Assembly (NCBI RefSeq): GCF_003850565.1
Contig: NZ_CP027706.1
Span: forward strand, 1,736,001 to 1,800,000
Source: Pseudomonas sessilinigenes
GTDB lineage: Bacteria > Pseudomonadota > Gammaproteobacteria > Pseudomonadales > Pseudomonadaceae
Direction of reading: 5' to 3'
Length of the DNA stretch: 64,000 nucleotides
Shown: in pieces, positions 1-64,000 of the stretch
Layout of the letters: each line of letters starts with the position of its first letter
Numbering within the stretch: the first letter of the stretch is position 1
Notes under the pieces: generated by a model
The model's database searches: none
What the model was told of the DNA's origin: nothing
Seen by the model: the letters and a program-made list of their open reading frames with translations, nothing else
Translations under genes and position numbers: made by a program

Positions 1-36
1 GCATCCCAGGAGCAACACGCAGAGGAGTCTGCTCAT
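1..36 (-). CDS. N-terminus of a lipoprotein (cut by window edge)
   Basis: Only the first 12 codons are inside the window. They read MSRLLCVLLLGC, a short basic-hydrophobic leader ending in an LLGC lipobox, so the product is probably a lipoprotein or a heme protein with a lipoprotein signal. A GAGGAG ribosome-binding site lies just upstream of the ATG (34-36 on the complement) and overlaps the stop region of the metallophosphoesterase gene. The two genes are therefore very likely co-transcribed from the ECF-type promoter near 1065-1092. The function of the mature protein cannot be seen. Confidence 0.55.
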   Translation of the reverse strand, partial: MSRLLCVLLLGC

Positions 37-47
37 GGCCGGGCTCC

Positions 48-1019
48 TCAGACCAGGGTCGAATCGAGCAGGGCCAGCGGATGCTCGCCCTGTGTGGCCC
101 GGACATCGGTGATGCCCAGGTAGTTGCGCAGCTGGTCGGCGGCCACGGTCATCGGCCCGGGATTGGCTGCCGCTCCCGGGGCGGGCTGTGGGTAGGCGGT
201 GCCGCGAGCGGTATGGAAGGTGATGTTGCCCTCGACCTTCTGGATGACCTGGTGGATATGCCCGTTGAGGACGGTCACACAGCCATAGCGGCGTAGCAGG
301 GCGATGGCCTGGTCGCCGTCCTCGGTGCCCCAGCCCCAGGGCTGATAGATGGTCCACAGCGGGATGTGGGTGAAGACCACGATGGGCGTGCTGCTGCTCA
401 CAGCGCGCAGGTCGTCCGCCAGCCAGGCAAGTTGCTCGGCTCCCAGGGTGGCTTCGTGGCCAGGCAACAGGTTGAACACGTTGACCAAGGCAATGAAGTG
501 CACGCCCTGCTGGTCGAAGCTGTACCAGCCATTGCCCTTGGTGCCCTTGCCGTAGCGTTGCAGGTAAAGCTGCCCGCCGCCTTCGTCGAGGGTATCGTGT
601 TCCCCGGGAACGTAATGCACGGTGGAAGGCAGCCCCTTGAGCAGTTGTGCGGCGGTATCGAATTCTTCGGGGCGGGACAGGTGGGTGATATCCCCGGTGT
701 GCAGGATCAGCGACGGCGGCTTGGGCAGGGCCAGCACCTTGTCGATGGCCACCTGCAAGGTCTGGGCCGGGTCGGGGTTGGCCTCCTTGTTGAAGCCGAT
801 GTGCGAGTCGCTGATCTGCACGAAGTGGAAGCTGCTGTTCAGCGCCGCCGGGTCTGTCGGCTGGCCTGCCTGGTCCAGGGCGAAGGCTTTTGGAATACCC
901 CCGCTCAGGGCCCAGAGAACCCCGGCGCCGGCCCAGGCCGAGCACTTGAGCAAGGTGCGTCGCTGGGGATTTTGCAGCGTATCGGCAAATTGACGGTGGG
1001 ATGTGTCATGAGTGTCCAT
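48..1019 (-). CDS. Tat-exported calcineurin-like metallophosphoesterase
   Basis: A protein of 323 residues. A twin-arginine signal (QRRTLLK, about residues 19-25, followed by a hydrophobic stretch ending AFA) indicates export of the folded enzyme to the periplasm. The metallophosphoesterase signature is complete: SDSH, GDITH, GEHD (in place of the usual GNHD), HIPLW and GHIHQ supply the di-metal ligands. Substrate is unknown. I chose the ATG at 1019 over an upstream in-frame ATG at 1058 because it leaves room for the promoter and is preceded by a GAGGG-like site. It is divergent from an ECF sigma factor and followed by a lipoprotein gene, so it is probably a target of that sigma factor. Confidence 0.8.
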   Translation of the reverse strand: MDTHDTSHRQFADTLQNPQRRTLLKCSAWAGAGVLWALSGGIPKAFALDQAGQPTDPAALNSSFHFVQISDSHIGFNKEANPDPAQTLQVAIDKVLALPKPPSLILHTGDITHLSRPEEFDTAAQLLKGLPSTVHYVPGEHDTLDEGGGQLYLQRYGKGTKGNGWYSFDQQGVHFIALVNVFNLLPGHEATLGAEQLAWLADDLRAVSSSTPIVVFTHIPLWTIYQPWGWGTEDGDQAIALLRRYGCVTVLNGHIHQVIQKVEGNITFHTARGTAYPQPAPGAAANPGPMTVAADQLRNYLGITDVRATQGEHPLALLDSTLV

Positions 1020-1064
1020 GGAGCGCCCTCGGTAGCGGTCTACAGTGATTGGTCTCACATCGGT

Positions 1065-1092
1065 AAAACCCGGCGGCGCAGTGCTTTATTCC
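1065..1092 (-). promoter_or_regulatory. ECF-type promoter for the metallophosphoesterase operon (predicted)
   Basis: On the minus strand GGAATA (1092-1087) is followed after exactly 16 bases by GGTTTT (1070-1065), about 45 bases before the ATG at 1019. The arrangement mirrors the ECF-type promoter on the plus strand of the same intergenic region, with the same -35 hexamer and spacer. The -10 is weaker (GGTT instead of CGTT). Confidence 0.5.
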
Positions 1093-1116
1093 CCCCTGGA
1101 GAATTTTTTTGTCCCG

Positions 1117-1144
1117 GGAATAAAACCCGGGTTCGTACCGTTAT
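1117..1144 (+). promoter_or_regulatory. ECF-type autoregulatory promoter of the sigma factor gene (predicted)
   Basis: GGAATA (1117-1122) and CGTTAT (1139-1144) are separated by 16 bases, the classic layout of promoters read by ECF sigma factors. The predicted start site lies about 20 bases before the ATG at 1170. The -35 sits next to two CCCGGG hexamers (1113-1118 and 1126-1131). Autoregulation by the sigma factor encoded immediately downstream is inferred. Confidence 0.6.
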
Positions 1145-1169
1145 AGGGTGCAAAGGAAATGGAGCCACC

Positions 1170-1679
1170 ATGACGCGATTCGAGGAATTGTTCCTGCCGC
1201 ACCTGGACGCGGCCTATAACCTCGCGCGCTGGCTGACCGGCAATGACAGTGCGGCCCAGGATGTGGTGCAGGAAAGCGCCTTGCGGGCCGTGAAGTTCCT
1301 GCATCGTTTCGACGGCGGCAATGCCAAGGCGTGGTTCCTGACCATTGTCCGCAACGAGAGCTACAACTGGCTCAGGGCCTCGACCCGCCACGCGTCGGTA
1401 ACGTTCGAGGAGTCCGGCCTGGGGGACGATCCGGCGCTGTTCGATGGGCAAACGCCCGAGTGGCAGGTGATCCGCGGGCAGGAGGCCGATCAGCTGGCTC
1501 GCGCGCTCCAGGCCCTGGCGCCGGCCTTTCGTGAGGTGATCGTGCTCAAGGAGTTGGAAGACATGCACTACAAGGAGATCGCCAGGATCGTCGATATTCC
1601 CCTGGGGACGGTCATGTCGCGGCTGGCCCGCGCCCGGGCCATGCTCCGGTTGCAATTGCAGAAGTCCGGCCATGCATGA
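1170..1679 (+). CDS. ECF-family RNA polymerase sigma factor
   Basis: A protein of 169 residues, normal for the family. Region 2 runs about residues 10-70 (AQDVVQESALRAVKF, then AWFLTIVRNESYNWLR). Region 4 covers about 110-165, with the helix-turn-helix YKEIARIVDIPLGTVMSRLARAR. The start at 1170 is chosen because an AGGAAATGGAG ribosome-binding site precedes it and sequence similarity to sigma factors begins there, although the frame is open far upstream. It overlaps the next gene, a zinc-finger anti-sigma factor, by 8 bases, so the two are translationally coupled. The inducing signal is unknown. Confidence 0.9.
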   Translation: MTRFEELFLPHLDAAYNLARWLTGNDSAAQDVVQESALRAVKFLHRFDGGNAKAWFLTIVRNESYNWLRASTRHASVTFEESGLGDDPALFDGQTPEWQVIRGQEADQLARALQALAPAFREVIVLKELEDMHYKEIARIVDIPLGTVMSRLARARAMLRLQLQKSGHA

Positions 1680-2439
1680 AATCGACTGCAAGACCTGCCG
1701 TGACTGGCTGCACGGCTACCTGGATACCGAGCTGGAGGCCAACGCCATGGCCGAGGTGGCCGAGCACCTGCGCCATTGTGCCGAGTGTGCCGCCGAGTGT
1801 GCCGAGGTACAGAGGCTGATCACCGAAACCAGGGCCCATGCGCCGTATCACGTGGCACCGGCTGCCTTGCGGCGCAGTCTGCTGGCCAGTATCGAGGTGC
1901 CCGCGGCTTCAGGTGGCCTGTTGCAGAAGTTGCTGGGGAGCAGGGGGTGGCGCTGGCTGGCCCCTGGTTTTTCCACCCTGGCGCTGGCCCTGTCCCTGGC
2001 GCTCTACCTGGCGACGCCTTCCAGCGAGCAGCCGTGGCTGGATGAAGCGGTGTCCAGCCATGTGCGTTCGCTGATGGTCGATCACCTGAACGATGTCGCG
2101 TCCTCGGACCGGCATACGGTCAAGCCCTGGTTCACTGGCAAGCTCGATTTCGCGCCACCGGTCTTCGACTTCAGCGCCCAGGGCTATCCGTTGCTGGGCG
2201 GACGCCTGGATTACCTGCAGCAGCAGAATGTGGCGGCCCTGACCTATGGTCGCGCACGGCACTTGATCAACCTGTTCGTCATGCCCACGACACAGGGCGA
2301 TAGCGAGCCGCAGCAGCAGACCTTGCGTGGCTACAACCTGGTCGACTGGCACCATGACCATCTGCGTTTCATCCTGGTTTCCGACCTGGAACCGGGCGAA
2401 TTGCAGGCGCTGGGGCAGTTGGTCCGCAAGGGGCCTTGA
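1672..2439 (+). CDS. Membrane-bound zinc-finger anti-sigma factor
   Basis: A protein of 255 residues. The N-terminus carries the ZAS signature H32-x3-C36-x2-C39 plus an upstream C6-x2-C9 pair. A single hydrophobic segment at about residues 97-116 (ending SLALYLATP) would span the inner membrane, leaving a periplasmic C-terminal domain of about 135 residues. The topology fits an anti-sigma factor that holds the upstream ECF sigma factor in the cytoplasm and senses a signal outside. The 8-base overlap with the sigma gene supports pairing. The C-terminal domain shows no family I can name. Confidence 0.85.
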   Translation: MHEIDCKTCRDWLHGYLDTELEANAMAEVAEHLRHCAECAAECAEVQRLITETRAHAPYHVAPAALRRSLLASIEVPAASGGLLQKLLGSRGWRWLAPGFSTLALALSLALYLATPSSEQPWLDEAVSSHVRSLMVDHLNDVASSDRHTVKPWFTGKLDFAPPVFDFSAQGYPLLGGRLDYLQQQNVAALTYGRARHLINLFVMPTTQGDSEPQQQTLRGYNLVDWHHDHLRFILVSDLEPGELQALGQLVRKGP

Positions 2440-2455
2440 AGAGAGGAGGGGAGAA

Positions 2456-2487
2456 CCCGGCATCGGCTCCGAGAGGAGGATGCCGGG
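2456..2487. terminator. Strong hairpin between convergent genes
   Basis: CCCGGCATC (2456-2464) pairs with GATGCCGGG (2479-2487), and an inner CTCC/GGAG stem closes a GAGA loop. It lies between the convergent anti-sigma and aminotransferase genes, where a shared terminator is expected. There is no T-run on either side, so factor-independent termination is uncertain. Confidence 0.4.
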
Positions 2488-2509
2488 CAGGCAGGGCGTT
2501 GACCGAGGG

Positions 2510-3706
2510 TCAGGCCTTGCAGACGCTGGCGATGGCCGCTGCCAGCTGATCGAGGCGGCTGGCATCGATACCGGCCACGTTGGCCCGGCCCGAGCTGACC
2601 ATGTACACGCTGTGATGCTCGCGCAGGTCCTGGACCTGGGCAGGGCTCAGGCCGGTATAGGAGAACATCCCGCGTTGTACGCCGATATGGGCGAAGCGCT
2701 CGGCCAGGCCATGGGGCTGCAGGGCTTCCACTAGGCCAGCGCGCAGCTGTGCGATGCGCAGGCGCATGGCTTCCACTTCGTCGATCCAGAGTGTTTTCAA
2801 CTCTGGCGTCCCGAGGATGGTCGCCACCACGGCAGCGCCGTGGTCCGGTGGCGTGGACCACAGGTTGCGGGCGATATGCGCCAGTTGGCTGCGCACGTCC
2901 AGCAGCTTCTCGGCATCCTGGGTGCAAACGATGAGGGCGCCGGTGCGGTCGCGGTACAGGCCGAAGTTCTTCGAGCAGGAGCTGGTGATCAGCACCTCCG
3001 GCAGTTCGGCAGCGAACAGCCGCACGGCCCAGGCGTCCTGTTCCAGGCCATCGCCAAAGCCCTGGTAGGCGAAGTCGATCAGTGGCAGCAGCTTGCGACT
3101 GCGCACCACTTCCAGCACTCGCTGCCAGTCGGCATGGCTGAGGTCGAAACCGGTCGGGTTGTGGCAGCAGGCATGCAGCAGCACCACATCGCCCTGAGGA
3201 ACCTGATTCAGGGTGGCCAGCATGGCCTCGACATCCAGGCGATTGTCACTGCCCACATAAGGGTAGTGGCTGACCTTGACGCCGGCGGCGGCGAAGATGG
3301 TCTCGTGGATCGGCCAGGTCGGATTGCTCAACCAGACGCCACGGCCTGGCAGGCAGTGGGCGATGAAGTCGGCGCTCAGGCGCAGGGCACCAGTACCGCC
3401 AGGGGTCTGGGTGGCGCCGGCGCGCTGTTGGTCGATCAGCGGCGAGCCGCTGCCCAGCACCAGCTCGTTGATCACCTTGCCGAAGGCCGCGTCGCCGTGG
3501 CCGCCGATGTAGATCTTGGTGTCCTGGCTATCTACCAGGCGCTGTTCAGCCTGCTTGACCGCCTGCGGGATCGGCGTCAGGCCCTGGGAGTCCTTGTAGA
3601 CCCCCACGCCCAGGTCGAACTTGCGCGGGTTGGGGTCGCTGGCGTAGGCCCCCATCAGGCCGAGGATCGGGTCGCCAGGCACACGACCGATGGCGTCGAA
3701 GTGCAT
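2510..3706 (-). CDS. phhC: Aromatic amino acid aminotransferase (PhhC)
   Basis: A 398-residue class I PLP-dependent aminotransferase of the aspartate/tyrosine type. It carries the PLP-binding lysine at about residue 246 in the context SCSKNFGLYRDR, the ACCHNPTG motif and a C-terminal RANVAG arginine motif for substrate carboxylate binding. In this context it converts tyrosine to 4-hydroxyphenylpyruvate, the step after phenylalanine hydroxylation. Its ATG overlaps the stop codon of phhB by one base (TAATG), so translation is coupled. The phhABC order matches the operon known in Pseudomonas. Confidence 0.88.
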   Translation of the reverse strand: MHFDAIGRVPGDPILGLMGAYASDPNPRKFDLGVGVYKDSQGLTPIPQAVKQAEQRLVDSQDTKIYIGGHGDAAFGKVINELVLGSGSPLIDQQRAGATQTPGGTGALRLSADFIAHCLPGRGVWLSNPTWPIHETIFAAAGVKVSHYPYVGSDNRLDVEAMLATLNQVPQGDVVLLHACCHNPTGFDLSHADWQRVLEVVRSRKLLPLIDFAYQGFGDGLEQDAWAVRLFAAELPEVLITSSCSKNFGLYRDRTGALIVCTQDAEKLLDVRSQLAHIARNLWSTPPDHGAAVVATILGTPELKTLWIDEVEAMRLRIAQLRAGLVEALQPHGLAERFAHIGVQRGMFSYTGLSPAQVQDLREHHSVYMVSSGRANVAGIDASRLDQLAAAIASVCKA

Positions 3707-4062
3707 TACTTGCGTCCTTCTGCGGTCTTGGCCACTTCGTCAGTACGGGCGGCCATGATGAAGTCGTTGCGGTGCAGGCCCTTGATGGAGTGGCTCCACC
3801 AGGTCACGGTCACCTTGCCCCACTCGGTCAGCAGGCCTGGGTGGTGGCCTTCGGCCTCGGAGATCTCGCCCATGGCATTGGTGAAGGCCAGGGCGAACTT
3901 GAAGTTCTTGAACAGGAAGACTTTTTCCAGCTGCATCACGCCGTCGCGAACTTCGATGTTCCAGTCAGGGATCTGCTTGATCAGTACCGGCAGTTCTTCG
4001 TCGCTGACCTGAGGGGCATCGGCGCGGCAGGCTTCGCAATGGGCTTGGTTCAGAGCGGTCAT
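3706..4062 (-). CDS. phhB: Pterin-4a-carbinolamine dehydratase (PhhB)
   Basis: A 118-residue protein with the family signature EAEGHHPGL at about residues 69-77, whose paired histidines dehydrate 4a-hydroxytetrahydrobiopterin, followed by the conserved tryptophans and W-S-H-S. It regenerates the pterin cofactor of PhhA and is reported to support phhA expression in Pseudomonas. The ATG at 4062 (MTALNQ) is chosen. The frame is open upstream to 4224, but the family begins here and the upstream stretch is the phhA-phhB spacer. Confidence 0.9.
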
Positions 4063-4271
4063 GGTGTATTCCCGAAATCGATTCTTGTTGGGGCGGGCTG
4101 TGGGAAAACAGCTGCGTTGGGCTGTCCTGCCTAAGGGCAAGCAGAAAAAGCAATTCCAGGCTGGCCTGCTGCTTTTCCCCTTGCTTGTGGCGATGTTGCC
4201 CGTGCTCGTGAGGTTTTCACGCAACCCGTGGACGTTACTATTTTTTGCAGCGGCTCGCGAGTGCGGGCCGC

Positions 4272-5063
4272 TCAGGCCGCCTTGGGTTTTGGCGGAAACT
4301 TGGGCGCATGCAGGCCCAGCTGCATGCCTTGGTGGACCAGGGCCATGATGTCTTCATGGGCCAGGTCGAACAGGCGCTTGAGCTCGGGCAGGACGAAATA
4401 GATCGGCTGCAGGATGTCGATGCGGTACGGCGTGCGCATGGCTTCCAGCGGGTCGAAGGCCTGGTGCTCCGGTTCTTCGGAGAGGCTGTAGACGGTTTCC
4501 TTGGGCGAAGACAGGATGCCGCCGCCATAGATGCGCCGGCCGGCTGGGGTTTCCACTAGGCCGAACTCGATGGTCATCCAGTACAGGCGGGCCAGGTATA
4601 CCCGTTCTTCTTTGGTGGCCTTGAGGCCCAGCTTGCCGTAGGTGTGGGTGAATTCGGCGAACCAGGGGTTGGTCAGCAGTGGGCAGTGGCCGAAGATCTC
4701 GTGGAAAATGTCCGGCTCTTGCAGGTAGTCCAGTTCTTCGCGGGTACGGATGAACGTGGCCACTGGGAAGCGCTTGCTGGCCAACAGTTCGAAAAAGGTC
4801 TGGAAGGGGATCAGCGCCGGAACCCGGGCCACTTGCCAGCCGGTGGTTTCGCCCAGGACCTTGTTGATTTCGCCCAGCTGCGGGATACGGTCGTGGGGCA
4901 GACCGAGCTTCTCGATACCCTCCACGTACTCCTGGCACGCACGCCCCTCGATCACTTTCAGTTGACGGGTGATCAGGGTGTTCCACACCGCGTGTTCTTC
5001 GGGTGGATAGTCGATAAAACCTTGCGCGTCGGGCTCGCGGGCCACGTACTGCGTCTGCTTCAT
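4272..5063 (-). CDS. phhA: Phenylalanine 4-monooxygenase (PhhA)
   Basis: A 263-residue aromatic amino acid hydroxylase of normal bacterial length. It oxidises phenylalanine to tyrosine with O2 and a tetrahydropterin. The iron facial triad is visible: H121 and H126 in HEIFGH, and E166 in YWMTIEFGL. The start at 5063 has an AGGAG site (GGCAGGAGAGCAGC before the ATG). It is the first gene of phhABC and divergent from phhR. A 209-base gap separates it from phhB. Confidence 0.95.
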
Positions 5064-5170
5064 GCTGCTCTCCTGCCAGGAATGCGTTCTTGTTATGAAT
5101 GACCCCAGTGATACGCCAGGGTGCGGCGTTTTGCAGCGGGCAGCGGTGCGATTGCATCGAGGGTTTGGTG

Positions 5171-5195
5171 TGTAAATCGTAAATTTTTCGTTACG
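5171..5195. promoter_or_regulatory. Candidate PhhR/TyrR-type operator
   Basis: In the 304-base phhA-phhR divergent gap, CGTAA (5178-5182) and TTACG (5191-5195) form an inverted repeat with 8 bases between. A TGTAAA half-site resembling the TyrR box begins at 5171. The match to TGTAAA-N6-TTTACA is only partial. I saw no sigma-54 -24/-12 element facing phhA. Position and half-site suggest a PhhR binding site. Confidence 0.4.
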
Positions 5196-5367
5196 GTTGC
5201 TGTGAAGTCCCGGCACTGCGGCTGATGCTTGAGTTGAAAAAGCCGCTTTGTGTCACATAATCTTGACGACTATCTGCGTCACCCGGCAGAAAGTTTTCCA
5301 GTTTCAAGGTCAAAAGCGTCGAGTGACGGCGCTTATGCCTTTCATCACTCGCTTCGGGCTTCTATCT

Positions 5368-6936
5368 ATGCGCATCAAAGTTCACTGCCAGAACCGCATC
5401 GGCATCCTGCGGGACATTCTCAATCTGCTGGTGGAGTACGGCATCAACGTGGCCCGGGGCGAAGTCGGGGGCGAGCACGGCAATGCCATCTACCTGCATT
5501 GCCCGAACCTGATCAACCTGCAGTTCCAGGCCCTGCGCCCGAAGTTCGAATCCATTGCCGGGGTATTTGGCGTCAAGCGAGTCGGCTTGATGCCCAGCGA
5601 GCGTCGGCACATGGAGCTCAATGCGTTGCTCGGGGCCCTGGAGTTCCCCGTGCTGTCCATCGACATGGGCGGTTCGATCGTTGCCGCCAACCGCGCTGCG
5701 GCCCAGTTGCTGGGGGTGCGGGTCGATGAGGTGCCGGGAATTCCACTGTCGCGCTATGCCGAGGATTTCGACCTGCCGGAGCTGGTGCGGGCCAACAAGT
5801 CGCGTATCAATGGCCTGCGGGTCAAGGTCAAGGGGGATGTGTTCCTGGCCGATATCGCACCGCTGCAATCAGAGCACGACGACAGCGAGGCCATGGCCGG
5901 CGCGGTGCTGACCCTGCATCGGGCGGACCGGGTTGGCGAGCGCATCTATAACGTGCGCAAGCAGGAGCTGCGTGGCTTCGACAGCATCTTCCAGAGTTCC
6001 AAGGTGATGGCGGCGGTGGTGCGAGAGGCGCGGCGCATGGCGCCCCTCGATGCGCCGTTGCTGATTGAGGGCGAGACCGGCACTGGCAAGGAGCTGCTGG
6101 CCCGTGCCTGTCACCTGGCCAGTCCCCGTGGGCAATCGCCACTGATGGCGCTCAACTGCGCCGGGTTGCCCGAGTCCATGGCCGAGACCGAGTTGTTCGG
6201 TTATGGCCCGGGGGCATTCGAGGGGGCGAGGGCCGAGGGCAAGCTCGGGCTGCTGGAGCTGACCGCTGGCGGCACCCTGTTCCTCGATGGCGTGGGGGAG
6301 ATGAGCCCGCGCTTGCAGGTCAAGTTGTTGCGCTTCCTGCAGGACGGTTGCTTCCGTCGGGTGGGCAGCGACGAAGAGGTGTATCTGGATGTGCGGGTGA
6401 TCTGTGCCACCCAGCTCGATCTTTCCGAACTCTGTGCCCGTGGCGAGTTCCGCCAGGACCTGTACCACCGCCTGAACGTGCTGTCGTTGCATATCCCGCC
6501 GCTGCGCGAGTGCCTCGATGGCCTGGCGCCGCTGGTGGAGCACTTTCTCGACCAGGCCAGCCGGCAGATCGGCTGCCCCTTGCCCCAGCTGGCTCCCGCG
6601 GCCATGGAGCGGCTCAGTCACTATCACTGGCCGGGCAATGTCCGGCAGTTGGAGAATGTACTGTTCCAGGCGGTATCGCTGTGCGATGGCGGCACGGTCA
6701 AGGTCGAGCATATTCGCCTGCCGGACTACGGTGCGCGCCAGCCCCTTGGCGAGTTCTCCCTGGAGGGTGGGTTGGAGCAGATCGTCGGGCGCTTCGAAAA
6801 GGCCGTGCTCGAAAGCCTGTATGCCGAGTTTCCCAGCAGTCGCCAATTGGGCAAGCGCCTGGGGGTCTCCCACACCACCATTGCCAACAAGCTGCGCGAC
6901 TATGAGGTGGGCAAGCCCACCAGCGACAATTCGTAG
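5368..6936 (+). CDS. phhR: TyrR-like transcriptional activator PhhR
   Basis: A protein of 522 residues. An ACT ligand-binding domain (about 1-70) is followed by a PAS-like region (about 80-150), an AAA+ domain with Walker A GETGTGKE (235-242), and a C-terminal helix-turn-helix (SRQLGKRLGVSHTTIANKL). The sigma-54 contact loop is altered: GAFEGA at 282-287 instead of GAFTGA, as in TyrR-type regulators that can act with sigma-70. The start at MRIKVHCQ (5368) begins the ACT fold, but its ribosome-binding site is weak, and in-frame upstream starts exist. It controls aromatic amino acid catabolism. Confidence 0.9.
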   Translation: MRIKVHCQNRIGILRDILNLLVEYGINVARGEVGGEHGNAIYLHCPNLINLQFQALRPKFESIAGVFGVKRVGLMPSERRHMELNALLGALEFPVLSIDMGGSIVAANRAAAQLLGVRVDEVPGIPLSRYAEDFDLPELVRANKSRINGLRVKVKGDVFLADIAPLQSEHDDSEAMAGAVLTLHRADRVGERIYNVRKQELRGFDSIFQSSKVMAAVVREARRMAPLDAPLLIEGETGTGKELLARACHLASPRGQSPLMALNCAGLPESMAETELFGYGPGAFEGARAEGKLGLLELTAGGTLFLDGVGEMSPRLQVKLLRFLQDGCFRRVGSDEEVYLDVRVICATQLDLSELCARGEFRQDLYHRLNVLSLHIPPLRECLDGLAPLVEHFLDQASRQIGCPLPQLAPAAMERLSHYHWPGNVRQLENVLFQAVSLCDGGTVKVEHIRLPDYGARQPLGEFSLEGGLEQIVGRFEKAVLESLYAEFPSSRQLGKRLGVSHTTIANKLRDYEVGKPTSDNS

Positions 6937-7089
6937 TCACCTGGGCCCTTGTGGTCCGGGTAACGGGGCGGTTACTTGCCGTTAGCGGCATAAGAGCGCC
7001 GTTTTTCCGTCTCCCGAAAAGCCGTCGCTACCGCCCTTTAGCCAGGCAAAGCCCTGTCCAGCCTGGGGATCAACCGCTCCTGGAAAAGT

Positions 7090-7105
7090 TGGTGCGCTTA
7101 TTGCT
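7090..7105 (+). promoter_or_regulatory. Sigma-54 promoter of flgF operon
   Basis: TGGTGCG-CTTA-TTGCT matches the -24/-12 consensus, with GG (7091-7092) and GC (7103-7104) ten bases apart. It lies 57 bases before the flgF GTG. The 6937-7161 gap otherwise holds only small hairpins, one just after the phhR stop (6940-6960) that lacks a T-run. Confidence 0.75.
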
Positions 7106-7161
7106 TATGGCTTCGCAGTACAGCGGTGGGCGGCAAACGTCCGGCAGACAGAGGAAGCACT

Positions 7162-7902
7162 GTGGACAAGTACCTTTATGTGGCAATGACCGGCGCCAGC
7201 CAGAATGCTCTGGCGCAAAAGGCTCATGCCAACAATCTGGCGAACATCTCCACCAACGGTTTTCAGCGTGACCTGGAGCAGGCTCGCTCGATGCCGGTGT
7301 TTGGCGACAGCTTTCCGGCGCGGGCCTTTGCCATGAGTGAGCGTCCGGCCACGGATTTCTCCCCGGGCTCGATGGTGCAAACCGGTCGCGACCTGGATGT
7401 GGCGGTCAGCGGCAATGGCTGGATCGCCGTGCAGAGTCCCGACGGTAGCGAAAGTTATGTGCGCACCGGCAGCTTGAATGTCGATGCCCTGGGTGTGCTG
7501 CGTGCCGGCAATGGCATGCCGGTGATGGGCAATGGCGGTCCGATCGCCGTGCCGCCGCAACAGCAGATCGAAGTCGGCCAGGACGGCACCATCAGTATCC
7601 GTGCCATGGGCGAGGGCCCGCGGGTCATGGCCGAGGTCGACCGCATCAAGTTGGTCAATCCGGACATCAAGAACCTGACCAAGGGCCTGGATGGGTCGAT
7701 CAAGACCAAGGACGGCCAGCCGGCACCGGCCGATGCCAACGTGCAACTGGTTTCAGGTTTCCTTGAGTCGAGCAACGTCAACGCGGTGCAGGAAATGACC
7801 GCGGTCCTGGCCTTGTCCCGCCAGTTCGAATTGCACGTCAAGATGATGAACAGCGCCAAAGAAGACGACCAGGCCATGGCTCGGGTCTTGCAGATCAGCT
7901 AA
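7162..7902 (+). CDS. flgF: Flagellar proximal rod protein FlgF
   Basis: A 246-residue rod protein with the flagellar rod/hook N-terminal motif NNLANISTNGFQRD and the C-terminal SNVNAVQEMTAVLALSRQFE coiled segment. It builds the proximal rod crossing the periplasm. The GTG start at 7162 is chosen because an AGAGGAAG site sits 4-11 bases upstream and the product then begins VDKYLYVAM, as in the family. It is the first gene of flgFGHIJKL, with the sigma-54 promoter directly upstream. flgE is not adjacent; phhR is. Confidence 0.95.
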   Translation: MDKYLYVAMTGASQNALAQKAHANNLANISTNGFQRDLEQARSMPVFGDSFPARAFAMSERPATDFSPGSMVQTGRDLDVAVSGNGWIAVQSPDGSESYVRTGSLNVDALGVLRAGNGMPVMGNGGPIAVPPQQQIEVGQDGTISIRAMGEGPRVMAEVDRIKLVNPDIKNLTKGLDGSIKTKDGQPAPADANVQLVSGFLESSNVNAVQEMTAVLALSRQFELHVKMMNSAKEDDQAMARVLQIS

Positions 7903-7947
7903 TTACCAGTACCTAGCGCCGTAAAACAGGCGCGTGAGGAGAATCGA

Positions 7948-8733
7948 ATGCTTCCGGCTCTATGGGTTGCCAAAACCGGCCTGTCCGCCCAGGACACCAA
8001 CCTGAGTGTTATTTCCAACAACCTGGCGAACGTTTCGACCACGGGCTTCAAGCGTGATCGTGCCGAATTCCAGGACCTGCTGTACCAGATCAAGCGCCAG
8101 CCGGGTGCTCAGTCGACCCAGGACAGCGAACTGCCTTCCGGCCTGCAGGTCGGTACCGGTGTGCGCATCGTCGGCACCCAGAAGAGCTTCACCGCGGGCA
8201 GCCTGCAGACCACTCAGCAGCCGCTGGATATTGCGATCAACGGCCGTGGTTTCTTCCAGATCCTGCAGCCCGATGGCACCACGGCCTATACCCGTGACGG
8301 TACGTTCCACCTCGACTCCAATGGCCAGGTCGTGACCGCCAATGGTTTTGCCCTGGAGCCAGCGATCGTCGTGCCTAACGACGCGCAGACCTTCACCGTG
8401 GGCGAGGACGGCACGGTGTCCATCACTGTCGCTGGCAACCCGGCGTCCCAGGTGATCGGCAACCTGCAGACCGCCGACTTCATCAACCCGGCCGGCCTGC
8501 AGGCCCAGGGCGGCAACTTGTTCCTGGAAACCGCATCCAGTGGTGCGCCACAGGTCGGTACCCCGGGCCTGAACGGTTTCGGCATCACCCTGCAGAACAC
8601 TCTGGAAGCCTCCAACGTCAGCACCGTGGAAGAGATGGTCAACATGATCACCACCCAGCGGGCCTACGAGATGAACTCCAAGGTGATCTCCACCGCTGAC
8701 CAGATGCTGTCGTTCGTAACGCAGAAGCTGTAA
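7948..8733 (+). CDS. flgG: Flagellar distal rod protein FlgG
   Basis: A 261-residue distal rod protein, the length typical for FlgG. It has the N-terminal NNLANVSTTGFKRDRAEF motif and the C-terminal EASNVSTVEEMVNMITTQRAYE motif shared by axial proteins. A GTGAGGAG ribosome-binding site precedes the ATG. It assembles on FlgF and passes through the P- and L-rings made by the next genes. Confidence 0.97.
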   Translation: MLPALWVAKTGLSAQDTNLSVISNNLANVSTTGFKRDRAEFQDLLYQIKRQPGAQSTQDSELPSGLQVGTGVRIVGTQKSFTAGSLQTTQQPLDIAINGRGFFQILQPDGTTAYTRDGTFHLDSNGQVVTANGFALEPAIVVPNDAQTFTVGEDGTVSITVAGNPASQVIGNLQTADFINPAGLQAQGGNLFLETASSGAPQVGTPGLNGFGITLQNTLEASNVSTVEEMVNMITTQRAYEMNSKVISTADQMLSFVTQKL

Positions 8734-8789
8734 TCAAGTCTTGAGGCCGCCACGCCAGTGAGCCGCCAGCAACATCGTGAGGAAGGGTC

Positions 8790-9485
8790 ATGAATCGGTT
8801 TATTTGTGTGTTAGCGCTGACTGGGGGAGCCGTGCTCGCGGGCTGTGTCGCCCCTCCGCCCAAACCCAATGACCCTTACTACGCGCCAGTGTTGCCGCGC
8901 ACGCCGCTGCCTGCGGCCTCCAACAACGGCTCGATCTACCAGGCAGGCTTCGAACAGAACCTGTACACCGATCGCAAGGCATTCCGGGTCGGTGACATCA
9001 TCACCATCACCCTGAACGAGCGCACCGCGGCCAGCAAAGGGGCGAACTCGGCGCTGAGCAAGACCAGCAGCAACAGCATCGGCCTGACGTCGTTGTTCGG
9101 CGCCACGCCCAACACCAACAACCCGTTCGGCGATGGTGACCTGAGCCTCAATGCTGGCTACAAGGGTGACCGTTCCACCAAGGGCGATAGCAAGGCCGCG
9201 CAGAGCAACAGCCTGACCGGCTCGATCACGGTTACCGTGGCCGACGTGCTGCCCAACGGCATCATCGCCGTGCGTGGCGAGAAGTGGATGACCCTCAATA
9301 CCGGTGATGAGCTGGTGCGTATCGCCGGCCTGGTCCGGGCGGACGATATCGCCACCGACAACACCGTGTCCTCGACCCGGGTGGCGGATGCACGCATCAC
9401 CTATTCGGGCACCGGGTCGTTCGCCGACGCCAACCAGCCTGGCTGGTTCGACCGTTTCTTCCTCAGCCCGCTGTTCCCTTTCTAG
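8790..9485 (+). CDS. flgH: Flagellar L-ring lipoprotein FlgH
   Basis: A 231-residue outer-membrane lipoprotein. The signal peptide ends in LAGC with the lipidated cysteine at residue 19. The conserved [15 protein letters not shown] segment and the C-terminal [24 protein letters not shown] identify FlgH. It forms the L-ring bushing around the rod. GAGGAAGG precedes the start. Confidence 0.97.
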
Positions 9486-9492
9486 GCGCACT

Positions 9493-10602
9493 ATGTTGAA
9501 TTTCAAGCACCTGATGGCGGCCGTCTTGTTGCTGTCCACCTCCCTTGGCGTCCAGGCCGAGCGGCTGAAGGACATCGCCAGTATTTCCGGCGTGCGTTCC
9601 AACCAGTTGATTGGCTACGGCCTGGTGGTGGGGCTCAATGGCACGGGTGACCAGACCACCCAGACGCCGTTCACCCTGCAGACCTTCAACAACATGCTGT
9701 CGCAGTTCGGGATCAAGGTGCCGCCAGGATCGGGCAACGTGCAGTTGAAGAACGTCGCCGCGGTATCGATCAGTGCCGACTTGCCGGCGTTCGCCAAGCC
9801 GGGGCAGCAGGTGGACGTCACGGTTTCGTCCATCGGTAACTCCAAGAGCCTGCGCGGCGGGACCCTGCTGCTGACTCCGTTGAAGGGTATCGACGGCAAC
9901 GTCTATGCCATTGCCCAGGGCAACCTGGTGGTGGGTGGTTTCGACGCCGAGGGGCGTGACGGTTCGAAGATCACCGTCAACGTGCCGTCGGCCGGTCGGA
10001 TTCCTGGCGGTGCCTCGGTGGAGCGTGCCGTGCCCAGTGGTTTCAACCAGGGCAATAGCCTGACCCTGAACCTCAACCGTTCGGACTTCACTACGGCCAA
10101 GCGCATCGTCGACAAGATCAACGACATGCTCGGTCCGGGCGTGGCCCAGGCCATCGACGGCGGCTCGATCCGCGTTACTGCGCCCCTGGACCCAAGCCAG
10201 CGCGTGGACTACCTGTCGATCCTGGAGAACCTGGAGATCGATCCGGGCCAGGCGGTGGCCAAGGTCATCATCAATTCGCGTACCGGTACCATCGTCATCG
10301 GCCAGAACGTCAAGGTTTCGCCGGCTGCCGTGACCCATGGCAGCTTGACCGTGACTATTACCGAAGACCCGATCGTCAGCCAGCCCGGTCCTCTGTCCAA
10401 TGGCCAGACGGCCGTGGTTCCTCGCTCGCGAGTCAATGCCCAGCAGGAGGCCAAGCCGATGTTCAAGTTTGGCCCGGGTACCACCCTGGACGAGATCGTG
10501 CGGGCGGTGAACCAGGTGGGGGCGGCGCCAGGCGACCTGATGGCGATCCTCGAAGCCCTGAAGCAGGCCGGCGCCCTGCAAGCCGACTTGATCGTGATTT
10601 GA
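9493..10602 (+). CDS. flgI: Flagellar P-ring protein FlgI
   Basis: A 369-residue periplasmic P-ring protein, full length. A Sec signal peptide is cleaved after GVQA (about residue 22), followed by the family opening [20 protein letters not shown]. The start at 9493 (MLNFKHLM) lies 7 bases after the flgH stop, and the longer open frame upstream is only overlap with flgH. It surrounds the distal rod in the peptidoglycan layer. Confidence 0.97.
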
Positions 10603-10612
10603 GGTGTCAGCC

Positions 10613-11887
10613 ATGGATATTCGTAAGAGCGGCCTGACTGCCACCGGTGACTCCGGGGCGTACTCCGACCTCAATCGCCTGCAGCAACTGAAGGTCGGCG
10701 ACAAGAACAGCGAAGCCAACGTGCGCAAGGTGGCGCAAGAGTTCGAGTCGCTGTTTCTCAACGAAATGCTCAAGTCCATGCGCAAGGCCACCGACGTGCT
10801 GGCCCAGGACAATCCGCTCAATACGCCGACGGCCAAGCAATACCAGGAAATGTACGACCAGCAGTTGGCGGTGTCCCTGTCCCGCGAGGGTGGCGGTATC
10901 GGCCTGGCCAATGTGCTGGTGCGCCAGATGATGCAGAACAAGCCGGCGGGAGCTCCCACCGGGCTGACCTCGGCCTTGCCAGGCGCCACGCCGACGCCAC
11001 CGGTTGCTACGCCGACACCGATTGCCGCGGGCACCACTGCCCAGGATGGCCCGCTGAGCCGGGTCAACGGCCAGCGGCCGATGTGGGCCTTCCGCGTGCC
11101 GAATCCGGAGCGCACCAGTATTCCCCATAACGACATGGCCCTGCTCAACCAGCGGCGCCTGTCGCTGCCGAGCAAGCTCACCGATCGCCTGCTGACCGGG
11201 ATCGTGCCGTCGACCGGTGCGGTGGAGGCGGGGGCACAAAATGCCGCGCCGACCCGGGTCACACCCGCTGCCGATGCGGTGCTGCGCGGCGAGTGGCGAG
11301 TCAACCAGGGTTATGCCGCGGCCCAAGGCAAGATGCGCATCTATGGTCGGGCCATGGCCCAGCCACCGCTGGCCCCGGCCAAGCGTGCCTTCGGCTCTTC
11401 CGACGAATTCGTCGCCACCATGCTGCCCATGGCGGAGCAGGCGGCCAAGCGAATTGGCATCGATCCGCGCTACCTGGTCGCCCAGGCAGCCCTGGAAACC
11501 GGCTGGGGCAAGTCGGTGATGCGCCAGCAGGATGGACGTAGCAGCCATAACCTGTTCGGCATCAAGGCCGGTAGCAGCTGGCAGGGCGGACAAGCCCGGG
11601 CGATCACCAGCGAGTTCCGCAACGGGCAGATGGTCAAGGAAACGGCGGCGTTCCGTTCCTACGATTCCTACCAGGACAGCTTCCACGATCTGGTGACCTT
11701 GTTGCAGAGCAATAATCGCTATCAAGAAGTGCTGAAGGTGGCCGATAAACCAGAACAGTTTGTTCGCGAGTTGCAAAAAGCCGGGTATGCAACCGACCCG
11801 GACTACGCAAGCAAGATTTCGCAGATAGCCAAGCAGATGAAGAGTTACCAGAACTACGCTGCGGCGGGCGTTTCCACGAATTTATAA
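10613..11887 (+). CDS. flgJ: Rod-capping peptidoglycan hydrolase FlgJ
   Basis: A 424-residue protein with two parts. The N-terminal rod-binding domain (about 30-110) includes VAQEFESLFLNEMLKSMRKA. The C-terminal glucosaminidase-type hydrolase (about 265-415) includes AQAALETGWGKSV and HNLFGIKAG. They are joined by a long Pro/Ala/Thr linker, giving the larger size usual in Pseudomonas rather than the 313 residues of E. coli. I start at MDIRKSG (10613), with GAGG eight bases upstream; an in-frame GTG at 10604 is an alternative. It caps the growing rod and opens peptidoglycan. Confidence 0.95.
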   Translation: MDIRKSGLTATGDSGAYSDLNRLQQLKVGDKNSEANVRKVAQEFESLFLNEMLKSMRKATDVLAQDNPLNTPTAKQYQEMYDQQLAVSLSREGGGIGLANVLVRQMMQNKPAGAPTGLTSALPGATPTPPVATPTPIAAGTTAQDGPLSRVNGQRPMWAFRVPNPERTSIPHNDMALLNQRRLSLPSKLTDRLLTGIVPSTGAVEAGAQNAAPTRVTPAADAVLRGEWRVNQGYAAAQGKMRIYGRAMAQPPLAPAKRAFGSSDEFVATMLPMAEQAAKRIGIDPRYLVAQAALETGWGKSVMRQQDGRSSHNLFGIKAGSSWQGGQARAITSEFRNGQMVKETAAFRSYDSYQDSFHDLVTLLQSNNRYQEVLKVADKPEQFVRELQKAGYATDPDYASKISQIAKQMKSYQNYAAAGVSTNL

Positions 11888-11897
11888 GGTCTGAATC

Positions 11898-13955
11898 ATG
11901 AGTTTGCTCAATATCGGGATGTCGGGGCTGGCTACCAGCCAATCGTCTTTGATGACCACGGGTAACAACATCGCCAACGCCGACACCGCAGGGTATTCGC
12001 GTCAGCAGACCGTGCAGGGCACCAAGGCCTCCAACCAGTTCGGCAACGTCTTCATCGGCACCGGCGCCACCCTGGCCGATGTGCGTCGGGTGTACAACAG
12101 CTACCTCGATGCCCAGCTGCGCAGCGCAACTTCGCGCAACAGCGACGTGGCCGCCTACCAGAATCAGATCACGCCGATCGACAAGCTGCTCTCTGAAGCC
12201 GATACCGGCATGACCAGCGCCTTGACCAAGTTCTTCGCATCGGTGCAGAACCTCAATGCCAAGCCCACCGACGAGGCTTCCCGGCAGTTGCTGCTCAGCG
12301 ATACCCAGGCCCTGAGCAATCGCTTCAACTCGGTATCCAGCCAGCTCAATGCGCAGAACAGCAGCATCAACGGCAACCTGTCGAACATGGCCAACCAGGT
12401 CAACAACCTGGCGGCTACCGTGGCCCAGCTCAACCAAAAGATTTCCGAGATGTCGACCAGCGGTGGCGGCATGCCCAACGAACTGCTGGACCAGCGCAAC
12501 GAGACCGTGCGCCAGTTGTCGCAGTTCATCAAGGTAGACGTATCCGAGCGCGGCTCCAGCCTCGACCTCTACCTGGGTACTGGCCAGCCACTGGTCCTGG
12601 GCAACTCCGCAAACTCCCTGGAAGTGGTTCCGGGCAAGAGCGACCCGACCCGTTCGACGCTGCAGATCAACCTTGGCAGCACTTCCGTCGACATCACCAC
12701 GCCACCCAAGGGGCAGGATACCGGAGGCGAGATCGGTGGCCTGTTGCGCTATCGCAGCGAAGTGCTGGACCCGGCGCTGAACGAGCTGGGGCGCGTGGCG
12801 CTGGTCGTTGCCGATCAGATGAACAGCCAGATGGCCCAGGGCATCGACAAGAACGGCGAGTTCGGCGGCAACCTGTTCAATGACATCAACAGCCTCAAGC
12901 TGATTGGCCAGCGCAGCATAGCCAGCACCGGCAACAACTCGGCGTCCGGCAACTTCGATGTCACCATCAAGGACACTGGCAAGCTGACCACCAATGACTA
13001 CACGGTGACCTTCACCAGCGCGACCGACTACAGCGTCAAGCGCTCCGATGGCACCGACCTGGGCAGTTTCAGCACCACCACCACCCCGGCGCCGGTCATC
13101 GACGGTTTCTCGTTGAATCTCAACGGTACGGCAGTCTCGGGTGACAGCTTCAAGATCACTCCAACCCGCAACGCTTCGGCCTCCATCCAGACCGAGATGA
13201 CCGATGTCAAGCGCCTGGCCATTGCCGCGCCGCTCAAGGCCGAGATCGGGGCCGGGATCAAGAGTTCGTTGAGCATCGCCAGCCAGCCGTCGCTGGTCGT
13301 GCCGATCAACAACTATGATCCTGCTGCCAAGCTGGAAATGCAGACCGCGCTCAAGAACGCCGGTCCGATCAAGGTGGTGTTCAATGCACCGGCCAACGGC
13401 AGCCAGGGTTATGACTACTTTGATTCCAAGGGCAACAAGATCGGCAGCGGCACCATGGTGCCGGGGCAGACCAACACCCTGAACCTGAACATCAAGATGG
13501 TCGATGCCAGCGGGAACCCGGTGCTCGATGGCAGCGGGGTGCAGAAGACCTTCGCCGTGAAGATGGATGTGGCAGGAGCGCCGAACTCCGGCGACAACAT
13601 GACGATCTCGCTCAACGGTGCCGGCTCTTCCGACAACCGCAACGGCCTGGCCCTGGCCGGCCTGCAGAGCAAGCAGACCGTCGATACCGGTTCGGCCAGC
13701 AAGGGCATGACCCTGGTGGACGCCTACGGCAAGCTGATCGAGAACGTCGGCTCCAAGGCCAGTCAGGCCCGGCTTGATAGCGCCGCCAATGGCAGCATCC
13801 TGGACAGCGCCAAGGGCGCCCGCGACTCGCTGTCGGGGGTCAACCTGGACGACGAGACCGGCAACCTGGTCAAGTATCAGCAGTACTACACCGCGTCCTC
13901 GCAGATCATCAAGGCTGCACAAACCATCTTCAGTACGCTGATCAGCAGCCTTTAA
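11898..13955 (+). CDS. flgK: Hook-associated protein 1 FlgK
   Basis: A 685-residue hook-filament junction protein. The N-terminus (MSLLNIGMSGLATSQ, then GNNIANADTAGYSRQ) and the C-terminus (GVNLDDETGNLVKYQQYYTASSQIIKAAQ) are the conserved axial coiled regions. The middle is the variable domain, which is what makes Pseudomonas FlgK longer than the enteric protein. It follows flgJ by 10 bases. Confidence 0.96.
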   Translation: MSLLNIGMSGLATSQSSLMTTGNNIANADTAGYSRQQTVQGTKASNQFGNVFIGTGATLADVRRVYNSYLDAQLRSATSRNSDVAAYQNQITPIDKLLSEADTGMTSALTKFFASVQNLNAKPTDEASRQLLLSDTQALSNRFNSVSSQLNAQNSSINGNLSNMANQVNNLAATVAQLNQKISEMSTSGGGMPNELLDQRNETVRQLSQFIKVDVSERGSSLDLYLGTGQPLVLGNSANSLEVVPGKSDPTRSTLQINLGSTSVDITTPPKGQDTGGEIGGLLRYRSEVLDPALNELGRVALVVADQMNSQMAQGIDKNGEFGGNLFNDINSLKLIGQRSIASTGNNSASGNFDVTIKDTGKLTTNDYTVTFTSATDYSVKRSDGTDLGSFSTTTTPAPVIDGFSLNLNGTAVSGDSFKITPTRNASASIQTEMTDVKRLAIAAPLKAEIGAGIKSSLSIASQPSLVVPINNYDPAAKLEMQTALKNAGPIKVVFNAPANGSQGYDYFDSKGNKIGSGTMVPGQTNTLNLNIKMVDASGNPVLDGSGVQKTFAVKMDVAGAPNSGDNMTISLNGAGSSDNRNGLALAGLQSKQTVDTGSASKGMTLVDAYGKLIENVGSKASQARLDSAANGSILDSAKGARDSLSGVNLDDETGNLVKYQQYYTASSQIIKAAQTIFSTLISSL

Positions 13956-13968
13956 GGAGTCGTAGACC

Positions 13969-15531
13969 ATGCGCATTTCCACTTCCCAGTTCTACGAGTC
14001 TTCGGCTGCCAATTACCAGAAGAACTTCGCCAACGCGCTCAAGAGTAGCGAGGAGGCCAGCAGCCTGGTGCGGGTCAAGACCGCAGCCGACGATCCAGTG
14101 GGTGCCTCGCGCCTGCTGCAACTTGGCCAGCAGGCTTCGTTGCTCGACCAGTACAAGACCAACAGCAACTCGATCAAGGCTTCCCTGGGGCAGACCGAGT
14201 CGGTGATGACCAGTATCAACAACGTCCTGGCCCGGGCTCGGGAACTGGCCGCTGGTGCCACCAACTCCGGCTACACCGATGCCGACCGCCAGGCCAATGC
14301 GTCGGAGCTGGGACAGATCGAAGAGCAGTTGCTCAGCCTGATGAATACCCAGGACGAAAACGGCAAGTACATTTTCGGTGGTTCCAAGGATGACGTGCCG
14401 CCATACAGCCGCAACTCCGACGGTACCTACACCTACAACGGCGACCAGAGCAGCCTGAAGCTACCGATTGGCGACACCATGCTGATGGCTGCCAACAGCA
14501 CCGGCTGGGATGTGTTCCAGCAGGCGGCGAATACCAGCCGCACCCAGGTCACCACCCAGAGTGCGCCGTCTCCGGACAACGGCACGGTGTTCCTGTCCAA
14601 TGGCCAGATGTCCAACGCCGGCAAGTACAACAGCGACTTCCGCAAGGGCGAGCCCTATTCGATTTCGTTCGTCAGCGCCACCCAGCTGAAGATCACCGAT
14701 ATCAATGGCAACGATGTGACGTCCGAGGCCAGCCAGAATGGTGTGATCGGCAATACGCCGAACCAGACCGTGAGCTTCCGTGGGGTGGACCTGAGCCTGA
14801 ACGTCAACCTCAAGTCCGGTGACAACGCCGGCGCGTTGCTGCCGCAATACTCTTTCCAGCTGGGTTCCAAGCCAGACAGCTTCAACGTTGCACGTGGCCC
14901 GGGTAACCCGAGCACTGCCCAGGTGACTGGCACCAGCGTGACCGACCAGGCGGCCTACAACTCTACGTTCCCTAGTGGTTCGGCAGTCCTGAAGTTCACC
15001 AGTGCTACCCAGTTCGATCTGTATGCGGCCCCGCTGACCGCCGATAGCAAGCCCGTTTCTTCCGGAACCCTGGCGGGTAACCAGGCCACCGCTGCTGGAG
15101 TGACCTTCACCCTCAATGGCACGCCAACCGCCAACGACCAGTTCAGCGTCTCGGTCAATACCCACGAAAGCCAGAACATCCTGGACACCGTGAGCCAGCT
15201 CAAGAGTGCATTGAACACTCCTACCGCTGGCAATACCGTGGCCACCCAGAAGCAACTGGCCGATCTCGCCTCCGGCATGGCCAACCTGGCCAGTGGCACC
15301 GACCAGTTGTCGATCGGTATCAGCTCCGTCGGTGGTCGCGGTGCGGCCCTGGCGAATCAGGTCGAGATCAATGAAAGCCTGTCGGCGGCCAATGTCACGA
15401 CCCGCTCGGCCATCAGCGAATCCGATCCGGCCGAAGTCATGACACGCCTGACCCTGCAGCAGACCATGCTGCAAGCCTCGCAACTGGCCTTCAGCAAGAT
15501 CAGCCAGCTCGGGTTGTTCAACAAGATCTGA
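13969..15531 (+). CDS. flgL: Hook-associated protein 3 FlgL
   Basis: A 520-residue junction protein placed between FlgK and the filament. The N-terminus (MRISTSQFYESS) and the flagellin-like C-terminus (LTLQQTMLQASQLAFSKISQLGLFNKI) are conserved, with an expanded central domain. TAAGGAG just before the start is the ribosome-binding site. It is the last gene of the flgF operon; a strong hairpin follows. Confidence 0.95.
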   Translation: MRISTSQFYESSAANYQKNFANALKSSEEASSLVRVKTAADDPVGASRLLQLGQQASLLDQYKTNSNSIKASLGQTESVMTSINNVLARARELAAGATNSGYTDADRQANASELGQIEEQLLSLMNTQDENGKYIFGGSKDDVPPYSRNSDGTYTYNGDQSSLKLPIGDTMLMAANSTGWDVFQQAANTSRTQVTTQSAPSPDNGTVFLSNGQMSNAGKYNSDFRKGEPYSISFVSATQLKITDINGNDVTSEASQNGVIGNTPNQTVSFRGVDLSLNVNLKSGDNAGALLPQYSFQLGSKPDSFNVARGPGNPSTAQVTGTSVTDQAAYNSTFPSGSAVLKFTSATQFDLYAAPLTADSKPVSSGTLAGNQATAAGVTFTLNGTPTANDQFSVSVNTHESQNILDTVSQLKSALNTPTAGNTVATQKQLADLASGMANLASGTDQLSIGISSVGGRGAALANQVEINESLSAANVTTRSAISESDPAEVMTRLTLQQTMLQASQLAFSKISQLGLFNKI

Positions 15532-15540
15532 GCCAGGCCC

Positions 15541-15564
15541 GTGGCGCTCGGTTCCGAGCGCCAC
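15541..15564 (+). terminator. Hairpin after flgL
   Basis: GTGGCGCTCGG pairs with CCGAGCGCCAC over an almost loopless 11-base-pair stem. No T-run follows, so it may be an RNA-stabilising structure or a factor-dependent stop rather than an intrinsic terminator. A second hairpin (stem AGCCCCG/CGGGGCT, 15606-15630) lies in the leader of the next gene. Confidence 0.4.
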
Positions 15565-15652
15565 GGCCGTCGAGCCGCCAACCGTCTTTATGTAAGCGGT
15601 TTTGCAGCCCCGGTCGTGTCGATCGGGGCTCGCCGCTCGAGAGTTCCCTGCC

Positions 15653-18600
15653 GTGAACCAAGCCCCTCTAGTCAGCATCGTCATCCCCGCCTTCAATCCC
15701 CGCTTCTTTGCCCAGGCCCTGGACAGCGCCTTGGCCCAGACCTATCAGCCACTGGAAATCGTGGTCTGCGACGACAGTGCCGGTGACGAGATCCAGCGCA
15801 TTGTCGAAGGTGTTTGCGAGCCCGCACATCCGGTGCGCTACCTGCGCAATCCGCAGCGCCTGGGCCTGCAGAAAAATATCCTGCGCGGTGTCCAGGAAGC
15901 CGACGGCGAGCTGATCAAGGTCCTGTGTGATGACGACCGACTGTTCGCGCCCAGCGTTGCCCTGCAGGCGCCGATCCTGGCCGAATATCCTGAGGTCAGC
16001 CTGGTGTGCGGGCTGCGCGTGTTCAGCGATGCCGGTAACTCCATCCTGCCTTCGCGGCTGGACAACAGTTGCTTCTCCCTCTGCGATTCAGTGTTCAAGG
16101 GGGACGACATGCTGGGGATCCTCGAGGGCTGGCAGAGCAACTACCTGGGTAACTTCAGCTCGACGCTGATGCGCCGCGCCGATGTGCTGGAATTGCTGCC
16201 AGCGCTGATCCAGGAGGGCGCAGGGTTCGTGGCCTTGCTGGATACGGCGTTGTTCATCTGCCTGCTCAGGCGCGGCAACCTTGCGACGCTCAATACGGTG
16301 CTCAGTTGTGAGCGGCTCTATCCCGGGCGCTTCAGCGCGACTCCAGAGGTGCTCAAGCTGGCCGGTTCCGAGTGGGATTGGTTGAAGCAGATGCTGGCCG
16401 CGCGAGCTGGTGAGTCGGCTCCGGCCGCTGGTTGGGTGCGCTATGTGGATCTGGTCCGGGCGGGTGAAGAGCCGCGCCGGTGGCAGGAACTGTGCGTGAC
16501 CCGGGTCCTGGGCAATCGCAATACCGTGGTCAATGGCCGGGTAGGCGGGGCAAGCCAGAGTTATGAGGAGTTCTATCGCGAGTGGCTGGGCAGCCGCTGC
16601 CTGTCGCCGTCCGAGCAGCGCCATCTGCCCCAGCGTCTCGATAGCTGGTCGCGCCAGGCGCGTATCGTGCCGGTGGTGATCGATGTCGACGGTTCCGCTG
16701 TGGCGCTTGAGCGCACCTTGAGTAGCCTGGATGCCCAGCTGTATGCGCCCCAGGCGGTGCTGGTGCTGTCCGATGCCGACTGCTCGACGCGCGAGCGGGT
16801 CTTGCAGCAGCCGCTGCGCGGCGATGGGTTGCAGCAACTCAATGAGTTGCTGCCGCAACTGGAAGGCTGTGACTGGTTCTACCTGTTGCAGGCTGGCGAT
16901 CGCCTGTCTGCCTCGGCGCTGCTGGTGCTGGCCGAGCGTATCGCCAGCATCCCGACCATGCTCGGTGCCTACAGCGATGAAGGCGCCCTGGTGGAAAGTG
17001 AGTCCGTCGAGCCGGTGTTCAAGCCGGATTTCAACCTTGACCTCATGCGCTCCTATCCCTATGTCGGGCGGACCCTGGCCTTTTCCCGCGAGCGTGTTCT
17101 GGCCGAGGGCGGTTTCGATCCGGCCCGGGGCGAGCTGGCCCCCCATGACCTGCTCTGGCGGCTGGTGGAGGCTGCCGGTCCGCAGGCGATCGAGCACATT
17201 GCCGAGATCCAGGTGGAATCGGAGTTTTCCTTTGCCCAATGGTTGTCGCGGCCGCAGGTGATCGAAGCCAGTGAGGGGTTGGTGAGCGCCCACCTGCAGC
17301 GGATCGGTGTGGAGCATCGGATTTGCCACGATGACCTGCCGCTGATCAATCGCATCGACTACCTGCACGGCAAGCGGCCTCTGGTATCGATCATCATCAC
17401 CTGCGGCGACTCCCTGGCCGCACTGCAGCGCTGTGTCGAAAGCCTGATCGAGCAGACGGCCTACAACCACTACGAGATCCTGCTGGTGGATGCCGGCAGT
17501 CGCGACCCGGCCATGGCCGACTGGCTGGCGGCCATGGCCCAGCTGGGGGCGTCGCTGTTGCGGGTGCTGGCTTGTGATGGCGGGGGCAATCAGGCGGCGT
17601 TGGTCAATGAAGTCGCGGCCCAGGCGCGTGGCGAGTACCTGCTATTGCTCAGCCATGATGCGCAGATCTGTACCCGCGACTGGCTGGATGAGCTGCTCAA
17701 TCAGGCCCAGCGCCCAGAGGTAGGGATCGTGGGCGCGCGGATCCTGGCGGCCGATGGCTCCATCCTGCATGCCGGCCAGGTGCTTGGCCTGGCAGGCCCG
17801 GTGGGCTCGCCTTTCGTCGGCGAGGCCCTCGGTGCCCGTGGCTATATGCAGCGCTTGCAGGTGGTGCAGAACTGGAGTGCGGTGAGCGCCGATTGCCTGA
17901 TGGTGCGCAAGGAGGTGTTCGATAGCCTCGGCGGCCTGGCGCAGGAGGACTTCAATACTGGCCTGGGGGTTGCGGATTTTTGCCTGCGAGTGGATCGCGA
18001 CGGCTACCTGGTGGTCTGGACACCCCATGCCACCCTGATGCAGGGAGCCGCTTCCCGGGTCGATGGTGCAGTGACGCAGGAAGTGCTGGTATCCGACCAG
18101 GAGGCGTTCTATCGCCGCTGGCTGGCGAGGATCGCTCGTGATCCTGCCTACAACCCGGCCCTGAGCCTGGGCTTTTCCAGCTTCAGCCTGGAGCCGACCC
18201 TACGCAATAACTGGAATCCCTTCTACAGTCGCTCGCTGCCCTTGATCCTGGGGCTGCCGGTCAACGGCACCGCGACCGGGCATTACCGGGTCACTGGGCC
18301 GCTGAGCGCGCTGGAGGAGTCCGGACGAGTGATCTCCAGGGTGTCCTACGAGTCGCCTTCGATGGTCGAGATCGAGCGGCTTTCCCCGGATACCATCGTG
18401 CTCCAGGGGCGCTACAGCGAAGGCTCGGCCGGCGATATCCTGCGGATGAAGAAGTATTCCAGTGCGCTGCGGATCTTCGAGCTCGACGACTACGTGGTCA
18501 GCGCGCCGAAGAAGAACAGCCATACCCGGAACAAGCCGGCCAATACCGAGCAGATGCTGCGTGAAGGCATTGCCATGTGCGATCGCGTGGTCGTGACCAC

Positions 18601-19222
18601 CCAGCCCCTGGCCGATGCGCTGTCGAGCATGCACAGCGATATCCGGGTCGTGCCCAACATGCTCGCGCCAGATCCCTGGGCGACCTTGACCTCCCGCCGA
18701 GGCACTTCCAGCAAACCTCGAGTGGGCTGGGGTGGCGGCACCAGCCACACCGGTGACCTGGAGATCATTGCCGATGTGGTGCGCGAATTGGCCAATGAGG
18801 TGGAGTGGGTGTTCTTCGGCATGTGCCCCGACGAACTACGGCCCTATCTGCATGAGTTCCATCCGGCGATCAGCTTGCAGAGCTACCCCTTCAAGTTGGC
18901 CAGCTTGAACCTGGACCTGGCCCTGGCACCGCTGGAGTTCCATATCTTCAATGACTGCAAGAGCAATCTGCGGTTGTTGGAGTACGGCGCCTGCGGCTAT
19001 CCGGTAATTTGCACCGATACCGAGGCCTATCGCGGCTTCCTGCCGTGCACCAAGGTGCTGAGCAACAGCACCGAGGAGTGGTTGCAGGCCATTCGCATGC
19101 ACCTGGCCGACCCGGCGGCCAGCTATCGCATGGGCGATGAGCTGCGCGCGGCAGTGCATCGCGATTTCATGCTGCGCAGCGACAACCTGCAGCACTGGTT
19201 GTGGGGGTGGCTGCCGGATTGA
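15653..19222 (+). CDS. Large multidomain flagellin glycosyltransferase (FgtA/Fgt1-like)
   Basis: A protein of 1189 residues with at least three glycosyltransferase modules. A GT2 domain sits at about 7-230 (VSIVIPAFNP, VVCDDS, LCDDD). A second, degenerate GT2-like block covers about 345-560. A further GT2 domain lies at about 577-800 (VSIIITCGD, LLLLSHDAQICTRDWLDELLNQAQRPEVG). The C-terminal part at about 870-1189 is GT1/GT4-like (GWGGGTSHTGDLEII, LLEYGACGYPVICTD). No membrane segments are seen. Position between flgL and fliC and the architecture match the FgtA/Fgt1 enzymes that glycosylate flagellin in P. aeruginosa and P. syringae. Acceptor and sugar are inferred. The GTG start at 15653 begins MNQAPLVSIVIP; an earlier in-frame start is possible. 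Confidence 0.82.
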   Translation: MNQAPLVSIVIPAFNPRFFAQALDSALAQTYQPLEIVVCDDSAGDEIQRIVEGVCEPAHPVRYLRNPQRLGLQKNILRGVQEADGELIKVLCDDDRLFAPSVALQAPILAEYPEVSLVCGLRVFSDAGNSILPSRLDNSCFSLCDSVFKGDDMLGILEGWQSNYLGNFSSTLMRRADVLELLPALIQEGAGFVALLDTALFICLLRRGNLATLNTVLSCERLYPGRFSATPEVLKLAGSEWDWLKQMLAARAGESAPAAGWVRYVDLVRAGEEPRRWQELCVTRVLGNRNTVVNGRVGGASQSYEEFYREWLGSRCLSPSEQRHLPQRLDSWSRQARIVPVVIDVDGSAVALERTLSSLDAQLYAPQAVLVLSDADCSTRERVLQQPLRGDGLQQLNELLPQLEGCDWFYLLQAGDRLSASALLVLAERIASIPTMLGAYSDEGALVESESVEPVFKPDFNLDLMRSYPYVGRTLAFSRERVLAEGGFDPARGELAPHDLLWRLVEAAGPQAIEHIAEIQVESEFSFAQWLSRPQVIEASEGLVSAHLQRIGVEHRICHDDLPLINRIDYLHGKRPLVSIIITCGDSLAALQRCVESLIEQTAYNHYEILLVDAGSRDPAMADWLAAMAQLGASLLRVLACDGGGNQAALVNEVAAQARGEYLLLLSHDAQICTRDWLDELLNQAQRPEVGIVGARILAADGSILHAGQVLGLAGPVGSPFVGEALGARGYMQRLQVVQNWSAVSADCLMVRKEVFDSLGGLAQEDFNTGLGVADFCLRVDRDGYLVVWTPHATLMQGAASRVDGAVTQEVLVSDQEAFYRRWLARIARDPAYNPALSLGFSSFSLEPTLRNNWNPFYSRSLPLILGLPVNGTATGHYRVTGPLSALEESGRVISRVSYESPSMVEIERLSPDTIVLQGRYSEGSAGDILRMKKYSSALRIFELDDYVVSAPKKNSHTRNKPANTEQMLREGIAMCDRVVVTTQPLADALSSMHSDIRVVPNMLAPDPWATLTSRRGTSSKPRVGWGGGTSHTGDLEIIADVVRELANEVEWVFFGMCPDELRPYLHEFHPAISLQSYPFKLASLNLDLALAPLEFHIFNDCKSNLRLLEYGACGYPVICTDTEAYRGFLPCTKVLSNSTEEWLQAIRMHLADPAASYRMGDELRAAVHRDFMLRSDNLQHWLWGWLPD

Positions 19223-19229
19223 TGGGGCC

Positions 19230-19254
19230 GGCCCGCGCATCCTCAGTGCGGGCC
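19230..19254 (+). terminator. Hairpin after the first glycosyltransferase
   Basis: GGCCCGC (19230-19236) pairs with GCGGGCC (19248-19254) across an 11-base loop, 8 bases after the stop codon, followed by only a short GCCGTTT. The rest of the 249-base gap to rfbF (19223-19471) shows no gene I can support and no clear sigma-54 or sigma-28 promoter, although an operon promoter is expected there. Confidence 0.4.
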
Positions 19255-19471
19255 GCCGTTTCCGGCGCGGGGGCTCGCTCCTCGGCTCAGGAGTGTGTGC
19301 CTGGGTGGTTTTCGAAGGCAGGCCGCACACTTGGCGCAGTTCCTGCAAGTCTTGCTCATATCGCCATAAAACCTTCACCGCGCTGCGGTGCCGGCTGCAT
19401 GGGATCTGCGTCTGGTGCTCTGCCAGGCCTCAAGAGGGCTGATTCAGCCCGCGAAGAGCAAGAGGACAGCG

Positions 19472-20245
19472 ATGAAGGCAGTAATTCTGGCAGGTGGCCT
19501 GGGTACGCGTATCAGCGAGGAGTCCCATCTCAAGCCCAAGCCCATGATCGAGATCGGCGGCAAGCCAATTCTTTGGCACATCATGAAGTTGTATTCCGCC
19601 CATGGGATCCATGACTTCGTGATTTGCCTGGGCTACAAGGGCTACGCGATCAAGGACTTCTTCGCCAACTACTTCCTGCACACCTCGGACGTGACCTTCG
19701 ACATGCGCAACAACCGCATGGATGTGCACCAGAACTACAGCGAGCCCTGGAGCGTGACCCTGATCGACACGGGCGAGGAGACCATGACCGGTGGTCGCCT
19801 GCGTCGGGCCGGGCGTTACCTGCAGGACGAAGAAGCGTTCTGTTTCACCTATGGCGATGGCGTGTCCGACCTGGATATCGGCGCCCTGGTGGCGTTCCAC
19901 AAGGCCCACGGCAAGCTGGCCACGGTGACGGCGGTGCAGCCGCCCGGCCGTTATGGCGCTCTGGAGCGCGATGGCGATCAGGTCATGGGCTTCACCGAGA
20001 AACCTCGGGGCGATGGTGGCTGGATCAATGGCGGGTTCTTTGTCCTGTCGCCCAAGGTGCTGCCTTACATACAGGGCGATAGCACCACCTGGGAAGCGGA
20101 GCCGCTGATGCAATTGGCCCGGGACGAGCAACTGCGAGCCTTCGAGCACGGCGGCTTCTGGCAGCCGATGGATACCCTGCGCGACAAGAATCACCTGGAA
20201 CAACTCTGGCAAAGCGGGGAGGCCCCGTGGAAGCAGTGGGACTGA
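19472..20245 (+). CDS. rfbF: Glucose-1-phosphate cytidylyltransferase
   Basis: A 257-residue nucleotidyltransferase, the same length as RfbF. The N-terminal [15 protein letters not shown] binds the nucleotide and [17 protein letters not shown] is typical of the CDP-glucose enzymes. It makes CDP-glucose from CTP and glucose-1-phosphate. The start at 19472 has an AGAGGA site. It overlaps the dehydratase gene by 19 bases and opens a run of about 13 closely packed genes reaching pseI. Confidence 0.92.
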
Positions 20246-21309
20246 GCGCGCAATTCTGGCGGGGAAAGCGTGTCCTGCTGACCGGCCACACCGGCTTCAA
20301 GGGTAGTTGGCTGAGCCTGTGGCTGGAGAGCCTGGGCGCCCAGGTCAGCGGTTTCGCCCTGGACCCTGGAACCGAGCCGAGCCTGTTCGAGCTGGCCCGG
20401 GTGGCCGAAGGCATCGATGACCATCGCGGTGATCTGCGCGACCTGGGCAGCCTGCTGGAGCTGATTGCCCGCACGGAGCCGGAGATCGTCCTGCACCTGG
20501 CGGCCCAGCCGCTGGTCCGCGAGGCCTACCGCGACCCGCTGGGTACTTACTCGAGCAACGTCATGGGCACCCTGAACCTGTTGGAGGCGATCCGCCAGGT
20601 CGGCGGAGTACGAGCCTGCGTGCTGGTCACTACCGACAAGGTCTATGCCAACCAGGAGTGGCTGTGGCCCTACCGGGAGAACGAGCCCCTGGGCGGGCAT
20701 GATCCCTATAGCAGCAGCAAGGCCTGCTGCGAATTGCTGGCGCAGTCCTATGCGTCGTCGTTTTTTCCTGCCCAGCGTCATGACGAGCACGGCCTGGCCC
20801 TGGCCACGGCACGTGCCGGCAATGTCCTGGGTGGCGGTGACTTCGCGCCGGAGCGCTTGATACCCGATGTGCTCAAGGCCTGGTCCGCCGGTGAACCGGT
20901 GACCTTGCGCTATCCCCAGGCCGTGCGCCCCTGGCAGCACGCCCTGGAGCCCCTGGCCGGCTACCTGCAACTGGCCGCCGGGTTGTACCAGCAAGGCCCG
21001 GAGTTCGCCGGGGCCTGGAATTTCGGCCCTAGCGAGCAGGACATGTGCAGCGTCGGCGATGTCGTGGAGTTGCTGGCCCGGCATTGGCCGGCAGCGCCGG
21101 GCTTGCGAATCGAACCGAGTGAACTGCATGAAGCCGGGCTGTTGCGCCTGGACAGCAGCCGCGCCCGCCAACTGCTGGGCTGGCAGCCGCGCTGGAGCCT
21201 GGAGCAATGCCTGACGCAGACCCTGGACTGGCACCTGGCCTGGAAGGGCGGTGCGGACATGCGCGCCGTGACCTTGGGCCAGTTGAACCTGTATCGAGGC
21301 GCACTGTGA
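20227..21309 (+). CDS. rfbG: CDP-glucose 4,6-dehydratase
   Basis: A 360-residue extended SDR enzyme. NAD is bound by [10 protein letters not shown] (about 20-29). The catalytic residues sit in [11 protein letters not shown] and in YSSSKACCE (Tyr-x3-Lys). It converts CDP-glucose to CDP-4-keto-6-deoxyglucose. The start is a GTG at 20227 with GGGGAGG upstream, inside the end of rfbF. The 3-dehydrase gene rfbH/ascC, which would lead to 3,6-dideoxy sugars, is absent from this window, so the pathway goes elsewhere. Confidence 0.92.
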
Positions 21310-21866
21310 GCGAGTTCCAGGTGATGCCCCTGGCCCTGGCGGGGCTGTCGGAGGTGCGCCACAAGCGCTTCGAAGATCAGCGCGGGCATTTCTCGCGACT
21401 GTTCTGCGAGGGCAGCCTGGGCGCCTTCGGCCAGCCGTTTCACATTCGCCAGATCAACCATTCCTGTACTCGCGAACGTGGCAGCGTGCGCGGCCTGCAT
21501 TACCAGACCGCGGCGCGTCCCGAGGCCAAGCTCATTACCTGCCTGCGTGGCGAAGTCTGGGACGTGGCAGTGGACTTGCGCGCCGATTCGCCGACCTTCC
21601 TGCACTGGCATGCCGAGCACTTGCGTGCTGGCGATGGCCGCAGCTTGCTGCTGCCAGCGGGTTTTGCCCATGGCTTCCAGGCCCTGAGCGACGATGCCGA
21701 ATTGTTGTACCTGCACAGCGCCGACTATGCCCCGGAGCACGAGGCCGGGCTGTCGGTGCTGGACCCGAGGCTGGCGATCGATTGGCCATTGCCTGTCAAT
21801 AATCTGTCGAGCCGCGATGCCAGCCATCCCTTGCTCGATGCCGCCTTCGCTGGAGTGAAACTATGA
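21306..21866 (+). CDS. dTDP-4-dehydrorhamnose 3,5-epimerase-like protein
   Basis: A 186-residue RmlC-type cupin. The motifs QINHSCTRERGSVRGLHYQ and LLPAGFAHGFQAL contain the histidines and the sheet typical of the family. By context it epimerises the CDP-4-keto-6-deoxyhexose at C3, C5 or both. The GTG start overlaps the rfbG stop by 4 bases (GTGA). Which carbons it acts on, and whether before or after methylation, cannot be read from sequence. Confidence 0.82.
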   Translation: MSEFQVMPLALAGLSEVRHKRFEDQRGHFSRLFCEGSLGAFGQPFHIRQINHSCTRERGSVRGLHYQTAARPEAKLITCLRGEVWDVAVDLRADSPTFLHWHAEHLRAGDGRSLLLPAGFAHGFQALSDDAELLYLHSADYAPEHEAGLSVLDPRLAIDWPLPVNNLSSRDASHPLLDAAFAGVKL

Positions 21867-23089
21867 ATTGCCGTGGTTGCGGCGCATGCCTGAGCCTGCC
21901 CCTGATCGACCTGGGTACCTCGCCACCTTCCAATGCTTACTTGCGCGCTGAACAACTGGACCAGGCCGAGCAGTGGGTGCCGCTCAAGGTCCAGGTCTGC
22001 CAGCAATGCTGGTTGGTGCAGACCGAGGACTACACCCGCGCCGACCACCTGTTCGATGCCGACTACGCCTACTTCAGCTCGTTTTCCAGCACCTGGCTCA
22101 AGCACGCCCAGGACTATGTGGCGCAAATGGTCGAGCGTTTCGGGCTCGATTCGCAGAGCCGGGTGGTGGAGATCGCGGCGAACGATGGCTACCTGCTGCA
22201 GTATGTGGCCGAGCGCGGTATTCCCTGCCTGGGCGTCGAGCCGACCCACAGCACTGCCCAGGCAGCGCGGGACAAGGGGCTGTTGATTCGTGAAGCGTTC
22301 TTCGGCCTGGAAACCGCCCGCGAACTGGTGGCGCAGGGCTGGGCTGCGGACCTGATGGCAGCCAATAACGTGCTGGCCCACGTGCCGGACATCAACGATT
22401 TCCTGGGTGGTTTTGCCACCCTGCTCAAGCCGGCGGGGGTGGCGACCTTCGAGTTCCCGCAATTGCTGAGCCTGATGGCCGGGCAACAGTTCGACACCCT
22501 GTATCACGAGCACTATTCGTATCTTTCCCTGACAGCGGTCATGGGGCTCTGTCAGCGCAATGGCCTTGAGGTCTTCGATGTCCAGGCCCTCAAGACCCAT
22601 GGCGGCTCGCTGCGGGTCTTCGTCCAGCGCCAGGGCGTGGCGTCGCGTCCGGTGCAGGACAGCGTCGTCCGGCAATTGCGCTTGGAGCATGAGGCGGGGG
22701 TGACGACCACCGAGTACTACCAGACCCTGGCGCCGGCGGCGCAGGGCATCAAGCACGAGTTGCTCAGGTTCCTGCTCCAGGCCAAGGCCGAGGGCAAGCG
22801 CGTGGTGGGCTATGGGGCGGCGGCCAAGGGCAATACCCTGCTCAACTATGCCGGGATCAAGGCCGACCTGCTGGCCTGGGTCGCTGATGCCAGCCCGCAC
22901 AAGCAAGGCAAGTTCCTGCCGGGTAGCCGGATTCCCATCGTGGCGCCCGAGCGTATCGATATTGAACGGCCCGATTATGTGTTGGTGCTGCCGTGGAACC
23001 TGCTGGCGGAGGTCAGTGAGCAACTGGCCCAGGTTCGCCAGTGGGGCGCTCGGTTCGTGATCGCCGTGCCGGAGCTGAAAGTACTATGA
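21863..23089 (+). CDS. Zinc-type sugar C-methyltransferase (TylCIII/NovU family)
   Basis: A 408-residue SAM-dependent methyltransferase with the three-part layout of the sugar C-methyltransferases. It has an N-terminal zinc site (CRGC near residue 3 and VCQQC near residue 46), a class I SAM domain (VVEIAANDGYLLQ, about 103-115), and a C-terminal domain with GYGAAAKGNTLLNY. This family puts a methyl group on C3 of 4-keto-6-deoxy nucleotide sugars. It begins at the epimerase stop (ATGA) and ends at the reductase start (ATGA). The product is inferred to be a 3-C-methyl-branched 6-deoxyhexose on CDP. Confidence 0.88.
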   Translation: MNCRGCGACLSLPLIDLGTSPPSNAYLRAEQLDQAEQWVPLKVQVCQQCWLVQTEDYTRADHLFDADYAYFSSFSSTWLKHAQDYVAQMVERFGLDSQSRVVEIAANDGYLLQYVAERGIPCLGVEPTHSTAQAARDKGLLIREAFFGLETARELVAQGWAADLMAANNVLAHVPDINDFLGGFATLLKPAGVATFEFPQLLSLMAGQQFDTLYHEHYSYLSLTAVMGLCQRNGLEVFDVQALKTHGGSLRVFVQRQGVASRPVQDSVVRQLRLEHEAGVTTTEYYQTLAPAAQGIKHELLRFLLQAKAEGKRVVGYGAAAKGNTLLNYAGIKADLLAWVADASPHKQGKFLPGSRIPIVAPERIDIERPDYVLVLPWNLLAEVSEQLAQVRQWGARFVIAVPELKVL

Positions 23090-23952
23090 GTGGCCTTAAG
23101 GTGCTGGTCACCGGGGCCACCGGCTTTGTTGGCCGGCACCTGGTCGCGGCCTTGCTGGCCCGCGGTTGCCAGGTGCGGGCGGTGGCCCGGGATGTGGAGA
23201 AGGCCCGCCGGATGCCCTGGTTCGAGGCCGTGGAGTTTCGTGCCCAGGATGTGCATGCCGCGGATATCGACATGGCGGCGCTGGTGGATGGCGTCGATGC
23301 CTTGGCGCACCTGGCCTGGCCTGGCCTGCCGAACTACCAGGCGCTGTTTCACCTGGAGCACAACCTGATGGCCGACTACCGCTTCATCAAGGCGGTGGTC
23401 GAGGCTGGCGTCTCCCAGGTGCTGGTCACCGGTACCTGTTTCGAGTACGGCATGCAGAGCGGGCCGCTGGACGAGCAGACCGAGGCTCGGCCAGGCAATC
23501 CCTATGGCTTGGCCAAGCACAGCCTGCACTTGTTCCTCCAGGCCCTGCAGCAGCACGTGCCTTTCAGCTTGCAATGGGCCCGGCTGTTCTACCTCCATGG
23601 GCCGGGACAGAATCCGAAGAGCCTGCTGGCGGCCCTGGATCGGGCCATCGATGCCGGTGACGAGTCTTTCGACATGTCCGGTGGCGAGCAGCTACGGGAT
23701 TACCAGGCCATCGAGGACGCTGCCGAGCAGTTGGCCGCGCTGTTGCAGGTCCGGACGTTCTCCGGGGCCGTCAACTGTTCCAGCGGCCAGCCGGTATCGG
23801 TGCGTTCGCTGGTGGAGCGGCAGATCGCCCAGCGTGGCTCGTCGATCCGCCTGAATCTTGGACACTACCCCTATCCGGACTACGAACCCATGGCGTTCTG
23901 GGGCTTGAACCAGCGCCTGCGACAATTGACGGGAGCTGCACATGACGCATGA
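23086..23952 (+). CDS. NAD(P)-dependent SDR, probable 4-ketoreductase
   Basis: A 288-residue extended SDR with the cofactor loop TGATGFVGRHL (about 9-19) and the active-site pair in PYGLAKH. By position after the C-methyltransferase it most likely reduces the C4 ketone to finish the CDP-branched sugar, as TylCII-type reductases do. It overlaps its neighbours by 4 bases at the start and 11 at the end. Confidence 0.75.
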   Translation: MSGLKVLVTGATGFVGRHLVAALLARGCQVRAVARDVEKARRMPWFEAVEFRAQDVHAADIDMAALVDGVDALAHLAWPGLPNYQALFHLEHNLMADYRFIKAVVEAGVSQVLVTGTCFEYGMQSGPLDEQTEARPGNPYGLAKHSLHLFLQALQQHVPFSLQWARLFYLHGPGQNPKSLLAALDRAIDAGDESFDMSGGEQLRDYQAIEDAAEQLAALLQVRTFSGAVNCSSGQPVSVRSLVERQIAQRGSSIRLNLGHYPYPDYEPMAFWGLNQRLRQLTGAAHDA

Positions 23953-25012
23953 GTTGTATCGGGTCGCCGACCTGCCGGTGTTGCAGAACCGCACCTTCGC
24001 CGATGCTCGCAGCGCCCAGGCTTCGGCCAGCGCGGACATGGTCCTGGTGCAGGACCTGCAAAGCGGGTTGGTCTATAACCAGGCCTTCGATGCCGACAAG
24101 CTCAGCTACGACAGCGACTACCAGAACGAACAGGCCCATTCGGCGCAGTTCCAGCGGCATCTGATGGATGTCGAGGGCATTGTCGCCCGGCACTTCAAGG
24201 GACAAAGGCTGATCGAGGTCGGTTGCGGCAAGGGGTATTTCCTCGAGCTGTTGCGCAGCCTGGATTACTCCATCACCGGTATCGACCCGGCCTATGAGGG
24301 CGATAATCCAGAAGTGATCAAGGCCCCGTTCACCCGTGACCTGGGGTTGTCCGCCGAGGCCATCGTGTTGCGCCATGTGCTGGAGCACATTGCCGACCCG
24401 CTGGCGTTCCTCAAGGAAATCGCCAGGGCCAACCAGGGTGGGCAGATCTATATCGAGGTGCCTTGCTTCGACTGGATCCTGGAGCATCGTGCCTGGTTCG
24501 ATGTGTTCTACGAGCACGTGAACTATTTCCGCCTCGACGACTTGCGGCGGATGTTCGGCACGGTGCATGAGGCCGGGCACCTGTTTGGTGGCCAGTACCT
24601 GTATGTGGTCGCGGACCTCGGTAGCCTCAAGGACCAGTTGCAGGCGCCTGCCCAGCCTTTGCAGATGCCGGTGGACTTCACCGCCAGCATCGAGCAGGCC
24701 AAGCGCATCATCGGTTCGGCTCCGCAGGCGGGTGCCGGTATCTGGGGGGCATCTTCCAAGGGCGTGATCTATTCGCTGTTCCTGCAACGCGCCGGAGTGG
24801 CGGTGGACCAGGTGGTGGACATCAACCCTGCCAAGCAAGGGCGCTACCTGCCGCTGAGCGGCATGCGCGTGTCATCGCCGCAAGAGGCCATGCAGGTGCT
24901 GCCGGAAGGGGCCAACCTGTTCGTGATGAATTCCAATTACCTAGAAGAGATCAAGCGCATGACCGATGGCCGTTATGTCTATCACGCCGTCGACAGCGCT
25001 TCATTCCGATAA
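23942..25012 (+). CDS. Class I SAM-dependent methyltransferase
   Basis: A 356-residue protein. The SAM motif LIEVGCGKGYFLEL lies at about residues 90-103, followed by ITGIDPAY and VLRHVLEHIADPLAFLKE. The C-terminal half has GAGIWGASSKGVIYSLFLQ, resembling the C-terminal domain of the C-methyltransferase family, but the N-terminal zinc cysteines are missing. It overlaps the reductase gene by 11 bases. It may methylate the sugar of this pathway; the target is unknown. Confidence 0.7.
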   Translation: MTHELYRVADLPVLQNRTFADARSAQASASADMVLVQDLQSGLVYNQAFDADKLSYDSDYQNEQAHSAQFQRHLMDVEGIVARHFKGQRLIEVGCGKGYFLELLRSLDYSITGIDPAYEGDNPEVIKAPFTRDLGLSAEAIVLRHVLEHIADPLAFLKEIARANQGGQIYIEVPCFDWILEHRAWFDVFYEHVNYFRLDDLRRMFGTVHEAGHLFGGQYLYVVADLGSLKDQLQAPAQPLQMPVDFTASIEQAKRIIGSAPQAGAGIWGASSKGVIYSLFLQRAGVAVDQVVDINPAKQGRYLPLSGMRVSSPQEAMQVLPEGANLFVMNSNYLEEIKRMTDGRYVYHAVDSASFR

Positions 25013-25031
25013 TTTTCAGTGAGACCCGAAC

Positions 25032-25769
25032 ATGAGCGAGAACAACGTCATTCAAGCCTTCGAACAAGAGTGCCAGGCGCAGATCAGCGCCCAGGGCCAG
25101 GATGAAAAGCTCAAGGGCCTGGCGCGGGATTTTTTCAATGAGTCCGCGACCCACAAGTACAGCTATCACTTCTCCTGGATGGGGCGGCCGATCATCCAGT
25201 TGCCCCAGGACATGATGGCGATGCAAGAGATCATCTGGCAGGTCAAGCCGGACCTGATAATCGAGTGCGGCATCGCCCATGGCGGGTCGATCATCTACTA
25301 CGCCTCGCTGCTGGAGTTGCAGGGCCATGGCGAAGTGCTGGGGATCGACCTGGACATTCGTCCCCACAACCGCGAGGCCATCGAGCAGCATCCGATGAGC
25401 AAGCGTATTCGCATGATCGAGGGTTCGAGCATCGATCCGGCCATCGCCGAACAGGTACGGGCCGCGGCCGCCGGCAAGAAAGTGATCCTGGTCCTGGACT
25501 CCAACCACACCCACGAGCATGTGCTCGAAGAGCTGCGCCTGTATGCGCCGCTGGTGTCGGTGGATAGCTATTGCGTGGTCATGGACACGGTTGTCGAGGA
25601 CATGCCGGCAGACTTCTTCCCGGATCGTCCCTGGGGGCCGGGAGACAACCCGAAGACCGCAGTGTGGGCCTATCTGGAGGAGAACCGTGATTTCGAGATC
25701 GACTATCAGATGCAGAACAAGCTGCTGATCACCGTGGCACCGGACGGCTATCTGCGTCGGGTTCGTTGA
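25032..25769 (+). CDS. CmcI/RhlC-like methyltransferase (cephalosporin hydroxylase family)
   Basis: A 245-residue protein of the family annotated as cephalosporin hydroxylase (CmcI). The motif LIIECGIAHGGSIIYYASLLE is the SAM-binding loop, followed by GIDLDIRP and LVLDSNHTHEHVLEELR, with acidic and histidine residues suited to a metal. Despite the family name, members in carbohydrate clusters are usually thought to be O-methyltransferases. Here it probably modifies the flagellar glycan. It starts 19 bases after the preceding methyltransferase gene. Confidence 0.7.
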   Translation: MSENNVIQAFEQECQAQISAQGQDEKLKGLARDFFNESATHKYSYHFSWMGRPIIQLPQDMMAMQEIIWQVKPDLIIECGIAHGGSIIYYASLLELQGHGEVLGIDLDIRPHNREAIEQHPMSKRIRMIEGSSIDPAIAEQVRAAAAGKKVILVLDSNHTHEHVLEELRLYAPLVSVDSYCVVMDTVVEDMPADFFPDRPWGPGDNPKTAVWAYLEENRDFEIDYQMQNKLLITVAPDGYLRRVR

Positions 25770-25820
25770 ATATCAATAGCGGCAGGAACCAGGCGCTTGG
25801 CCGTTGGTGGGGAAAGGCAT

Positions 25821-28757
25821 ATGTGGGTTGAAGACAAGACAATGAAGACTGATACAGCGCCGTTGAGCGAACGAATCACACTGGTGGTGATGACTCACAA
25901 GCGCAAGGCGTTCCTGCAACGTACCTTGCAGTACTACAGCACTTATCCGTGTTCGATCCTGGTGCTGGACTCCTCGCCGCAAGCCGACGAGTCCATCGCC
26001 CAGCGCTATCCCCAGGTCGATTACCGGCACCTGCCGCAGTTCACCTACAAGGGGCTGCAGGACAAGCTGACCTATGGCGTGAACCTGGTGACCACGCCCT
26101 ACATGGTGTTTGCCGCCGATGATGATTTCCTGATCCACGATGCCTTGACCGCATCGGTGGAGTTCCTTGAAGCCCATCCCGACTACGGGGTGTGCCATGG
26201 CTACGGGATGATGTACCTGGCCAGGGCTTCGGAAACCGCCTATTACCGTCGCGATCGCCGGGGAATCGAGGACTATGCCAGCGAAGATCCGGAACAGCGG
26301 GTCAAGGATTTCCTTGGGCATTTCCTGCCGCCATTCTATGCCGTGACCCGCACCGACCTGTTGCAGCAGTGGTACAACCAGTTGCCTGCGGGGACGAATT
26401 TCGAATGGCAGGAGATCGGCCACAGCTTCTACCTGCTGGCCTGCGCCAAGGCGCGGGTCCTGCCGATTCCCTTTGCCGTGCGTGAAGCCAACTATGGGGC
26501 TTCGGAACACAACACCAACGTGCTGACGGTGTTGATGTACAACGATGCGCAGTCGGTGGCGCAGCGGGAGGCATTCGCGGAGTTCCTGGCCTCGTTGCCC
26601 AGTGGTTTCAGCGGCCGGGACCCGCAGCAGGTCAAGCAGATTGCCCTGGACAGCTTCGCGGTCATGGCCGAATGCTTGACCAGCGGACGTTCGCTCAAGG
26701 GGACGATGATCTTCCGTTCGGCCTGGGTCGAGGTGGGAGATGAGCCGGTACGCTCCTTCGGTCCGGAGCAGTTTGTCGAGATGCCGTTCTACAACAAGCC
26801 GATGTTCGATCTGCTGACCCAGTTCGAATTCCTCATGCACGCGATGCCTGCCGGCCGGGTCCAGCTCAAGGAGCTTGAAGGCGTATTGCTGCGCCAGGAA
26901 GAGCTGATGCGCGTGCAGCCCAACGATACGCCGCGCAGCCTGCGCAGCCGGTTGTGGGAGGCCCTGGGGCTGAACCTGTTCAACCGCCAGGTGGTCAAGC
27001 GCCTGGTCGAGGCCATGCAGGACAGCGACGAGCCACAAGAGCTGCGCAAGCTGCAAGCCTGGGCCGAGCGCCTGGAGTCGGTGCCGGGGCCGCAGGGGCG
27101 CGAGCTGCTCGACGCTACCGGGTCGGGCCGTTTGCTCAATTGGCTCGAGGCGCGAGCTCCACAGCCTGCACAGCTGAGCGCGATCGCCGCGCACCAGGCC
27201 CGCCAGGGTGGCGTGCCGCAGGTACAGATCCTGCTGCTCGATCTCGATGCCAGCATGGTCAAGTTGCAGGCCACCCTCGATAGCCTGGTCGCCAGCCACT
27301 ACAAGGCGTTCAAGCTGGTGGTCTTCACCACGGGCGACCTGCCAGCCACGACCACGGCCCGGGACACCCTGCATTTCGTCAAGGTGACGCACAGCAACTA
27401 CGTCGAGCGGATCAACCAGGCGGTGGCCCAGTCCGCTGCCGAGTGGGTGCTGATGGCGGCGGCCGGCGATCAATTCACCGCCAGTGGCCTGTTGCGGGCC
27501 AGCCTCGAGTTGGCGGGCGTCGAAGGCATTCGTGCCGTGGCCATGGACGAGGTCCAGCGCCGCAGCGATGCGACCCTGAGCATGGTGTGGCGCCCAGGGA
27601 TCAACCTGGACCAGTTGCAGGGCGCGCCGTCGTTGATGGCGCGGCATTGGCTGTTGCAACGCCAGGCCCTGTTGGCGATTGGCGGGTTCTCCACTGAGCT
27701 CAAGCAAGCGCTGGAGCTGGATGTGTTGCTGCGCCTGATCCAGGACGGTGGCTTGGGCGGCCTTGCGCACCTGGCCGAGCCGTTGCTGATTTGCCAGGCC
27801 CCGGGCGATGAAACCCATGCCGAGGAGCGGCAGGTACTGACTCGCAATCTGGCCGCACGGGGCTATCGGGCCCAGATCGGCTCGGCGCAGCCAGGTACCT
27901 ACCAGATCGACTACCAGCATGCAGAGCGGCCGTTGGTATCGATCATCCTGGCCAGCCAGGATAACTTCGCCCAGTTGCAGCGCTGCCTGGTGAGCGTGCT
28001 GCAACGTACCCGCTACCAGCGCTACGAAGTGTTGATCGCGGAGAATCATAGCCAGAATGCCGAGCTCGACAGCTGGCTGGCCAGCCTTGAGGGCCGTGGC
28101 GAGCGCATCCGCGTGCTGCGCAGTGAGCGACGCCTGAGCCACTCGGCGCTGTACAACGCCGCTTGCCGCGAGGCCAAGGGCGAGTACCTGGTGCTGTTGT
28201 CCTCGGATGCCGAGGTGGTCAACGCCAACTGGATGGAGAGCCTGCTCAACCAGGCCCAGCGTCCTGAGGTCGGGGTGGTCGGTGCCCGCTTGGTCGATGA
28301 GCAGGGCCTGACCACCCAGGCTGGCCTGATCCTGGGGGCCAATGGCCAACTGGGCGCGGCCTTTGCCGGCGAGGCCAAGGATGCACCGGGCTACATGAAC
28401 AGCTTGTGGGTGGAGAAGAACTACTCGGCGGTGTCCGGCGTTTGCCTGATGCTGGCCAAGGACCTCTACGAGGCTGTCGGTGGACTGGACGAAGAACACT
28501 TCGACCAGGCTTTCGCCGATGTCGACCTGTGCCTGAAGACTGCCGATGCCGGTTATCTCACCGTGTTGACGCCGCAGGCGCAGATCCTGCACCCGGGCAC
28601 CCTGGCCGAGGACTCGCAGGCTGCCGCGGCCCTGAAGGACAAGTGGGCGGTGCGCTTTGCCCAGGATGTCAATTACAACGAAAACCTGGAGCTGGCTGGC
28701 AAGGGGTTTGAATTGAGTACTGCCAGGACGGTGAATTGGATGCAACTGCTCGGATAG
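25821..28757 (+). CDS. Multidomain glycosyltransferase (TIGR00180-like plus GT2)
   Basis: A protein of 978 residues. The N-terminal block (about 17-280; ITLVVMTHKRKAFLQRTLQYY, AADDDF) resembles the TIGR00180 glycosyltransferase domain. A middle GT2-like block lies at about 465-680, and a C-terminal GT2 domain at about 704-950 (VSIILASQDN, VLLSSDAEVVNANWMESLLNQAQRPEVG). The C-terminal module is clearly homologous to residues about 577-800 of the 1189-residue enzyme at 15.6 kb. The start is uncertain: 25821 (MWVEDKTMK) has GGGGAAAGG close upstream, while 25842 (MKTDTAP) lacks a good site. Its place between the CDP-sugar and pse genes suggests transfer of one of these sugars. Confidence 0.78.
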   Translation: MWVEDKTMKTDTAPLSERITLVVMTHKRKAFLQRTLQYYSTYPCSILVLDSSPQADESIAQRYPQVDYRHLPQFTYKGLQDKLTYGVNLVTTPYMVFAADDDFLIHDALTASVEFLEAHPDYGVCHGYGMMYLARASETAYYRRDRRGIEDYASEDPEQRVKDFLGHFLPPFYAVTRTDLLQQWYNQLPAGTNFEWQEIGHSFYLLACAKARVLPIPFAVREANYGASEHNTNVLTVLMYNDAQSVAQREAFAEFLASLPSGFSGRDPQQVKQIALDSFAVMAECLTSGRSLKGTMIFRSAWVEVGDEPVRSFGPEQFVEMPFYNKPMFDLLTQFEFLMHAMPAGRVQLKELEGVLLRQEELMRVQPNDTPRSLRSRLWEALGLNLFNRQVVKRLVEAMQDSDEPQELRKLQAWAERLESVPGPQGRELLDATGSGRLLNWLEARAPQPAQLSAIAAHQARQGGVPQVQILLLDLDASMVKLQATLDSLVASHYKAFKLVVFTTGDLPATTTARDTLHFVKVTHSNYVERINQAVAQSAAEWVLMAAAGDQFTASGLLRASLELAGVEGIRAVAMDEVQRRSDATLSMVWRPGINLDQLQGAPSLMARHWLLQRQALLAIGGFSTELKQALELDVLLRLIQDGGLGGLAHLAEPLLICQAPGDETHAEERQVLTRNLAARGYRAQIGSAQPGTYQIDYQHAERPLVSIILASQDNFAQLQRCLVSVLQRTRYQRYEVLIAENHSQNAELDSWLASLEGRGERIRVLRSERRLSHSALYNAACREAKGEYLVLLSSDAEVVNANWMESLLNQAQRPEVGVVGARLVDEQGLTTQAGLILGANGQLGAAFAGEAKDAPGYMNSLWVEKNYSAVSGVCLMLAKDLYEAVGGLDEEHFDQAFADVDLCLKTADAGYLTVLTPQAQILHPGTLAEDSQAAAALKDKWAVRFAQDVNYNENLELAGKGFELSTARTVNWMQLLG

Positions 28758-28766
28758 GAGCCCGTC

Positions 28767-29768
28767 ATGTTCAACGGCAAGTCGATTTTCATCTCTGGCG
28801 GTACCGGCTCCTTCGGTCGCAACTTCATTCGCCGCCTGCTTGAGCTGTACCAGCCCAAGCGGGTGGTGGTGTTCTCGCGCGATGAGCTCAAGCAGTACGA
28901 AATGCAGCAGACCTTCAATGCGCCCTGCATGCGTTACTTCCTGGGGGATGTGCGTGATGCCGAGCGGTTGCGCCAGGCCATGCGCGGTATCGACTTCGTG
29001 GTCCATGCCGCGGCCCTGAAGCAGGTTCCGGCGGCGGAGTACAACCCGACGGAGTGCATTCGTACCAACGTCAATGGCGCCGAGAACATCATTGCCGCGG
29101 CGATCGACAATGGGGTGAAGAAGGTCGTGGCCCTGTCTACCGACAAGGCTGCGAGCCCGATCAACCTGTATGGCGCGACGAAGTTGCTGTCGGACAAACT
29201 GTTCGTTGCCGCGAACAATATTGCCGGCGAGCAGCCCACCCGGTTCGCCGTGGTGCGTTATGGCAATGTCGCAGGCTCCCGTGGCTCGGTGGTGCCGTTT
29301 TTCAACAAGCTGATAGCCGAAGGGGCGAGCGAGCTGCCGATCACCGATGAGCGCATGACCCGGTTCTGGATCACCCTGGACCATGGTGTGCAGTTTGTCC
29401 TCGACAGCTTTGCCCGCATGCACGGTGGAGAAATCTTCGTGCCGAAGATTCCTTCGATTCGCATCCTCGACCTGGCTTCGGGCATGGCTCCACATCTGCC
29501 CCACAGGCAGGTGGGCATCCGTCCTGGAGAGAAGCTCCACGAGTTGATGGTGCCTTTGGATGATGCACGCATGACCCTGGAGTTCGCCGATCACTACACG
29601 ATCCAGCCGTCCATTCGCTTTACCAGCGTCAATGTTGATTTCGCCATGGATGGGGCAGGGGAGAAAGGTGTGCCGGTAGCCGAGGATTTCGAGTACCGCT
29701 CCGACACCAATCCGCAGTTTCTCTCCGTGCGCCAGATTGCCGAGCTGCATGAGGGCATCCTGGCATGA
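28767..29768 (+). CDS. pseB: UDP-GlcNAc 4,6-dehydratase (inverting) PseB
   Basis: A 333-residue SDR, full length. The NADP loop SGGTGSFGRNF, the ALKQVPAAEYNP segment and the active-site stretch STDKAASPINLYGATKL are those of PseB. It performs the first step of pseudaminic acid synthesis, giving UDP-2-acetamido-2,6-dideoxy-arabino-hexos-4-ulose. It starts 10 bases after the glycosyltransferase and overlaps pseC by 4 bases. Confidence 0.95.
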   Translation: MFNGKSIFISGGTGSFGRNFIRRLLELYQPKRVVVFSRDELKQYEMQQTFNAPCMRYFLGDVRDAERLRQAMRGIDFVVHAAALKQVPAAEYNPTECIRTNVNGAENIIAAAIDNGVKKVVALSTDKAASPINLYGATKLLSDKLFVAANNIAGEQPTRFAVVRYGNVAGSRGSVVPFFNKLIAEGASELPITDERMTRFWITLDHGVQFVLDSFARMHGGEIFVPKIPSIRILDLASGMAPHLPHRQVGIRPGEKLHELMVPLDDARMTLEFADHYTIQPSIRFTSVNVDFAMDGAGEKGVPVAEDFEYRSDTNPQFLSVRQIAELHEGILA

Positions 29769-30937
29769 TCCCCTACGGTCGCCAGAGCCTGGACCAGGCG
29801 GATATCGATGCCGTGGTGCAGGTCCTGCAGTCCGACTGGCTGACCCAGGGGCCGGGCATCGAGGCCTTTGAGCAGGCGATGGCGCTGCGTTGCCAGGCGG
29901 CCCATGGCGTGGCGGTATGCAATGCGACATCAGCCCTGCATATCGCTTGCCTGGCTGCCGGCCTGGGACCCGGCGACTGGCTGTGGACCAGTCCCAACAC
30001 CTTCCTGGCGTCGGCCAACTGTGGGCGTTATTGCGGGGCACAGGTGGATTTCGTCGATATCGATCCACATACCTGGAACCTCGATGCCCAGGCGCTGGAG
30101 CGCAAATTGCTGTTCGCCGCTGCCAAGGGGCGCCTGCCCAAGGTGCTGGTGGCCGTGGCCTTCTCTGGGCAAAGCTGTGACATGCGCCGGCTGGCGGAGC
30201 TCGCCGAGCGCTATGGCTTCATCCTGATCGAGGATGCCTCCCATGCCGTTGGCGCCAGCTATGCCGGGCGTCCGGTGGGTTGTGGCGAGTTCGCGGCGAT
30301 GACGGTGTTCAGCTTTCACCCGGTGAAGATCATTACCAGTGCCGAAGGTGGCATGGTCATGACCAACGACGCTGAGCTGGCGGACCATTTGCGGCGCTTG
30401 CGCAGCCATGGCATGACCCGTGACCCGGCGCAGATGAGAGGGGACTCCCACGGCCCCTGGTACTACCAACAGACCGAACTTGGGTTCAACTACCGGATGA
30501 CGGACCTGCAGGCGGCCCTGGGGTTGTCACAGTTGAACAAGCTGGACGAGTTCGTGCAGCGCCGTCGTTACCTGGCCGAGCGCTACCGGCAGCGGTTGCA
30601 GGAATTGCCGCTGACGCTGCCGCGGTCCCAGGCTGAAGCGCAGTCGGCCTGGCACTTGTATGTCGTACGGTTGCAGCCTGAAGGCCTGCGGCGTTCCCAT
30701 CGAGAGGTTTTCGAGGGCCTGAGGGCCGCGGGAATCGGCGTCAACCTGCATTACATCCCGGTGCACCTGCAGCCCTATTACCAGGACCTGGGTTTCGCCG
30801 CAGGGGATTTTCCCGAGGCCGAACGCTATTACGCCCAGGCCATCAGCTTGCCCATGTACCCCGGATTGAGCGACGACGAGCAGGATTATGTGGTCGAGCA
30901 GTTGCAACGCTTGCTCCGGGCACCGGAGGCCGCGTGA
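29765..30937 (+). CDS. pseC: UDP-4-amino-sugar aminotransferase PseC
   Basis: A 390-residue DegT/DnrJ/EryC1 PLP enzyme. The PLP lysine is in FSFHPVKIITSAEGGM, preceded by LIEDASHAVGASY. It aminates C4 of the PseB product to give the L-altrosamine derivative. It overlaps pseB and pseF by 4 bases each, consistent with one transcript. Confidence 0.95.
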   Translation: MIPYGRQSLDQADIDAVVQVLQSDWLTQGPGIEAFEQAMALRCQAAHGVAVCNATSALHIACLAAGLGPGDWLWTSPNTFLASANCGRYCGAQVDFVDIDPHTWNLDAQALERKLLFAAAKGRLPKVLVAVAFSGQSCDMRRLAELAERYGFILIEDASHAVGASYAGRPVGCGEFAAMTVFSFHPVKIITSAEGGMVMTNDAELADHLRRLRSHGMTRDPAQMRGDSHGPWYYQQTELGFNYRMTDLQAALGLSQLNKLDEFVQRRRYLAERYRQRLQELPLTLPRSQAEAQSAWHLYVVRLQPEGLRRSHREVFEGLRAAGIGVNLHYIPVHLQPYYQDLGFAAGDFPEAERYYAQAISLPMYPGLSDDEQDYVVEQLQRLLRAPEAA

Positions 30938-31641
30938 GCGCCGTCGCGATCATTCCCGCCCGTGGCGGCAGCAAGCGGATCCCGCGCAAGAACCTCAAGC
31001 CCTTCGATGGCGTACCGATGATCGTGCGCTCGATCGACATCGCCCGTGCTTCGGGGCTGTTCCAGCACGTGGTGGTCAGCACCGATGATCCTGAGATTGC
31101 CGAGCTGGCCGTGGCCCATGGCGCTGAAGTGCCTTTTGTTCGCCCCGAGAGCCTGGCGGATGATTTCACTGGCACTGCCGCGGTCATCGTCCATGCCTTG
31201 CAGGCGTTGCGGGAGCAGGGGCGGGTGTTCGAATACGCCTGTTGCATCTATGCAACTGCGCCGTTGCTGCAGCAGCGCTACCTGCGCCAGGGGCTGGAAG
31301 CGCTGGTGGCGCATCCGGAACGAGGGTTCGCTTTCTCGGTGTGTGGCTTTGGTTTTCCGGTGCAGCGGGCATTGACCCTCGATGCCGATGGCGCCGTGCA
31401 GGCTCTGTATCCGGAGTTTCGCCAGGTTCGCTCCCAGGACCTGCCGGCGGCCTACCAGGATGCCGCGCAGTTCTATTGGGGGCGGACCCACGCCTGGCTG
31501 GAGGGCCAGGTACTGTTTTCGCCTCGCAGCCTGCCAGTGATCCTGCCGCGCCATTTGGTGCAGGACATCGATACCGAGGAAGACTGGCGGCGTGCCGAGT
31601 ATCTGTATGCCGCGCTCAAGGCCGGAGGCGAGCTGGAATGA
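30934..31641 (+). CDS. pseF: Pseudaminic acid cytidylyltransferase PseF
   Basis: A 235-residue CMP-sugar synthetase. The N-terminal VAIIPARGGSKRIPRKN is the CTP-binding signature and ATAPLLQQRYL lies in the substrate region. It activates pseudaminic acid as CMP-Pse. The GTG start overlaps the pseC stop (GTGA), and its own stop overlaps the pseG start (ATGA). Confidence 0.93.
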   Translation: MSAVAIIPARGGSKRIPRKNLKPFDGVPMIVRSIDIARASGLFQHVVVSTDDPEIAELAVAHGAEVPFVRPESLADDFTGTAAVIVHALQALREQGRVFEYACCIYATAPLLQQRYLRQGLEALVAHPERGFAFSVCGFGFPVQRALTLDADGAVQALYPEFRQVRSQDLPAAYQDAAQFYWGRTHAWLEGQVLFSPRSLPVILPRHLVQDIDTEEDWRRAEYLYAALKAGGELE

Positions 31642-33143
31642 GGGTGCTGATTCGCGCAGATGCCTCGCCGGCCATCGGCAGCGGGCATGTGGCCCGATGC
31701 CTGACCCTGGCCAGGGCCCTGCGTGCGCAAGGTGCCAATGTGGCGTTCGCTTGCCGGCGTTTGCCCGGCCATCGCCTGGCCGACTTGCAGGCCGAAGGGT
31801 TCCAGGTTTTCGAGTTGCCCGCGGTCTATGCCGGCGAGCAGCCGGGGGCCGGCATCGAGGCCGCCTTGCCCTGGCAGGCGGATATCGCGGCGCTGGCTAC
31901 GGTGCTGGGCGAGCAGTCGTGCTTCGACTGGGTGCTGGTGGATCACTATGGCCTGGATCATCAGTGGCAGCGTGCTGCACGCCAGTGGGCGCCACGGATT
32001 GCCGCGATCGACGACCTGGCCAATCGCCGGCATGCCGTGGACTTGTTGCTGGACCAGAACTTCAGCGGCACCGCCGAGGCTTATGCAGGGTTGCATGATG
32101 ATACTTGCCGCACCCTGTTCGGCCCGCGCTTCGCATTGTTGCGTGAGGCGTTCCAGCGTCCGGCGCGGGTGATCCTGCCCCGAGCGCGACGAGTGCTGGT
32201 GAACTTCGGTGGTTTCGATGCTGCGCGCCAGACTCACAAGGCCATGCTGGCGCTGGCGCAATTGCCCGAGCTGGACGTGGACTTTGTCGCCGGCAACGAA
32301 AACCCTGACTGGCAGGCCATGCAAATGCTGGCAGTGACCAGGCCGAACTGGCGACTGCATGGCTATGTCGCGGATTTTGCCGGGCTCCTGGGGGCGGCCG
32401 ACCTGTGCCTTGGGGCCGGCGGCGGTACCAGTTGGGAGCGTGCGGCGCTAGGGGTGCCTAGCGTCTGCGTCAGCGTGGCTGCTAACCAGGAGGCCAACGC
32501 CCGGCTACTGGCCGAGGCGGGAGCCCATCTGTACCTGGGGCGTTGCGAAGAGGTCAGTGTCGAGCAGCTACGCCAGGCCTTGGGCTTGCTTGTCGAGAAT
32601 CCCGGCTTGCGTCACTGCCTGGCCGAGCGCGGGCGTGAGTTGGTGGATGGCCTGGGCGTGCAGCGCGTCGCTGCGGCGCTGTTCTGCGCGGTGTTGCGCT
32701 GGCGGCCGGCCAGCTTCGCGGATGCCAGGCTGTTGTTCGAGGGGCGCAACGCCGAAGCCGTAAGGCGCTGGTCAAGGCAGTCCGAACCTACGGGCTGGCA
32801 GGAGCATGTGCAATGGCTGACAGGCGCCCTGGGCGACCCAGAACGCCTGTTGCTGATTGCCGAGCTGCTTGACGGTCCTGTGGGCATGCTGCGCTACGAT
32901 CGCCAGGGAGAAGTGGCCGAAGTGTCGATCTACCTGTTTGCGGGGCGATTCGGCCAGGGCTGGGGGCGTGCGTTGCTGGAGCAGGGCGAGGGCCACCTGA
33001 TGCGCCACTGGCCTGAGGTCAAGCGCCTGCGGGCCCAGGTATTGGCGCAGAACCAGGTTTCGCTGGCGCTGTTTCGCGGGGCCGGTTATGAGCAGGGGGC
33101 TTGCGAATTCACCCGTGTACTGAAGGAGTCTCTGGATGACTAG
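31638..33143 (+). CDS. pseG: PseG hydrolase fused to a GNAT acetyltransferase (PseG-PseH type)
   Basis: A protein of 501 residues, almost twice the normal PseG length. Residues 1-350 are the UDP-sugar hydrolase (RADASPAIGSGHVARC, LCLGAGGGTSWERAALG), which removes UDP from 2,4-diacetamido-2,4,6-trideoxy-altropyranose. Residues about 354-501 form a GNAT domain (WRPASFADARLL, then the acetyl-CoA loop GRFGQGWGRALLE, and NQVSLALFRGAGY). No separate pseH is present, so the GNAT half most likely supplies the N4-acetylation that comes just before PseG in the pathway. It overlaps pseF by 4 and pseI by 8 bases. Confidence 0.88.
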   Translation: MRVLIRADASPAIGSGHVARCLTLARALRAQGANVAFACRRLPGHRLADLQAEGFQVFELPAVYAGEQPGAGIEAALPWQADIAALATVLGEQSCFDWVLVDHYGLDHQWQRAARQWAPRIAAIDDLANRRHAVDLLLDQNFSGTAEAYAGLHDDTCRTLFGPRFALLREAFQRPARVILPRARRVLVNFGGFDAARQTHKAMLALAQLPELDVDFVAGNENPDWQAMQMLAVTRPNWRLHGYVADFAGLLGAADLCLGAGGGTSWERAALGVPSVCVSVAANQEANARLLAEAGAHLYLGRCEEVSVEQLRQALGLLVENPGLRHCLAERGRELVDGLGVQRVAAALFCAVLRWRPASFADARLLFEGRNAEAVRRWSRQSEPTGWQEHVQWLTGALGDPERLLLIAELLDGPVGMLRYDRQGEVAEVSIYLFAGRFGQGWGRALLEQGEGHLMRHWPEVKRLRAQVLAQNQVSLALFRGAGYEQGACEFTRVLKESLDD

Positions 33144-34188
33144 TTTCAAGATCGGCTCGCGCTCCGTGGGCGCAGGTGCCGCGCCGCTGATCATCGCCGA
33201 GATGAGTGGCAACCATAACCAGTCGCTGGATCTGGCCTTGCGAATCGTCGAGGCGGCAGCCAAGGCCGGAGCCCACGCGCTGAAGCTGCAGACCTATACA
33301 GCCGATACCATGACCCTGGACCTGGATCAGGGTGAGTTTTTCATCAAGGATCCGGATAGTCTCTGGGCTGGCTCCTCCCTGTACGAACTGTATCGGCAGG
33401 CCCATACCCCCTGGGAGTGGCACGAACCGATCTTCGCCCGGGCGCGGGAGCTGGGCATGCTGGCATTTTCCACGCCTTTCGATGAGAGCGCGGTGGACTT
33501 TCTCGAAGGCCTCGGGGTTCCGGCCTATAAGATCGCCAGTTTCGAAAATACCGACCTGCCGTTGATTCGCCGGGTCGCGGCCACGGGCAAGCCGTTGATC
33601 ATTTCCACGGGCATGGCCAGCATCGCCGAGCTGGACGAAAGCGTACGGGTTGCCCGCGAAGCCGGCTGCCGCGACCTGGTGCTGCTCAAGTGCACCAGTA
33701 CCTATCCGGCCTCGCCGGCCAACAGCAACCTGCTGACGATTCCGCACCTGCGGGCGTTGTTCGGTTGTGAGGTGGGGTTGTCCGATCACAGCATGGGCGT
33801 CGGGGTTTCGGTAGCGGCCGTGGCCCTGGGGGCCACGGTGATCGAAAAGCATTTCACGCTGGATCGCGCGGCGGGCGGCGTCGATGCCAGCTTTTCCCTG
33901 GAGCCTGCGGAGCTGGCCAGCCTGGTGGTGGAAACCGAGCGAGCCTGGCAGGCCATGGGGCAGGTGCGTTATGGCCCGACCCAGGCCGAGGGCAAGTCCC
34001 TGGTGTATCGCCGTTCGTTGTATGTCACCCGGGACATGCAGGCCGGGGAGTTGTTCTGCGCCGACAATGTACGGGCGATTCGCCCCGGACTGGGGTTGGC
34101 GCCCAAGCACTATGAGGCGTTGCTCGGACGGCGCGCGCGCCAGGCGCTGAAACGTGGCACCGCGCTGGATTGGACGCTCGTCGAATAA
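33136..34188 (+). CDS. pseI: Pseudaminic acid synthase PseI
   Basis: A 350-residue NeuB-family enzyme. A TIM barrel with PLIIAEMSGNHNQSLDLA and KCTSTYPASPANSNL is followed by a C-terminal SAF (antifreeze-like) domain (SLYVTRDMQAGELF, IRPGLGLAP). It condenses the altropyranose sugar with phosphoenolpyruvate. Together with pseB, pseC, pseF and pseG-GNAT the whole CMP-Pse pathway is encoded in about 5.4 kb. No recognisable terminator follows. Confidence 0.94.
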   Translation: MTSFKIGSRSVGAGAAPLIIAEMSGNHNQSLDLALRIVEAAAKAGAHALKLQTYTADTMTLDLDQGEFFIKDPDSLWAGSSLYELYRQAHTPWEWHEPIFARARELGMLAFSTPFDESAVDFLEGLGVPAYKIASFENTDLPLIRRVAATGKPLIISTGMASIAELDESVRVAREAGCRDLVLLKCTSTYPASPANSNLLTIPHLRALFGCEVGLSDHSMGVGVSVAAVALGATVIEKHFTLDRAAGGVDASFSLEPAELASLVVETERAWQAMGQVRYGPTQAEGKSLVYRRSLYVTRDMQAGELFCADNVRAIRPGLGLAPKHYEALLGRRARQALKRGTALDWTLVE

Positions 34189-34219
34189 GCCTTTATCCGG
34201 GTGATTCGGTCCAATGGCG

Positions 34220-34233
34220 TGACCTATAGGTCA
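34220..34233. repeat. Perfect 14-base palindrome
   Basis: TGACCTATAGGTCA reads the same on both strands. It lies 32 bases after the pseI stop in the 217-base gap before the FabH-like gene. A dimeric regulator binding site is possible; no matching regulator is identified. No clear promoter element was found in the rest of the gap. Confidence 0.45.
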
Positions 34234-34405
34234 TAACGTGCATCTTCACTGTAATGTATGGCTCGGGAAGATGGCGCCAGCCTTGCGTGACAGCCCATGG
34301 TTCTTCCCGATAACGCTATGCTCGCGGAATCATCCGTGTTTTTTCGGCAGCCCCTGCCAGGAGACTGAGCGGGGGTATTGAGCTGTTTATTATTGGGAAG
34401 CCGTA

Positions 34406-35332
34406 ATGATTGGCATAAAAAGCATTGCGAGCTACGTGCCTGTAGCCGGCCTGGATAACTACGCACAAGGTGCAAAATTCGGCAAGGATGAAGAGTTCAT
34501 CCTGGGCAAGATCGGATCGGCCTTCCTGCCTCGCAAAGAGGCCGCCCAAGAAACTTCCGACCTGTGCGTCGAAGCTGTCAATGCATTGTTCGCCAACAAC
34601 CCCGAACTCAAGCGCGAAGCCATTGACGTGCTGATCGTGGTCACCCAGAACGGCGACGAGGAGGGCTTGCCCCATACCGCGGCGATCGTTCAGGACAAGC
34701 TGGGCCTTCCAACCAGCCTGGCGGCCTTCGATATTTCCCTGGGTTGCTCCGGGTATGTCTACGGCATCTATGCCATCAAGGGCTTCATGGAGGCCGCAGG
34801 GCTGAAAAATGGCCTGCTGGTGACTGCCGACCCTTATTCGAAGATCGTCGATCCCGAGGATCGCAATACCACCATGTTGTTCGGTGATGCGGCGACCGCC
34901 ACCTGGTTGGGTGAGGATGCGCCCTGGCAGTTGGGCAAGGCCAAGTTCGGTACCGATGGCTCCGGAGCTGCACACTTGAAGGTGTCCGATGGTGTGTTCT
35001 TCATGAATGGCCGCCAGGTGTTCAACTTCGCCCTGCTCAAGGTCCCGGCCCACCTGCACGAACTGCTGGGTGAGTCAGGCTTGCAGCCCGAGGATATCGA
35101 TGCCTTCTGCATCCACCAGGGCAGCGCCGCCATCGTTGACGCCGTGGCCCGGCGTTTCGAGGACAATCCTGAGAAATTCATCAAGGACATGGTGGAAACC
35201 GGCAATACTGTGTCTTCGAGCATCCCGCTGCTGTTGGAGAAGCACATGTTCGACTCCAGCTGGAAGCGCGTGGCCCTGAGCGGCTTCGGTGTTGGCCTGT
35301 CCTGGGGGTCGGCGATCATCTACCGCGCGTGA
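34406..35332 (+). CDS. FabH-like 3-oxoacyl-ACP synthase III
   Basis: A 308-residue thiolase-fold condensing enzyme. The KAS III triad is intact: Cys114 (SLGCSGYVYG), His237 (CIHQGS, in place of the usual PHQAN) and Asn267 (TGNTVSSSIP). A KAS III-like gene is also found beside the flagellin gene in P. syringae (orf3 of its glycosylation island). The inferred role is to supply or transfer an acyl group for decorating the flagellin sugar, not housekeeping fatty-acid synthesis. No acyl carrier protein gene is nearby. Confidence 0.85.
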   Translation: MIGIKSIASYVPVAGLDNYAQGAKFGKDEEFILGKIGSAFLPRKEAAQETSDLCVEAVNALFANNPELKREAIDVLIVVTQNGDEEGLPHTAAIVQDKLGLPTSLAAFDISLGCSGYVYGIYAIKGFMEAAGLKNGLLVTADPYSKIVDPEDRNTTMLFGDAATATWLGEDAPWQLGKAKFGTDGSGAAHLKVSDGVFFMNGRQVFNFALLKVPAHLHELLGESGLQPEDIDAFCIHQGSAAIVDAVARRFEDNPEKFIKDMVETGNTVSSSIPLLLEKHMFDSSWKRVALSGFGVGLSWGSAIIYRA

Positions 35333-35357
35333 CGACCTGCTCACGGCGATAAATGGG

Positions 35358-35390
35358 GCGCTCAAGCCATGGTCTTGAGCGCTTTTTTTT
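35358..35390 (+). terminator. Intrinsic terminator after the FabH-like gene
   Basis: GCGCTCAAG (35358-35366) and CTTGAGCGC (35374-35382) form a 9-base-pair stem with a 7-base loop, followed directly by eight T residues. This is the clearest intrinsic terminator in the window. It separates the FabH-like gene from the Maf gene. Confidence 0.85.
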
Positions 35391-35413
35391 GCACTACTCA
35401 AAGGCGAGGCAGC

Positions 35414-36703
35414 ATGAGCGACTGCTTTGAACATAACGCCCGGGTACTGAAGGAGCGCTGGCCGGCGCTGCAGGCCCGGATCGAGGCTGAGGATGGCGCC
35501 GCCCTGCAGGCGGACCTGGTGCAAGGACTGGGGTCGACCCTGAGCATTTCCGGCATCCAGTTGACCAGCCGCCATGACCGTACCCTGGAGGCTCGGCAAC
35601 AGGCGGCCAGCTTGCCCCAGGAGGCGGTGCTGCATTTGTATGGAACGGGGCTTGGCGACCTGCAGTTGGAGTTATTGGCCAGGCCATCCCTTGAGCGCCT
35701 TTATGTGCATATTCTCAACGGCGCCGTGTTCAAGCTGGTGCTGCAGCTGCTGGAGCAGGACGGCTGGCTGGCCGATCCGCGGGTGGAGTTGCTGTACGCC
35801 GGTGACTTGCGCGAGATCCAGTTGCCGTTCTTCGCCCTGCCGGCCGAGCTGGTGCTGGCGGACGATCACAGCGCGAAGATTCGTGACCGGCTGATCAGCG
35901 AGACCCACCTGGCCTTCAATAACCGACTATTCAGTGAAGATGTGGAGCAGCTCCAGGAGCGGCTTGTGGCCGTGGAGCCATGGGTCGCGATCGATCCTGA
36001 TGTCGCCCGGCTGTTCGATACCTGTGTTGGGCGAGAGGTTTTCGTCATCGCTACCGGGCCGAGCCTGGAGCAGCACTTTGGTGCATTGCGTGCCTTGGCC
36101 GGCCAGGCGCACAGGCCGCTGTTGATGTGTGTCGATACGGCCTATATGCCGCTGCGCAGGAATGGCATCCGGCCGGATCTGGTGGTGAGCATCGACCAGC
36201 GGATCTCCACTCGGCATCTACCGCCCGAGGACAGTGAGGGGACGATCCTGGTCTATATGCCCCTGGCCGATCCGCAGGTGCTCGAAGGCTGGCAGGGGCC
36301 GCGTTATGTCGGCTACTCGGCCAGCGATGTGTTCCAGGCGCTGCGCCAGCGCCTGCCTCGCGCGCAACTGCACTCTGGCGGGAGCGTGATTCATCCGGCG
36401 GTAGATCTGGCAGTGAGGATGGGCGGCAAGCGCATCACGCTATTCGGTGCGGATTTTGCGTTTGCGCTAAACCGTACCCATGCCGGCTGGGAAGATGGAG
36501 ATCTGGGGCCTCAGCTGGGTGTGGCCAGGCATTGGGTGCTCGATGGTCACGGGCAGCGGGTGAGGACCCAGCTCAATTTTCGCAGTTACCTCTGCGAGTT
36601 GGAGCGATACATCGAGACTCGGCCTGATGTTGCTTTCTTCAATACCAGCCGTAGCGGCGCGATGATCGCCGGTACCACCTTCCACGGAGACTATGTCCAA
36701 TGA
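35414..36703 (+). CDS. Maf-type (DUF115) flagellin nonulosonic acid transferase
   Basis: A 429-residue protein of the motility accessory factor family. The central region VFVIATGPSLEQHFGALRAL, then LLMCVDTAYMPLRRNGIRPDLVVSID and ITLFGADFAF, are the DUF115 hallmarks. Maf proteins in Campylobacter, Helicobacter and Aeromonas transfer pseudaminic acid to flagellin. With a full pse pathway upstream and fliC just downstream, that role is the best reading here. I start at MSDCFEHN (35414), where GGCGAGGCAGC gives a ribosome-binding site. Its stop overlaps the next small gene (ATGA). Confidence 0.85.
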   Translation: MSDCFEHNARVLKERWPALQARIEAEDGAALQADLVQGLGSTLSISGIQLTSRHDRTLEARQQAASLPQEAVLHLYGTGLGDLQLELLARPSLERLYVHILNGAVFKLVLQLLEQDGWLADPRVELLYAGDLREIQLPFFALPAELVLADDHSAKIRDRLISETHLAFNNRLFSEDVEQLQERLVAVEPWVAIDPDVARLFDTCVGREVFVIATGPSLEQHFGALRALAGQAHRPLLMCVDTAYMPLRRNGIRPDLVVSIDQRISTRHLPPEDSEGTILVYMPLADPQVLEGWQGPRYVGYSASDVFQALRQRLPRAQLHSGGSVIHPAVDLAVRMGGKRITLFGADFAFALNRTHAGWEDGDLGPQLGVARHWVLDGHGQRVRTQLNFRSYLCELERYIETRPDVAFFNTSRSGAMIAGTTFHGDYVQ

Positions 36704-36969
36704 AGCCGCTTGAGCCGTTGCTGGCCCGCGCTCGGGCGGTTGCCAGGCTGTTTCGCCTGGGGTGCGATGTCGAGGCGGCGGGAGTCATGGTCGAGCTGTT
36801 CGAGTCGGTGCAGGCACGGGTGGATACCGCACCAGGGGCGTTTCAGCAGGACTGGGCCCGGCTGTTGGGGGCGATGCTGGCGTGCCAGGAGGCGCAGGAC
36901 TGGCTGGGGCTCGCCGACTATCTGGAATATGAACTGGTGGATTGGCTGCAGGAGGGGTTCGCCGATTGA
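36700..36969 (+). CDS. Small acidic protein of unknown function
   Basis: An 89-residue protein, mostly predicted helix, with an acidic C-terminus (LADYLEYELVDWLQEGFAD). No motif is recognised. It overlaps the maf gene by 4 bases and ends just before fliC, so it is probably co-translated with Maf. A helper of Maf or a flagellin chaperone is possible from context only. Confidence 0.65.
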   Translation: MKPLEPLLARARAVARLFRLGCDVEAAGVMVELFESVQARVDTAPGAFQQDWARLLGAMLACQEAQDWLGLADYLEYELVDWLQEGFAD

Positions 36970-36976
36970 ATGTGTG

Positions 36977-36995
36977 CCTTGTCGGGCAAGGTTTT
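36977..36995 (+). terminator. Probable terminator before fliC
   Basis: CCTTG (36977-36981) and CAAGG (36987-36991) form a short stem with a 5-base loop followed by TTTT. It would end the maf transcript before the fliC promoter. Confidence 0.5.
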
Positions 36996-37082
36996 CTGGC
37001 GTCAGTTTTTCGTTGGGTAGGGGTTTAAGCCCTTGTATTTAAAGGGGTGGCAGGGTGATGGCAAATATTTTTGAAAAAGCCC

Positions 37083-37109
37083 TAAAGCAACTTGCATCCG
37101 CGACGATAA
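37083..37109 (+). promoter_or_regulatory. Sigma-28 (FliA) promoter of fliC
   Basis: TAAAGCAA (37083-37090) and GACGATAA (37102-37109) are separated by 11 bases, matching the FliA consensus TAAAGTTT-N11-GCCGATAA in 12 of 16 positions. It gives a leader of about 75 bases before the fliC ATG at 37191. Confidence 0.85.
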
Positions 37110-37190
37110 CTATTACGAAGGTTCTCTAGGCCATTACCCGGCGGTTGCCAGGGCCGGAAGCCGCAGTACCCAACCAACGAGGAATTCGTC

Positions 37191-38039
37191 ATGGCTTTAA
37201 CAGTAAACACTAACGTTACATCGCTGAGCGTTCAGAAAAACCTGAACCGCGCTTCCGACGCTCTGTCGACTTCGATGACTCGCCTGTCTTCCGGCCTGAA
37301 GATCAACAGTGCAAAAGACGACGCTGCTGGCCTGCAGATCGCTACCCGTATGACTTCGCAGATCCGTGGTCAGAACATGGCGATCAAGAACGCCAACGAC
37401 GGTATCTCCATCGCCCAGACCGCTGAAGGTGCGATGCAAGAATCCACCAACATCCTGCAGCGTATGCGTGAACTGGCTGTTCAGGCTCGAAACGACTCCA
37501 ACGGCACTGCTGACCGTACTGCTCTGAACAAAGAGTTCTCGCAGATGTCGGACGAGCTGACCCGTATCGCCAAGTCGACCAACCTGAACGGTAAGAACCT
37601 GATCGACGGTACTGCTGGCACCATGACCTTCCAGGTTGGTTCCAACACTGGCGCTACCAACCAGATCACCATCACCCTGGCTAGCGGCTTCGACGCTTCC
37701 ACCCTGGGTGTTGACTCCGGCACCATCGCCATCACCGGCGACAGCTCCAACATCGACACCAACGTTACCAAGTCGCTGGATGCCATCGACAAGGCGCTGC
37801 AGACCATCAACTCCAGCCGTGCCGACCTCGGTGCTGCCCAGAACCGTCTGACCAGCACCATCTCCAACCTGCAGAACATCAACGAAAACGCCAGTGCTGC
37901 ACTGGGTCGCGTACAAGATACCGACTTCGCTGCTGAAACTGCCCAGCTGACCAAGCAGCAGACTCTGCAACAAGCTTCGACCGCAGTTCTGGCCCAGGCC
38001 AACCAACTGCCATCCGCTGTACTGAAGCTGCTTCAGTAA
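37191..38039 (+). CDS. fliC: Flagellin FliC
   Basis: A 282-residue flagellin, the short form known from fluorescent and plant-associated pseudomonads. The conserved N- (about 1-140) and C-terminal (about 200-282, ending AVLAQANQLPSAVLKLLQ) coiled regions flank a short Ser/Thr-rich centre, the likely site of O-glycosylation. The plant-immunity epitope flg22 region is present with KINSAKDDAAGLQIA and an upstream RLSSGL. A strong GAGGAAT site precedes the ATG. Codon choice (many GCT, CGT, GAC) suits a very highly expressed gene. Confidence 0.97.
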   Translation: MALTVNTNVTSLSVQKNLNRASDALSTSMTRLSSGLKINSAKDDAAGLQIATRMTSQIRGQNMAIKNANDGISIAQTAEGAMQESTNILQRMRELAVQARNDSNGTADRTALNKEFSQMSDELTRIAKSTNLNGKNLIDGTAGTMTFQVGSNTGATNQITITLASGFDASTLGVDSGTIAITGDSSNIDTNVTKSLDAIDKALQTINSSRADLGAAQNRLTSTISNLQNINENASAALGRVQDTDFAAETAQLTKQQTLQQASTAVLAQANQLPSAVLKLLQ

Positions 38040-38060
38040 TAGCTGGCTAAGCTTTGGCGG

Positions 38061-38093
38061 GGGAGTGCGCTGGTCGTGCTCTCTCGCTTTTTT
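38061..38093 (+). terminator. Probable terminator after fliC
   Basis: GGGAGTGCG (38061-38069) can pair with CGTGCTCTC (38075-38083), with several G-U pairs and a 5-base loop. A TCGC and six T residues follow. Partial read-through into flaG is likely. Confidence 0.5.
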
Positions 38094-38112
38094 ACTTTAA
38101 GAGGTGGTGGAC

Positions 38113-38499
38113 ATGGATATGAGCGTGAAGCTGAACTTGTCTTATCCCGTGGCCAAGCCCGCGACGCCTGTCGCTGACCACCCTGTGGAAAAGTCTCAAG
38201 ACCGTGTTCCTGCTGTGGCTGCAGTGGCTGATCCAGCCGTGCACACCCAGGAAAACAGGAAAGAGGCTCAATCCGAGCAGGAAAAAGTAAAGATGGCCGT
38301 GCAGGAAATCGAGAAGTTCGTCCAATCGGTCAAGCGTAACCTGGAGTTCTCCATCGACGAGCCCTCCGGCAAAGTTGTAGTCAAAGTGATTGCCAGCGAC
38401 TCGGGGGAAGTGGTTCGCCAGATCCCCAACGAAGAAGTGCTGAGACTGGCAAACAGTTTGAACGATGCCAGCAGCCTGCTGTTCAGCGCCAAGGTCTGA
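38113..38499 (+). CDS. flaG: Flagellar protein FlaG
   Basis: A 128-residue FlaG-family protein. The disordered N-terminus is followed by the conserved LEFSIDEPSGKVVVKVIASDSGEVVRQIPNEE-type core (about 80-112). FlaG affects filament length in related bacteria. AGAGG lies eight bases before the ATG at 38113; a second ATG at 38119 is possible. It sits between fliC and fliD as in other pseudomonads. Confidence 0.9.
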   Translation: MDMSVKLNLSYPVAKPATPVADHPVEKSQDRVPAVAAVADPAVHTQENRKEAQSEQEKVKMAVQEIEKFVQSVKRNLEFSIDEPSGKVVVKVIASDSGEVVRQIPNEEVLRLANSLNDASSLLFSAKV

Positions 38500-38503
38500 T
38501 AGC

Positions 38504-38519
38504 TGGCACGAATATTGTT
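38504..38519 (+). promoter_or_regulatory. Probable sigma-54 promoter of fliD
   Basis: TGGCACG-AATA-TTGTT has a perfect -24 element and correct spacing, but the -12 reads GT instead of GC. It lies 62 bases before the fliD ATG. The fliD operon is RpoN/FleQ-controlled in P. aeruginosa. Confidence 0.55.
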
Positions 38520-38580
38520 TTCTGTACTTTTGGACGCCGTGGCGGTCAAAAGACTGGCGGCACACTGAAGGGAGATACAC

Positions 38581-40044
38581 ATGGCAAGTCCAATTCTACC
38601 GGGTACCGGTCTGGGTTCCGGTCTCGATACCGGTGCCATCGTCAAGGCATTGGTCAATGCTGACAAAGCAGCCAAGCAGGGCCAGATCGACCGTGCAACC
38701 GCGAGCAACAGCGCGAGCATCTCCGGTATCGGAACCTTGCAATCGTTGCTGTCGACCTTTCAAAGCACCCTCTCGGTCGCCGGGCTGGGCAGTGCTGTCA
38801 ATCCAGCCTTTACAGGTTTTGCCGCGACTTCCAGCGATGCCAAGTTCGTGGATGCCACGGCGGGTAATGACGCGGTTGCCGGCAAGTACACCGTTACCGT
38901 GCAAAACCTTGCTACTTCATCGAAAGTAGCCAGTCAGGCTTTTTCGGGTGGCGTTTCCAGCCCTATTTCGAAGGGTACCCTGACCATCACCCAGGGCTCC
39001 TCCAGTTACTCTCTGGCCGTCGGTGCGAATGCCACTTTGCAATCGGTGCGTGATGCGATCAACGCCGACTCCAAGATGGCGTCGTCCGGGATCAGTGCCA
39101 ACATCGTGACCGACTCGTTCGGCTCGCGCCTGGTGGTCGGTTCTGACAAGACGGGCGTGGGTACCGACCTCTCCGTGAGCGGCATTCCCGAGTTGCAGAT
39201 CGATGGCACCAAGGTGATGTCGGACAAGGATAATCCGGTCACGGCCACTTCTTCCGGTGCTATTGGCAGCCTGGCTAAAGATGCCAATTTCACGGTCGAT
39301 GGAATGGTGTTGACCAGTAAGTACAACACGGTCACCCAGGCCATCTCGGGGCTCAAGCTGAATCTGGTGGCACCAACGGCCCCTAATACTTCAATCACGG
39401 TGGAAGTGAAGACCAACACCGAGGGGCTCAAGACTTCCATCCAGAAGTTCGTCGATGCCTACAATGCCGTGGCCAACGGCATCTCGACCCTGACCAAGCC
39501 GTCCCTGGACGACGATGGCAAGCTGACCGTGCCTGCTCCGTTGACCGGTGACCCGCTGCCGCGCTCTATCCTGGCGGCGATTCGTGAGCCGTTGTCGCAA
39601 GTAGGCTCGGGCGGCAAGCTGACCGTGCTGGCGCAGTTGGGGATCACGACCAACCAGAAGACCGGTGCGTTGGATTTCGATGACAAGAAATTCACGGCGG
39701 CCATGAACGACAAGAAGCTGGGCGGCGAGGTGCAAAAGCTGTTCACCGGTGACGATGCCGTTCCGGGGTCGGGCCTGCTGGATCGCATGACTGCTGCGAT
39801 CAAGCCGTTTACCCAGGGTGTCGGTACCACCGAGGGAATTCTGACCACTCGGACCAAGAACCTGGACATGGTCAAGAAGAAGCTCACCGACCAGCAGGCT
39901 GCCCTGGATCGTCGGATCGAAACGCTGACCGCCGTGTTGACCAAGAAGTACAACGACATGGACACCTTGGTCGGCAAGCTGAAGGCTACCGGCAACAACA
40001 TCACTTCGATGTTCGAGGCATTGAACGCGCAGAAGAAATCCTGA
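38581..40044 (+). CDS. fliD: Flagellar filament cap protein FliD
   Basis: A 487-residue cap protein (HAP2). The N-terminal GTGLGSGLDTGAIVKALVNADKA and the C-terminal coiled coil (LDMVKKKLTDQQAALDRRIETL, ending ATGNNITSMFEALN) are conserved. The cap folds flagellin at the filament tip and in P. aeruginosa also binds mucin. A GGGAGA site precedes the ATG. A terminator follows the stop. Confidence 0.96.
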   Translation: MASPILPGTGLGSGLDTGAIVKALVNADKAAKQGQIDRATASNSASISGIGTLQSLLSTFQSTLSVAGLGSAVNPAFTGFAATSSDAKFVDATAGNDAVAGKYTVTVQNLATSSKVASQAFSGGVSSPISKGTLTITQGSSSYSLAVGANATLQSVRDAINADSKMASSGISANIVTDSFGSRLVVGSDKTGVGTDLSVSGIPELQIDGTKVMSDKDNPVTATSSGAIGSLAKDANFTVDGMVLTSKYNTVTQAISGLKLNLVAPTAPNTSITVEVKTNTEGLKTSIQKFVDAYNAVANGISTLTKPSLDDDGKLTVPAPLTGDPLPRSILAAIREPLSQVGSGGKLTVLAQLGITTNQKTGALDFDDKKFTAAMNDKKLGGEVQKLFTGDDAVPGSGLLDRMTAAIKPFTQGVGTTEGILTTRTKNLDMVKKKLTDQQAALDRRIETLTAVLTKKYNDMDTLVGKLKATGNNITSMFEALNAQKKS

Positions 40045-40058
40045 TATACAGTCTGCGC

Positions 40059-40097
40059 CAAAAGCCCGGCAGCGTTTTCCAGCGCTCCGGGCTTTTG
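40059..40097 (+). terminator. Terminator after fliD
   Basis: CAAAAGCCCGG (40059-40069) pairs perfectly with CCGGGCTTTTG (40087-40097) across a 17-base loop. The stem ends in a TTTT run on both strands. It separates fliD from the fliS promoter. Confidence 0.7.
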
Positions 40098-40106
40098 CAT
40101 TTGACC

Positions 40107-40133
40107 TAAAGTTTTTTGACGTTGCGTCGATAC
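40107..40133 (+). promoter_or_regulatory. Sigma-28 (FliA) promoter of fliS
   Basis: TAAAGTTT (40107-40114) is a perfect -35 and GTCGATAC (40126-40133) matches the -10 GCCGATAA at 6 of 8 positions, with the canonical 11 bases between. It lies 40 bases before the fliS ATG, so fliS and the following fliT-like gene can be made with the late genes, independently of fliD. Confidence 0.7.
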
Positions 40134-40172
40134 GCTGTTTATACAAACCCTTGAGTTTTGAAGAGGTACCAC

Positions 40173-40568
40173 ATGAATCCGATGTTAGCCCTTCGCCAGT
40201 ACCAAAAGGTGGGTGGACAGGCGCAGACCTCCGAGGCTAGCCCGCATCGCCTGGTGCAGATGCTGATGGAAGGTGGCCTGGATCGTATCGCTCAGGCCAA
40301 GGGTGCAATAGAGCGCAAGGATGTTGCCAACAAGGGCGTGTTCATCAACAAGGCCATCGGCATCATCGGCGGCTTGCGCGAAGGCCTGGACCTGGAAAAC
40401 TCCATGGATACCCTGGGGGATCTGGACGGCCTGTACACCTACATGATGAAGCGCCTGACCGAGGCTAACATCAAGAGCGACCCGAAGATTCTCGATGAGG
40501 TCGCCGACCTGCTGCGTACGGTCAAAGAGGGCTGGGATGCGATCGCAGCCCCGGGTCCGCAGTTTTAA
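40173..40568 (+). CDS. fliS: Flagellin export chaperone FliS
   Basis: A 131-residue helical chaperone. It has the family features ALRQYQKV near the N-terminus and SPHRLVQMLMEGGLDRIAQAKGAIE. It binds the flagellin C-terminus and prevents early polymerisation. I start at MNPMLALRQYQ (40173) with GAGG upstream. It lies 11 bases before the next gene. Confidence 0.93.
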   Translation: MNPMLALRQYQKVGGQAQTSEASPHRLVQMLMEGGLDRIAQAKGAIERKDVANKGVFINKAIGIIGGLREGLDLENSMDTLGDLDGLYTYMMKRLTEANIKSDPKILDEVADLLRTVKEGWDAIAAPGPQF

Positions 40569-40579
40569 GGAGAAACACC

Positions 40580-40876
40580 ATGAGTGCAGTCCTGCAACGC
40601 ATTGAAGAAACTCGCGTGGCCCTGGTCGATGCCTTGGCCGAGCGCAATTGGCAAGCCATCGGTGAGTTGGACCTGGCCTGCCGTTCGTGCATGGAGGACG
40701 TACTCAGCGAAGCCGAGGTCGACGAGGCAGCCCTGAAGGACAATCTGGAGGAGTTGCTGGGGGTCTATCGGCAACTGCTGGAAGTGGCGACTGGCGAGCG
40801 CCAAGCGATATTCGACGAGATGTCGCAGATCCACCAAGCACAGAACGCAGCAAAGGTTTACCATTTGTTCGGTTAA
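40580..40876 (+). CDS. fliT: FliT-like flagellar chaperone
   Basis: A 98-residue, all-helical acidic protein in the position of fliT (fleP/fliS' in P. aeruginosa), between fliS and fleQ. AAGGAG precedes the ATG. FliT proteins bind FliD and prevent premature assembly. Similarity at the sequence level is weak, so the name rests on size, helical content and position. Confidence 0.7.
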   Translation: MSAVLQRIEETRVALVDALAERNWQAIGELDLACRSCMEDVLSEAEVDEAALKDNLEELLGVYRQLLEVATGERQAIFDEMSQIHQAQNAAKVYHLFG

Positions 40877-40910
40877 TGTCGAGCTGAACCGAACACTGCG
40901 CGCCATAAAT

Positions 40911-40939
40911 TTGACTGTGCACGCTTTTTTGACTTAACT
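40911..40939 (+). promoter_or_regulatory. Probable sigma-70 promoter of fleQ
   Basis: TTGACT (40911-40916) and TTAACT (40934-40939) are separated by 17 bases. A second TTGACT at 40929 gives an overlapping option with CAGATT at 40952. The leader contains an 8-base-pair hairpin (TGAGGGCA/TGCCTTCA, 40969-40989). No -24/-12 motif is present, fitting the sigma-70 control of fleQ known in P. aeruginosa. Confidence 0.45.
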
Positions 40940-41050
40940 AGTGGCTGTTTTCAGATTTCAGGCGTCTATGAGGGCAGAAAATGCCTTCAAGCGCGTCTAG
41001 CTTGCCCCCTTTTTTTCGGGCATTGAGTTGACTAGGGAAGTTGCTATTGC

Positions 41051-42526
41051 ATGTGGCGTGAAACCAAAATTCTGCTGATCGATGACGATAGCGTCCGCCG
41101 CCGCGACCTGGCGGTGATTTTAAATTTTCTCGGCGAAGAAAATTTACCCTGCGGTAGCCATGACTGGCAGCAGGCTGTCGACTCTTTGTCGTCCAGTCGT
41201 GAAGTTATTTGCGTCCTCATCGGGACCGTAAATGCTCCTGGCGCACTTCCGGGCTTGTTAAAGACACTCTCGACCTGGGATGAGTTCCTTCCGGTTCTGC
41301 TGATGGGTGAAAATTCCTCTGTTGATCTTCCCGAAGATCAGCGTCGTCGGGTGCTGTCCACCCTGGAAATGCCGCCTAGCTACAGCAAGCTGCTCGACTC
41401 GCTGCATCGGGCTCAGGTCTATCGTGAGATGTACGACCAGGCGCGTGAGCGCGGGCGTCATCGCGAACCCAATCTGTTTCGTAGCCTGGTCGGCACCAGC
41501 CGAGCGATCCAACACGTCCGGCAGATGATGCAGCAGGTGGCGGATACCGACGCCAGCGTGCTGATCCTTGGCGAGTCGGGTACCGGCAAGGAAGTGGTTG
41601 CACGCAACTTGCACTATCACTCCAAACGCCGCGACGCACCTTTCGTGCCGGTCAATTGCGGGGCGATTCCTGCCGAGTTGCTGGAAAGCGAGCTGTTTGG
41701 CCATGAAAAAGGCGCATTCACCGGGGCGATTACCAGCCGTGCCGGGCGTTTCGAGCTGGCCAATGGCGGAACGCTGTTCCTCGATGAAATTGGCGACATG
41801 CCGTTGCCGATGCAGGTCAAGCTCTTGCGTGTGCTGCAGGAGCGTACCTTCGAGCGCGTGGGTAGCAACAAGACCCAGGGCGTGGATGTGCGCATCATCG
41901 CTGCGACCCACAAGAACCTGGAAAGCATGATCGAGGTCGGCAGTTTCCGTGAGGACCTGTACTACCGCCTCAATGTGTTCCCTATCGAGATGGCCCCGCT
42001 GCGTGAGCGGGTGGAAGACATTCCACTGCTGATGAACGAGCTGATCTCGCGAATGGAGCACGAGAAGCGCGGTTCGATTCGCTTCAATTCCGCCGCCATC
42101 ATGTCCTTGTGCCGCCATGGTTGGCCGGGCAACGTCCGCGAGCTGGCCAACCTGGTAGAGCGCATGGCGATCATGCACCCCTATGGGGTGATCGGCGTGG
42201 TCGAGTTGCCGAAGAAATTCCGCTATGTCGACGATGAAGACGAGCAGATGGTCGACAGCCTGCGCAGTGACCTGGAAGAGCGGGTGGCGATTAACGGCCA
42301 TGCCCCGGACTTTGCTTCCACCGCCATGCTGCCGCCGGAAGGCCTGGATCTGAAGGACTACCTCGGTAGCCTGGAGCAGGGGTTGATCCAGCAGGCGCTG
42401 GACGATGCCAATGGCATCGTGGCGCGTGCCGCCGAGCGGTTGCGCATCCGGCGTACCACCCTGGTGGAGAAAATGCGCAAGTACGGCATGAGCCGTCGTG
42501 AAGGTGATGAACAGGCGGATGATTGA
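41051..42526 (+). CDS. fleQ: Flagellar master regulator FleQ
   Basis: A 491-residue sigma-54 activator. An N-terminal receiver-like FleQ domain (about 1-130, lacking a normal phospho-acceptor pocket) precedes the AAA+ domain with Walker A GESGTGKE, an intact GAFTGA loop and the arginine-finger region. The C-terminal helix-turn-helix is [21 protein letters not shown]. FleQ binds c-di-GMP and switches between flagellar and biofilm genes. Its likely targets here are the sigma-54 promoters of fleS, fliE, flhA and others. Confidence 0.97.
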
Positions 42527-42567
42527 CGCCTGTTTTTCAAGTCATTGAAATATGGGCGGTTTTTTTT
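42527..42567 (+). terminator. Terminator after fleQ
   Basis: An outer CGCC/GGCG stem encloses an inner TTTCAA/TTGAAA hairpin, and eight T residues follow (42560-42567). It begins immediately after the fleQ stop. Confidence 0.55.
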
Positions 42568-42583
42568 AGGCACGGGTATTGCT
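42568..42583 (+). promoter_or_regulatory. Sigma-54 promoter of fleSR
   Basis: AGGCACG-GGTA-TTGCT matches the -24/-12 consensus except the first base, with GG and GC ten bases apart. It starts directly at the end of the fleQ terminator T-run and lies 54 bases before the fleS ATG. Confidence 0.8.
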
Positions 42584-42636
42584 AAGTCTCTCGTAACGTT
42601 CCGTTTAACTGACGGTCAGCCACGCGAGAGAGCCCC

Positions 42637-43848
42637 ATGCCCCAAGCCGCCCAGATGTCTCCTGCTCCCGATACCCAGGGGCAATCGTCGTCCGTAGAGC
42701 AGGCAAGCCGGCTGGGTCTTGAGCAGGCCTTTGCCCTGTTCAACCAGGTATCGAGCCAACTTACTGACTCCTACAGCATGCTTGAAGCCCGGGTCACCGA
42801 GCTCAAGGGCGAGTTGGCGGTGGTCAGTGCCCAACGCATGCAGGAGCTGGCGGAAAAAGAACGCCTGGCCAATCGCCTGCAGAACCTCCTCGACCTGTTG
42901 CCGGGCGGCGTGATCGTGATCGACGGCCATGGCATCGTCAGCGAAGCCAACCCGGCCGCCTGTGATCTCCTGGGCTTGCCCCTGGAGGGGGAGTTGTGGC
43001 GCAACGTCATTACCCGCAGTTTCGCTCCGCGCGAAGACGATGGTCATGAGATTTCCCTGCGCGACGGTCGACGGCTGTCCATCTCGACCCGCTCGCTGGA
43101 TGCAGAACCTGGGCAATTGGTGCTGCTCAACGACCTGACTGAAACCCGCCATTTGCAAGATCAGCTGGCTCGCCATGAGCGTCTGTCCTCCCTGGGAAAA
43201 ATGGTGGCGTCCCTGGCGCACCAGATCCGTACGCCGTTGTCGGCGGCCTTGTTGTATGCCAGCCATTTGACCGAGCAGGAGCTGCCCGTGAGCACCCAGC
43301 AGCGTTTTGCCGGTCGGCTCAAGGAGCGCCTGCATGAGCTCGAGCATCAGGTGCGCGACATGCTGGTGTTCGCCCGTGGCGAGCTGCCGTTGACGGATCG
43401 CCTGACGCCCAGTGCCCTATTGCAGTCGTTGCAGGAAGCGGCCTCGCCTCATGTCCAGGAGGCGTCGGTGCGCTGGCAGTGCGATAGCCGCGAAGGCGAG
43501 CTGTTGTGCAATCGCGACACCCTGGTGGGGGCCTTGCTCAATCTGATCGAGAATGCGCTCCAGGCCAGTGCCGCAACGGCACGCTTGAAGGTCCACCTGT
43601 ATCGGCGTGATGACACCTTGCGGTTGTGTATCAGTGACAATGGCAGTGGTATCGACGCTGCCGTGCTGGAGCGCCTGGGGGAGCCGTTTTTCACCACCAA
43701 GGCCAACGGAACAGGGCTTGGCCTGACAGTGGTCAAGGCGGTGGCGCGGGCTCATCAGGGAGAATTGTCACTGCGCTCGCGTCCCGGGCGTGGTACTTGC
43801 GCACTGGTGACCCTGCCTCTGTTCTCCAGTGCCCATGGAGTGGAGTGA
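42637..43848 (+). CDS. fleS: Flagellar sensor histidine kinase FleS
   Basis: A 403-residue cytoplasmic kinase with no membrane segment. A coiled-coil start and a PAS domain (about 80-170) precede the phospho-acceptor His195 in VASLAHQIRTPLSAALL, then the N box (LLNLIENALQAS) and G boxes (DNGSGID, GTGLGLTVVKAVARAH). With FleR it controls the class III genes. The gene ends 5 bases before fleR. Confidence 0.95.
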   Translation: MPQAAQMSPAPDTQGQSSSVEQASRLGLEQAFALFNQVSSQLTDSYSMLEARVTELKGELAVVSAQRMQELAEKERLANRLQNLLDLLPGGVIVIDGHGIVSEANPAACDLLGLPLEGELWRNVITRSFAPREDDGHEISLRDGRRLSISTRSLDAEPGQLVLLNDLTETRHLQDQLARHERLSSLGKMVASLAHQIRTPLSAALLYASHLTEQELPVSTQQRFAGRLKERLHELEHQVRDMLVFARGELPLTDRLTPSALLQSLQEAASPHVQEASVRWQCDSREGELLCNRDTLVGALLNLIENALQASAATARLKVHLYRRDDTLRLCISDNGSGIDAAVLERLGEPFFTTKANGTGLGLTVVKAVARAHQGELSLRSRPGRGTCALVTLPLFSSAHGVE

Positions 43849-43853
43849 AGGTA

Positions 43854-45257
43854 ATGGCAATCAAGGTTCTACTGGTTGAAGACGATCGCGCCCTGCGTGA
43901 AGCACTGGCCGACACCCTGCTGCTGGCGGGGCATGACTACAAGGCGGTCGGTAGTGCCGAAGAGGCATTGACGGCAGTGGCCAGCGAGTCTTTCAGCCTG
44001 GTGCTCAGTGACGTCAACATGCCCGGCATGGATGGCCATCAGTTGCTGGGCCTGCTGCGCGCGCGCCAGCCGCAGTTGCCGGTGCTATTGATGACGGCCC
44101 ACGGCGCAGTCGAGCGTGCCGTGGATGCCATGCGCCAGGGGGCCGCCGATTATCTGGTCAAGCCCTTCGAACCCAAGGCCCTGCTCGATCTGGTGGCGCG
44201 TCATGCCCTGGGCTGCTTGGGAGTGAGCGACGATGAAGGTCCGGTCGCCTTCGAGCCGGCCAGCATGCAGTTGCTGGAGCTGGCGAGCCGGGTGGCCCGC
44301 AGTGACTCCACGGTGCTGATCTCCGGGGAGTCGGGTACTGGCAAGGAGGTGCTGGCGCGCTACATTCACCAGCATTCGCACCGTGCGAGCCAGCCCTTTA
44401 TCGCCATCAACTGTGCGGCGATTCCGGACAACATGCTCGAGGCCACTCTGTTCGGGCATGAGAAGGGGGCCTTTACGGGCGCTATCGCAGCCCAGCCGGG
44501 CAAGTTCGAGCAGGCCGATGGCGGCACGATCTTGCTCGACGAGATCTCCGAAATGCCCCTCGGCCTGCAGGCCAAGCTGCTGCGGGTCTTGCAGGAGCGT
44601 GAAGTGGAGCGGGTCGGCGCGCGCAAGCCCATCAGCCTGGATATCCGCGTAGTGGCCACGACCAACCGCGACCTGGCGGGAGAGGTGGCGGCCGGGCGTT
44701 TCCGCGAGGACCTTTATTACCGCTTGTCGGTTTTCCCCCTGGCCTGGCGTCCATTGCGCGAGCGCACTGCCGATATTCTGCCGCTGGCCGAAAGATTGCT
44801 GCTCAAGCACGTCAATAAAATGAAGCATGCCGCCGCCAAGCTCTCGGTCGAAGCCCAGGCTTGTCTGTTGGCCTACCCCTGGCCGGGTAATGTGCGTGAG
44901 TTGGACAACGCATTGCAGCGGGCCCTGATCCTGCAGCAGGGCGGCCTGATTCGCCCCGAGGATTTCTGTCTCGCCGGGCCCGTTGCCTGTGCGCCGTTGC
45001 CGGCGCTCGCGCCTGTTGGCCAGGCGGCCCGCGATGTGGTGGGGGAGCTGCCTGAGGCACCCCAGGAGTCGGGTGGCCTGGGGGACGATCTGCGGCGGCG
45101 GGAGTTCCAGATGATCATCGATACCCTGCGCTCAGAGCGCGGACGGCGTAAGGAGGCGGCGGAGCGCCTGGGCATCAGTCCGCGCACCCTGCGTTACAAA
45201 TTGGCGCAGATGCGTGACGCCGGAATGGACGTCGAGGCCTATCTGTTCGCTACCTGA
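43854..45257 (+). CDS. fleR: Flagellar response regulator FleR
   Basis: A 467-residue NtrC-type regulator. The receiver domain has the phospho-acceptor Asp53 (SDVNMPGMDG) and switch lysine in YLVKPF. The AAA+ domain has Walker A GESGTGKE and an intact GAFTGA, and the Fis-type helix-turn-helix lies at the C-terminus (RRKEAAERLGISPRTLRYKL). It activates sigma-54 promoters of class III genes, including flgF in the P. aeruginosa scheme. The start at 43854 (MAIKVLLVEDD) has GAAGG upstream. Confidence 0.96.
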   Translation: MAIKVLLVEDDRALREALADTLLLAGHDYKAVGSAEEALTAVASESFSLVLSDVNMPGMDGHQLLGLLRARQPQLPVLLMTAHGAVERAVDAMRQGAADYLVKPFEPKALLDLVARHALGCLGVSDDEGPVAFEPASMQLLELASRVARSDSTVLISGESGTGKEVLARYIHQHSHRASQPFIAINCAAIPDNMLEATLFGHEKGAFTGAIAAQPGKFEQADGGTILLDEISEMPLGLQAKLLRVLQEREVERVGARKPISLDIRVVATTNRDLAGEVAAGRFREDLYYRLSVFPLAWRPLRERTADILPLAERLLLKHVNKMKHAAAKLSVEAQACLLAYPWPGNVRELDNALQRALILQQGGLIRPEDFCLAGPVACAPLPALAPVGQAARDVVGELPEAPQESGGLGDDLRRREFQMIIDTLRSERGRRKEAAERLGISPRTLRYKLAQMRDAGMDVEAYLFAT

Positions 45258-45270
45258 TGAGAGGTTTACG

Positions 45271-45290
45271 AAGCCCAGGATGGGCTTTTG
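45271..45290 (+). terminator. Terminator after fleR
   Basis: AAGCCCA (45271-45277) and TGGGCTT (45281-45287) form a 7-base-pair stem with a 3-base loop and a short T-run. It lies 14 bases after the fleR stop. Confidence 0.6.
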
Positions 45291-45309
45291 TCGAGTTGGG
45301 CCATGGAGC

Positions 45310-45325
45310 TGGCACCCTTGTTGCT
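45310..45325 (+). promoter_or_regulatory. Sigma-54 promoter of fliE operon
   Basis: TGGCACC-CTTG-TTGCT is a near-perfect -24/-12 element with GG and GC ten bases apart, 62 bases before the fliE ATG. FleQ is the expected activator. Confidence 0.85.
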
Positions 45326-45386
45326 AACACCTCACTAACCGCGGAGTGAGCGTCAAAAAAATGCGGGTCGTCAGAGAGAGTAGACC

Positions 45387-45713
45387 ATGAGCCAAGGTAT
45401 TGAATTTAATCGGTTGATGTTGGATATGCGGGCCATGCAGATGGACGCAATGTCGCAGCCAAAATCCGCCGCAGTAGCAGAGGTCGCCGGCAGCAGTTTC
45501 GCCGACCTGCTTGGCCAGGCCGTGAACAAGGTCAACGATACCCAGCAAGCCTCCAATCAGTTGGCCAACGCCTTCGAGATTGGCAAGAGCGGCGTCGATC
45601 TGACGGACGTGATGATTTCCTCGCAAAAGGCCAGTGTGTCTTTTCAAGCCTTGACCCAGGTGCGTAACAAGCTGGTTCAAGCGTATCAAGACATCATGCA
45701 GATGCCGGTTTAA
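45387..45713 (+). CDS. fliE: Flagellar basal-body protein FliE
   Basis: A 108-residue protein. The C-terminal half ([37 protein letters not shown]) is the conserved FliE coiled region. It joins the MS-ring to the rod and is among the first exported proteins. It opens the fliEFGHIJ operon. Confidence 0.95.
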
Positions 45714-45728
45714 GGACGAGATTGAGTC

Positions 45729-47519
45729 ATGGCAGAAGCAGTCGCCGATAACGTACCGGCCAAGGCCACACCGCCGGTAGACGGGAAACCGCCGCTGTTC
45801 GGTTTGTCGTTCCTGGAAAACCTGTCCCAGATGACCATGCTGCGTCAGGTCGGCCTGTTGGTGGGCCTGGCCGCCAGCGTGGCGATCGGCTTTGCCGTGG
45901 TGTTGTGGTCCCAGCAGCCCGATTACCGGCCGCTGTATGGCAGCCTGGCGGGGATGGATGCCAAGCAGGTCATGGATACCCTGGCCTCTGCCGATATTCC
46001 CTACACCGTCGAGCCCAACTCCGGAGCCCTGCTGGTCAAGGCCGATGACTTGCCTCGTGCCCGCCTGAAACTGGCCGCCGCCGGCGTAGCGCCGGGCGAC
46101 GGCAATGTCGGCTTCGAGATCCTCGATAAAGAACAAGGGCTGGGCACCAGCCAGTTCATGGAGGCTACCCGCTACCGCCGTGGTCTGGAAGGCGAACTGG
46201 CCCGCACTATTTCCAGCCTGAACAACGTCAAGGGTGCCCGGGTGCACCTGGCCATTCCGAAGAGCTCGGTATTCGTGCGCGACGAACGCAAGCCCAGTGC
46301 CTCGGTGTTGGTCGAGCTGTACTCTGGCCGCTCCCTCGAGCCTGGCCAGGTCATGGCTATCGTCAATTTGGTGGCGACCAGCGTTCCCGAGTTGAGCAAG
46401 TCCCAGGTCACCGTAGTGGACCAGAAGGGCAACCTGCTTTCCGACCAGGCGGAAAACTCCGCGCTGACCATGGCCGGCAAGCAGTTCGACTACAGCCGCC
46501 GCATGGAAAGCATGCTGACCCAGCGGGTGCATAACATCCTGCAGCCGGTGCTGGGTAACGATCGCTACAAGGCTGAAGTCTCGGCCGATGTCGACTTCAG
46601 TGCGGTGGAATCCACCTCTGAACAGTTCAACCCCGACCAGCCGGCCTTGCGCAGCGAGCAGTCGGTCAACGAGCAGCGTTCCAGCAGCAATGGCCCGCAA
46701 GGCGTTCCTGGTGCCCTGAGCAACCAGCCGCCGTCGCCGGCCTCGGCCCCGCAGACTACCGGTGGCGCCACCGCTTCTGCCGGTATGGTGCAGCCAGGGC
46801 AGCCGTTGCTGGATGCCAACGGCCAGCAGATCATGGACCCGGCCACTGGCCAGCCGATGCTCGCGCCTTATCCGTCGGACAAGCGTCAACAATCCACCAA
46901 GAACTTCGAACTCGACCGTTCCATCAGTCACACCAAGCAACAGCAGGGCCGCTTGAATCGCCTCTCGGTCGCTGTGGTGGTGGACGACCAGGTCAAGGTC
47001 AACCCGGCCAATGGCGAAACTACCCGTGCGCCATGGAGCGCCGACGAATTGGCGCGCTTCACTCGCCTGGTTCAGGACGCGGTCGGTTTCGATGCCAGCC
47101 GTGGTGACAGCGTCAGTGTGATCAACGTGCCGTTCTCCGCCGATCGTGGGGAAGTGGTCGCCGATATTCCGTTCTACTCGCAGCCCTGGTTCTGGGACAT
47201 CGTCAAGCAAGTGCTGGGCGTGCTGTTCATCCTGGTATTGGTGTTCGGTGTCCTGCGTCCGGTGCTCAACAACATCACCGGCGGCGGCAAAGGCAAGCAA
47301 CTGGCTGGCCTGGGCAGCGACGTCGAGCTGGGCGGCATGGGCGGCCTGGATGGCGAGTTGGCCAACGACCGTGTCAGCCTCGGTGGTCCGCAAAGCATCC
47401 TGCTGCCGAGCCCGAGCGAGGGTTATGACGCTCAGTTGAATGCAATCAAGAGTCTGGTGGCAGAAGACCCGGGTCGAGTGGCCCAGGTCGTGAAAGAGTG
47501 GATTAACGCAGATGAGTGA
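45729..47519 (+). CDS. fliF: MS-ring protein FliF
   Basis: A 596-residue MS-ring protein. The first membrane segment lies at about 43-62 (VGLLVGLAASVAIGFAVVLW) and the second at about 490-508 (VLGVLFILVLVFGVL). Between them are the ring-building YscJ-like domain (VEPNSGALLVKADDLPRARLKLA) and a Pro/Gln-rich variable loop. The C-terminal tail binds FliG. It overlaps fliG by 8 bases. Confidence 0.97.
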   Translation: MAEAVADNVPAKATPPVDGKPPLFGLSFLENLSQMTMLRQVGLLVGLAASVAIGFAVVLWSQQPDYRPLYGSLAGMDAKQVMDTLASADIPYTVEPNSGALLVKADDLPRARLKLAAAGVAPGDGNVGFEILDKEQGLGTSQFMEATRYRRGLEGELARTISSLNNVKGARVHLAIPKSSVFVRDERKPSASVLVELYSGRSLEPGQVMAIVNLVATSVPELSKSQVTVVDQKGNLLSDQAENSALTMAGKQFDYSRRMESMLTQRVHNILQPVLGNDRYKAEVSADVDFSAVESTSEQFNPDQPALRSEQSVNEQRSSSNGPQGVPGALSNQPPSPASAPQTTGGATASAGMVQPGQPLLDANGQQIMDPATGQPMLAPYPSDKRQQSTKNFELDRSISHTKQQQGRLNRLSVAVVVDDQVKVNPANGETTRAPWSADELARFTRLVQDAVGFDASRGDSVSVINVPFSADRGEVVADIPFYSQPWFWDIVKQVLGVLFILVLVFGVLRPVLNNITGGGKGKQLAGLGSDVELGGMGGLDGELANDRVSLGGPQSILLPSPSEGYDAQLNAIKSLVAEDPGRVAQVVKEWINADE

Positions 47520-48531
47520 TAACCGAGCCGCTACCGCCAAACTGACCCGGGTCGACAAGGCTGCGATCCTGCTGCTGTCCCTGGGCTCCACCGATGCCGC
47601 GCAAGTGTTGCGCCACATGGGGCCCAAGGAGGTCCAGCGTGTGGGTGTGGCCATGGCGCAGATGGGTAACGTGCACCGTGAGCAGGTCGAGCAGGTGATG
47701 AGCGAGTTCGTCGACATCGTCGGCGACCAGACCAGTCTCGGCGTGGGCTCTGACGATTACGTACGCAAGATGCTCACCCAGGCCCTGGGCGAGGACAAGG
47801 CCAACGGCTTGATCGACCGCATCCTGCTGGGCGGCAACACCAGTGGCCTGGACAGTCTGAAGTGGATGGAGCCGCGGGCCGTGGCCGACGTGATCCGCTA
47901 TGAGCACCCGCAGATCCAGGCGATCGTGGTGGCCTACCTGGATCCGGACCAGGCTGGCGAGGTGCTGGGCAACTTCGACCACAAGGCGCGACTGGACATC
48001 ATCCTGCGGGTTTCTTCGCTCAATACCGTGCAACCTGCGGCGCTGAAAGAGCTGAACCAGATCCTCGAGAAGCAGTTCTCCGGCAACTCCAACGCTTCGC
48101 GTACCACCTTGGGCGGTATCAAGCGCGCCGCCGACATCATGAACTTCCTCGACAGCTCGATCGAAGGCCAGCTGATGGACTCGATCCGCGAAGTGGACGA
48201 GGACCTGTCCGGCCAGATCGAGGACTTGATGTTCGTCTTCAACAACCTGGCCGATGTCGACGACCGCGGGATCCAGGCGCTGTTGCGCGAGGTGTCTTCC
48301 GATGTGCTGGTGCTGGCCCTCAAGGGGTCGGACGAGGGCGTCAAGGAAAAGATCTTCAAGAACATGTCCAAGCGTGCCGCCGAGTTGCTGCGCGACGACC
48401 TGGAAGCCAAGGGGCCGGTGCGCGTCAGCGACGTGGAAACTGCGCAGAAGGAAATCCTCACCATTGCCCGCCGTATGGCCGAAGCCGGAGAGATCGTTCT
48501 CGGTGGGAAGGGCGGCGAAGAAATGATCTAA
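47512..48531 (+). CDS. fliG: Motor switch protein FliG
   Basis: A 339-residue rotor protein. The N-terminal domain (KAAILLLSLGSTDAAQVLRH) docks on FliF and the middle domain contains the EHPQ motif (YEHPQIQAIV). The C-terminal torque domain (DDRGIQALLREVSSDVLVLALKGSDE) carries the charged residues facing the stator. Full length. Confidence 0.97.
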   Translation: MSDNRAATAKLTRVDKAAILLLSLGSTDAAQVLRHMGPKEVQRVGVAMAQMGNVHREQVEQVMSEFVDIVGDQTSLGVGSDDYVRKMLTQALGEDKANGLIDRILLGGNTSGLDSLKWMEPRAVADVIRYEHPQIQAIVVAYLDPDQAGEVLGNFDHKARLDIILRVSSLNTVQPAALKELNQILEKQFSGNSNASRTTLGGIKRAADIMNFLDSSIEGQLMDSIREVDEDLSGQIEDLMFVFNNLADVDDRGIQALLREVSSDVLVLALKGSDEGVKEKIFKNMSKRAAELLRDDLEAKGPVRVSDVETAQKEILTIARRMAEAGEIVLGGKGGEEMI

Positions 48532-48540
48532 GGTCGCTTT

Positions 48541-49389
48541 ATGTCGTCCAGCAGTGATGAAGCCCAGAGCGGACTGATCCGTGCTCGGGACGTAGAGGGT
48601 TTCGATGTCTGGGCGCTGCCCAGCTTCGACCCGGAACCCGAGCCGGAGCCGGAACCCGAGCCCGAGGAGATCGAGGAAGAAATCGAGGAGGTGCCGCTGG
48701 AGGAAGTCCAGCCACTGACCCTGGAGGAACTCGAGAGCATTCGCCAGGAAGCCTACAACGAGGGTTTTGCCACCGGTGAACGCGAGGGCTTCCACAGCAC
48801 CACGCTCAAGGTTCGCCAGGAAGCTGACGTGGCCTTGAATGCCAAGTTGCAGGCGCTCGAATTGCTGATGGGCAATCTGTTCGAGCCGATCGCCGAGCAA
48901 GACACCCAGATCGAGAAAACCCTGGTGGACCTGGTCAGGCATGTAGCGCGCCAGGTTATCCAGCGTGAGCTGGCGATGGACTCCAGCCAGATCGAACAGG
49001 TCATGCGCGAGGCCCTCAAGCTGCTGCCCCTGGGCGTTGGCAATGTGCGGCTGTACGTCAATCCGCAGGACTTCGAACAGGTCAAGAGCCTGCGCGACCG
49101 GCATGAAGAAGACTGGCGCATCGTCGAGGACGAGTCCCTGCTGCCGGGCGGCTGCCGGGTCGAGACCGAGCACAGTCGTATCGATGCCAGCGTCGAGACC
49201 CGGATTACCCAGGCCATGGACCAGCTCTTCGATCAATTGCACGAACAATCGCTGCATCCAGCGGCGGCGGACTTGAGCCTGGAGCTCGGGCCGCGTACGC
49301 CGGACTTGCCGCAGGCGCCAGCTGCCGATCCAGGTGCTGAACAGGATGCCGAGCAGCCTGAGCCCACGGACCCTGTCCATGCGCCTTGA
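48541..49389 (+). CDS. fliH: Flagellar export regulator FliH
   Basis: A 282-residue stator-like partner of the FliI ATPase. The N-terminus has FDVWALPSF and then a Pro-Glu tandem repeat (six PE units, bases 48631-48666). The helical middle and the C-terminal domain ([21 protein letters not shown], then [13 protein letters not shown]) are conserved. An acidic, Pro/Ala-rich tail extends past the usual end. It overlaps fliI by 11 bases. Confidence 0.93.
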
Positions 49390-50737
49390 TCGGACCAGCT
49401 TCGGCAAGCGCCTGGGCAGCTACGCCGAGGCCGTCAAGTTGCCGAGCCAGCCGGTCCTCGAGGGACGCCTGCTGCGCATGGTCGGCCTGACCCTGGAGGC
49501 TGAAGGCCTGCGAGCCGCCATGGGCACCCGCTGCCTGGTGATCAACGACGACAGTTACCACCCGGTCCAGGTCGAAGCCGAAGTCATGGGTTTCTCCGGG
49601 AGCAAGGTGTTCCTGATGCCGGTGGGCAGTGTCGCCGGGATTGCTCCCGGTGCTCGCGTGGTACCGCTGGGCGATACCGGGCGCCTGCCCATGGGCATGA
49701 GCATGCTCGGGCGAGTGCTGGACGGTGCCGGTCGGGCCTTGGACGGCAAGGGCGGCATGCGTGCCGAAGACTGGGTGCCGATGGACGGTCCGACCATCAA
49801 CCCGCTCAATCGCGACCCCATCAGCCAGCCGCTGGATGTGGGTATCCGCAGCATCAACGGTTTATTGACAGTCGGTCGCGGCCAGCGCCTGGGCCTGTTC
49901 GCCGGTACGGGCGTGGGCAAGAGTGTGCTGCTGGGCATGATGACCCGCTTCACCGAGGCCGACATCATCGTGGTCGGGCTGATCGGTGAGCGGGGACGCG
50001 AGGTCAAGGAGTTCATCGAGCATATCCTCGGCGAAGAGGGGCTCAAGCGCTCGGTGGTGGTGGCATCGCCGGCGGACGACGCACCGCTGATGCGTTTGCG
50101 CGCGGCGATGTATTGCACGCGGATCGCTGAGTATTTTCGCGACAAGGGCAAGAATGTCCTGTTGCTGATGGATTCGCTGACTCGTTTTGCCCAGGCCCAG
50201 CGGGAAATCGCCTTGGCGATCGGCGAGCCTCCGGCGACCAAGGGCTATCCGCCGTCGGTATTCGCCAAGCTGCCCAAGCTGGTGGAGCGCGCGGGCAATG
50301 CCGAGGCCGGTGGTGGTTCGATCACGGCGTTCTATACCGTGCTTTCCGAAGGCGACGACCAGCAGGATCCGATCGCCGACTCGGCCCGGGGCGTGCTCGA
50401 CGGACACATCGTGCTGTCCCGGCGCCTGGCGGAGGAGGGGCACTACCCGGCAATCGATATCGAGGCCTCCATCAGTCGGGTCATGCCGGCGGTGATCAGT
50501 GCCGAGAACATGGCGCGCGCCCAGTACTTCAAGCAGTTGTGGTCGCGTTACCAGCAGGCTCGCGATCTGATCAGCGTCGGGGCCTACGTCGCCGGTGGCG
50601 ATCGCGACACCGATACCGCGATCTCCCTGCATCCGGCGATGGTGGCCTATCTGCGCCAGGGACTGAACGACAACGTCAGCCTGGGCCATAGCCAGACCCA
50701 TCTGGAAATGTTGTTCTCCCAGATCGCGAGCGGGTAA
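49379..50737 (+). CDS. fliI: Flagellar export ATPase FliI
   Basis: A 452-residue F1-type ATPase. The P-loop [13 protein letters not shown] lies at about residues 180-190, with the Walker B region [18 protein letters not shown] and the type III ATPase motif [13 protein letters not shown]. It energises export with FliH and FliJ. The start at 49379 ([12 protein letters not shown]) matches the family beginning and lies inside the end of fliH. Confidence 0.96.
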
Positions 50738-50743
50738 CCGGTC

Positions 50744-51193
50744 ATGGCCGATAGCCGTGCGGCGCGCCTGGCGCCGGTGGTGGACATGGCGGAGAAAGCC
50801 GAGCGCACTGCGGTCCAGCGCCTGGAATACTTCAATGGCCAGATGCGGGTCGCCGAAAGCAAGCTGGGTGACCTGGAGCGGTTTCGCAACGACTACCAGG
50901 AGCAATGGGTCGAGCGCGGCAAGCTGGGGGTTTCCGGCCACTGGCTGCTCAACTACCAGTACTTCCTCAGTCAGCTGGACACCGCTGTAGCCCAGCAGCG
51001 CCAGAGCCTGGCCTGGCACCAGAACAACCTCGACCGCGCCCGTGAGGCCTGGCAGCAGGCCTACGCGCGGGTGGAAGGGTTGCGCAAGCTGGTGCAGCGC
51101 TATATCGACGAGGCGCGGGCGCTGGAAGACAAGCGCGAGCAGAAACTGCTGGATGAGCTTTCCCAGCGCCTGCCGCGCCAATCGCCTTATTGA
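50744..51193 (+). CDS. fliJ: Flagellar export chaperone FliJ
   Basis: A 149-residue, almost wholly coiled-coil protein (AARLAPVVDMAEKAERTAVQRL at the start, long Arg/Gln/Glu-rich helices after). FliJ acts as the central stalk of the FliI ring and as an escort for chaperones. It lies 6 bases after fliI. Its stop codon falls within a terminator hairpin. Confidence 0.9.
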   Translation: MADSRAARLAPVVDMAEKAERTAVQRLEYFNGQMRVAESKLGDLERFRNDYQEQWVERGKLGVSGHWLLNYQYFLSQLDTAVAQQRQSLAWHQNNLDRAREAWQQAYARVEGLRKLVQRYIDEARALEDKREQKLLDELSQRLPRQSPY

Positions 51194-51207
51194 GCGGCGG
51201 TTTTTTT
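51170..51207 (+). terminator. Intrinsic terminator overlapping the fliJ stop
   Basis: CTGCCGC (51170-51176) pairs with GCGGCGG (51194-51200) around a 17-base loop that contains the fliJ stop region; seven T residues follow. It marks the end of the fliE-J operon, so the hsb genes downstream probably have their own promoter. Confidence 0.65.
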
Positions 51208-51279
51208 CCTGGCAGGTTGTTCGGCTGCCCAGTGGGTGCTAAACCTTCTAGACGTCGCCAATGACAAGGAACCAGTCTC

Positions 51280-51585
51280 ATGTCGGTCGTTACAGAAATA
51301 TCCCCGGATGGACAGAAACTCACTATTTCGATCAAGGGGCGTTTCGACTTCGGGCGTCACCAGGAATTTCGCGAGTCCTACGAACGACTCAACAAGACGC
51401 CGGAATCCATCGTGGTGGATCTCAAGGAGGCCACCTATCTCGACAGCTCGGCCCTGGGCATGTTGCTGCTGCTGCGTGATCACGCCGGTGGCGACAATGC
51501 CGACGTCCGGGTGATCAATAGCAATTCGGATGTCCGCAAGATCCTCGCTATCTCCAATTTCGACAAGCTTTTCGATATCAGTTGA
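51280..51585 (+). CDS. hsbA: STAS anti-anti-sigma factor HsbA
   Basis: A 101-residue STAS-domain protein. The phosphorylation site is Ser56 in ATYLDSSALGMLLLL, the same numbering reported for P. aeruginosa HsbA. There, unphosphorylated HsbA binds the anti-sigma factor FlgM, and phosphorylated HsbA acts on a diguanylate cyclase (HsbD), linking swimming and biofilm. AGGAACC precedes the ATG. It overlaps the long open frame of hsbR and is followed by hptB. Confidence 0.85.
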   Translation: MSVVTEISPDGQKLTISIKGRFDFGRHQEFRESYERLNKTPESIVVDLKEATYLDSSALGMLLLLRDHAGGDNADVRVINSNSDVRKILAISNFDKLFDIS

Positions 51586-51599
51586 CTGGCGTGCGGTCG

Positions 51600-53297
51600 A
51601 TGACCGAGTCCCTGTGCGTATTGATTGCCGAGGATGGCGCGGCGGACCGTCTGTTGCTGTCGAGCATCGTTCGTCGCCAGGGCCATCGGGTACTGGCCGC
51701 GAGCAATGGCCTGGAGGCCCTGGAGTTGTTCCAGGGCCAGCGCCCGCAGATCGTATTGATGGATGCGATGATGCCGGTCATGGACGGATTCGAGGCGGCG
51801 CGTCGGATCAAGGCGCTGGCGGGCGAGACCCTGGTGCCCATTATCTTCCTGACCTCCCTGAGCGAGGGCGAGGCGCTGGCTCGTTGCCTGGAGGCCGGAG
51901 GCGACGATTTTCTGGCAAAGCCCTATAACCCGGTAATCCTGGCGGCCAAGATCAATGCCATGGACCGCTTGCGCCGTCTGCAGGAAACCGTATTGCAGCA
52001 GCGTGACCAGATCACTCGTCACCATGACTACCTGCTCAACGAGCAGCGGGTGGCCAAGGCGGTGTTCGACAAGGTGGCGCATTCCGGCTGCCTGAATGCA
52101 CCGAACATCCGTTACCTGCAATCGCCCTACGCACTGTTCAACGGCGATCTGCTGCTGGCGGCGTATACCCCGGCGGGGGACATGCATGTGCTGCTGGGGG
52201 ATTTCACCGGCCATGGCCTGCCGGCTGCCGTCGGGGCGATGCCCCTGGCCGAGGTGTTCTATGGCATGACTGCCAAGGGCTACGGGTTGCCGGAAACCCT
52301 GCGGGAGATGAATGCCAAGCTCAAGCGCATCCTGCCGGTGGACATGTTCTGCTGTGCCACGCTGCTGTGCCTGAGTTCCCAGCGGCGGGCGCTGGAAGTG
52401 TGGAACGGCGGCATGCCCGAAGGGTATCTGTACAGCCATGCCAGTGGCGCGCGAACGCCCCTGGTGTCCCGGCACCTGCCGCTTGGGGTGCAGGGGGTTG
52501 AGGTGTTCGAGGACCGCACCGAGGTCTTTCCCATGGCCCCGGGGGACCGGGTGTTCCTGCTCTCCGATGGTGTGATCGATACCTGCAATGCCGAGGATGA
52601 GTTGTTCGGTGCACAGCGCCTGCAGCAAGTGTTTGCTGCCAACCGCCAGGAGGAGTGCCTGCTGGGGGAGATCCAGCAGGCACTGGAAGACTTTGGCGGC
52701 CAGGCCCGGGACGATGTGAGCATGGTCGAGGTCAGCCTGCCGGAGTTCTCCCGCTTGGTGCCCCCGGCCCTGGTCTACTCCGACAGCGGCTTGTCCTGCC
52801 CGCTGGATTGGTCGGTGAGCTTCGAGTTTCGTGCCGCCACTCTCAAGCGCTTCAATCCGCTGCCTTATCTGTTGCAGCTGCTATTGGAGGTGCATGGCCT
52901 GCGTTCCCAGAGCGGGGCGTTGTACAGCGTGTTGGCCGAGTTGTACTCCAATGCGCTGGAGCATGGAGTGCTCAAGCTGGACTCGCAACTCAAGCGCGAT
53001 GCCCAGGGATTCACTCGCTACTATCGCGAGCGGGCCAGCCGCCTGGAGGAGTTGCGCGAGGGTTTTGTCCGCGTGCATCTGCAGGTCGAGCCCTTGGAGG
53101 CGGGAGGGCGCCTGGTGATACGGGTCGAGGACAGTGGCGAAGGATTCGACGTGGCGGCGATCATGGCTCGGCCCAACGATACCGGGCGCTTGTCGGGGCG
53201 CGGTGTCAGCCTGATTCGTCAGATGAGCCGCGAGGCACAATGGGCTGACGATGGTCGCAGTGTCCGCGTGGAGTTTTCCTGGGAGGCTCTGGCATAA
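51600..53297 (+). CDS. hsbR: Response regulator with PP2C phosphatase and kinase domains, HsbR
   Basis: A 565-residue three-domain protein. The receiver (about 1-120) has Asp55 in VLMDAMMPVMDG. The SpoIIE/PP2C phosphatase (about 190-385) has VLLGDFTGHGLPAA and FLLSDGVIDT. The C-terminal HATPase kinase-like domain (about 420-565) has LAELYSNALEHG and VEDSGEGFD. It sets the phosphorylation of HsbA in response to HptB. The start at 51600 (MTESLCVLIAED) is chosen by homology; GTG 51591 and TTG 51582 are in frame and the ribosome-binding site is weak. Confidence 0.87.
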   Translation: MTESLCVLIAEDGAADRLLLSSIVRRQGHRVLAASNGLEALELFQGQRPQIVLMDAMMPVMDGFEAARRIKALAGETLVPIIFLTSLSEGEALARCLEAGGDDFLAKPYNPVILAAKINAMDRLRRLQETVLQQRDQITRHHDYLLNEQRVAKAVFDKVAHSGCLNAPNIRYLQSPYALFNGDLLLAAYTPAGDMHVLLGDFTGHGLPAAVGAMPLAEVFYGMTAKGYGLPETLREMNAKLKRILPVDMFCCATLLCLSSQRRALEVWNGGMPEGYLYSHASGARTPLVSRHLPLGVQGVEVFEDRTEVFPMAPGDRVFLLSDGVIDTCNAEDELFGAQRLQQVFAANRQEECLLGEIQQALEDFGGQARDDVSMVEVSLPEFSRLVPPALVYSDSGLSCPLDWSVSFEFRAATLKRFNPLPYLLQLLLEVHGLRSQSGALYSVLAELYSNALEHGVLKLDSQLKRDAQGFTRYYRERASRLEELREGFVRVHLQVEPLEAGGRLVIRVEDSGEGFDVAAIMARPNDTGRLSGRGVSLIRQMSREAQWADDGRSVRVEFSWEALA

Positions 53298-53327
53298 TTT
53301 CCTGGTTCTTGATCAAGGAGCGAACAA

Positions 53328-53672
53328 GTGGCTGAGATTCATCTGGATCACACGGTACTCAACGCGTTGCAGGAGGTCATGGAGGACGAATATCCCGTCC
53401 TGCTGGATACTTTTGTCTGCGATTCGGCCGAGCGTGTACGCGTGCTGCATAAGTCCCGGGACAGCATCCAGCTGGTCGCCGCTGCCCATAGCCTCAAGGG
53501 CAGCAGTAGCAACATGGGCGCTACGCGCCTGGCCGAGCTCTGCCATCAATTGGAGCTGCGAGCCGCGCAGGCGGCTGATGAGGGGGTGCGCCAGTTGGTG
53601 GGGGAGATTGATGGCGAGTTCGCTATTGTCCGGCGCTTGTGTGAGCAGGAGCTGCAGCGTTTTCATTGCTGA
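53328..53672 (+). CDS. hptB: Histidine phosphotransfer protein HptB
   Basis: A 114-residue Hpt protein with the phospho-acceptor His54 in AAAHSLKGSSSNMGA. In P. aeruginosa HptB takes phosphate from several hybrid kinases (for example RetS, SagS) and passes it to HsbR. The GTG start has AAGGAG seven bases upstream. Gene order here, hsbA-hsbR-hptB, keeps the module whole. Confidence 0.87.
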   Translation: MAEIHLDHTVLNALQEVMEDEYPVLLDTFVCDSAERVRVLHKSRDSIQLVAAAHSLKGSSSNMGATRLAELCHQLELRAAQAADEGVRQLVGEIDGEFAIVRRLCEQELQRFHC

Positions 53673-53704
53673 ATGGCGATCCTCGGCCAGTGCTTTGCAG
53701 GAGT

Positions 53705-53720
53705 TGGCCCGTCCTTTGCA
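53705..53720 (+). promoter_or_regulatory. Sigma-54 promoter of fliK
   Basis: TGGCCCG-TCCT-TTGCA matches the -24/-12 element with GG and GC ten bases apart. It lies 50 bases before the fliK ATG and 33 bases after the hptB stop. Confidence 0.75.
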
Positions 53721-53769
53721 AAGAAGTCTCGTACTGTACCTATGATTTCAGTGCAGCGGAGACTGTTCC

Positions 53770-55164
53770 ATGGCTGTTACCCCTAATTCGCTTCTTCAGG
53801 CCACCGCCCAGGCCAGCCCTCAATCCAAGGCGCAAGCGGCTGCTGTTGGCCCTCTGGCAAGCGTTGCCCAGCCTGGGGACAAGGCTTCCAGCTTCGCGCA
53901 GCTCTACGCCAGCCAATCTCAAGCCAAAGTGCAGAGCAAGCCTCAGGCTGTCGCTGACAACAGCCCGTCACCGGTGCGCGACAAGAGCCCCGACAACACC
54001 CCGAAAAGGGACGCTGGCAATGATCAGGCTGCCGCATCGCAGCCAGCGGTTGCCGATAGCGGCAAGGCCTTGCCTGCCGAAAAACCGGCCAGCACCGGCA
54101 AAGATGGTGCTGCCAGCGATGACCGCAAGCCAGTCGATACAGCACAGGCCGAGGCGCCGTCCAGCGAGCCCGCGGTGGATCCAAGCCTGCTGCAAGGCCA
54201 GCCTGTAGCGCCGGTGGCAGTGGCAGAGCCTGCCCCGGTCCCTGTGCCGCAGCCTCAGGTCGAAGCGGCTCCTGTCCTGGTGCCAGCGCAGGTTGCGGCA
54301 GCGGTAGTGCCGGCGCCGGCCGCCGAACCTGCCAAAGAGGCGTTCGATCCCGAGGCCGACCCTCTGGATGCCCTGCCTGCCGTGCGTTTGGCCATGGAGC
54401 AAAGCGGCCATGTCTCGGCGTCCAGTCAATCGCAACCCAAGAATGCCTCTAGCACCGCTAACGCCGATGCTCAGTTGGCATCGGCGCCGAATATCGCCAA
54501 TGGCATGGCCGGCCTGCTCGAGCAGGCTGGCAAGGGCGGTACCGAGCAGGGGGGCGAGAAGGCCTTCAGCGGTCTGATTACCGAAGGCTTGAAGGATCTC
54601 AAGGGCGCGTCCAGCGATACTCGCGTGGATGACTTCGCCAACCGCCTGGCGGCCCTGACCCAGGCGGCAACGCCCAAGACAGCCAATGCGGTGCCGGTCA
54701 ACCAGCCATTGGCCATGCACCAGAGCGGGTGGACCGATGAAGTGGTCAACCGGGTGATGTACCTGTCCAGCGCCAACCTCAAGTCGGCGGATATCCAGTT
54801 GCAACCGGCCGAGCTTGGGCGCCTGGATATTCGCGTGCACATGATTCCCGACCAGCAGACCCAGGTGACGTTCATGAGTGCCCATGCGGGTGTGCGTGAA
54901 GCCCTGGAAGGGCAGATGCATCGCATGCGCGATATGTTCAGCCAGCAGGGCCTGGGGCAGGTGGACGTCAATGTTTCCGATCAGTCCCGTGGCTGGCAGG
55001 GCCAGGAGCAGGCGCAGCAAGGGCAGAGCCGCGCCAGCGGCTCCAGCGCCAGTGGTTCGCGCCTGGATGGCGAGCCTGGCGATGACGGGCAGCCTGCATT
55101 GGCTGAGGTCTCTGCCCCGGTGCAGAGCGTGATCGGCACGAGTGTCGTGGACTATTACGCCTGA
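53770..55164 (+). CDS. fliK: Hook-length control protein FliK
   Basis: A 464-residue protein. The first 330 residues are a low-complexity Ala/Pro/Gln/Ser region, expected for the molecular ruler. The C-terminal domain (about 340-420) has the Flg_hook motif SADIQLQPAELGRLDIRVHM, followed by a Gln/Ser/Gly-rich tail. It switches the export gate (FlhB) from hook to filament substrates. Confidence 0.9.
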   Translation: MAVTPNSLLQATAQASPQSKAQAAAVGPLASVAQPGDKASSFAQLYASQSQAKVQSKPQAVADNSPSPVRDKSPDNTPKRDAGNDQAAASQPAVADSGKALPAEKPASTGKDGAASDDRKPVDTAQAEAPSSEPAVDPSLLQGQPVAPVAVAEPAPVPVPQPQVEAAPVLVPAQVAAAVVPAPAAEPAKEAFDPEADPLDALPAVRLAMEQSGHVSASSQSQPKNASSTANADAQLASAPNIANGMAGLLEQAGKGGTEQGGEKAFSGLITEGLKDLKGASSDTRVDDFANRLAALTQAATPKTANAVPVNQPLAMHQSGWTDEVVNRVMYLSSANLKSADIQLQPAELGRLDIRVHMIPDQQTQVTFMSAHAGVREALEGQMHRMRDMFSQQGLGQVDVNVSDQSRGWQGQEQAQQGQSRASGSSASGSRLDGEPGDDGQPALAEVSAPVQSVIGTSVVDYYA

Positions 55165-55176
55165 CCGGATGACCAG

Positions 55177-55206
55177 CGGGAGCTTCCTGTGGCAAGGAGG
55201 CTCCCG
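55177..55206 (+). repeat. Imperfect inverted repeat (REP-like hairpin) after fliK
   Basis: CGGGAGC (55177-55183) pairs with GCTCCCG (55200-55206), and TCCT with AGGA inside, around the loop GTGGCA. No T-run follows. The pieces CTGTGGCAAGGAGG and GGAAGCTCCCGCTGG (complement) resemble the short palindromic extragenic elements of fluorescent pseudomonads, but the match is imperfect. Confidence 0.35.
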
Positions 55207-55287
55207 GCGGACATTGCCCCGGCGTCCCGGCTCGCCATTTCTTTCAGCGTCCTGCTGACGGTCTCAGATCTGCATTTCTGACAAATC

Positions 55288-55303
55288 TGGCATAACACTT
55301 GCT
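55288..55303 (+). promoter_or_regulatory. Sigma-54 promoter of fliL operon
   Basis: TGGCATA-ACAC-TTGCT matches the -24/-12 consensus with correct spacing, 51 bases before the fliL ATG. It would drive fliLMNOPQR-flhB. Confidence 0.75.
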
Positions 55304-55353
55304 CTTGCCTTGCCGTGCGACTGTGAACCCCCGAATAGTGACGGATTATTGGC

Positions 55354-55854
55354 ATGGCGAAGAGCGAAGCAGCAGAAAAACCCACCGCAGGGAAAAGCAA
55401 ACTCAAGCTTATCCTCTTGATTGTCCTGGCGTTGTTGTTGGCCATCGGCCTGTCGGTCGGCGCCACCTGGTATTTCATGCACAGTGCTCAGAGCAAGCCG
55501 GCACCGGCTGCGGAGACCGCCACCAACGTCAAGCCCGCAGCGATCTATGAGCCCATGGCCCCGGCTTTCGTTGCCAACTACACGCAGAACGGCCGGCAGC
55601 GCTACATGCAGGTGAGCATCACCATGCTGGCGCGCAATCAAGCGGACCTGGATGCCCTGAAAGTGCATATGCCAGTGATCCGCAACAACCTGGTGATGCT
55701 GTTTTCCGCGCAGAATTTCGACACCCTGGCGACTCCGGTCGGTCAGGAAATGCTCCGCCAGAAAGCCACCGCCAGCGTCCAGGAAGTGGCCCAGAAAGAG
55801 GTGGGCAAGGTAGTGGTCGAGCAGTTGCTCTTTACTAACTTCGTATTGCAGTAG
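55354..55854 (+). CDS. fliL: Flagellar stator-associated protein FliL
   Basis: A 166-residue inner-membrane protein with a single membrane segment at about 18-38 (LILLIVLALLLAIGLSVGATW) and a periplasmic C-terminal domain ending VVVEQLLFTNFVLQ, the FliL hallmark. It supports stator units. It lies 9 bases before fliM. Confidence 0.94.
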   Translation: MAKSEAAEKPTAGKSKLKLILLIVLALLLAIGLSVGATWYFMHSAQSKPAPAAETATNVKPAAIYEPMAPAFVANYTQNGRQRYMQVSITMLARNQADLDALKVHMPVIRNNLVMLFSAQNFDTLATPVGQEMLRQKATASVQEVAQKEVGKVVVEQLLFTNFVLQ

Positions 55855-55863
55855 GAACACGAC

Positions 55864-56832
55864 ATGGCCGTGCAGGACCTGCTGTCCCAGGATGAGATCG
55901 ACGCGCTGTTGCATGGCGTCGACGACGGTCTGGTACAGACCGAACACGCTGCCGAACCCGGTAGTGTCAAAAGCTACGACCTGACCAGCCAGGATCGCAT
56001 CGTCCGCGGACGCATGCCGACTCTGGAGATGATCAACGAGCGCTTCGCCCGCTACACCCGGATCAGCATGTTCAACATGTTGCGTCGTTCCGCCGATGTG
56101 GCGGTCGGTGGTGTGCAGGTGATGAAGTTCGGCGAGTACGTGCACTCGCTGTACGTTCCCACCAGCCTGAACCTGGTGAAGATCAAGCCGCTGCGCGGCA
56201 CCGCGCTGTTCATCCTCGACGCTAAGCTGGTGTTCAAGCTGGTGGACAACTTCTTCGGCGGTGATGGTCGTCACGCGAAGATCGAGGGGCGCGAGTTCAC
56301 TCCCACCGAGCTGCGCGTGGTGCGCATGGTGCTGGAGCAGGCCTTCGTCGACCTCAAGGAAGCCTGGCAGGCGATCATGCCGGTCAATTTCGAGTACATA
56401 AACTCCGAAGTGAACCCGGCGATGGCCAACATTGTTGGCCCGAGCGAGGCGGTGGTGGTGTCGACCTTCCATATCGAGCTCGATGGTGGTGGCGGCGACC
56501 TGCACGTGACCATGCCGTACTCGATGATCGAGCCGATCCGGGAAATGCTCGACGCCGGTTTCCAGTCCGACCTGGACGACCAGGACGAGCGCTGGAGCAA
56601 AGCCCTGCGCGAAGACGTACTGGATGTGGCGGTGCCGCTGAGCGCCACGGTCGCCCGCCGGCAACTGCGCCTGCGCGACATCCTGCACATGCAGCCTGGC
56701 GATGTGATCCCGGTGGAGCTACCAGAAGACATGATCATGCGGGCCAACGGCGTGCCGTCGTTCAAGGTCAAGCTGGGTTCCCACAAGGGCAACCTGGCGC
56801 TGCAAGTGATCGAACCGATCGAGCGCCGCTGA
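55864..56832 (+). CDS. fliM: Motor switch protein FliM
   Basis: A 322-residue switch protein. The N-terminal LLSQDEIDALLHG binds phospho-CheY. The CheC-like middle domain (about 45-230) and the C-terminal SPOA domain (about 250-320, MRANGVPSFKVKLGS) are complete. Confidence 0.97.
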   Translation: MAVQDLLSQDEIDALLHGVDDGLVQTEHAAEPGSVKSYDLTSQDRIVRGRMPTLEMINERFARYTRISMFNMLRRSADVAVGGVQVMKFGEYVHSLYVPTSLNLVKIKPLRGTALFILDAKLVFKLVDNFFGGDGRHAKIEGREFTPTELRVVRMVLEQAFVDLKEAWQAIMPVNFEYINSEVNPAMANIVGPSEAVVVSTFHIELDGGGGDLHVTMPYSMIEPIREMLDAGFQSDLDDQDERWSKALREDVLDVAVPLSATVARRQLRLRDILHMQPGDVIPVELPEDMIMRANGVPSFKVKLGSHKGNLALQVIEPIERR

Positions 56833-56887
56833 ACGGTGCTCCAACCTGTTTGTTGTTCAATGAATTTTTGCGCGTCGAGGACCCAAG

Positions 56888-57349
56888 ATGGCTGACGAAA
56901 TTAACTCCCAGGACGATCAGGCGCTGGCCGACGAGTGGGCTGCTGCGCTGGAAGAAACCGGTGATGCCGGCCAGGCCGATATCGACGCTTTGCTGGCGGC
57001 CGATGCCGGCGCCGCGGCCAGCGGTGGGCGCCTGCAAATGGAGGAGTTCGGCAGTGTGCCCAAGAACCATGAGCCGGTGAGCCTGGAAGGGCCGAACCTG
57101 GACGTGATCCTGGACATCCCGGTATCGATCTCCATGGAAGTGGGCAGTACCGACATCAACATCCGTAACCTGTTGCAGCTCAACCAGGGTTCGGTGATCG
57201 AGCTCGATCGCCTGGCGGGCGAGCCGCTGGATGTGCTGGTCAACGGCACCCTGATCGCCCACGGCGAAGTGGTGGTGGTCAACGAGAAGTTCGGTATCCG
57301 CCTGACTGACGTGATCAGCCCAAGCGAACGCATCAAGAAGCTGCGCTAA
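56888..57349 (+). CDS. fliN: Motor switch protein FliN
   Basis: A 153-residue protein. The C-terminal SPOA domain is standard (LDVILDIPVSISMEVGST, LNQGSVIELDRLAGEPLDVLVNG). The N-terminal 70 residues are an acidic extension (SQDDQALADEWAAALEETGDAGQADIDALL-type) including an EIDALL-like segment, typical of Pseudomonas FliN. It forms the bottom of the C-ring. It abuts fliO directly. Confidence 0.95.
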   Translation: MADEINSQDDQALADEWAAALEETGDAGQADIDALLAADAGAAASGGRLQMEEFGSVPKNHEPVSLEGPNLDVILDIPVSISMEVGSTDINIRNLLQLNQGSVIELDRLAGEPLDVLVNGTLIAHGEVVVVNEKFGIRLTDVISPSERIKKLR

Positions 57350-57793
57350 GTGAACAGGCTGCTTGGCGTATTGCTCGGCTTGCCCTTGAGTGCCCTGGCC
57401 GCAGAACCTGTGGCCACTGCCCAGGTGACGGCCGCGGTGCCGGCGGTGGGCAGCCTTAGCGGGCAGCTGGCCCAGTTGGTGCTGGGCCTGTTGCTGGTGG
57501 TCGGGCTGATCTTTCTCCTGGCCTGGCTGTTGCGCCGAGTGCAGCAGGCAGGTCCTGCTGGCAAGGGGCAGGTGATCGAGCTGATCGGTTCCCGGGCCCT
57601 GGGCCCGCGTGACCGGTTGGTGTTGGTGCAGGTCGGCAACGAGCAGATCCTGCTGGGCCTGACCCCGGGCACGATCACCCCGTTACATGTACTCAAAGAG
57701 CCGGTGCAGGTGCCTAGCGCCGAACAGGCCACGCCTGAGTTCGCCCAGCGCCTGATGGAGCTGTTGGGCAAGGATCAGAAGGATAGGAAGTAA
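57350..57793 (+). CDS. fliO: Flagellar export protein FliO
   Basis: A 147-residue membrane protein. A hydrophobic leader ([14 protein letters not shown]) and one membrane segment at about 40-62 ([22 protein letters not shown]) precede a cytoplasmic tail with [21 protein letters not shown]. It assists FliP ring assembly. The GTG start follows the fliN stop without a gap. It overlaps fliP by one base. Confidence 0.9.
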
Positions 57794-58542
57794 TGCCGTT
57801 GCGCATCATCTTGACGTTGGCCCTGATGCTGGCGGCGCCGCTGGCGCTGGCGGCCGATCCGTTGTCGATCCCGGCCATCACCCTGGGCACCAATGCCAGC
57901 GGCCAGCAGGAGTACTCGGTCAGCCTGCAGATCCTGCTGATCATGACCGCGCTGAGTTTCATCCCGGCGTTCGTCATGCTGATGACCAGCTTTACCCGGA
58001 TCATCATTGTCTTCTCGATCCTGCGCCAGGCCCTGGGGTTGCAGCAGACGCCGTCGAACCAGATCCTCACCGGCATGGCGCTGTTCCTCACCCTGTTCAT
58101 CATGGCTCCAGTGTTCGACCGGGTGAACCAGGACGCGTTGCAGCCGTACCTGGCGGAAAAGATCACCGCCCAGGATGCGGTGGCCAAGGCCGAGGTGCCG
58201 ATCAAGGACTTCATGCTGGCGCAGACCCGCAGCAGTGATCTGGAGCTGTTCGTGCGCCTGTCCAAGCGTACCGACATTGCCAGTCCTGACCAGGCGCCGT
58301 TGACCATCCTGGTGCCGGCCTTCGTCACCTCGGAACTCAAGACGGCGTTCCAGATCGGTTTCATGATCTTCATCCCGTTCCTGATCATCGACCTGGTGGT
58401 CGCCAGTGTGCTGATGGCCATGGGCATGATGATGCTGTCGCCGCTGATCATTTCCCTGCCGTTCAAGATCATGCTGTTCGTCCTGGTGGACGGCTGGGCA
58501 CTGATCATCGGCACGCTGGCCGGCAGTTTCGGCGGTGTTTAG
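57793..58542 (+). CDS. fliP: Flagellar export gate protein FliP
   Basis: A 249-residue polytopic protein with a cleavable signal peptide (ending PLALA, about residue 20) and four membrane segments, including [23 protein letters not shown] and the C-terminal [23 protein letters not shown]. It forms the core of the export gate with FliQ and FliR. Confidence 0.97.
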
Positions 58543-58566
58543 AACCTTGTTTGCGGGTGATCGACA

Positions 58567-58836
58567 ATGACTCCAGAAGTCGCGGTAGACCTGTTTCGCG
58601 AAGCCCTGTGGCTGACCACCATGATGGTTGCCGTGCTGGTGGTGCCCAGCCTGCTGGTGGGCCTGATCGTGGCCATGTTCCAGGCGGCCACGCAGATCAA
58701 CGAGCAGACCCTGAGCTTCCTGCCGCGCTTGCTGGTGATGCTGGTGACCCTGATTGTCGCCGGCCCCTGGCTGGTGCAGACCTTCATGGAATACATCCGT
58801 CAGTTGTACGGCAGTATTCCGCAGTTGATCGGCTGA
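58567..58836 (+). CDS. fliQ: Flagellar export gate protein FliQ
   Basis: An 89-residue protein with two membrane helices around the conserved loop FQAATQINEQTLSFLPRLL. Full length. It lies between fliP and fliR as usual. Confidence 0.96.
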   Translation: MTPEVAVDLFREALWLTTMMVAVLVVPSLLVGLIVAMFQAATQINEQTLSFLPRLLVMLVTLIVAGPWLVQTFMEYIRQLYGSIPQLIG

Positions 58837-58840
58837 ACCC

Positions 58841-59623
58841 ATGTCCTTGCTGGCGTTGACCGATACCCAGATCAGCAGCTGGGTGGCGAGCTTCGTGCTG
58901 CCGCTGTTCCGGGTCACCTCGCTGTTGATGGTGATGCCGGTCTTCGGCACGACCCTGGTGCCGCGGCGGGTGCGCTTGTACTTCGCCCTGGCGATCACCG
59001 TGGTGATCACCCCGGCGCTACCGCCCATGCCCGAGGTGCATGCGCTGGACGCCAGTGCCCTGCTGCTGGTGGCTGAGCAGATACTGATCGGTGCCGTGCT
59101 CGGGTTTGCCTTGCAGTTGTTCTTCCAGGCCTTTGTCATCGCCGGGCAGATCGTCGCGATCCAGATGGGCATGGGCTTCGCTTCCATGGTCGACCCGACC
59201 AACGGTGTCTCGGTGGCGGTGATCGGGCAATTCTTCACCATGCTGGTGACTTTGCTGTTCCTGGCCATGAACGGCCACCTGGTGGTGTTCGAGGTGCTGG
59301 TGGAAAGTTTCACCACGCTGCCGGTCGGTGGCGGGCTGATGGTCAATCATTACTGGGAGCTGGTCGGCAAGCTGGGTTGGGTGCTGGGGGCGGCGCTACT
59401 GTTGGTGTTGCCGGCGATCACCGCCTTGCTGGTGGTGAACATCGCCTTCGGCGTGATGACCCGGGCGGCGCCACAGTTGAACATCTTCTCCATCGGTTTC
59501 CCCCTGACCCTGGTGCTGGGGATGGGTATCGTCTGGATCAGCCTCGCCGACATTCTCAACCAGTATCAACCGCTGGCCGCCGAGGCCTTGCAGTTCTTGC
59601 GCGAATTGGCGAGGTCACGTTGA
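58841..59623 (+). CDS. fliR: Flagellar export gate protein FliR
   Basis: A 260-residue polytopic protein. The conserved GEQ-like loop IVAIQMGMGFASMVDPTNGVS and several membrane helices are visible. It completes the FliPQR gate. It lies 4 bases after fliQ and 3 bases before flhB. Confidence 0.96.
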   Translation: MSLLALTDTQISSWVASFVLPLFRVTSLLMVMPVFGTTLVPRRVRLYFALAITVVITPALPPMPEVHALDASALLLVAEQILIGAVLGFALQLFFQAFVIAGQIVAIQMGMGFASMVDPTNGVSVAVIGQFFTMLVTLLFLAMNGHLVVFEVLVESFTTLPVGGGLMVNHYWELVGKLGWVLGAALLLVLPAITALLVVNIAFGVMTRAAPQLNIFSIGFPLTLVLGMGIVWISLADILNQYQPLAAEALQFLRELARSR

Positions 59624-59626
59624 GCC

Positions 59627-60802
59627 ATGGCTGAGAGCGAGAGCGGTCAGGACAAGACAGAAGACCCCACGGAGAAACGCAAGAAGGACTCCCGGGAAAA
59701 GGGCGAGATCGCTCGCTCCAAGGAGCTCAACACCCTGGCCATCATGTTGGCCGGGGCTGGAGGCCTGCTGGTCTTCGGTGCGAACCTGGCGCAGAACCTC
59801 CTGGAGATCATGCGCCTGAATTTTTCCCTGCCGCGCGATGTGCTGCTCAGCCCCGGGGCCATGGGCTTGTATCTGCTGCACTCGGGCAAGATCGCCATCC
59901 TGGCGGTGCAGCCGGTGCTGTTGACGCTGCTGCTGGCGGCCATCATCGGGCCGATTTCCCTGGGAGGCTGGCTGTTCGCCGGCAAGAGCCTGGCGCCCAA
60001 GTTCAGCCGGATGAATCCGGCCAATGGGCTGAAGCGGATGTTCTCCTTCACGGCGTTGATCGAGCTGCTCAAGGCCCTGGCCAAGTTCAGCCTGGTGCTA
60101 TTCGTGGCACTGTCGGTGTTGTCCTCCGATATCGACGACCTGCTGCGGATCGCCCATGAGCCCCTTGAGCTGGCGATCATCCATAGTGTCCAGGTGGTGG
60201 GCTGGAGCACCTTGTGGATGGCTTGCGGGCTGATCCTGATTGCCGCGGTGGATGTGCCGGTGCAGCTGTACCAGGCCCACAAGAAGCTGATGATGACCAA
60301 GCAGGAAGTGCGCGACGAGCACAAGGACCAGGAGGGGCGACCGGAGGTCAAGCAGCGGATTCGCCAGGTGCAGCGCGAGATGTCCCAGCGGCGGATGATG
60401 GCGGCCATTCCTGAGGCTGACGTGGTGATCACCAACCCGACCCACTATGCCGTGGCCCTCAAGTACGATGCCGAGAAGGGCGGGGCGCCGATGCTGCTGG
60501 CCAAGGGCACGGACTTCCTGGCGCAACAGATCCGTGAGATCGCCACGGCTCACGAGATCATGTTGCTGCAGTCCCCGGCGCTGGCTCGCTCGATCTACTA
60601 CTCCACCGAGCTTGAGGAGGAGATCCCGGCCGGCCTGTACCTGGCGGTGGCCCAGGTCCTGGCCTACGTCTATCAGATTCGCCAACATCGCGCCGGCAAG
60701 GGCAAGCGCCCGGACCCGCTCAAGGACCCGCAGATCCCCGACGACTTGCAGCGCGACAGCGCCGGCAATCGACCGGCTTCGGGGCCGGCGAAACCTGCCT
60801 AG
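59627..60802 (+). CDS. flhB: Export switch protein FlhB
   Basis: A 391-residue protein with a charged N-terminus (DKTEDPTEKRKKDSREKGEIARSKEL), four membrane helices and a cytoplasmic C-terminal domain with the self-cleaving NPTH motif (VITNPTHYAVALKYD). FliK acts on it to switch substrates. The tail beyond the usual end is rich in Pro, Asp and Lys. A small GCCC/GGGC hairpin follows the stop. Confidence 0.97.
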   Translation: MAESESGQDKTEDPTEKRKKDSREKGEIARSKELNTLAIMLAGAGGLLVFGANLAQNLLEIMRLNFSLPRDVLLSPGAMGLYLLHSGKIAILAVQPVLLTLLLAAIIGPISLGGWLFAGKSLAPKFSRMNPANGLKRMFSFTALIELLKALAKFSLVLFVALSVLSSDIDDLLRIAHEPLELAIIHSVQVVGWSTLWMACGLILIAAVDVPVQLYQAHKKLMMTKQEVRDEHKDQEGRPEVKQRIRQVQREMSQRRMMAAIPEADVVITNPTHYAVALKYDAEKGGAPMLLAKGTDFLAQQIREIATAHEIMLLQSPALARSIYYSTELEEEIPAGLYLAVAQVLAYVYQIRQHRAGKGKRPDPLKDPQIPDDLQRDSAGNRPASGPAKPA

Positions 60803-60938
60803 CACGAGCCTCGCCCGTTCGGGCTTGTTCGTCAGAAAAATGGCTAATTGCTATTAACCTTCCTCAGGGCCTTCCAGGTGCAGCTCCTTGCGTGACGAAA
60901 TGGGCGCAAATGCTTGATTGAGCTGTCCAGGTGAAAGT

Positions 60939-60954
60939 TGGAAGGCTTCTTGCA
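60939..60954 (+). promoter_or_regulatory. Sigma-54 promoter of flhA
   Basis: TGGAAGG-CTTC-TTGCA has GG and GC ten bases apart, 59 bases before the flhA start. The gap 60803-61013 otherwise shows no gene. Confidence 0.7.
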
Positions 60955-61013
60955 GTAGCCGCCCTGTATCGCTTCAGGCGTCAAAAGTTTGCTTTACGGA
61001 ACGGGGTAAATCG

Positions 61014-63143
61014 GTGGATCGCACTCAGTTAATCAACACGGCTCGCAGTAACCTGGCCGACCTTGGTCGGGGCAACCTGGGTGTGCCGGTGCTGCTGTTG
61101 GTCATGCTGGCCATGATGATGCTGCCGGTGCCGGCGTTCCTGCTGGACGTGTTCTTTACCTTCAACATCGCCCTGTCGATCGTGGTCCTGCTGGTCTGCG
61201 TCTATGCCTTGCGGCCACTGGATTTCGCCGTCTTTCCCACCATCCTGCTGGTGGCGACCTTGTTGCGCCTGGCGCTCAACGTGGCCTCGACCCGGGTGGT
61301 GATGCTCCACGGCCAAGAGGGGCATGCCGCTGCGGGCAAGGTGATCCAGGCTTTCGGCGAAGTGGTGATCGGCGGCAACTATGTCGTGGGTATCGTGGTT
61401 TTCGCGATCCTCATGATCATCAACTTCGTGGTGGTGACCAAGGGTGCGGGGCGGATCTCCGAGGTGAGCGCGCGCTTCACCCTGGACGCCATGCCCGGCA
61501 AGCAGATGGCCATCGACGCCGACCTCAACGCCGGCCTGATCGACCAGAACCAGGCCAAGGCGCGCCGCGCCGAAGTCGCCCAGGAAGCCGAGTTCTACGG
61601 TTCCATGGACGGTGCCAGCAAGTTCGTTCGCGGTGACGCCATCGCTGGCCTGCTGATCCTGTTCATCAACCTGATCGGCGGTATGGCGGTCGGCATGTTC
61701 CAGCACAACATGACCTTTGCCGACGCGGGTCGGGTCTATGCCTTGCTGACCATCGGTGACGGTTTGGTGGCGCAGTTGCCTTCGCTGCTGCTGTCCACCG
61801 CGGCGGCGATCATGGTGACCCGGGCCTCGGGTTCCGAGGAAATGGGCAAGCAGATCAATCGCCAGATGTTCGCCTCGCCCAAGGCGCTGGCCGTCGCCGC
61901 CGCGCTGATGGCGGTGATGGGGTTGGTGCCGGGCATGCCGCATGTGTCCTTCCTCAGCCTGGCGCTGGTGGCAGGTGGTGCGGCCTACCTGGTCTGGAGA
62001 AAGCAGCAGCAGGCCAAGATCCGGGCCGAGGAAGAGGTGCAGCGCCAGCAGGAACTGCTGCCATCTCCGGCGCGGGCCATGGAAACCAAGGAGCTGGGCT
62101 GGGATGACGTGACTCCCATCGACATGATCGGCCTGGAAGTCGGCTACCGCCTGATTCCCCTGGTGGACCGCAACCAGGGTGGGCAGTTGCTCGCGCGGAT
62201 CAAGGGCGTGCGCAAGAAGTTGTCCCAGGACCTGGGATTCCTCATGCCCACCGTGCATATCCGCGATAACCTGGACCTGGCGCCCAGCGCCTATCGCCTG
62301 ACCCTGATGGGCGTGATCCTGGCCGAGGCCGAGATCTACCCGGATCGCGAACTGGCGATCAACCCGGGGCAGGTCTACGGCACGCTCAATGGCATCGCCG
62401 CCCGGGACCCGGCCTTCGGCCTGGAAGCGGTATGGATCGAGATCAGCCAGCGGCCCCAGGCCCAATCCCTGGGCTACACCGTGGTGGACGCCAGCACCGT
62501 GGTCGCGACCCACTTGAACCAGATTCTGTACAAGCATTCCAGTGAGCTGATCGGCCACGAGGAAGTCCAGCAACTGATGCAGCTGCTGGCCAAGAGTTCG
62601 CCGAAGCTGGCCGAGGAGCTGGTGCCGGGCGTGCTGTCGTTGTCGCAGTTGCTCAAGGTGCTGCAGGCGCTGTTGGCCGAGCAGGTGCCCGTGCGGGACA
62701 TTCGCAGCATTGCCGAGGCCATCGCCAACAATGCCGCTAAGAGTCAAGATACTGCCGCTTTGGTGGCTGCGGTCCGCGTCGGACTCTCGCGCGCCATTGT
62801 CCAAAGCATTGTAGGTACTGAGTCCGAGCTGCCTGTGATCACCTTGGAGCCAAGGTTGGAACAAATTTTGCTCAGCAGTTTGCAGAAGGCAGGACAAGGC
62901 CAGGAAGAAGGCGTTCTGCTCGAGCCAAGCATGGCAGAAAAGCTGCAGCGTTCGCTGATCGAAGCGGCGCAGCGTCAAGAGATGCAAGGTCAACCGGTGA
63001 TCCTGTTGGTTGCAGGTCCGGTCCGCGCCATGCTCTCGCGGTTCGGTCGCTTGGCCGTTCCGGGTTTGCATGTGCTGGCGTACCAGGAAATTCCTGACAA
63101 CAAGCAAGTGACCATCGTTGCGACAGTAGGGCCCAACGGCTGA
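61014..63143 (+). CDS. flhA: Flagellar export gate protein FlhA
   Basis: A 709-residue FHIPEP-family protein. About eight membrane helices fill the first 310 residues, with the conserved loop GRISEVSARFTLDAMPGKQMAIDADLN-type between them. The cytoplasmic domain (about 350-709) docks chaperone-cargo complexes. The GTG start at 61014 (MDRTQLINTARSNL) gives the length of other Pseudomonas FlhA proteins. The in-frame region upstream contains the promoter, so it is not coding. Confidence 0.95.
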   Translation: MDRTQLINTARSNLADLGRGNLGVPVLLLVMLAMMMLPVPAFLLDVFFTFNIALSIVVLLVCVYALRPLDFAVFPTILLVATLLRLALNVASTRVVMLHGQEGHAAAGKVIQAFGEVVIGGNYVVGIVVFAILMIINFVVVTKGAGRISEVSARFTLDAMPGKQMAIDADLNAGLIDQNQAKARRAEVAQEAEFYGSMDGASKFVRGDAIAGLLILFINLIGGMAVGMFQHNMTFADAGRVYALLTIGDGLVAQLPSLLLSTAAAIMVTRASGSEEMGKQINRQMFASPKALAVAAALMAVMGLVPGMPHVSFLSLALVAGGAAYLVWRKQQQAKIRAEEEVQRQQELLPSPARAMETKELGWDDVTPIDMIGLEVGYRLIPLVDRNQGGQLLARIKGVRKKLSQDLGFLMPTVHIRDNLDLAPSAYRLTLMGVILAEAEIYPDRELAINPGQVYGTLNGIAARDPAFGLEAVWIEISQRPQAQSLGYTVVDASTVVATHLNQILYKHSSELIGHEEVQQLMQLLAKSSPKLAEELVPGVLSLSQLLKVLQALLAEQVPVRDIRSIAEAIANNAAKSQDTAALVAAVRVGLSRAIVQSIVGTESELPVITLEPRLEQILLSSLQKAGQGQEEGVLLEPSMAEKLQRSLIEAAQRQEMQGQPVILLVAGPVRAMLSRFGRLAVPGLHVLAYQEIPDNKQVTIVATVGPNG

Positions 63144-63154
63144 GGTAGTGGGTT

Positions 63155-64000
63155 ATGCAAGTTAAGCGTTTTTTCGCCGCCGATATGCGTCAGGCCATGA
63201 AGCTGGTTCGTGATGAGCTGGGCGCTGAGGCTGCCATCATCGGCAACCGCCGGATCGCCGGTGGTGTCGAGCTGACGGCGGCGCTGGATTACAAGTTGTC
63301 GGCACTGTCGCCGCGGGTTCCGAACATGGAGCTCGAGGACGAGCTGCGCAAGACTCAGTCGCGGATCGTCACGGCCCAGGCCGAACTCAGCCTGCGCAGC
63401 GAGGGCGACAGTACCTCGATGACCAACCGTCAGTTGTTCGCCGGCCTGCCGTTGACCGCCGCCGAGCCCCTGATCGAACCGACCCTGACCGAGCGCCCGC
63501 GCCCGGCGCCAGCCCCTGCTGCACCGGCGGTGGACAATCGTGCCCTGGATTCGATGCGTTTCGAGCTCAACGGCCTGCGCGAGCTGCTGGAAGTCCAGCT
63601 GGGCTCCCTGGCCTGGAGCCAGTTGCAGGGCAGTCGTCCGGAGCAGGCCAATCTCTGGCGCCGGCTGCAGCGCATTGGCCTTTCCGGCCCGCTGGCGCGC
63701 GACCTGCTGGCCTTGATCACCGATATCGACGAGCCTCGCCAGGCCTGGCGCATGCTCCTGGCCCACCTGGCGCGGATGATCCAGACACCGGAGCTCGAGC
63801 CTCTGGAAGAGGGCGGGGTGATTGCCATGGTCGGCCCGGCCGGCATGGGCAAGACCACGACCCTGGCCAAGCTGGCGGCGCGCTATGTGCTCAAGTACGG
63901 TGCGCAGAACATCGCGCTGGTGAGCATGGACAGTTATCGCATCGGCGCCCAGGAGCAACTCAAGACCCTGGGGCGGATCCTCAATGTCTCGGTGACCCAT
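63155..64000 (+). CDS. flhF: Flagellar SRP-like GTPase FlhF (3' end cut by window)
   Basis: The first 282 codons are present and open to the window edge. The N-terminal domain (MQVKRFFAADMRQAMKLVRDE) is followed by a Pro/Ala linker and the NG domain, with P-loop GPAGMGKT at 227-234 (most homologues have GPTG). SMDSYRIGAQEQLKTLGRIL is the conserved region after it. FlhF places the flagellum at the pole, together with FleN, whose gene normally comes next. It starts 11 bases after flhA. Confidence 0.95.
   Translation, partial: MQVKRFFAADMRQAMKLVRDELGAEAAIIGNRRIAGGVELTAALDYKLSALSPRVPNMELEDELRKTQSRIVTAQAELSLRSEGDSTSMTNRQLFAGLPLTAAEPLIEPTLTERPRPAPAPAAPAVDNRALDSMRFELNGLRELLEVQLGSLAWSQLQGSRPEQANLWRRLQRIGLSGPLARDLLALITDIDEPRQAWRMLLAHLARMIQTPELEPLEEGGVIAMVGPAGMGKTTTLAKLAARYVLKYGAQNIALVSMDSYRIGAQEQLKTLGRILNVSVTH

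Follow-up and report, generated by a model that had tools for sequence, protein, structure and literature searches.

Which sugar is made by seven consecutive genes in the flagellar locus of Pseudomonas sessilinigenes, on which nucleotide is it built and where does it go? In the window, i.e. the whole stretch of 64,000 nucleotides analysed here, seven ORFs fill positions 19472-25769 with intergenic distances of -19, +14, -4, -4, -11 and +19 bp (Table 1). This gene set and its overlaps had been proposed in the initial annotation and are borne out by the coordinates and family matches. As the same genes co-occur, mostly in the same order, in other genera, their association is not a matter of chance. 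We consider it likely, with a probability of about two in three, that the seven genes form an operon whose product is a C-methyl-branched 6-deoxyhexose carried on CDP, similar in type to CDP-vinelose, and that this sugar is transferred to flagellin. At the level of sequence we regard as established the families and active-site residues of the enzymes, the order of the genes, their association with CDP and their flagellar surroundings. The evidence very probably points to a rare C-methylated 6-deoxyhexose that is activated by CDP and made in a flagellar context.

Table 1. Sugar cluster and flanking features, with positions in the window
Feature	Position	Strand	Predicted function	Family evidence
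Flagellin_N protein	13969		taken as FlgL	family match
Upstream large glycosyltransferase	15653..19222 (start ~15653)	+	GT2 twice and weak GT1-type, candidate transferase	PF00535, two stretches
rfbF	19472..20245	+	glucose-1-phosphate cytidylyltransferase (to CDP-glucose)	TIGR02623
rfbG	20227..21309 (GTG start)	+	CDP-glucose 4,6-dehydratase	TIGR02622
RmlC-like	21324..21866	+	sugar epimerase, C3 and/or C5	PF00908
C-MT	21863..23089	+	zinc-type sugar C-methyltransferase	PF08421, PF13489, PF08484
SDR	23086..23952	+	extended SDR, probable 4-ketoreductase	PF01370
MT2	23942..25012	+	divergent second sugar-C-methyltransferase fold without zinc domain	PF13489, weak PF08484
PF04989 enzyme	25032..25769	+	rhamnosyl-O-methyltransferase/CmcI-type, probable sugar O-methyltransferase	PF04989
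Downstream large glycosyltransferase	25839..28757 (start approximate)	+	GT2-type, candidate transferase	PF00535, two stretches
pse genes	between 28767 and 34188		PseB, PseC, PseI and cytidylyltransferase	
PF01973 protein	35369		presumably Maf-type	PF01973
Flagellin	37191..38039	+	presumed acceptor	PF00669 and PF00700
FliD	38581			

Nucleotide carrier of the sugar

RfbF and RfbG exceed the curated cut-offs of their families (TIGR02623, 463.5 vs. 300.25 bits; TIGR02622, 472.5 vs. 278.45 bits), in agreement with the CDP-glucose synthesis and 4,6-dehydration assigned initially. RfbF is 75% identical to the gene product of Azotobacter vinelandii (genome G056) and 71% to that of genome G017, and RfbG, which contains the motifs TDK and YSSSK, is the sole TIGR02622 match above cut-off in its own genome. 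The same two enzymes also open the route to 3,6-dideoxyhexoses of the abequose, ascarylose or yersiniose type, but a C-methyltransferase and an O-methyltransferase are foreign to that pathway, and none of seven weak RfbH matches across the genome (NF011936, best 156 bits) reaches the 423-bit cut-off, which extends the absence of rfbH noted earlier to the genome as a whole. A 3,6-dideoxyhexose was rejected on this ground and is exceedingly improbable.

The zinc-type C-methyltransferase (C-MT) might instead use a dTDP- or UDP-sugar made elsewhere, with the CDP genes serving a separate sugar. Its solved relatives are bound to dTDP or a dTDP-sugar according to their entry titles, and the own genome contains rmlB and rmlD above curated cut-offs (TIGR01181, TIGR01214) at 1.4 Mb from the cluster; its rmlA and rmlC genes were named by inspection rather than by family scan. 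dTDP-4-keto-6-deoxyglucose is thus probably made in the same cell. The neighbourhood of C-MT argues against such a supply, however. C-MT occurs in 91 of the 298 Pseudomonas species sampled, and in all 91 a TIGR02622 dehydratase starts within 3.5 kb of its start. Among the named relatives, i.e. the best 80 of 587 confirmed stretches, which do not include A. vinelandii, rfbF or rfbG is found within 8 kb in 78 and both in 70, vs. rmlA-like genes in three and rmlB-like genes in one; two loci contain neither rfbF nor rfbG within this distance. Identity floors for these neighbours were 45% (rfbF, rmlA, rmlB), 44% (rfbG), 40% (PF04989) and 27% (flagellin); the labels 'amino', 'sdr' and 'gt41', with floors of 20%, are loose, 'amino' including PseC in Pseudomonas. 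With a floor of 30% and the whole flank taken into account, rmlA is found in 4, rmlB in 3, rfbF in 78 and rfbG in 75 of the same best 80.

In 58 loci of the C-MT family chosen blind to their neighbours (66 PF08484 matches minus three in the window's genus, three others, and L274 and L278, where no C-MT ORF over 900 bp scored), rfbF/rfbG accompany 24 of the 33 C-MTs that are at least 44% identical to the C-MT of the window or its Azotobacter relatives, and one of the 25 below this line, which was chosen after the data and falls in the gap between two groups of identities, 27-38% and 48-62%. The remaining nine close C-MTs have no rfbF/rfbG within the flanks examined. In a tree that included 14 of the 80 named loci and five of the 32 Pseudomonas loci described below, a clade of 55 rows (support 100/100) unites the C-MTs of the window, G056 and G017 with 46 of 47 CDP-labelled rows, the exception being L255 on a long branch, and leaves KijD1, TcaB9 and MtmC outside; the join of this clade to KijD1/TcaB9 is weak (85/56). 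The CDP label changes seven times on the tree, vs. a mean of 27 when shuffled, and in the window the start of C-MT overlaps the stop of the epimerase gene by 4 bp. On the neighbour counts the dTDP supply was rejected, and we regard it as very unlikely. As relatives of C-MT adjoin rfbF/rfbG and form a separate clade, the CDP linkage now stands on firmer ground than before.

Epimerisation, methylation and reduction

The zinc (PF08421), SAM (PF13489) and C-terminal (PF08484) domains of C-MT all exceed their cut-offs. Its best solved matches are KijD1, MtmC and TcaB9 (E 1e-70 to 1e-69), C3 enzymes of antibiotic sugars that share its domains, zinc cysteines and active-site residues, but act on dTDP sugars, whereas the clade of the window accompanies CDP-glucose genes. 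By alignment, Y68, H173, Y214, E216 and H217 correspond to TcaB9 Y76, H181, Y222, E224 and H225, i.e. all five residues compared, those mutated according to structure entry titles, are kept, and the family assignment holds against characterised enzymes. The C-methylation part of the 3-C-methyl sugar proposed initially is supported by family and active site, but the position is less firm, a 5-C-methyl sugar being a less likely alternative, and NovU, invoked as a C3-methyltransferase, is a C5 enzyme.

The noviose pathway (NovW, NovU, NovS) combines epimerase, C-MT and ketoreductase in a similar logic, although it is dTDP-linked and methylates at C5, and transferase, dehydratase, epimerase, C-MT and SDR are the gene set of noviose. 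By analogy, the RmlC-like protein might epimerise at C3 and C-MT might then methylate C5, yielding a CDP-5-C-methyl-6-deoxyhexose. Among solved proteins, the RmlC-like protein matches NovW best (2c0z, 4.9e-33), level with RmlC (8.9e-33); NovW is listed as 3-epimerase in the available text of PMC9095892. Against C5 methylation, the three named solved relatives of C-MT are C3 enzymes, though with no NovU entry among them for comparison, and the core of the A. vinelandii cluster suggests a 3-C-methyl sugar if the structure of vinelose given below is correct; we thus consider the C5 route rather unlikely.

The epimerase assignment itself is sustained by PF00908 (188.6 bits, superfamily cut-off passed), though the equivalog TIGR01221 is narrowly missed (152.7 vs. 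155.75 bits). Another RmlC-like epimerase that acts on a CDP-4-keto-6-deoxyhexose belongs to the WbcA route of Yersinia enterocolitica, for which we know of no C-methylation. WbcA (5BUV) is listed as CDP-sugar epimerase in the available text of PMC9095892, but is a weak match to the epimerase of the window (4.1e-15). As the same text describes RmlC-type catalytic residues as no guide to specificity (PMC9095892), regiochemistry is not to be deduced from them. The SDR (PF01370) contains the motifs GATGFVG and YGLAK and has MoeE5 as best solved match (2.8e-24). The last enzyme, initially called CmcI-like, is indeed a PF04989 member (317.8 bits vs. a cut-off of 23.2), and the sole one in its genome, but since PF04989 bears the names of both rhamnosyl O-methyltransferase and CmcI, the enzyme is better read as a probable sugar O-methyltransferase; it scores below the rhamnosyl O-methyltransferase equivalog NF045824 (115.7 vs. 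400 bits). The family presumably also includes Rv2959c. This enzyme is described as methylating position 2 of rhamnose (PMC2958813, available text).

From these assignments we infer the order of substrates, the stereochemistry, the methylation sites and the acceptor. RfbF would provide CDP-glucose and RfbG CDP-4-keto-6-deoxyglucose, which the RmlC-like enzyme would epimerise at C5, and probably also at C3, toward the L-series. C-MT would methylate the carbon beside the keto group, which is most likely C3. Reduction of the 4-keto group would fall to the SDR, the PF04989 enzyme may O-methylate a ring hydroxyl, O2 by analogy, and MT2 would add an extra decoration absent from the A. vinelandii version. 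The two large glycosyltransferases encoded on either side of the cluster would probably attach the finished sugar to flagellin, where it would join pseudaminic acid, the product of the adjacent pse genes.

MT2 had been annotated as a second methyltransferase, which holds, but more exactly its whole-chain fold is itself that of a sugar C-methyltransferase. A single-sequence search of the PDB gave no match; a profile search found C3-methyltransferases. The zinc-binding N-terminal domain yields no PF08421 match, its cysteines being missing in the Pseudomonas type, whereas the G017 type retains CxxC pairs. In TcaB9 numbering, equivalents of H181, E224 and H225 and a Tyr at Y76 are kept, and F189 replaces the active-site Y222. 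We tentatively speculate, well short of an even chance, that MT2 is functional as a second C-methyltransferase on the sugar and gives a doubly C-methylated CDP-6-deoxyhexose, e.g. with branches at both carbons beside the 4-keto group. To our knowledge, this type of sugar is not known anywhere. It would be one product of a widespread, modular CDP-C-methyl-sugar system whose tails are either reductive or of the aminotransferase kind, and CDP-vinelose would be the first, gene-less member of that system. MT2 would represent a new sugar-tailoring activity, whichever atom is methylated.

Azotobacter vinelandii and CDP-vinelose

CDP-vinelose is a CDP-linked sugar of A. vinelandii described in the 1960s, vinelose being a 6-deoxy-L-sugar with 3-C-methyl and 2-O-methyl groups, and we know of no assignment to genes. 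Genome G056 is identified as A. vinelandii by its nitrogenase sequences, VnfD (474/474) and VnfG (113/113) being identical to those of 5N6Y, whose source is A. vinelandii (PMC10803253, available text). Besides rfbF, its cluster contains relatives of rfbG (51% identity), rmlC (60%), C-MT (59%) and the CmcI-type gene (52%), and the only TIGR02622 match above cut-off, the only PF08484 and the only PF04989 match of the genome all lie inside it. A flagellin gene is found at a distance of ~5 kb, with a GT41-GT2 gene in between. Dehydratase, RmlC-like protein, C-MT, SDR and a single PF04989 enzyme without MT2 match the structure of vinelose. Unlike the Pseudomonas cluster, that of A. vinelandii (L047) lacks MT2, encodes additional hexapeptide and PhyH proteins and contains no match to the SDR of the window (tblastn, 1e-5) but another SDR, so that the configuration at C4 may differ. 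Candidate genes can be offered for this old orphan metabolite, in a bacterium that is readily worked with in the laboratory.

Flagellin as presumed acceptor

The flagellar locus recognised initially is confirmed, as FlgL-like, pse, flagellin and FliD genes flank the cluster and the association recurs in other genera. From the 91 Pseudomonas C-MT loci 32 were chosen, all six divergent ones and 26 others. The large glycosyltransferase genes upstream and downstream recur at their respective sides of the cluster in the majority of these loci. Flagellar genes are neighbours of the cluster in 26 of the 32 loci and also in A. vinelandii and G017, and 13 of the named relatives, the best 80 among 587, have flagellin at a distance of up to 8 kb, all of which argues against a product destined for the O-antigen or another surface glycan. 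The six divergent loci, however, have no flagellar gene nearby at the identity floors used, and 45 of 298 Pseudomonas genomes contain a CDP-glucose dehydratase without this C-MT (one, G460, below cut-off), perhaps for other glycans; altogether, we hold a non-flagellar destination to be improbable.

Genes for CDP-4-keto-6-deoxy-D-glucose in flagellin glycosylation islands are not new, since island type 23 of four Enterobacteriaceae strains contains them (PMC4875605, available text), but the available text names no C-methyltransferase ('c-methyl', 0 occurrences; PMC4875605). In Coxiella burnetii, virenose, also a 3-C-methyl-6-deoxyhexose, has been proposed from a TylCIII-like enzyme, but in silico and on dTDP or GDP, no CDP route being seen in the available text (PMC3539893). 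This was the only work found for 6-deoxy-3-C-methyl sugars with CDP in a literature search that covered few subscription journals and gave no match for vinelose, for A. vinelandii with a branched-chain sugar or for flagellin glycosylation of Pseudomonas protegens. Judged by title and abstract, flagellin with a 3-C-methyl sugar returned only unrelated work, and CDP-glucose with a C-methyltransferase and a flagellar setting nothing relevant. As far as found in this search, the sugar pathway of the cluster is not in print.

C-methylated 6-deoxyhexoses are otherwise best known from the dTDP chemistry of antibiotics. The cluster and its relatives point to a CDP-linked branch of their biosynthesis that is common in Gram-negative bacteria and recurrent near flagellin, and given the frequency of C-MT in the genus and its flagellar setting, the flagellin of many Pseudomonas may carry a branched sugar that has not been considered before.

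The seven-gene cluster and its proposed product

The initial annotation had described seven genes for a CDP-linked, C-methyl-branched 6-deoxyhexose inside the flagellar locus, and this observation is exact, as ORF calling finds the span filled by seven co-directional genes with intergenic gaps of -19, +14, -4, -4, -11 and +19 bp.

Features of the cluster and its surroundings in the window
Feature	Position	Assignment
Cluster	19472-25769	seven same-direction genes
rfbF	gene 1	glucose-1-phosphate cytidylyltransferase; above curated family cut-off
rfbG	gene 2	CDP-glucose 4,6-dehydratase; above curated family cut-off
rmlC-like	gene 3	RmlC-superfamily epimerase; slightly below RmlC equivalog cut-off
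C-MT	gene 4, 21863-23089	zinc-type sugar C-methyltransferase; PF08421+PF13489+PF08484
SDR	gene 5	extended SDR
MT2	gene 6, 23942-25012	sugar-C-methyltransferase fold
CmcI-like	gene 7	PF04989, rhamnosyl O-methyltransferase/CmcI
Pseudaminic acid genes	28767-34188	PseB, PseC, cytidylyltransferase, PseI
ORF	31242-33143	glycosyltransferase-28-like, PseG-type part and C-terminal GNAT acetyltransferase; probably a PseG-PseH fusion
Between PseI and flagellin	34406-36703	ketoacyl-ACP synthase III-like and PF01973 (Maf-like) proteins

The solved structures nearest to C-MT are KijD1, MtmC and TcaB9, and in the alignment C-MT keeps the residues equivalent to TcaB9 Y76, H181, Y222, E224 and H225, i.e. the positions mutated in TcaB9 structure entries, as their titles state. 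NovW is the top solved-structure match of the epimerase, level with RmlC. The host genome belongs to a Pseudomonas; its closest named protein matches come from P. piscis, P. protegens and P. chlororaphis, among others.

With enzyme families, residues, gene order and association established, CDP-glucose would be converted to CDP-4-keto-6-deoxyglucose, epimerised, C-methylated at the carbon beside the ketone, reduced at position 4 and finally O-methylated, and flanking GT2 proteins may transfer the sugar to flagellin. The PF01973 protein, presumably with a Maf role, probably attaches pseudaminic acid made by the neighbouring pse genes, and the place of the ketoacyl-ACP synthase III-like gene makes an acyl modification of the glycan possible. 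O2 as the O-methylation site is suggested by analogy to Rv2959c, which we take to be a PF04989 member. An excerpt of PMC2958813 describes methylation of rhamnose at position 2 by Rv2959c.

The annotated pathway is thus supported overall, but corrected in three points: NovU is presumably a C5 methylator, MT2 has a sugar-C-methyltransferase fold, and CDP-4-keto-6-deoxy-D-glucose flagellin islands and CDP-vinelose are precedents.

Nucleotide supply

As the host genome has rmlB and rmlD above cut-offs (rml operon ~1.4 Mb from the cluster), the choice between CDP and dTDP is a genuine question. C-MT is present in 91/298 Pseudomonas species (E up to 1e-80) and CDP-glucose dehydratase in 136/298 (E up to 1e-70; 135 of these above cut-off), both lying ≤3.5 kb apart in all 91 C-MT carriers. 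In the named loci, collected by C-MT alone (best 80 of 587), neighbours were scored within 8 kb: rfbF was found in 75, rfbG in 73, either in 78 and both in 70 of the 80, vs rmlA-like genes in three and rmlB-like in one, and these counts shift little under laxer identity floors. Thus, the CDP linkage is supported. A less selected sample comprised PF08484 matches in 200 Pseudomonadota genomes (57 positive; 60 stretches read, 58 scored); here, rfbF or rfbG accompany C-MT in 24/33 stretches at ≥44% C-MT identity vs 1/25 below, a split chosen after viewing the data. The dehydratase occurs without C-MT in 45/298 Pseudomonas species (one below family cut-off), which suggests that a further CDP-sugar pathway exists in this genus.

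In a phylogeny built from 83 proteins, a clade with 100/100 support holds 55 rows including the window C-MT, 46 with CDP genes and nine without in the flanks read, and KijD1, TcaB9 and MtmC fall outside. One CDP-labelled row (L255) also lies outside, on a long branch, and the label requires seven changes in total. In five loci with CDP-clade C-MTs (L237, L238, L239, L253, a short contig, and L259), the flanks read contain neither rfbF nor rfbG nor an epimerase gene; either the cluster is split there or the sugar is supplied in another way.

Modular tails and flagellar setting

The four-gene core bears varied tails, i.e. SDR, aminotransferase, MT2, PF04989, hexapeptide or PhyH proteins. Among the best 80 of 587 named loci, PF04989 is close to C-MT in 55 and MT2 in 10 (17/32 in the Pseudomonas loci examined). 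A distant PseC-like aminotransferase (28-31% identity) directly follows C-MT, in the position of SDR in other loci, in L074, L075, L080, L084, L087, L094, L097, L103, L178 and L182, which suggests that this core also serves to make CDP-amino C-methyl sugars.

Flagellar genes adjoin the cluster in 26 of the 32 Pseudomonas loci; the remaining six carry divergent C-MTs (51-53% identical). Flagellin lies ≤8 kb away in 13 of the best 80 of 587 named loci, including Curvibacter, Acidovorax, Undibacterium, Achromobacter and Denitromonas, which implies either repeated origins of the flagellar link or its transfer together with the cluster.

Azotobacter vinelandii and CDP-vinelose

CDP-vinelose, reportedly isolated from A. 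vinelandii, is said to be CDP-linked 6-deoxy-3-C-methyl-2-O-methyl-L-talose; the term 'vinelose' was not found in the literature searched. VnfG occurs in 7/398 genomes of the family, and in one of them (G056; one contig, 5,366,370 bp) VnfD and VnfG are identical over their full length to PDB 5n6y, an A. vinelandii protein according to an excerpt of PMC10803253. Its cluster (G056:C1:2850000-2866000, L047) reads rfbF-rfbG-rmlC-C-MT-hexapeptide protein-SDR-PF04989-PhyH and shares five genes with the window (rfbF 75, rfbG 51, rmlC 60, C-MT 59, PF04989 52% identity), whereas its SDR is not matched by the window SDR as query, and hexapeptide-repeat and PhyH-type proteins are added, which we take to be superfluous for vinelose. 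Since the SDRs fail to match, the window product would be vinelose-type, not necessarily vinelose.

Flagellin is ~5 kb from the G056 cluster, with a GT41-GT2 gene in between. The only TIGR02622 (above cut-off), PF08484 and PF04989 proteins of this genome, one each, all lie within the cluster, and no second source of the CDP, 6-deoxy and C-methyl steps was found in it. The congener G017 has all seven genes in window order, followed by a TPR-GT41-GT2 gene and flagellin; in the congeners G033 and G044, genome scans detected neither C-MT nor PF04989 nor a dehydratase above cut-off. Every feature of vinelose is explained by one enzyme of the A. vinelandii set, provided that the structure given above is correct.

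Taken together, the proposed product belongs to a class whose chemistry is not entirely new; of specialist interest are the candidate genes for an orphan metabolite, the wide spread of the CDP branch and the second C-methyltransferase fold.
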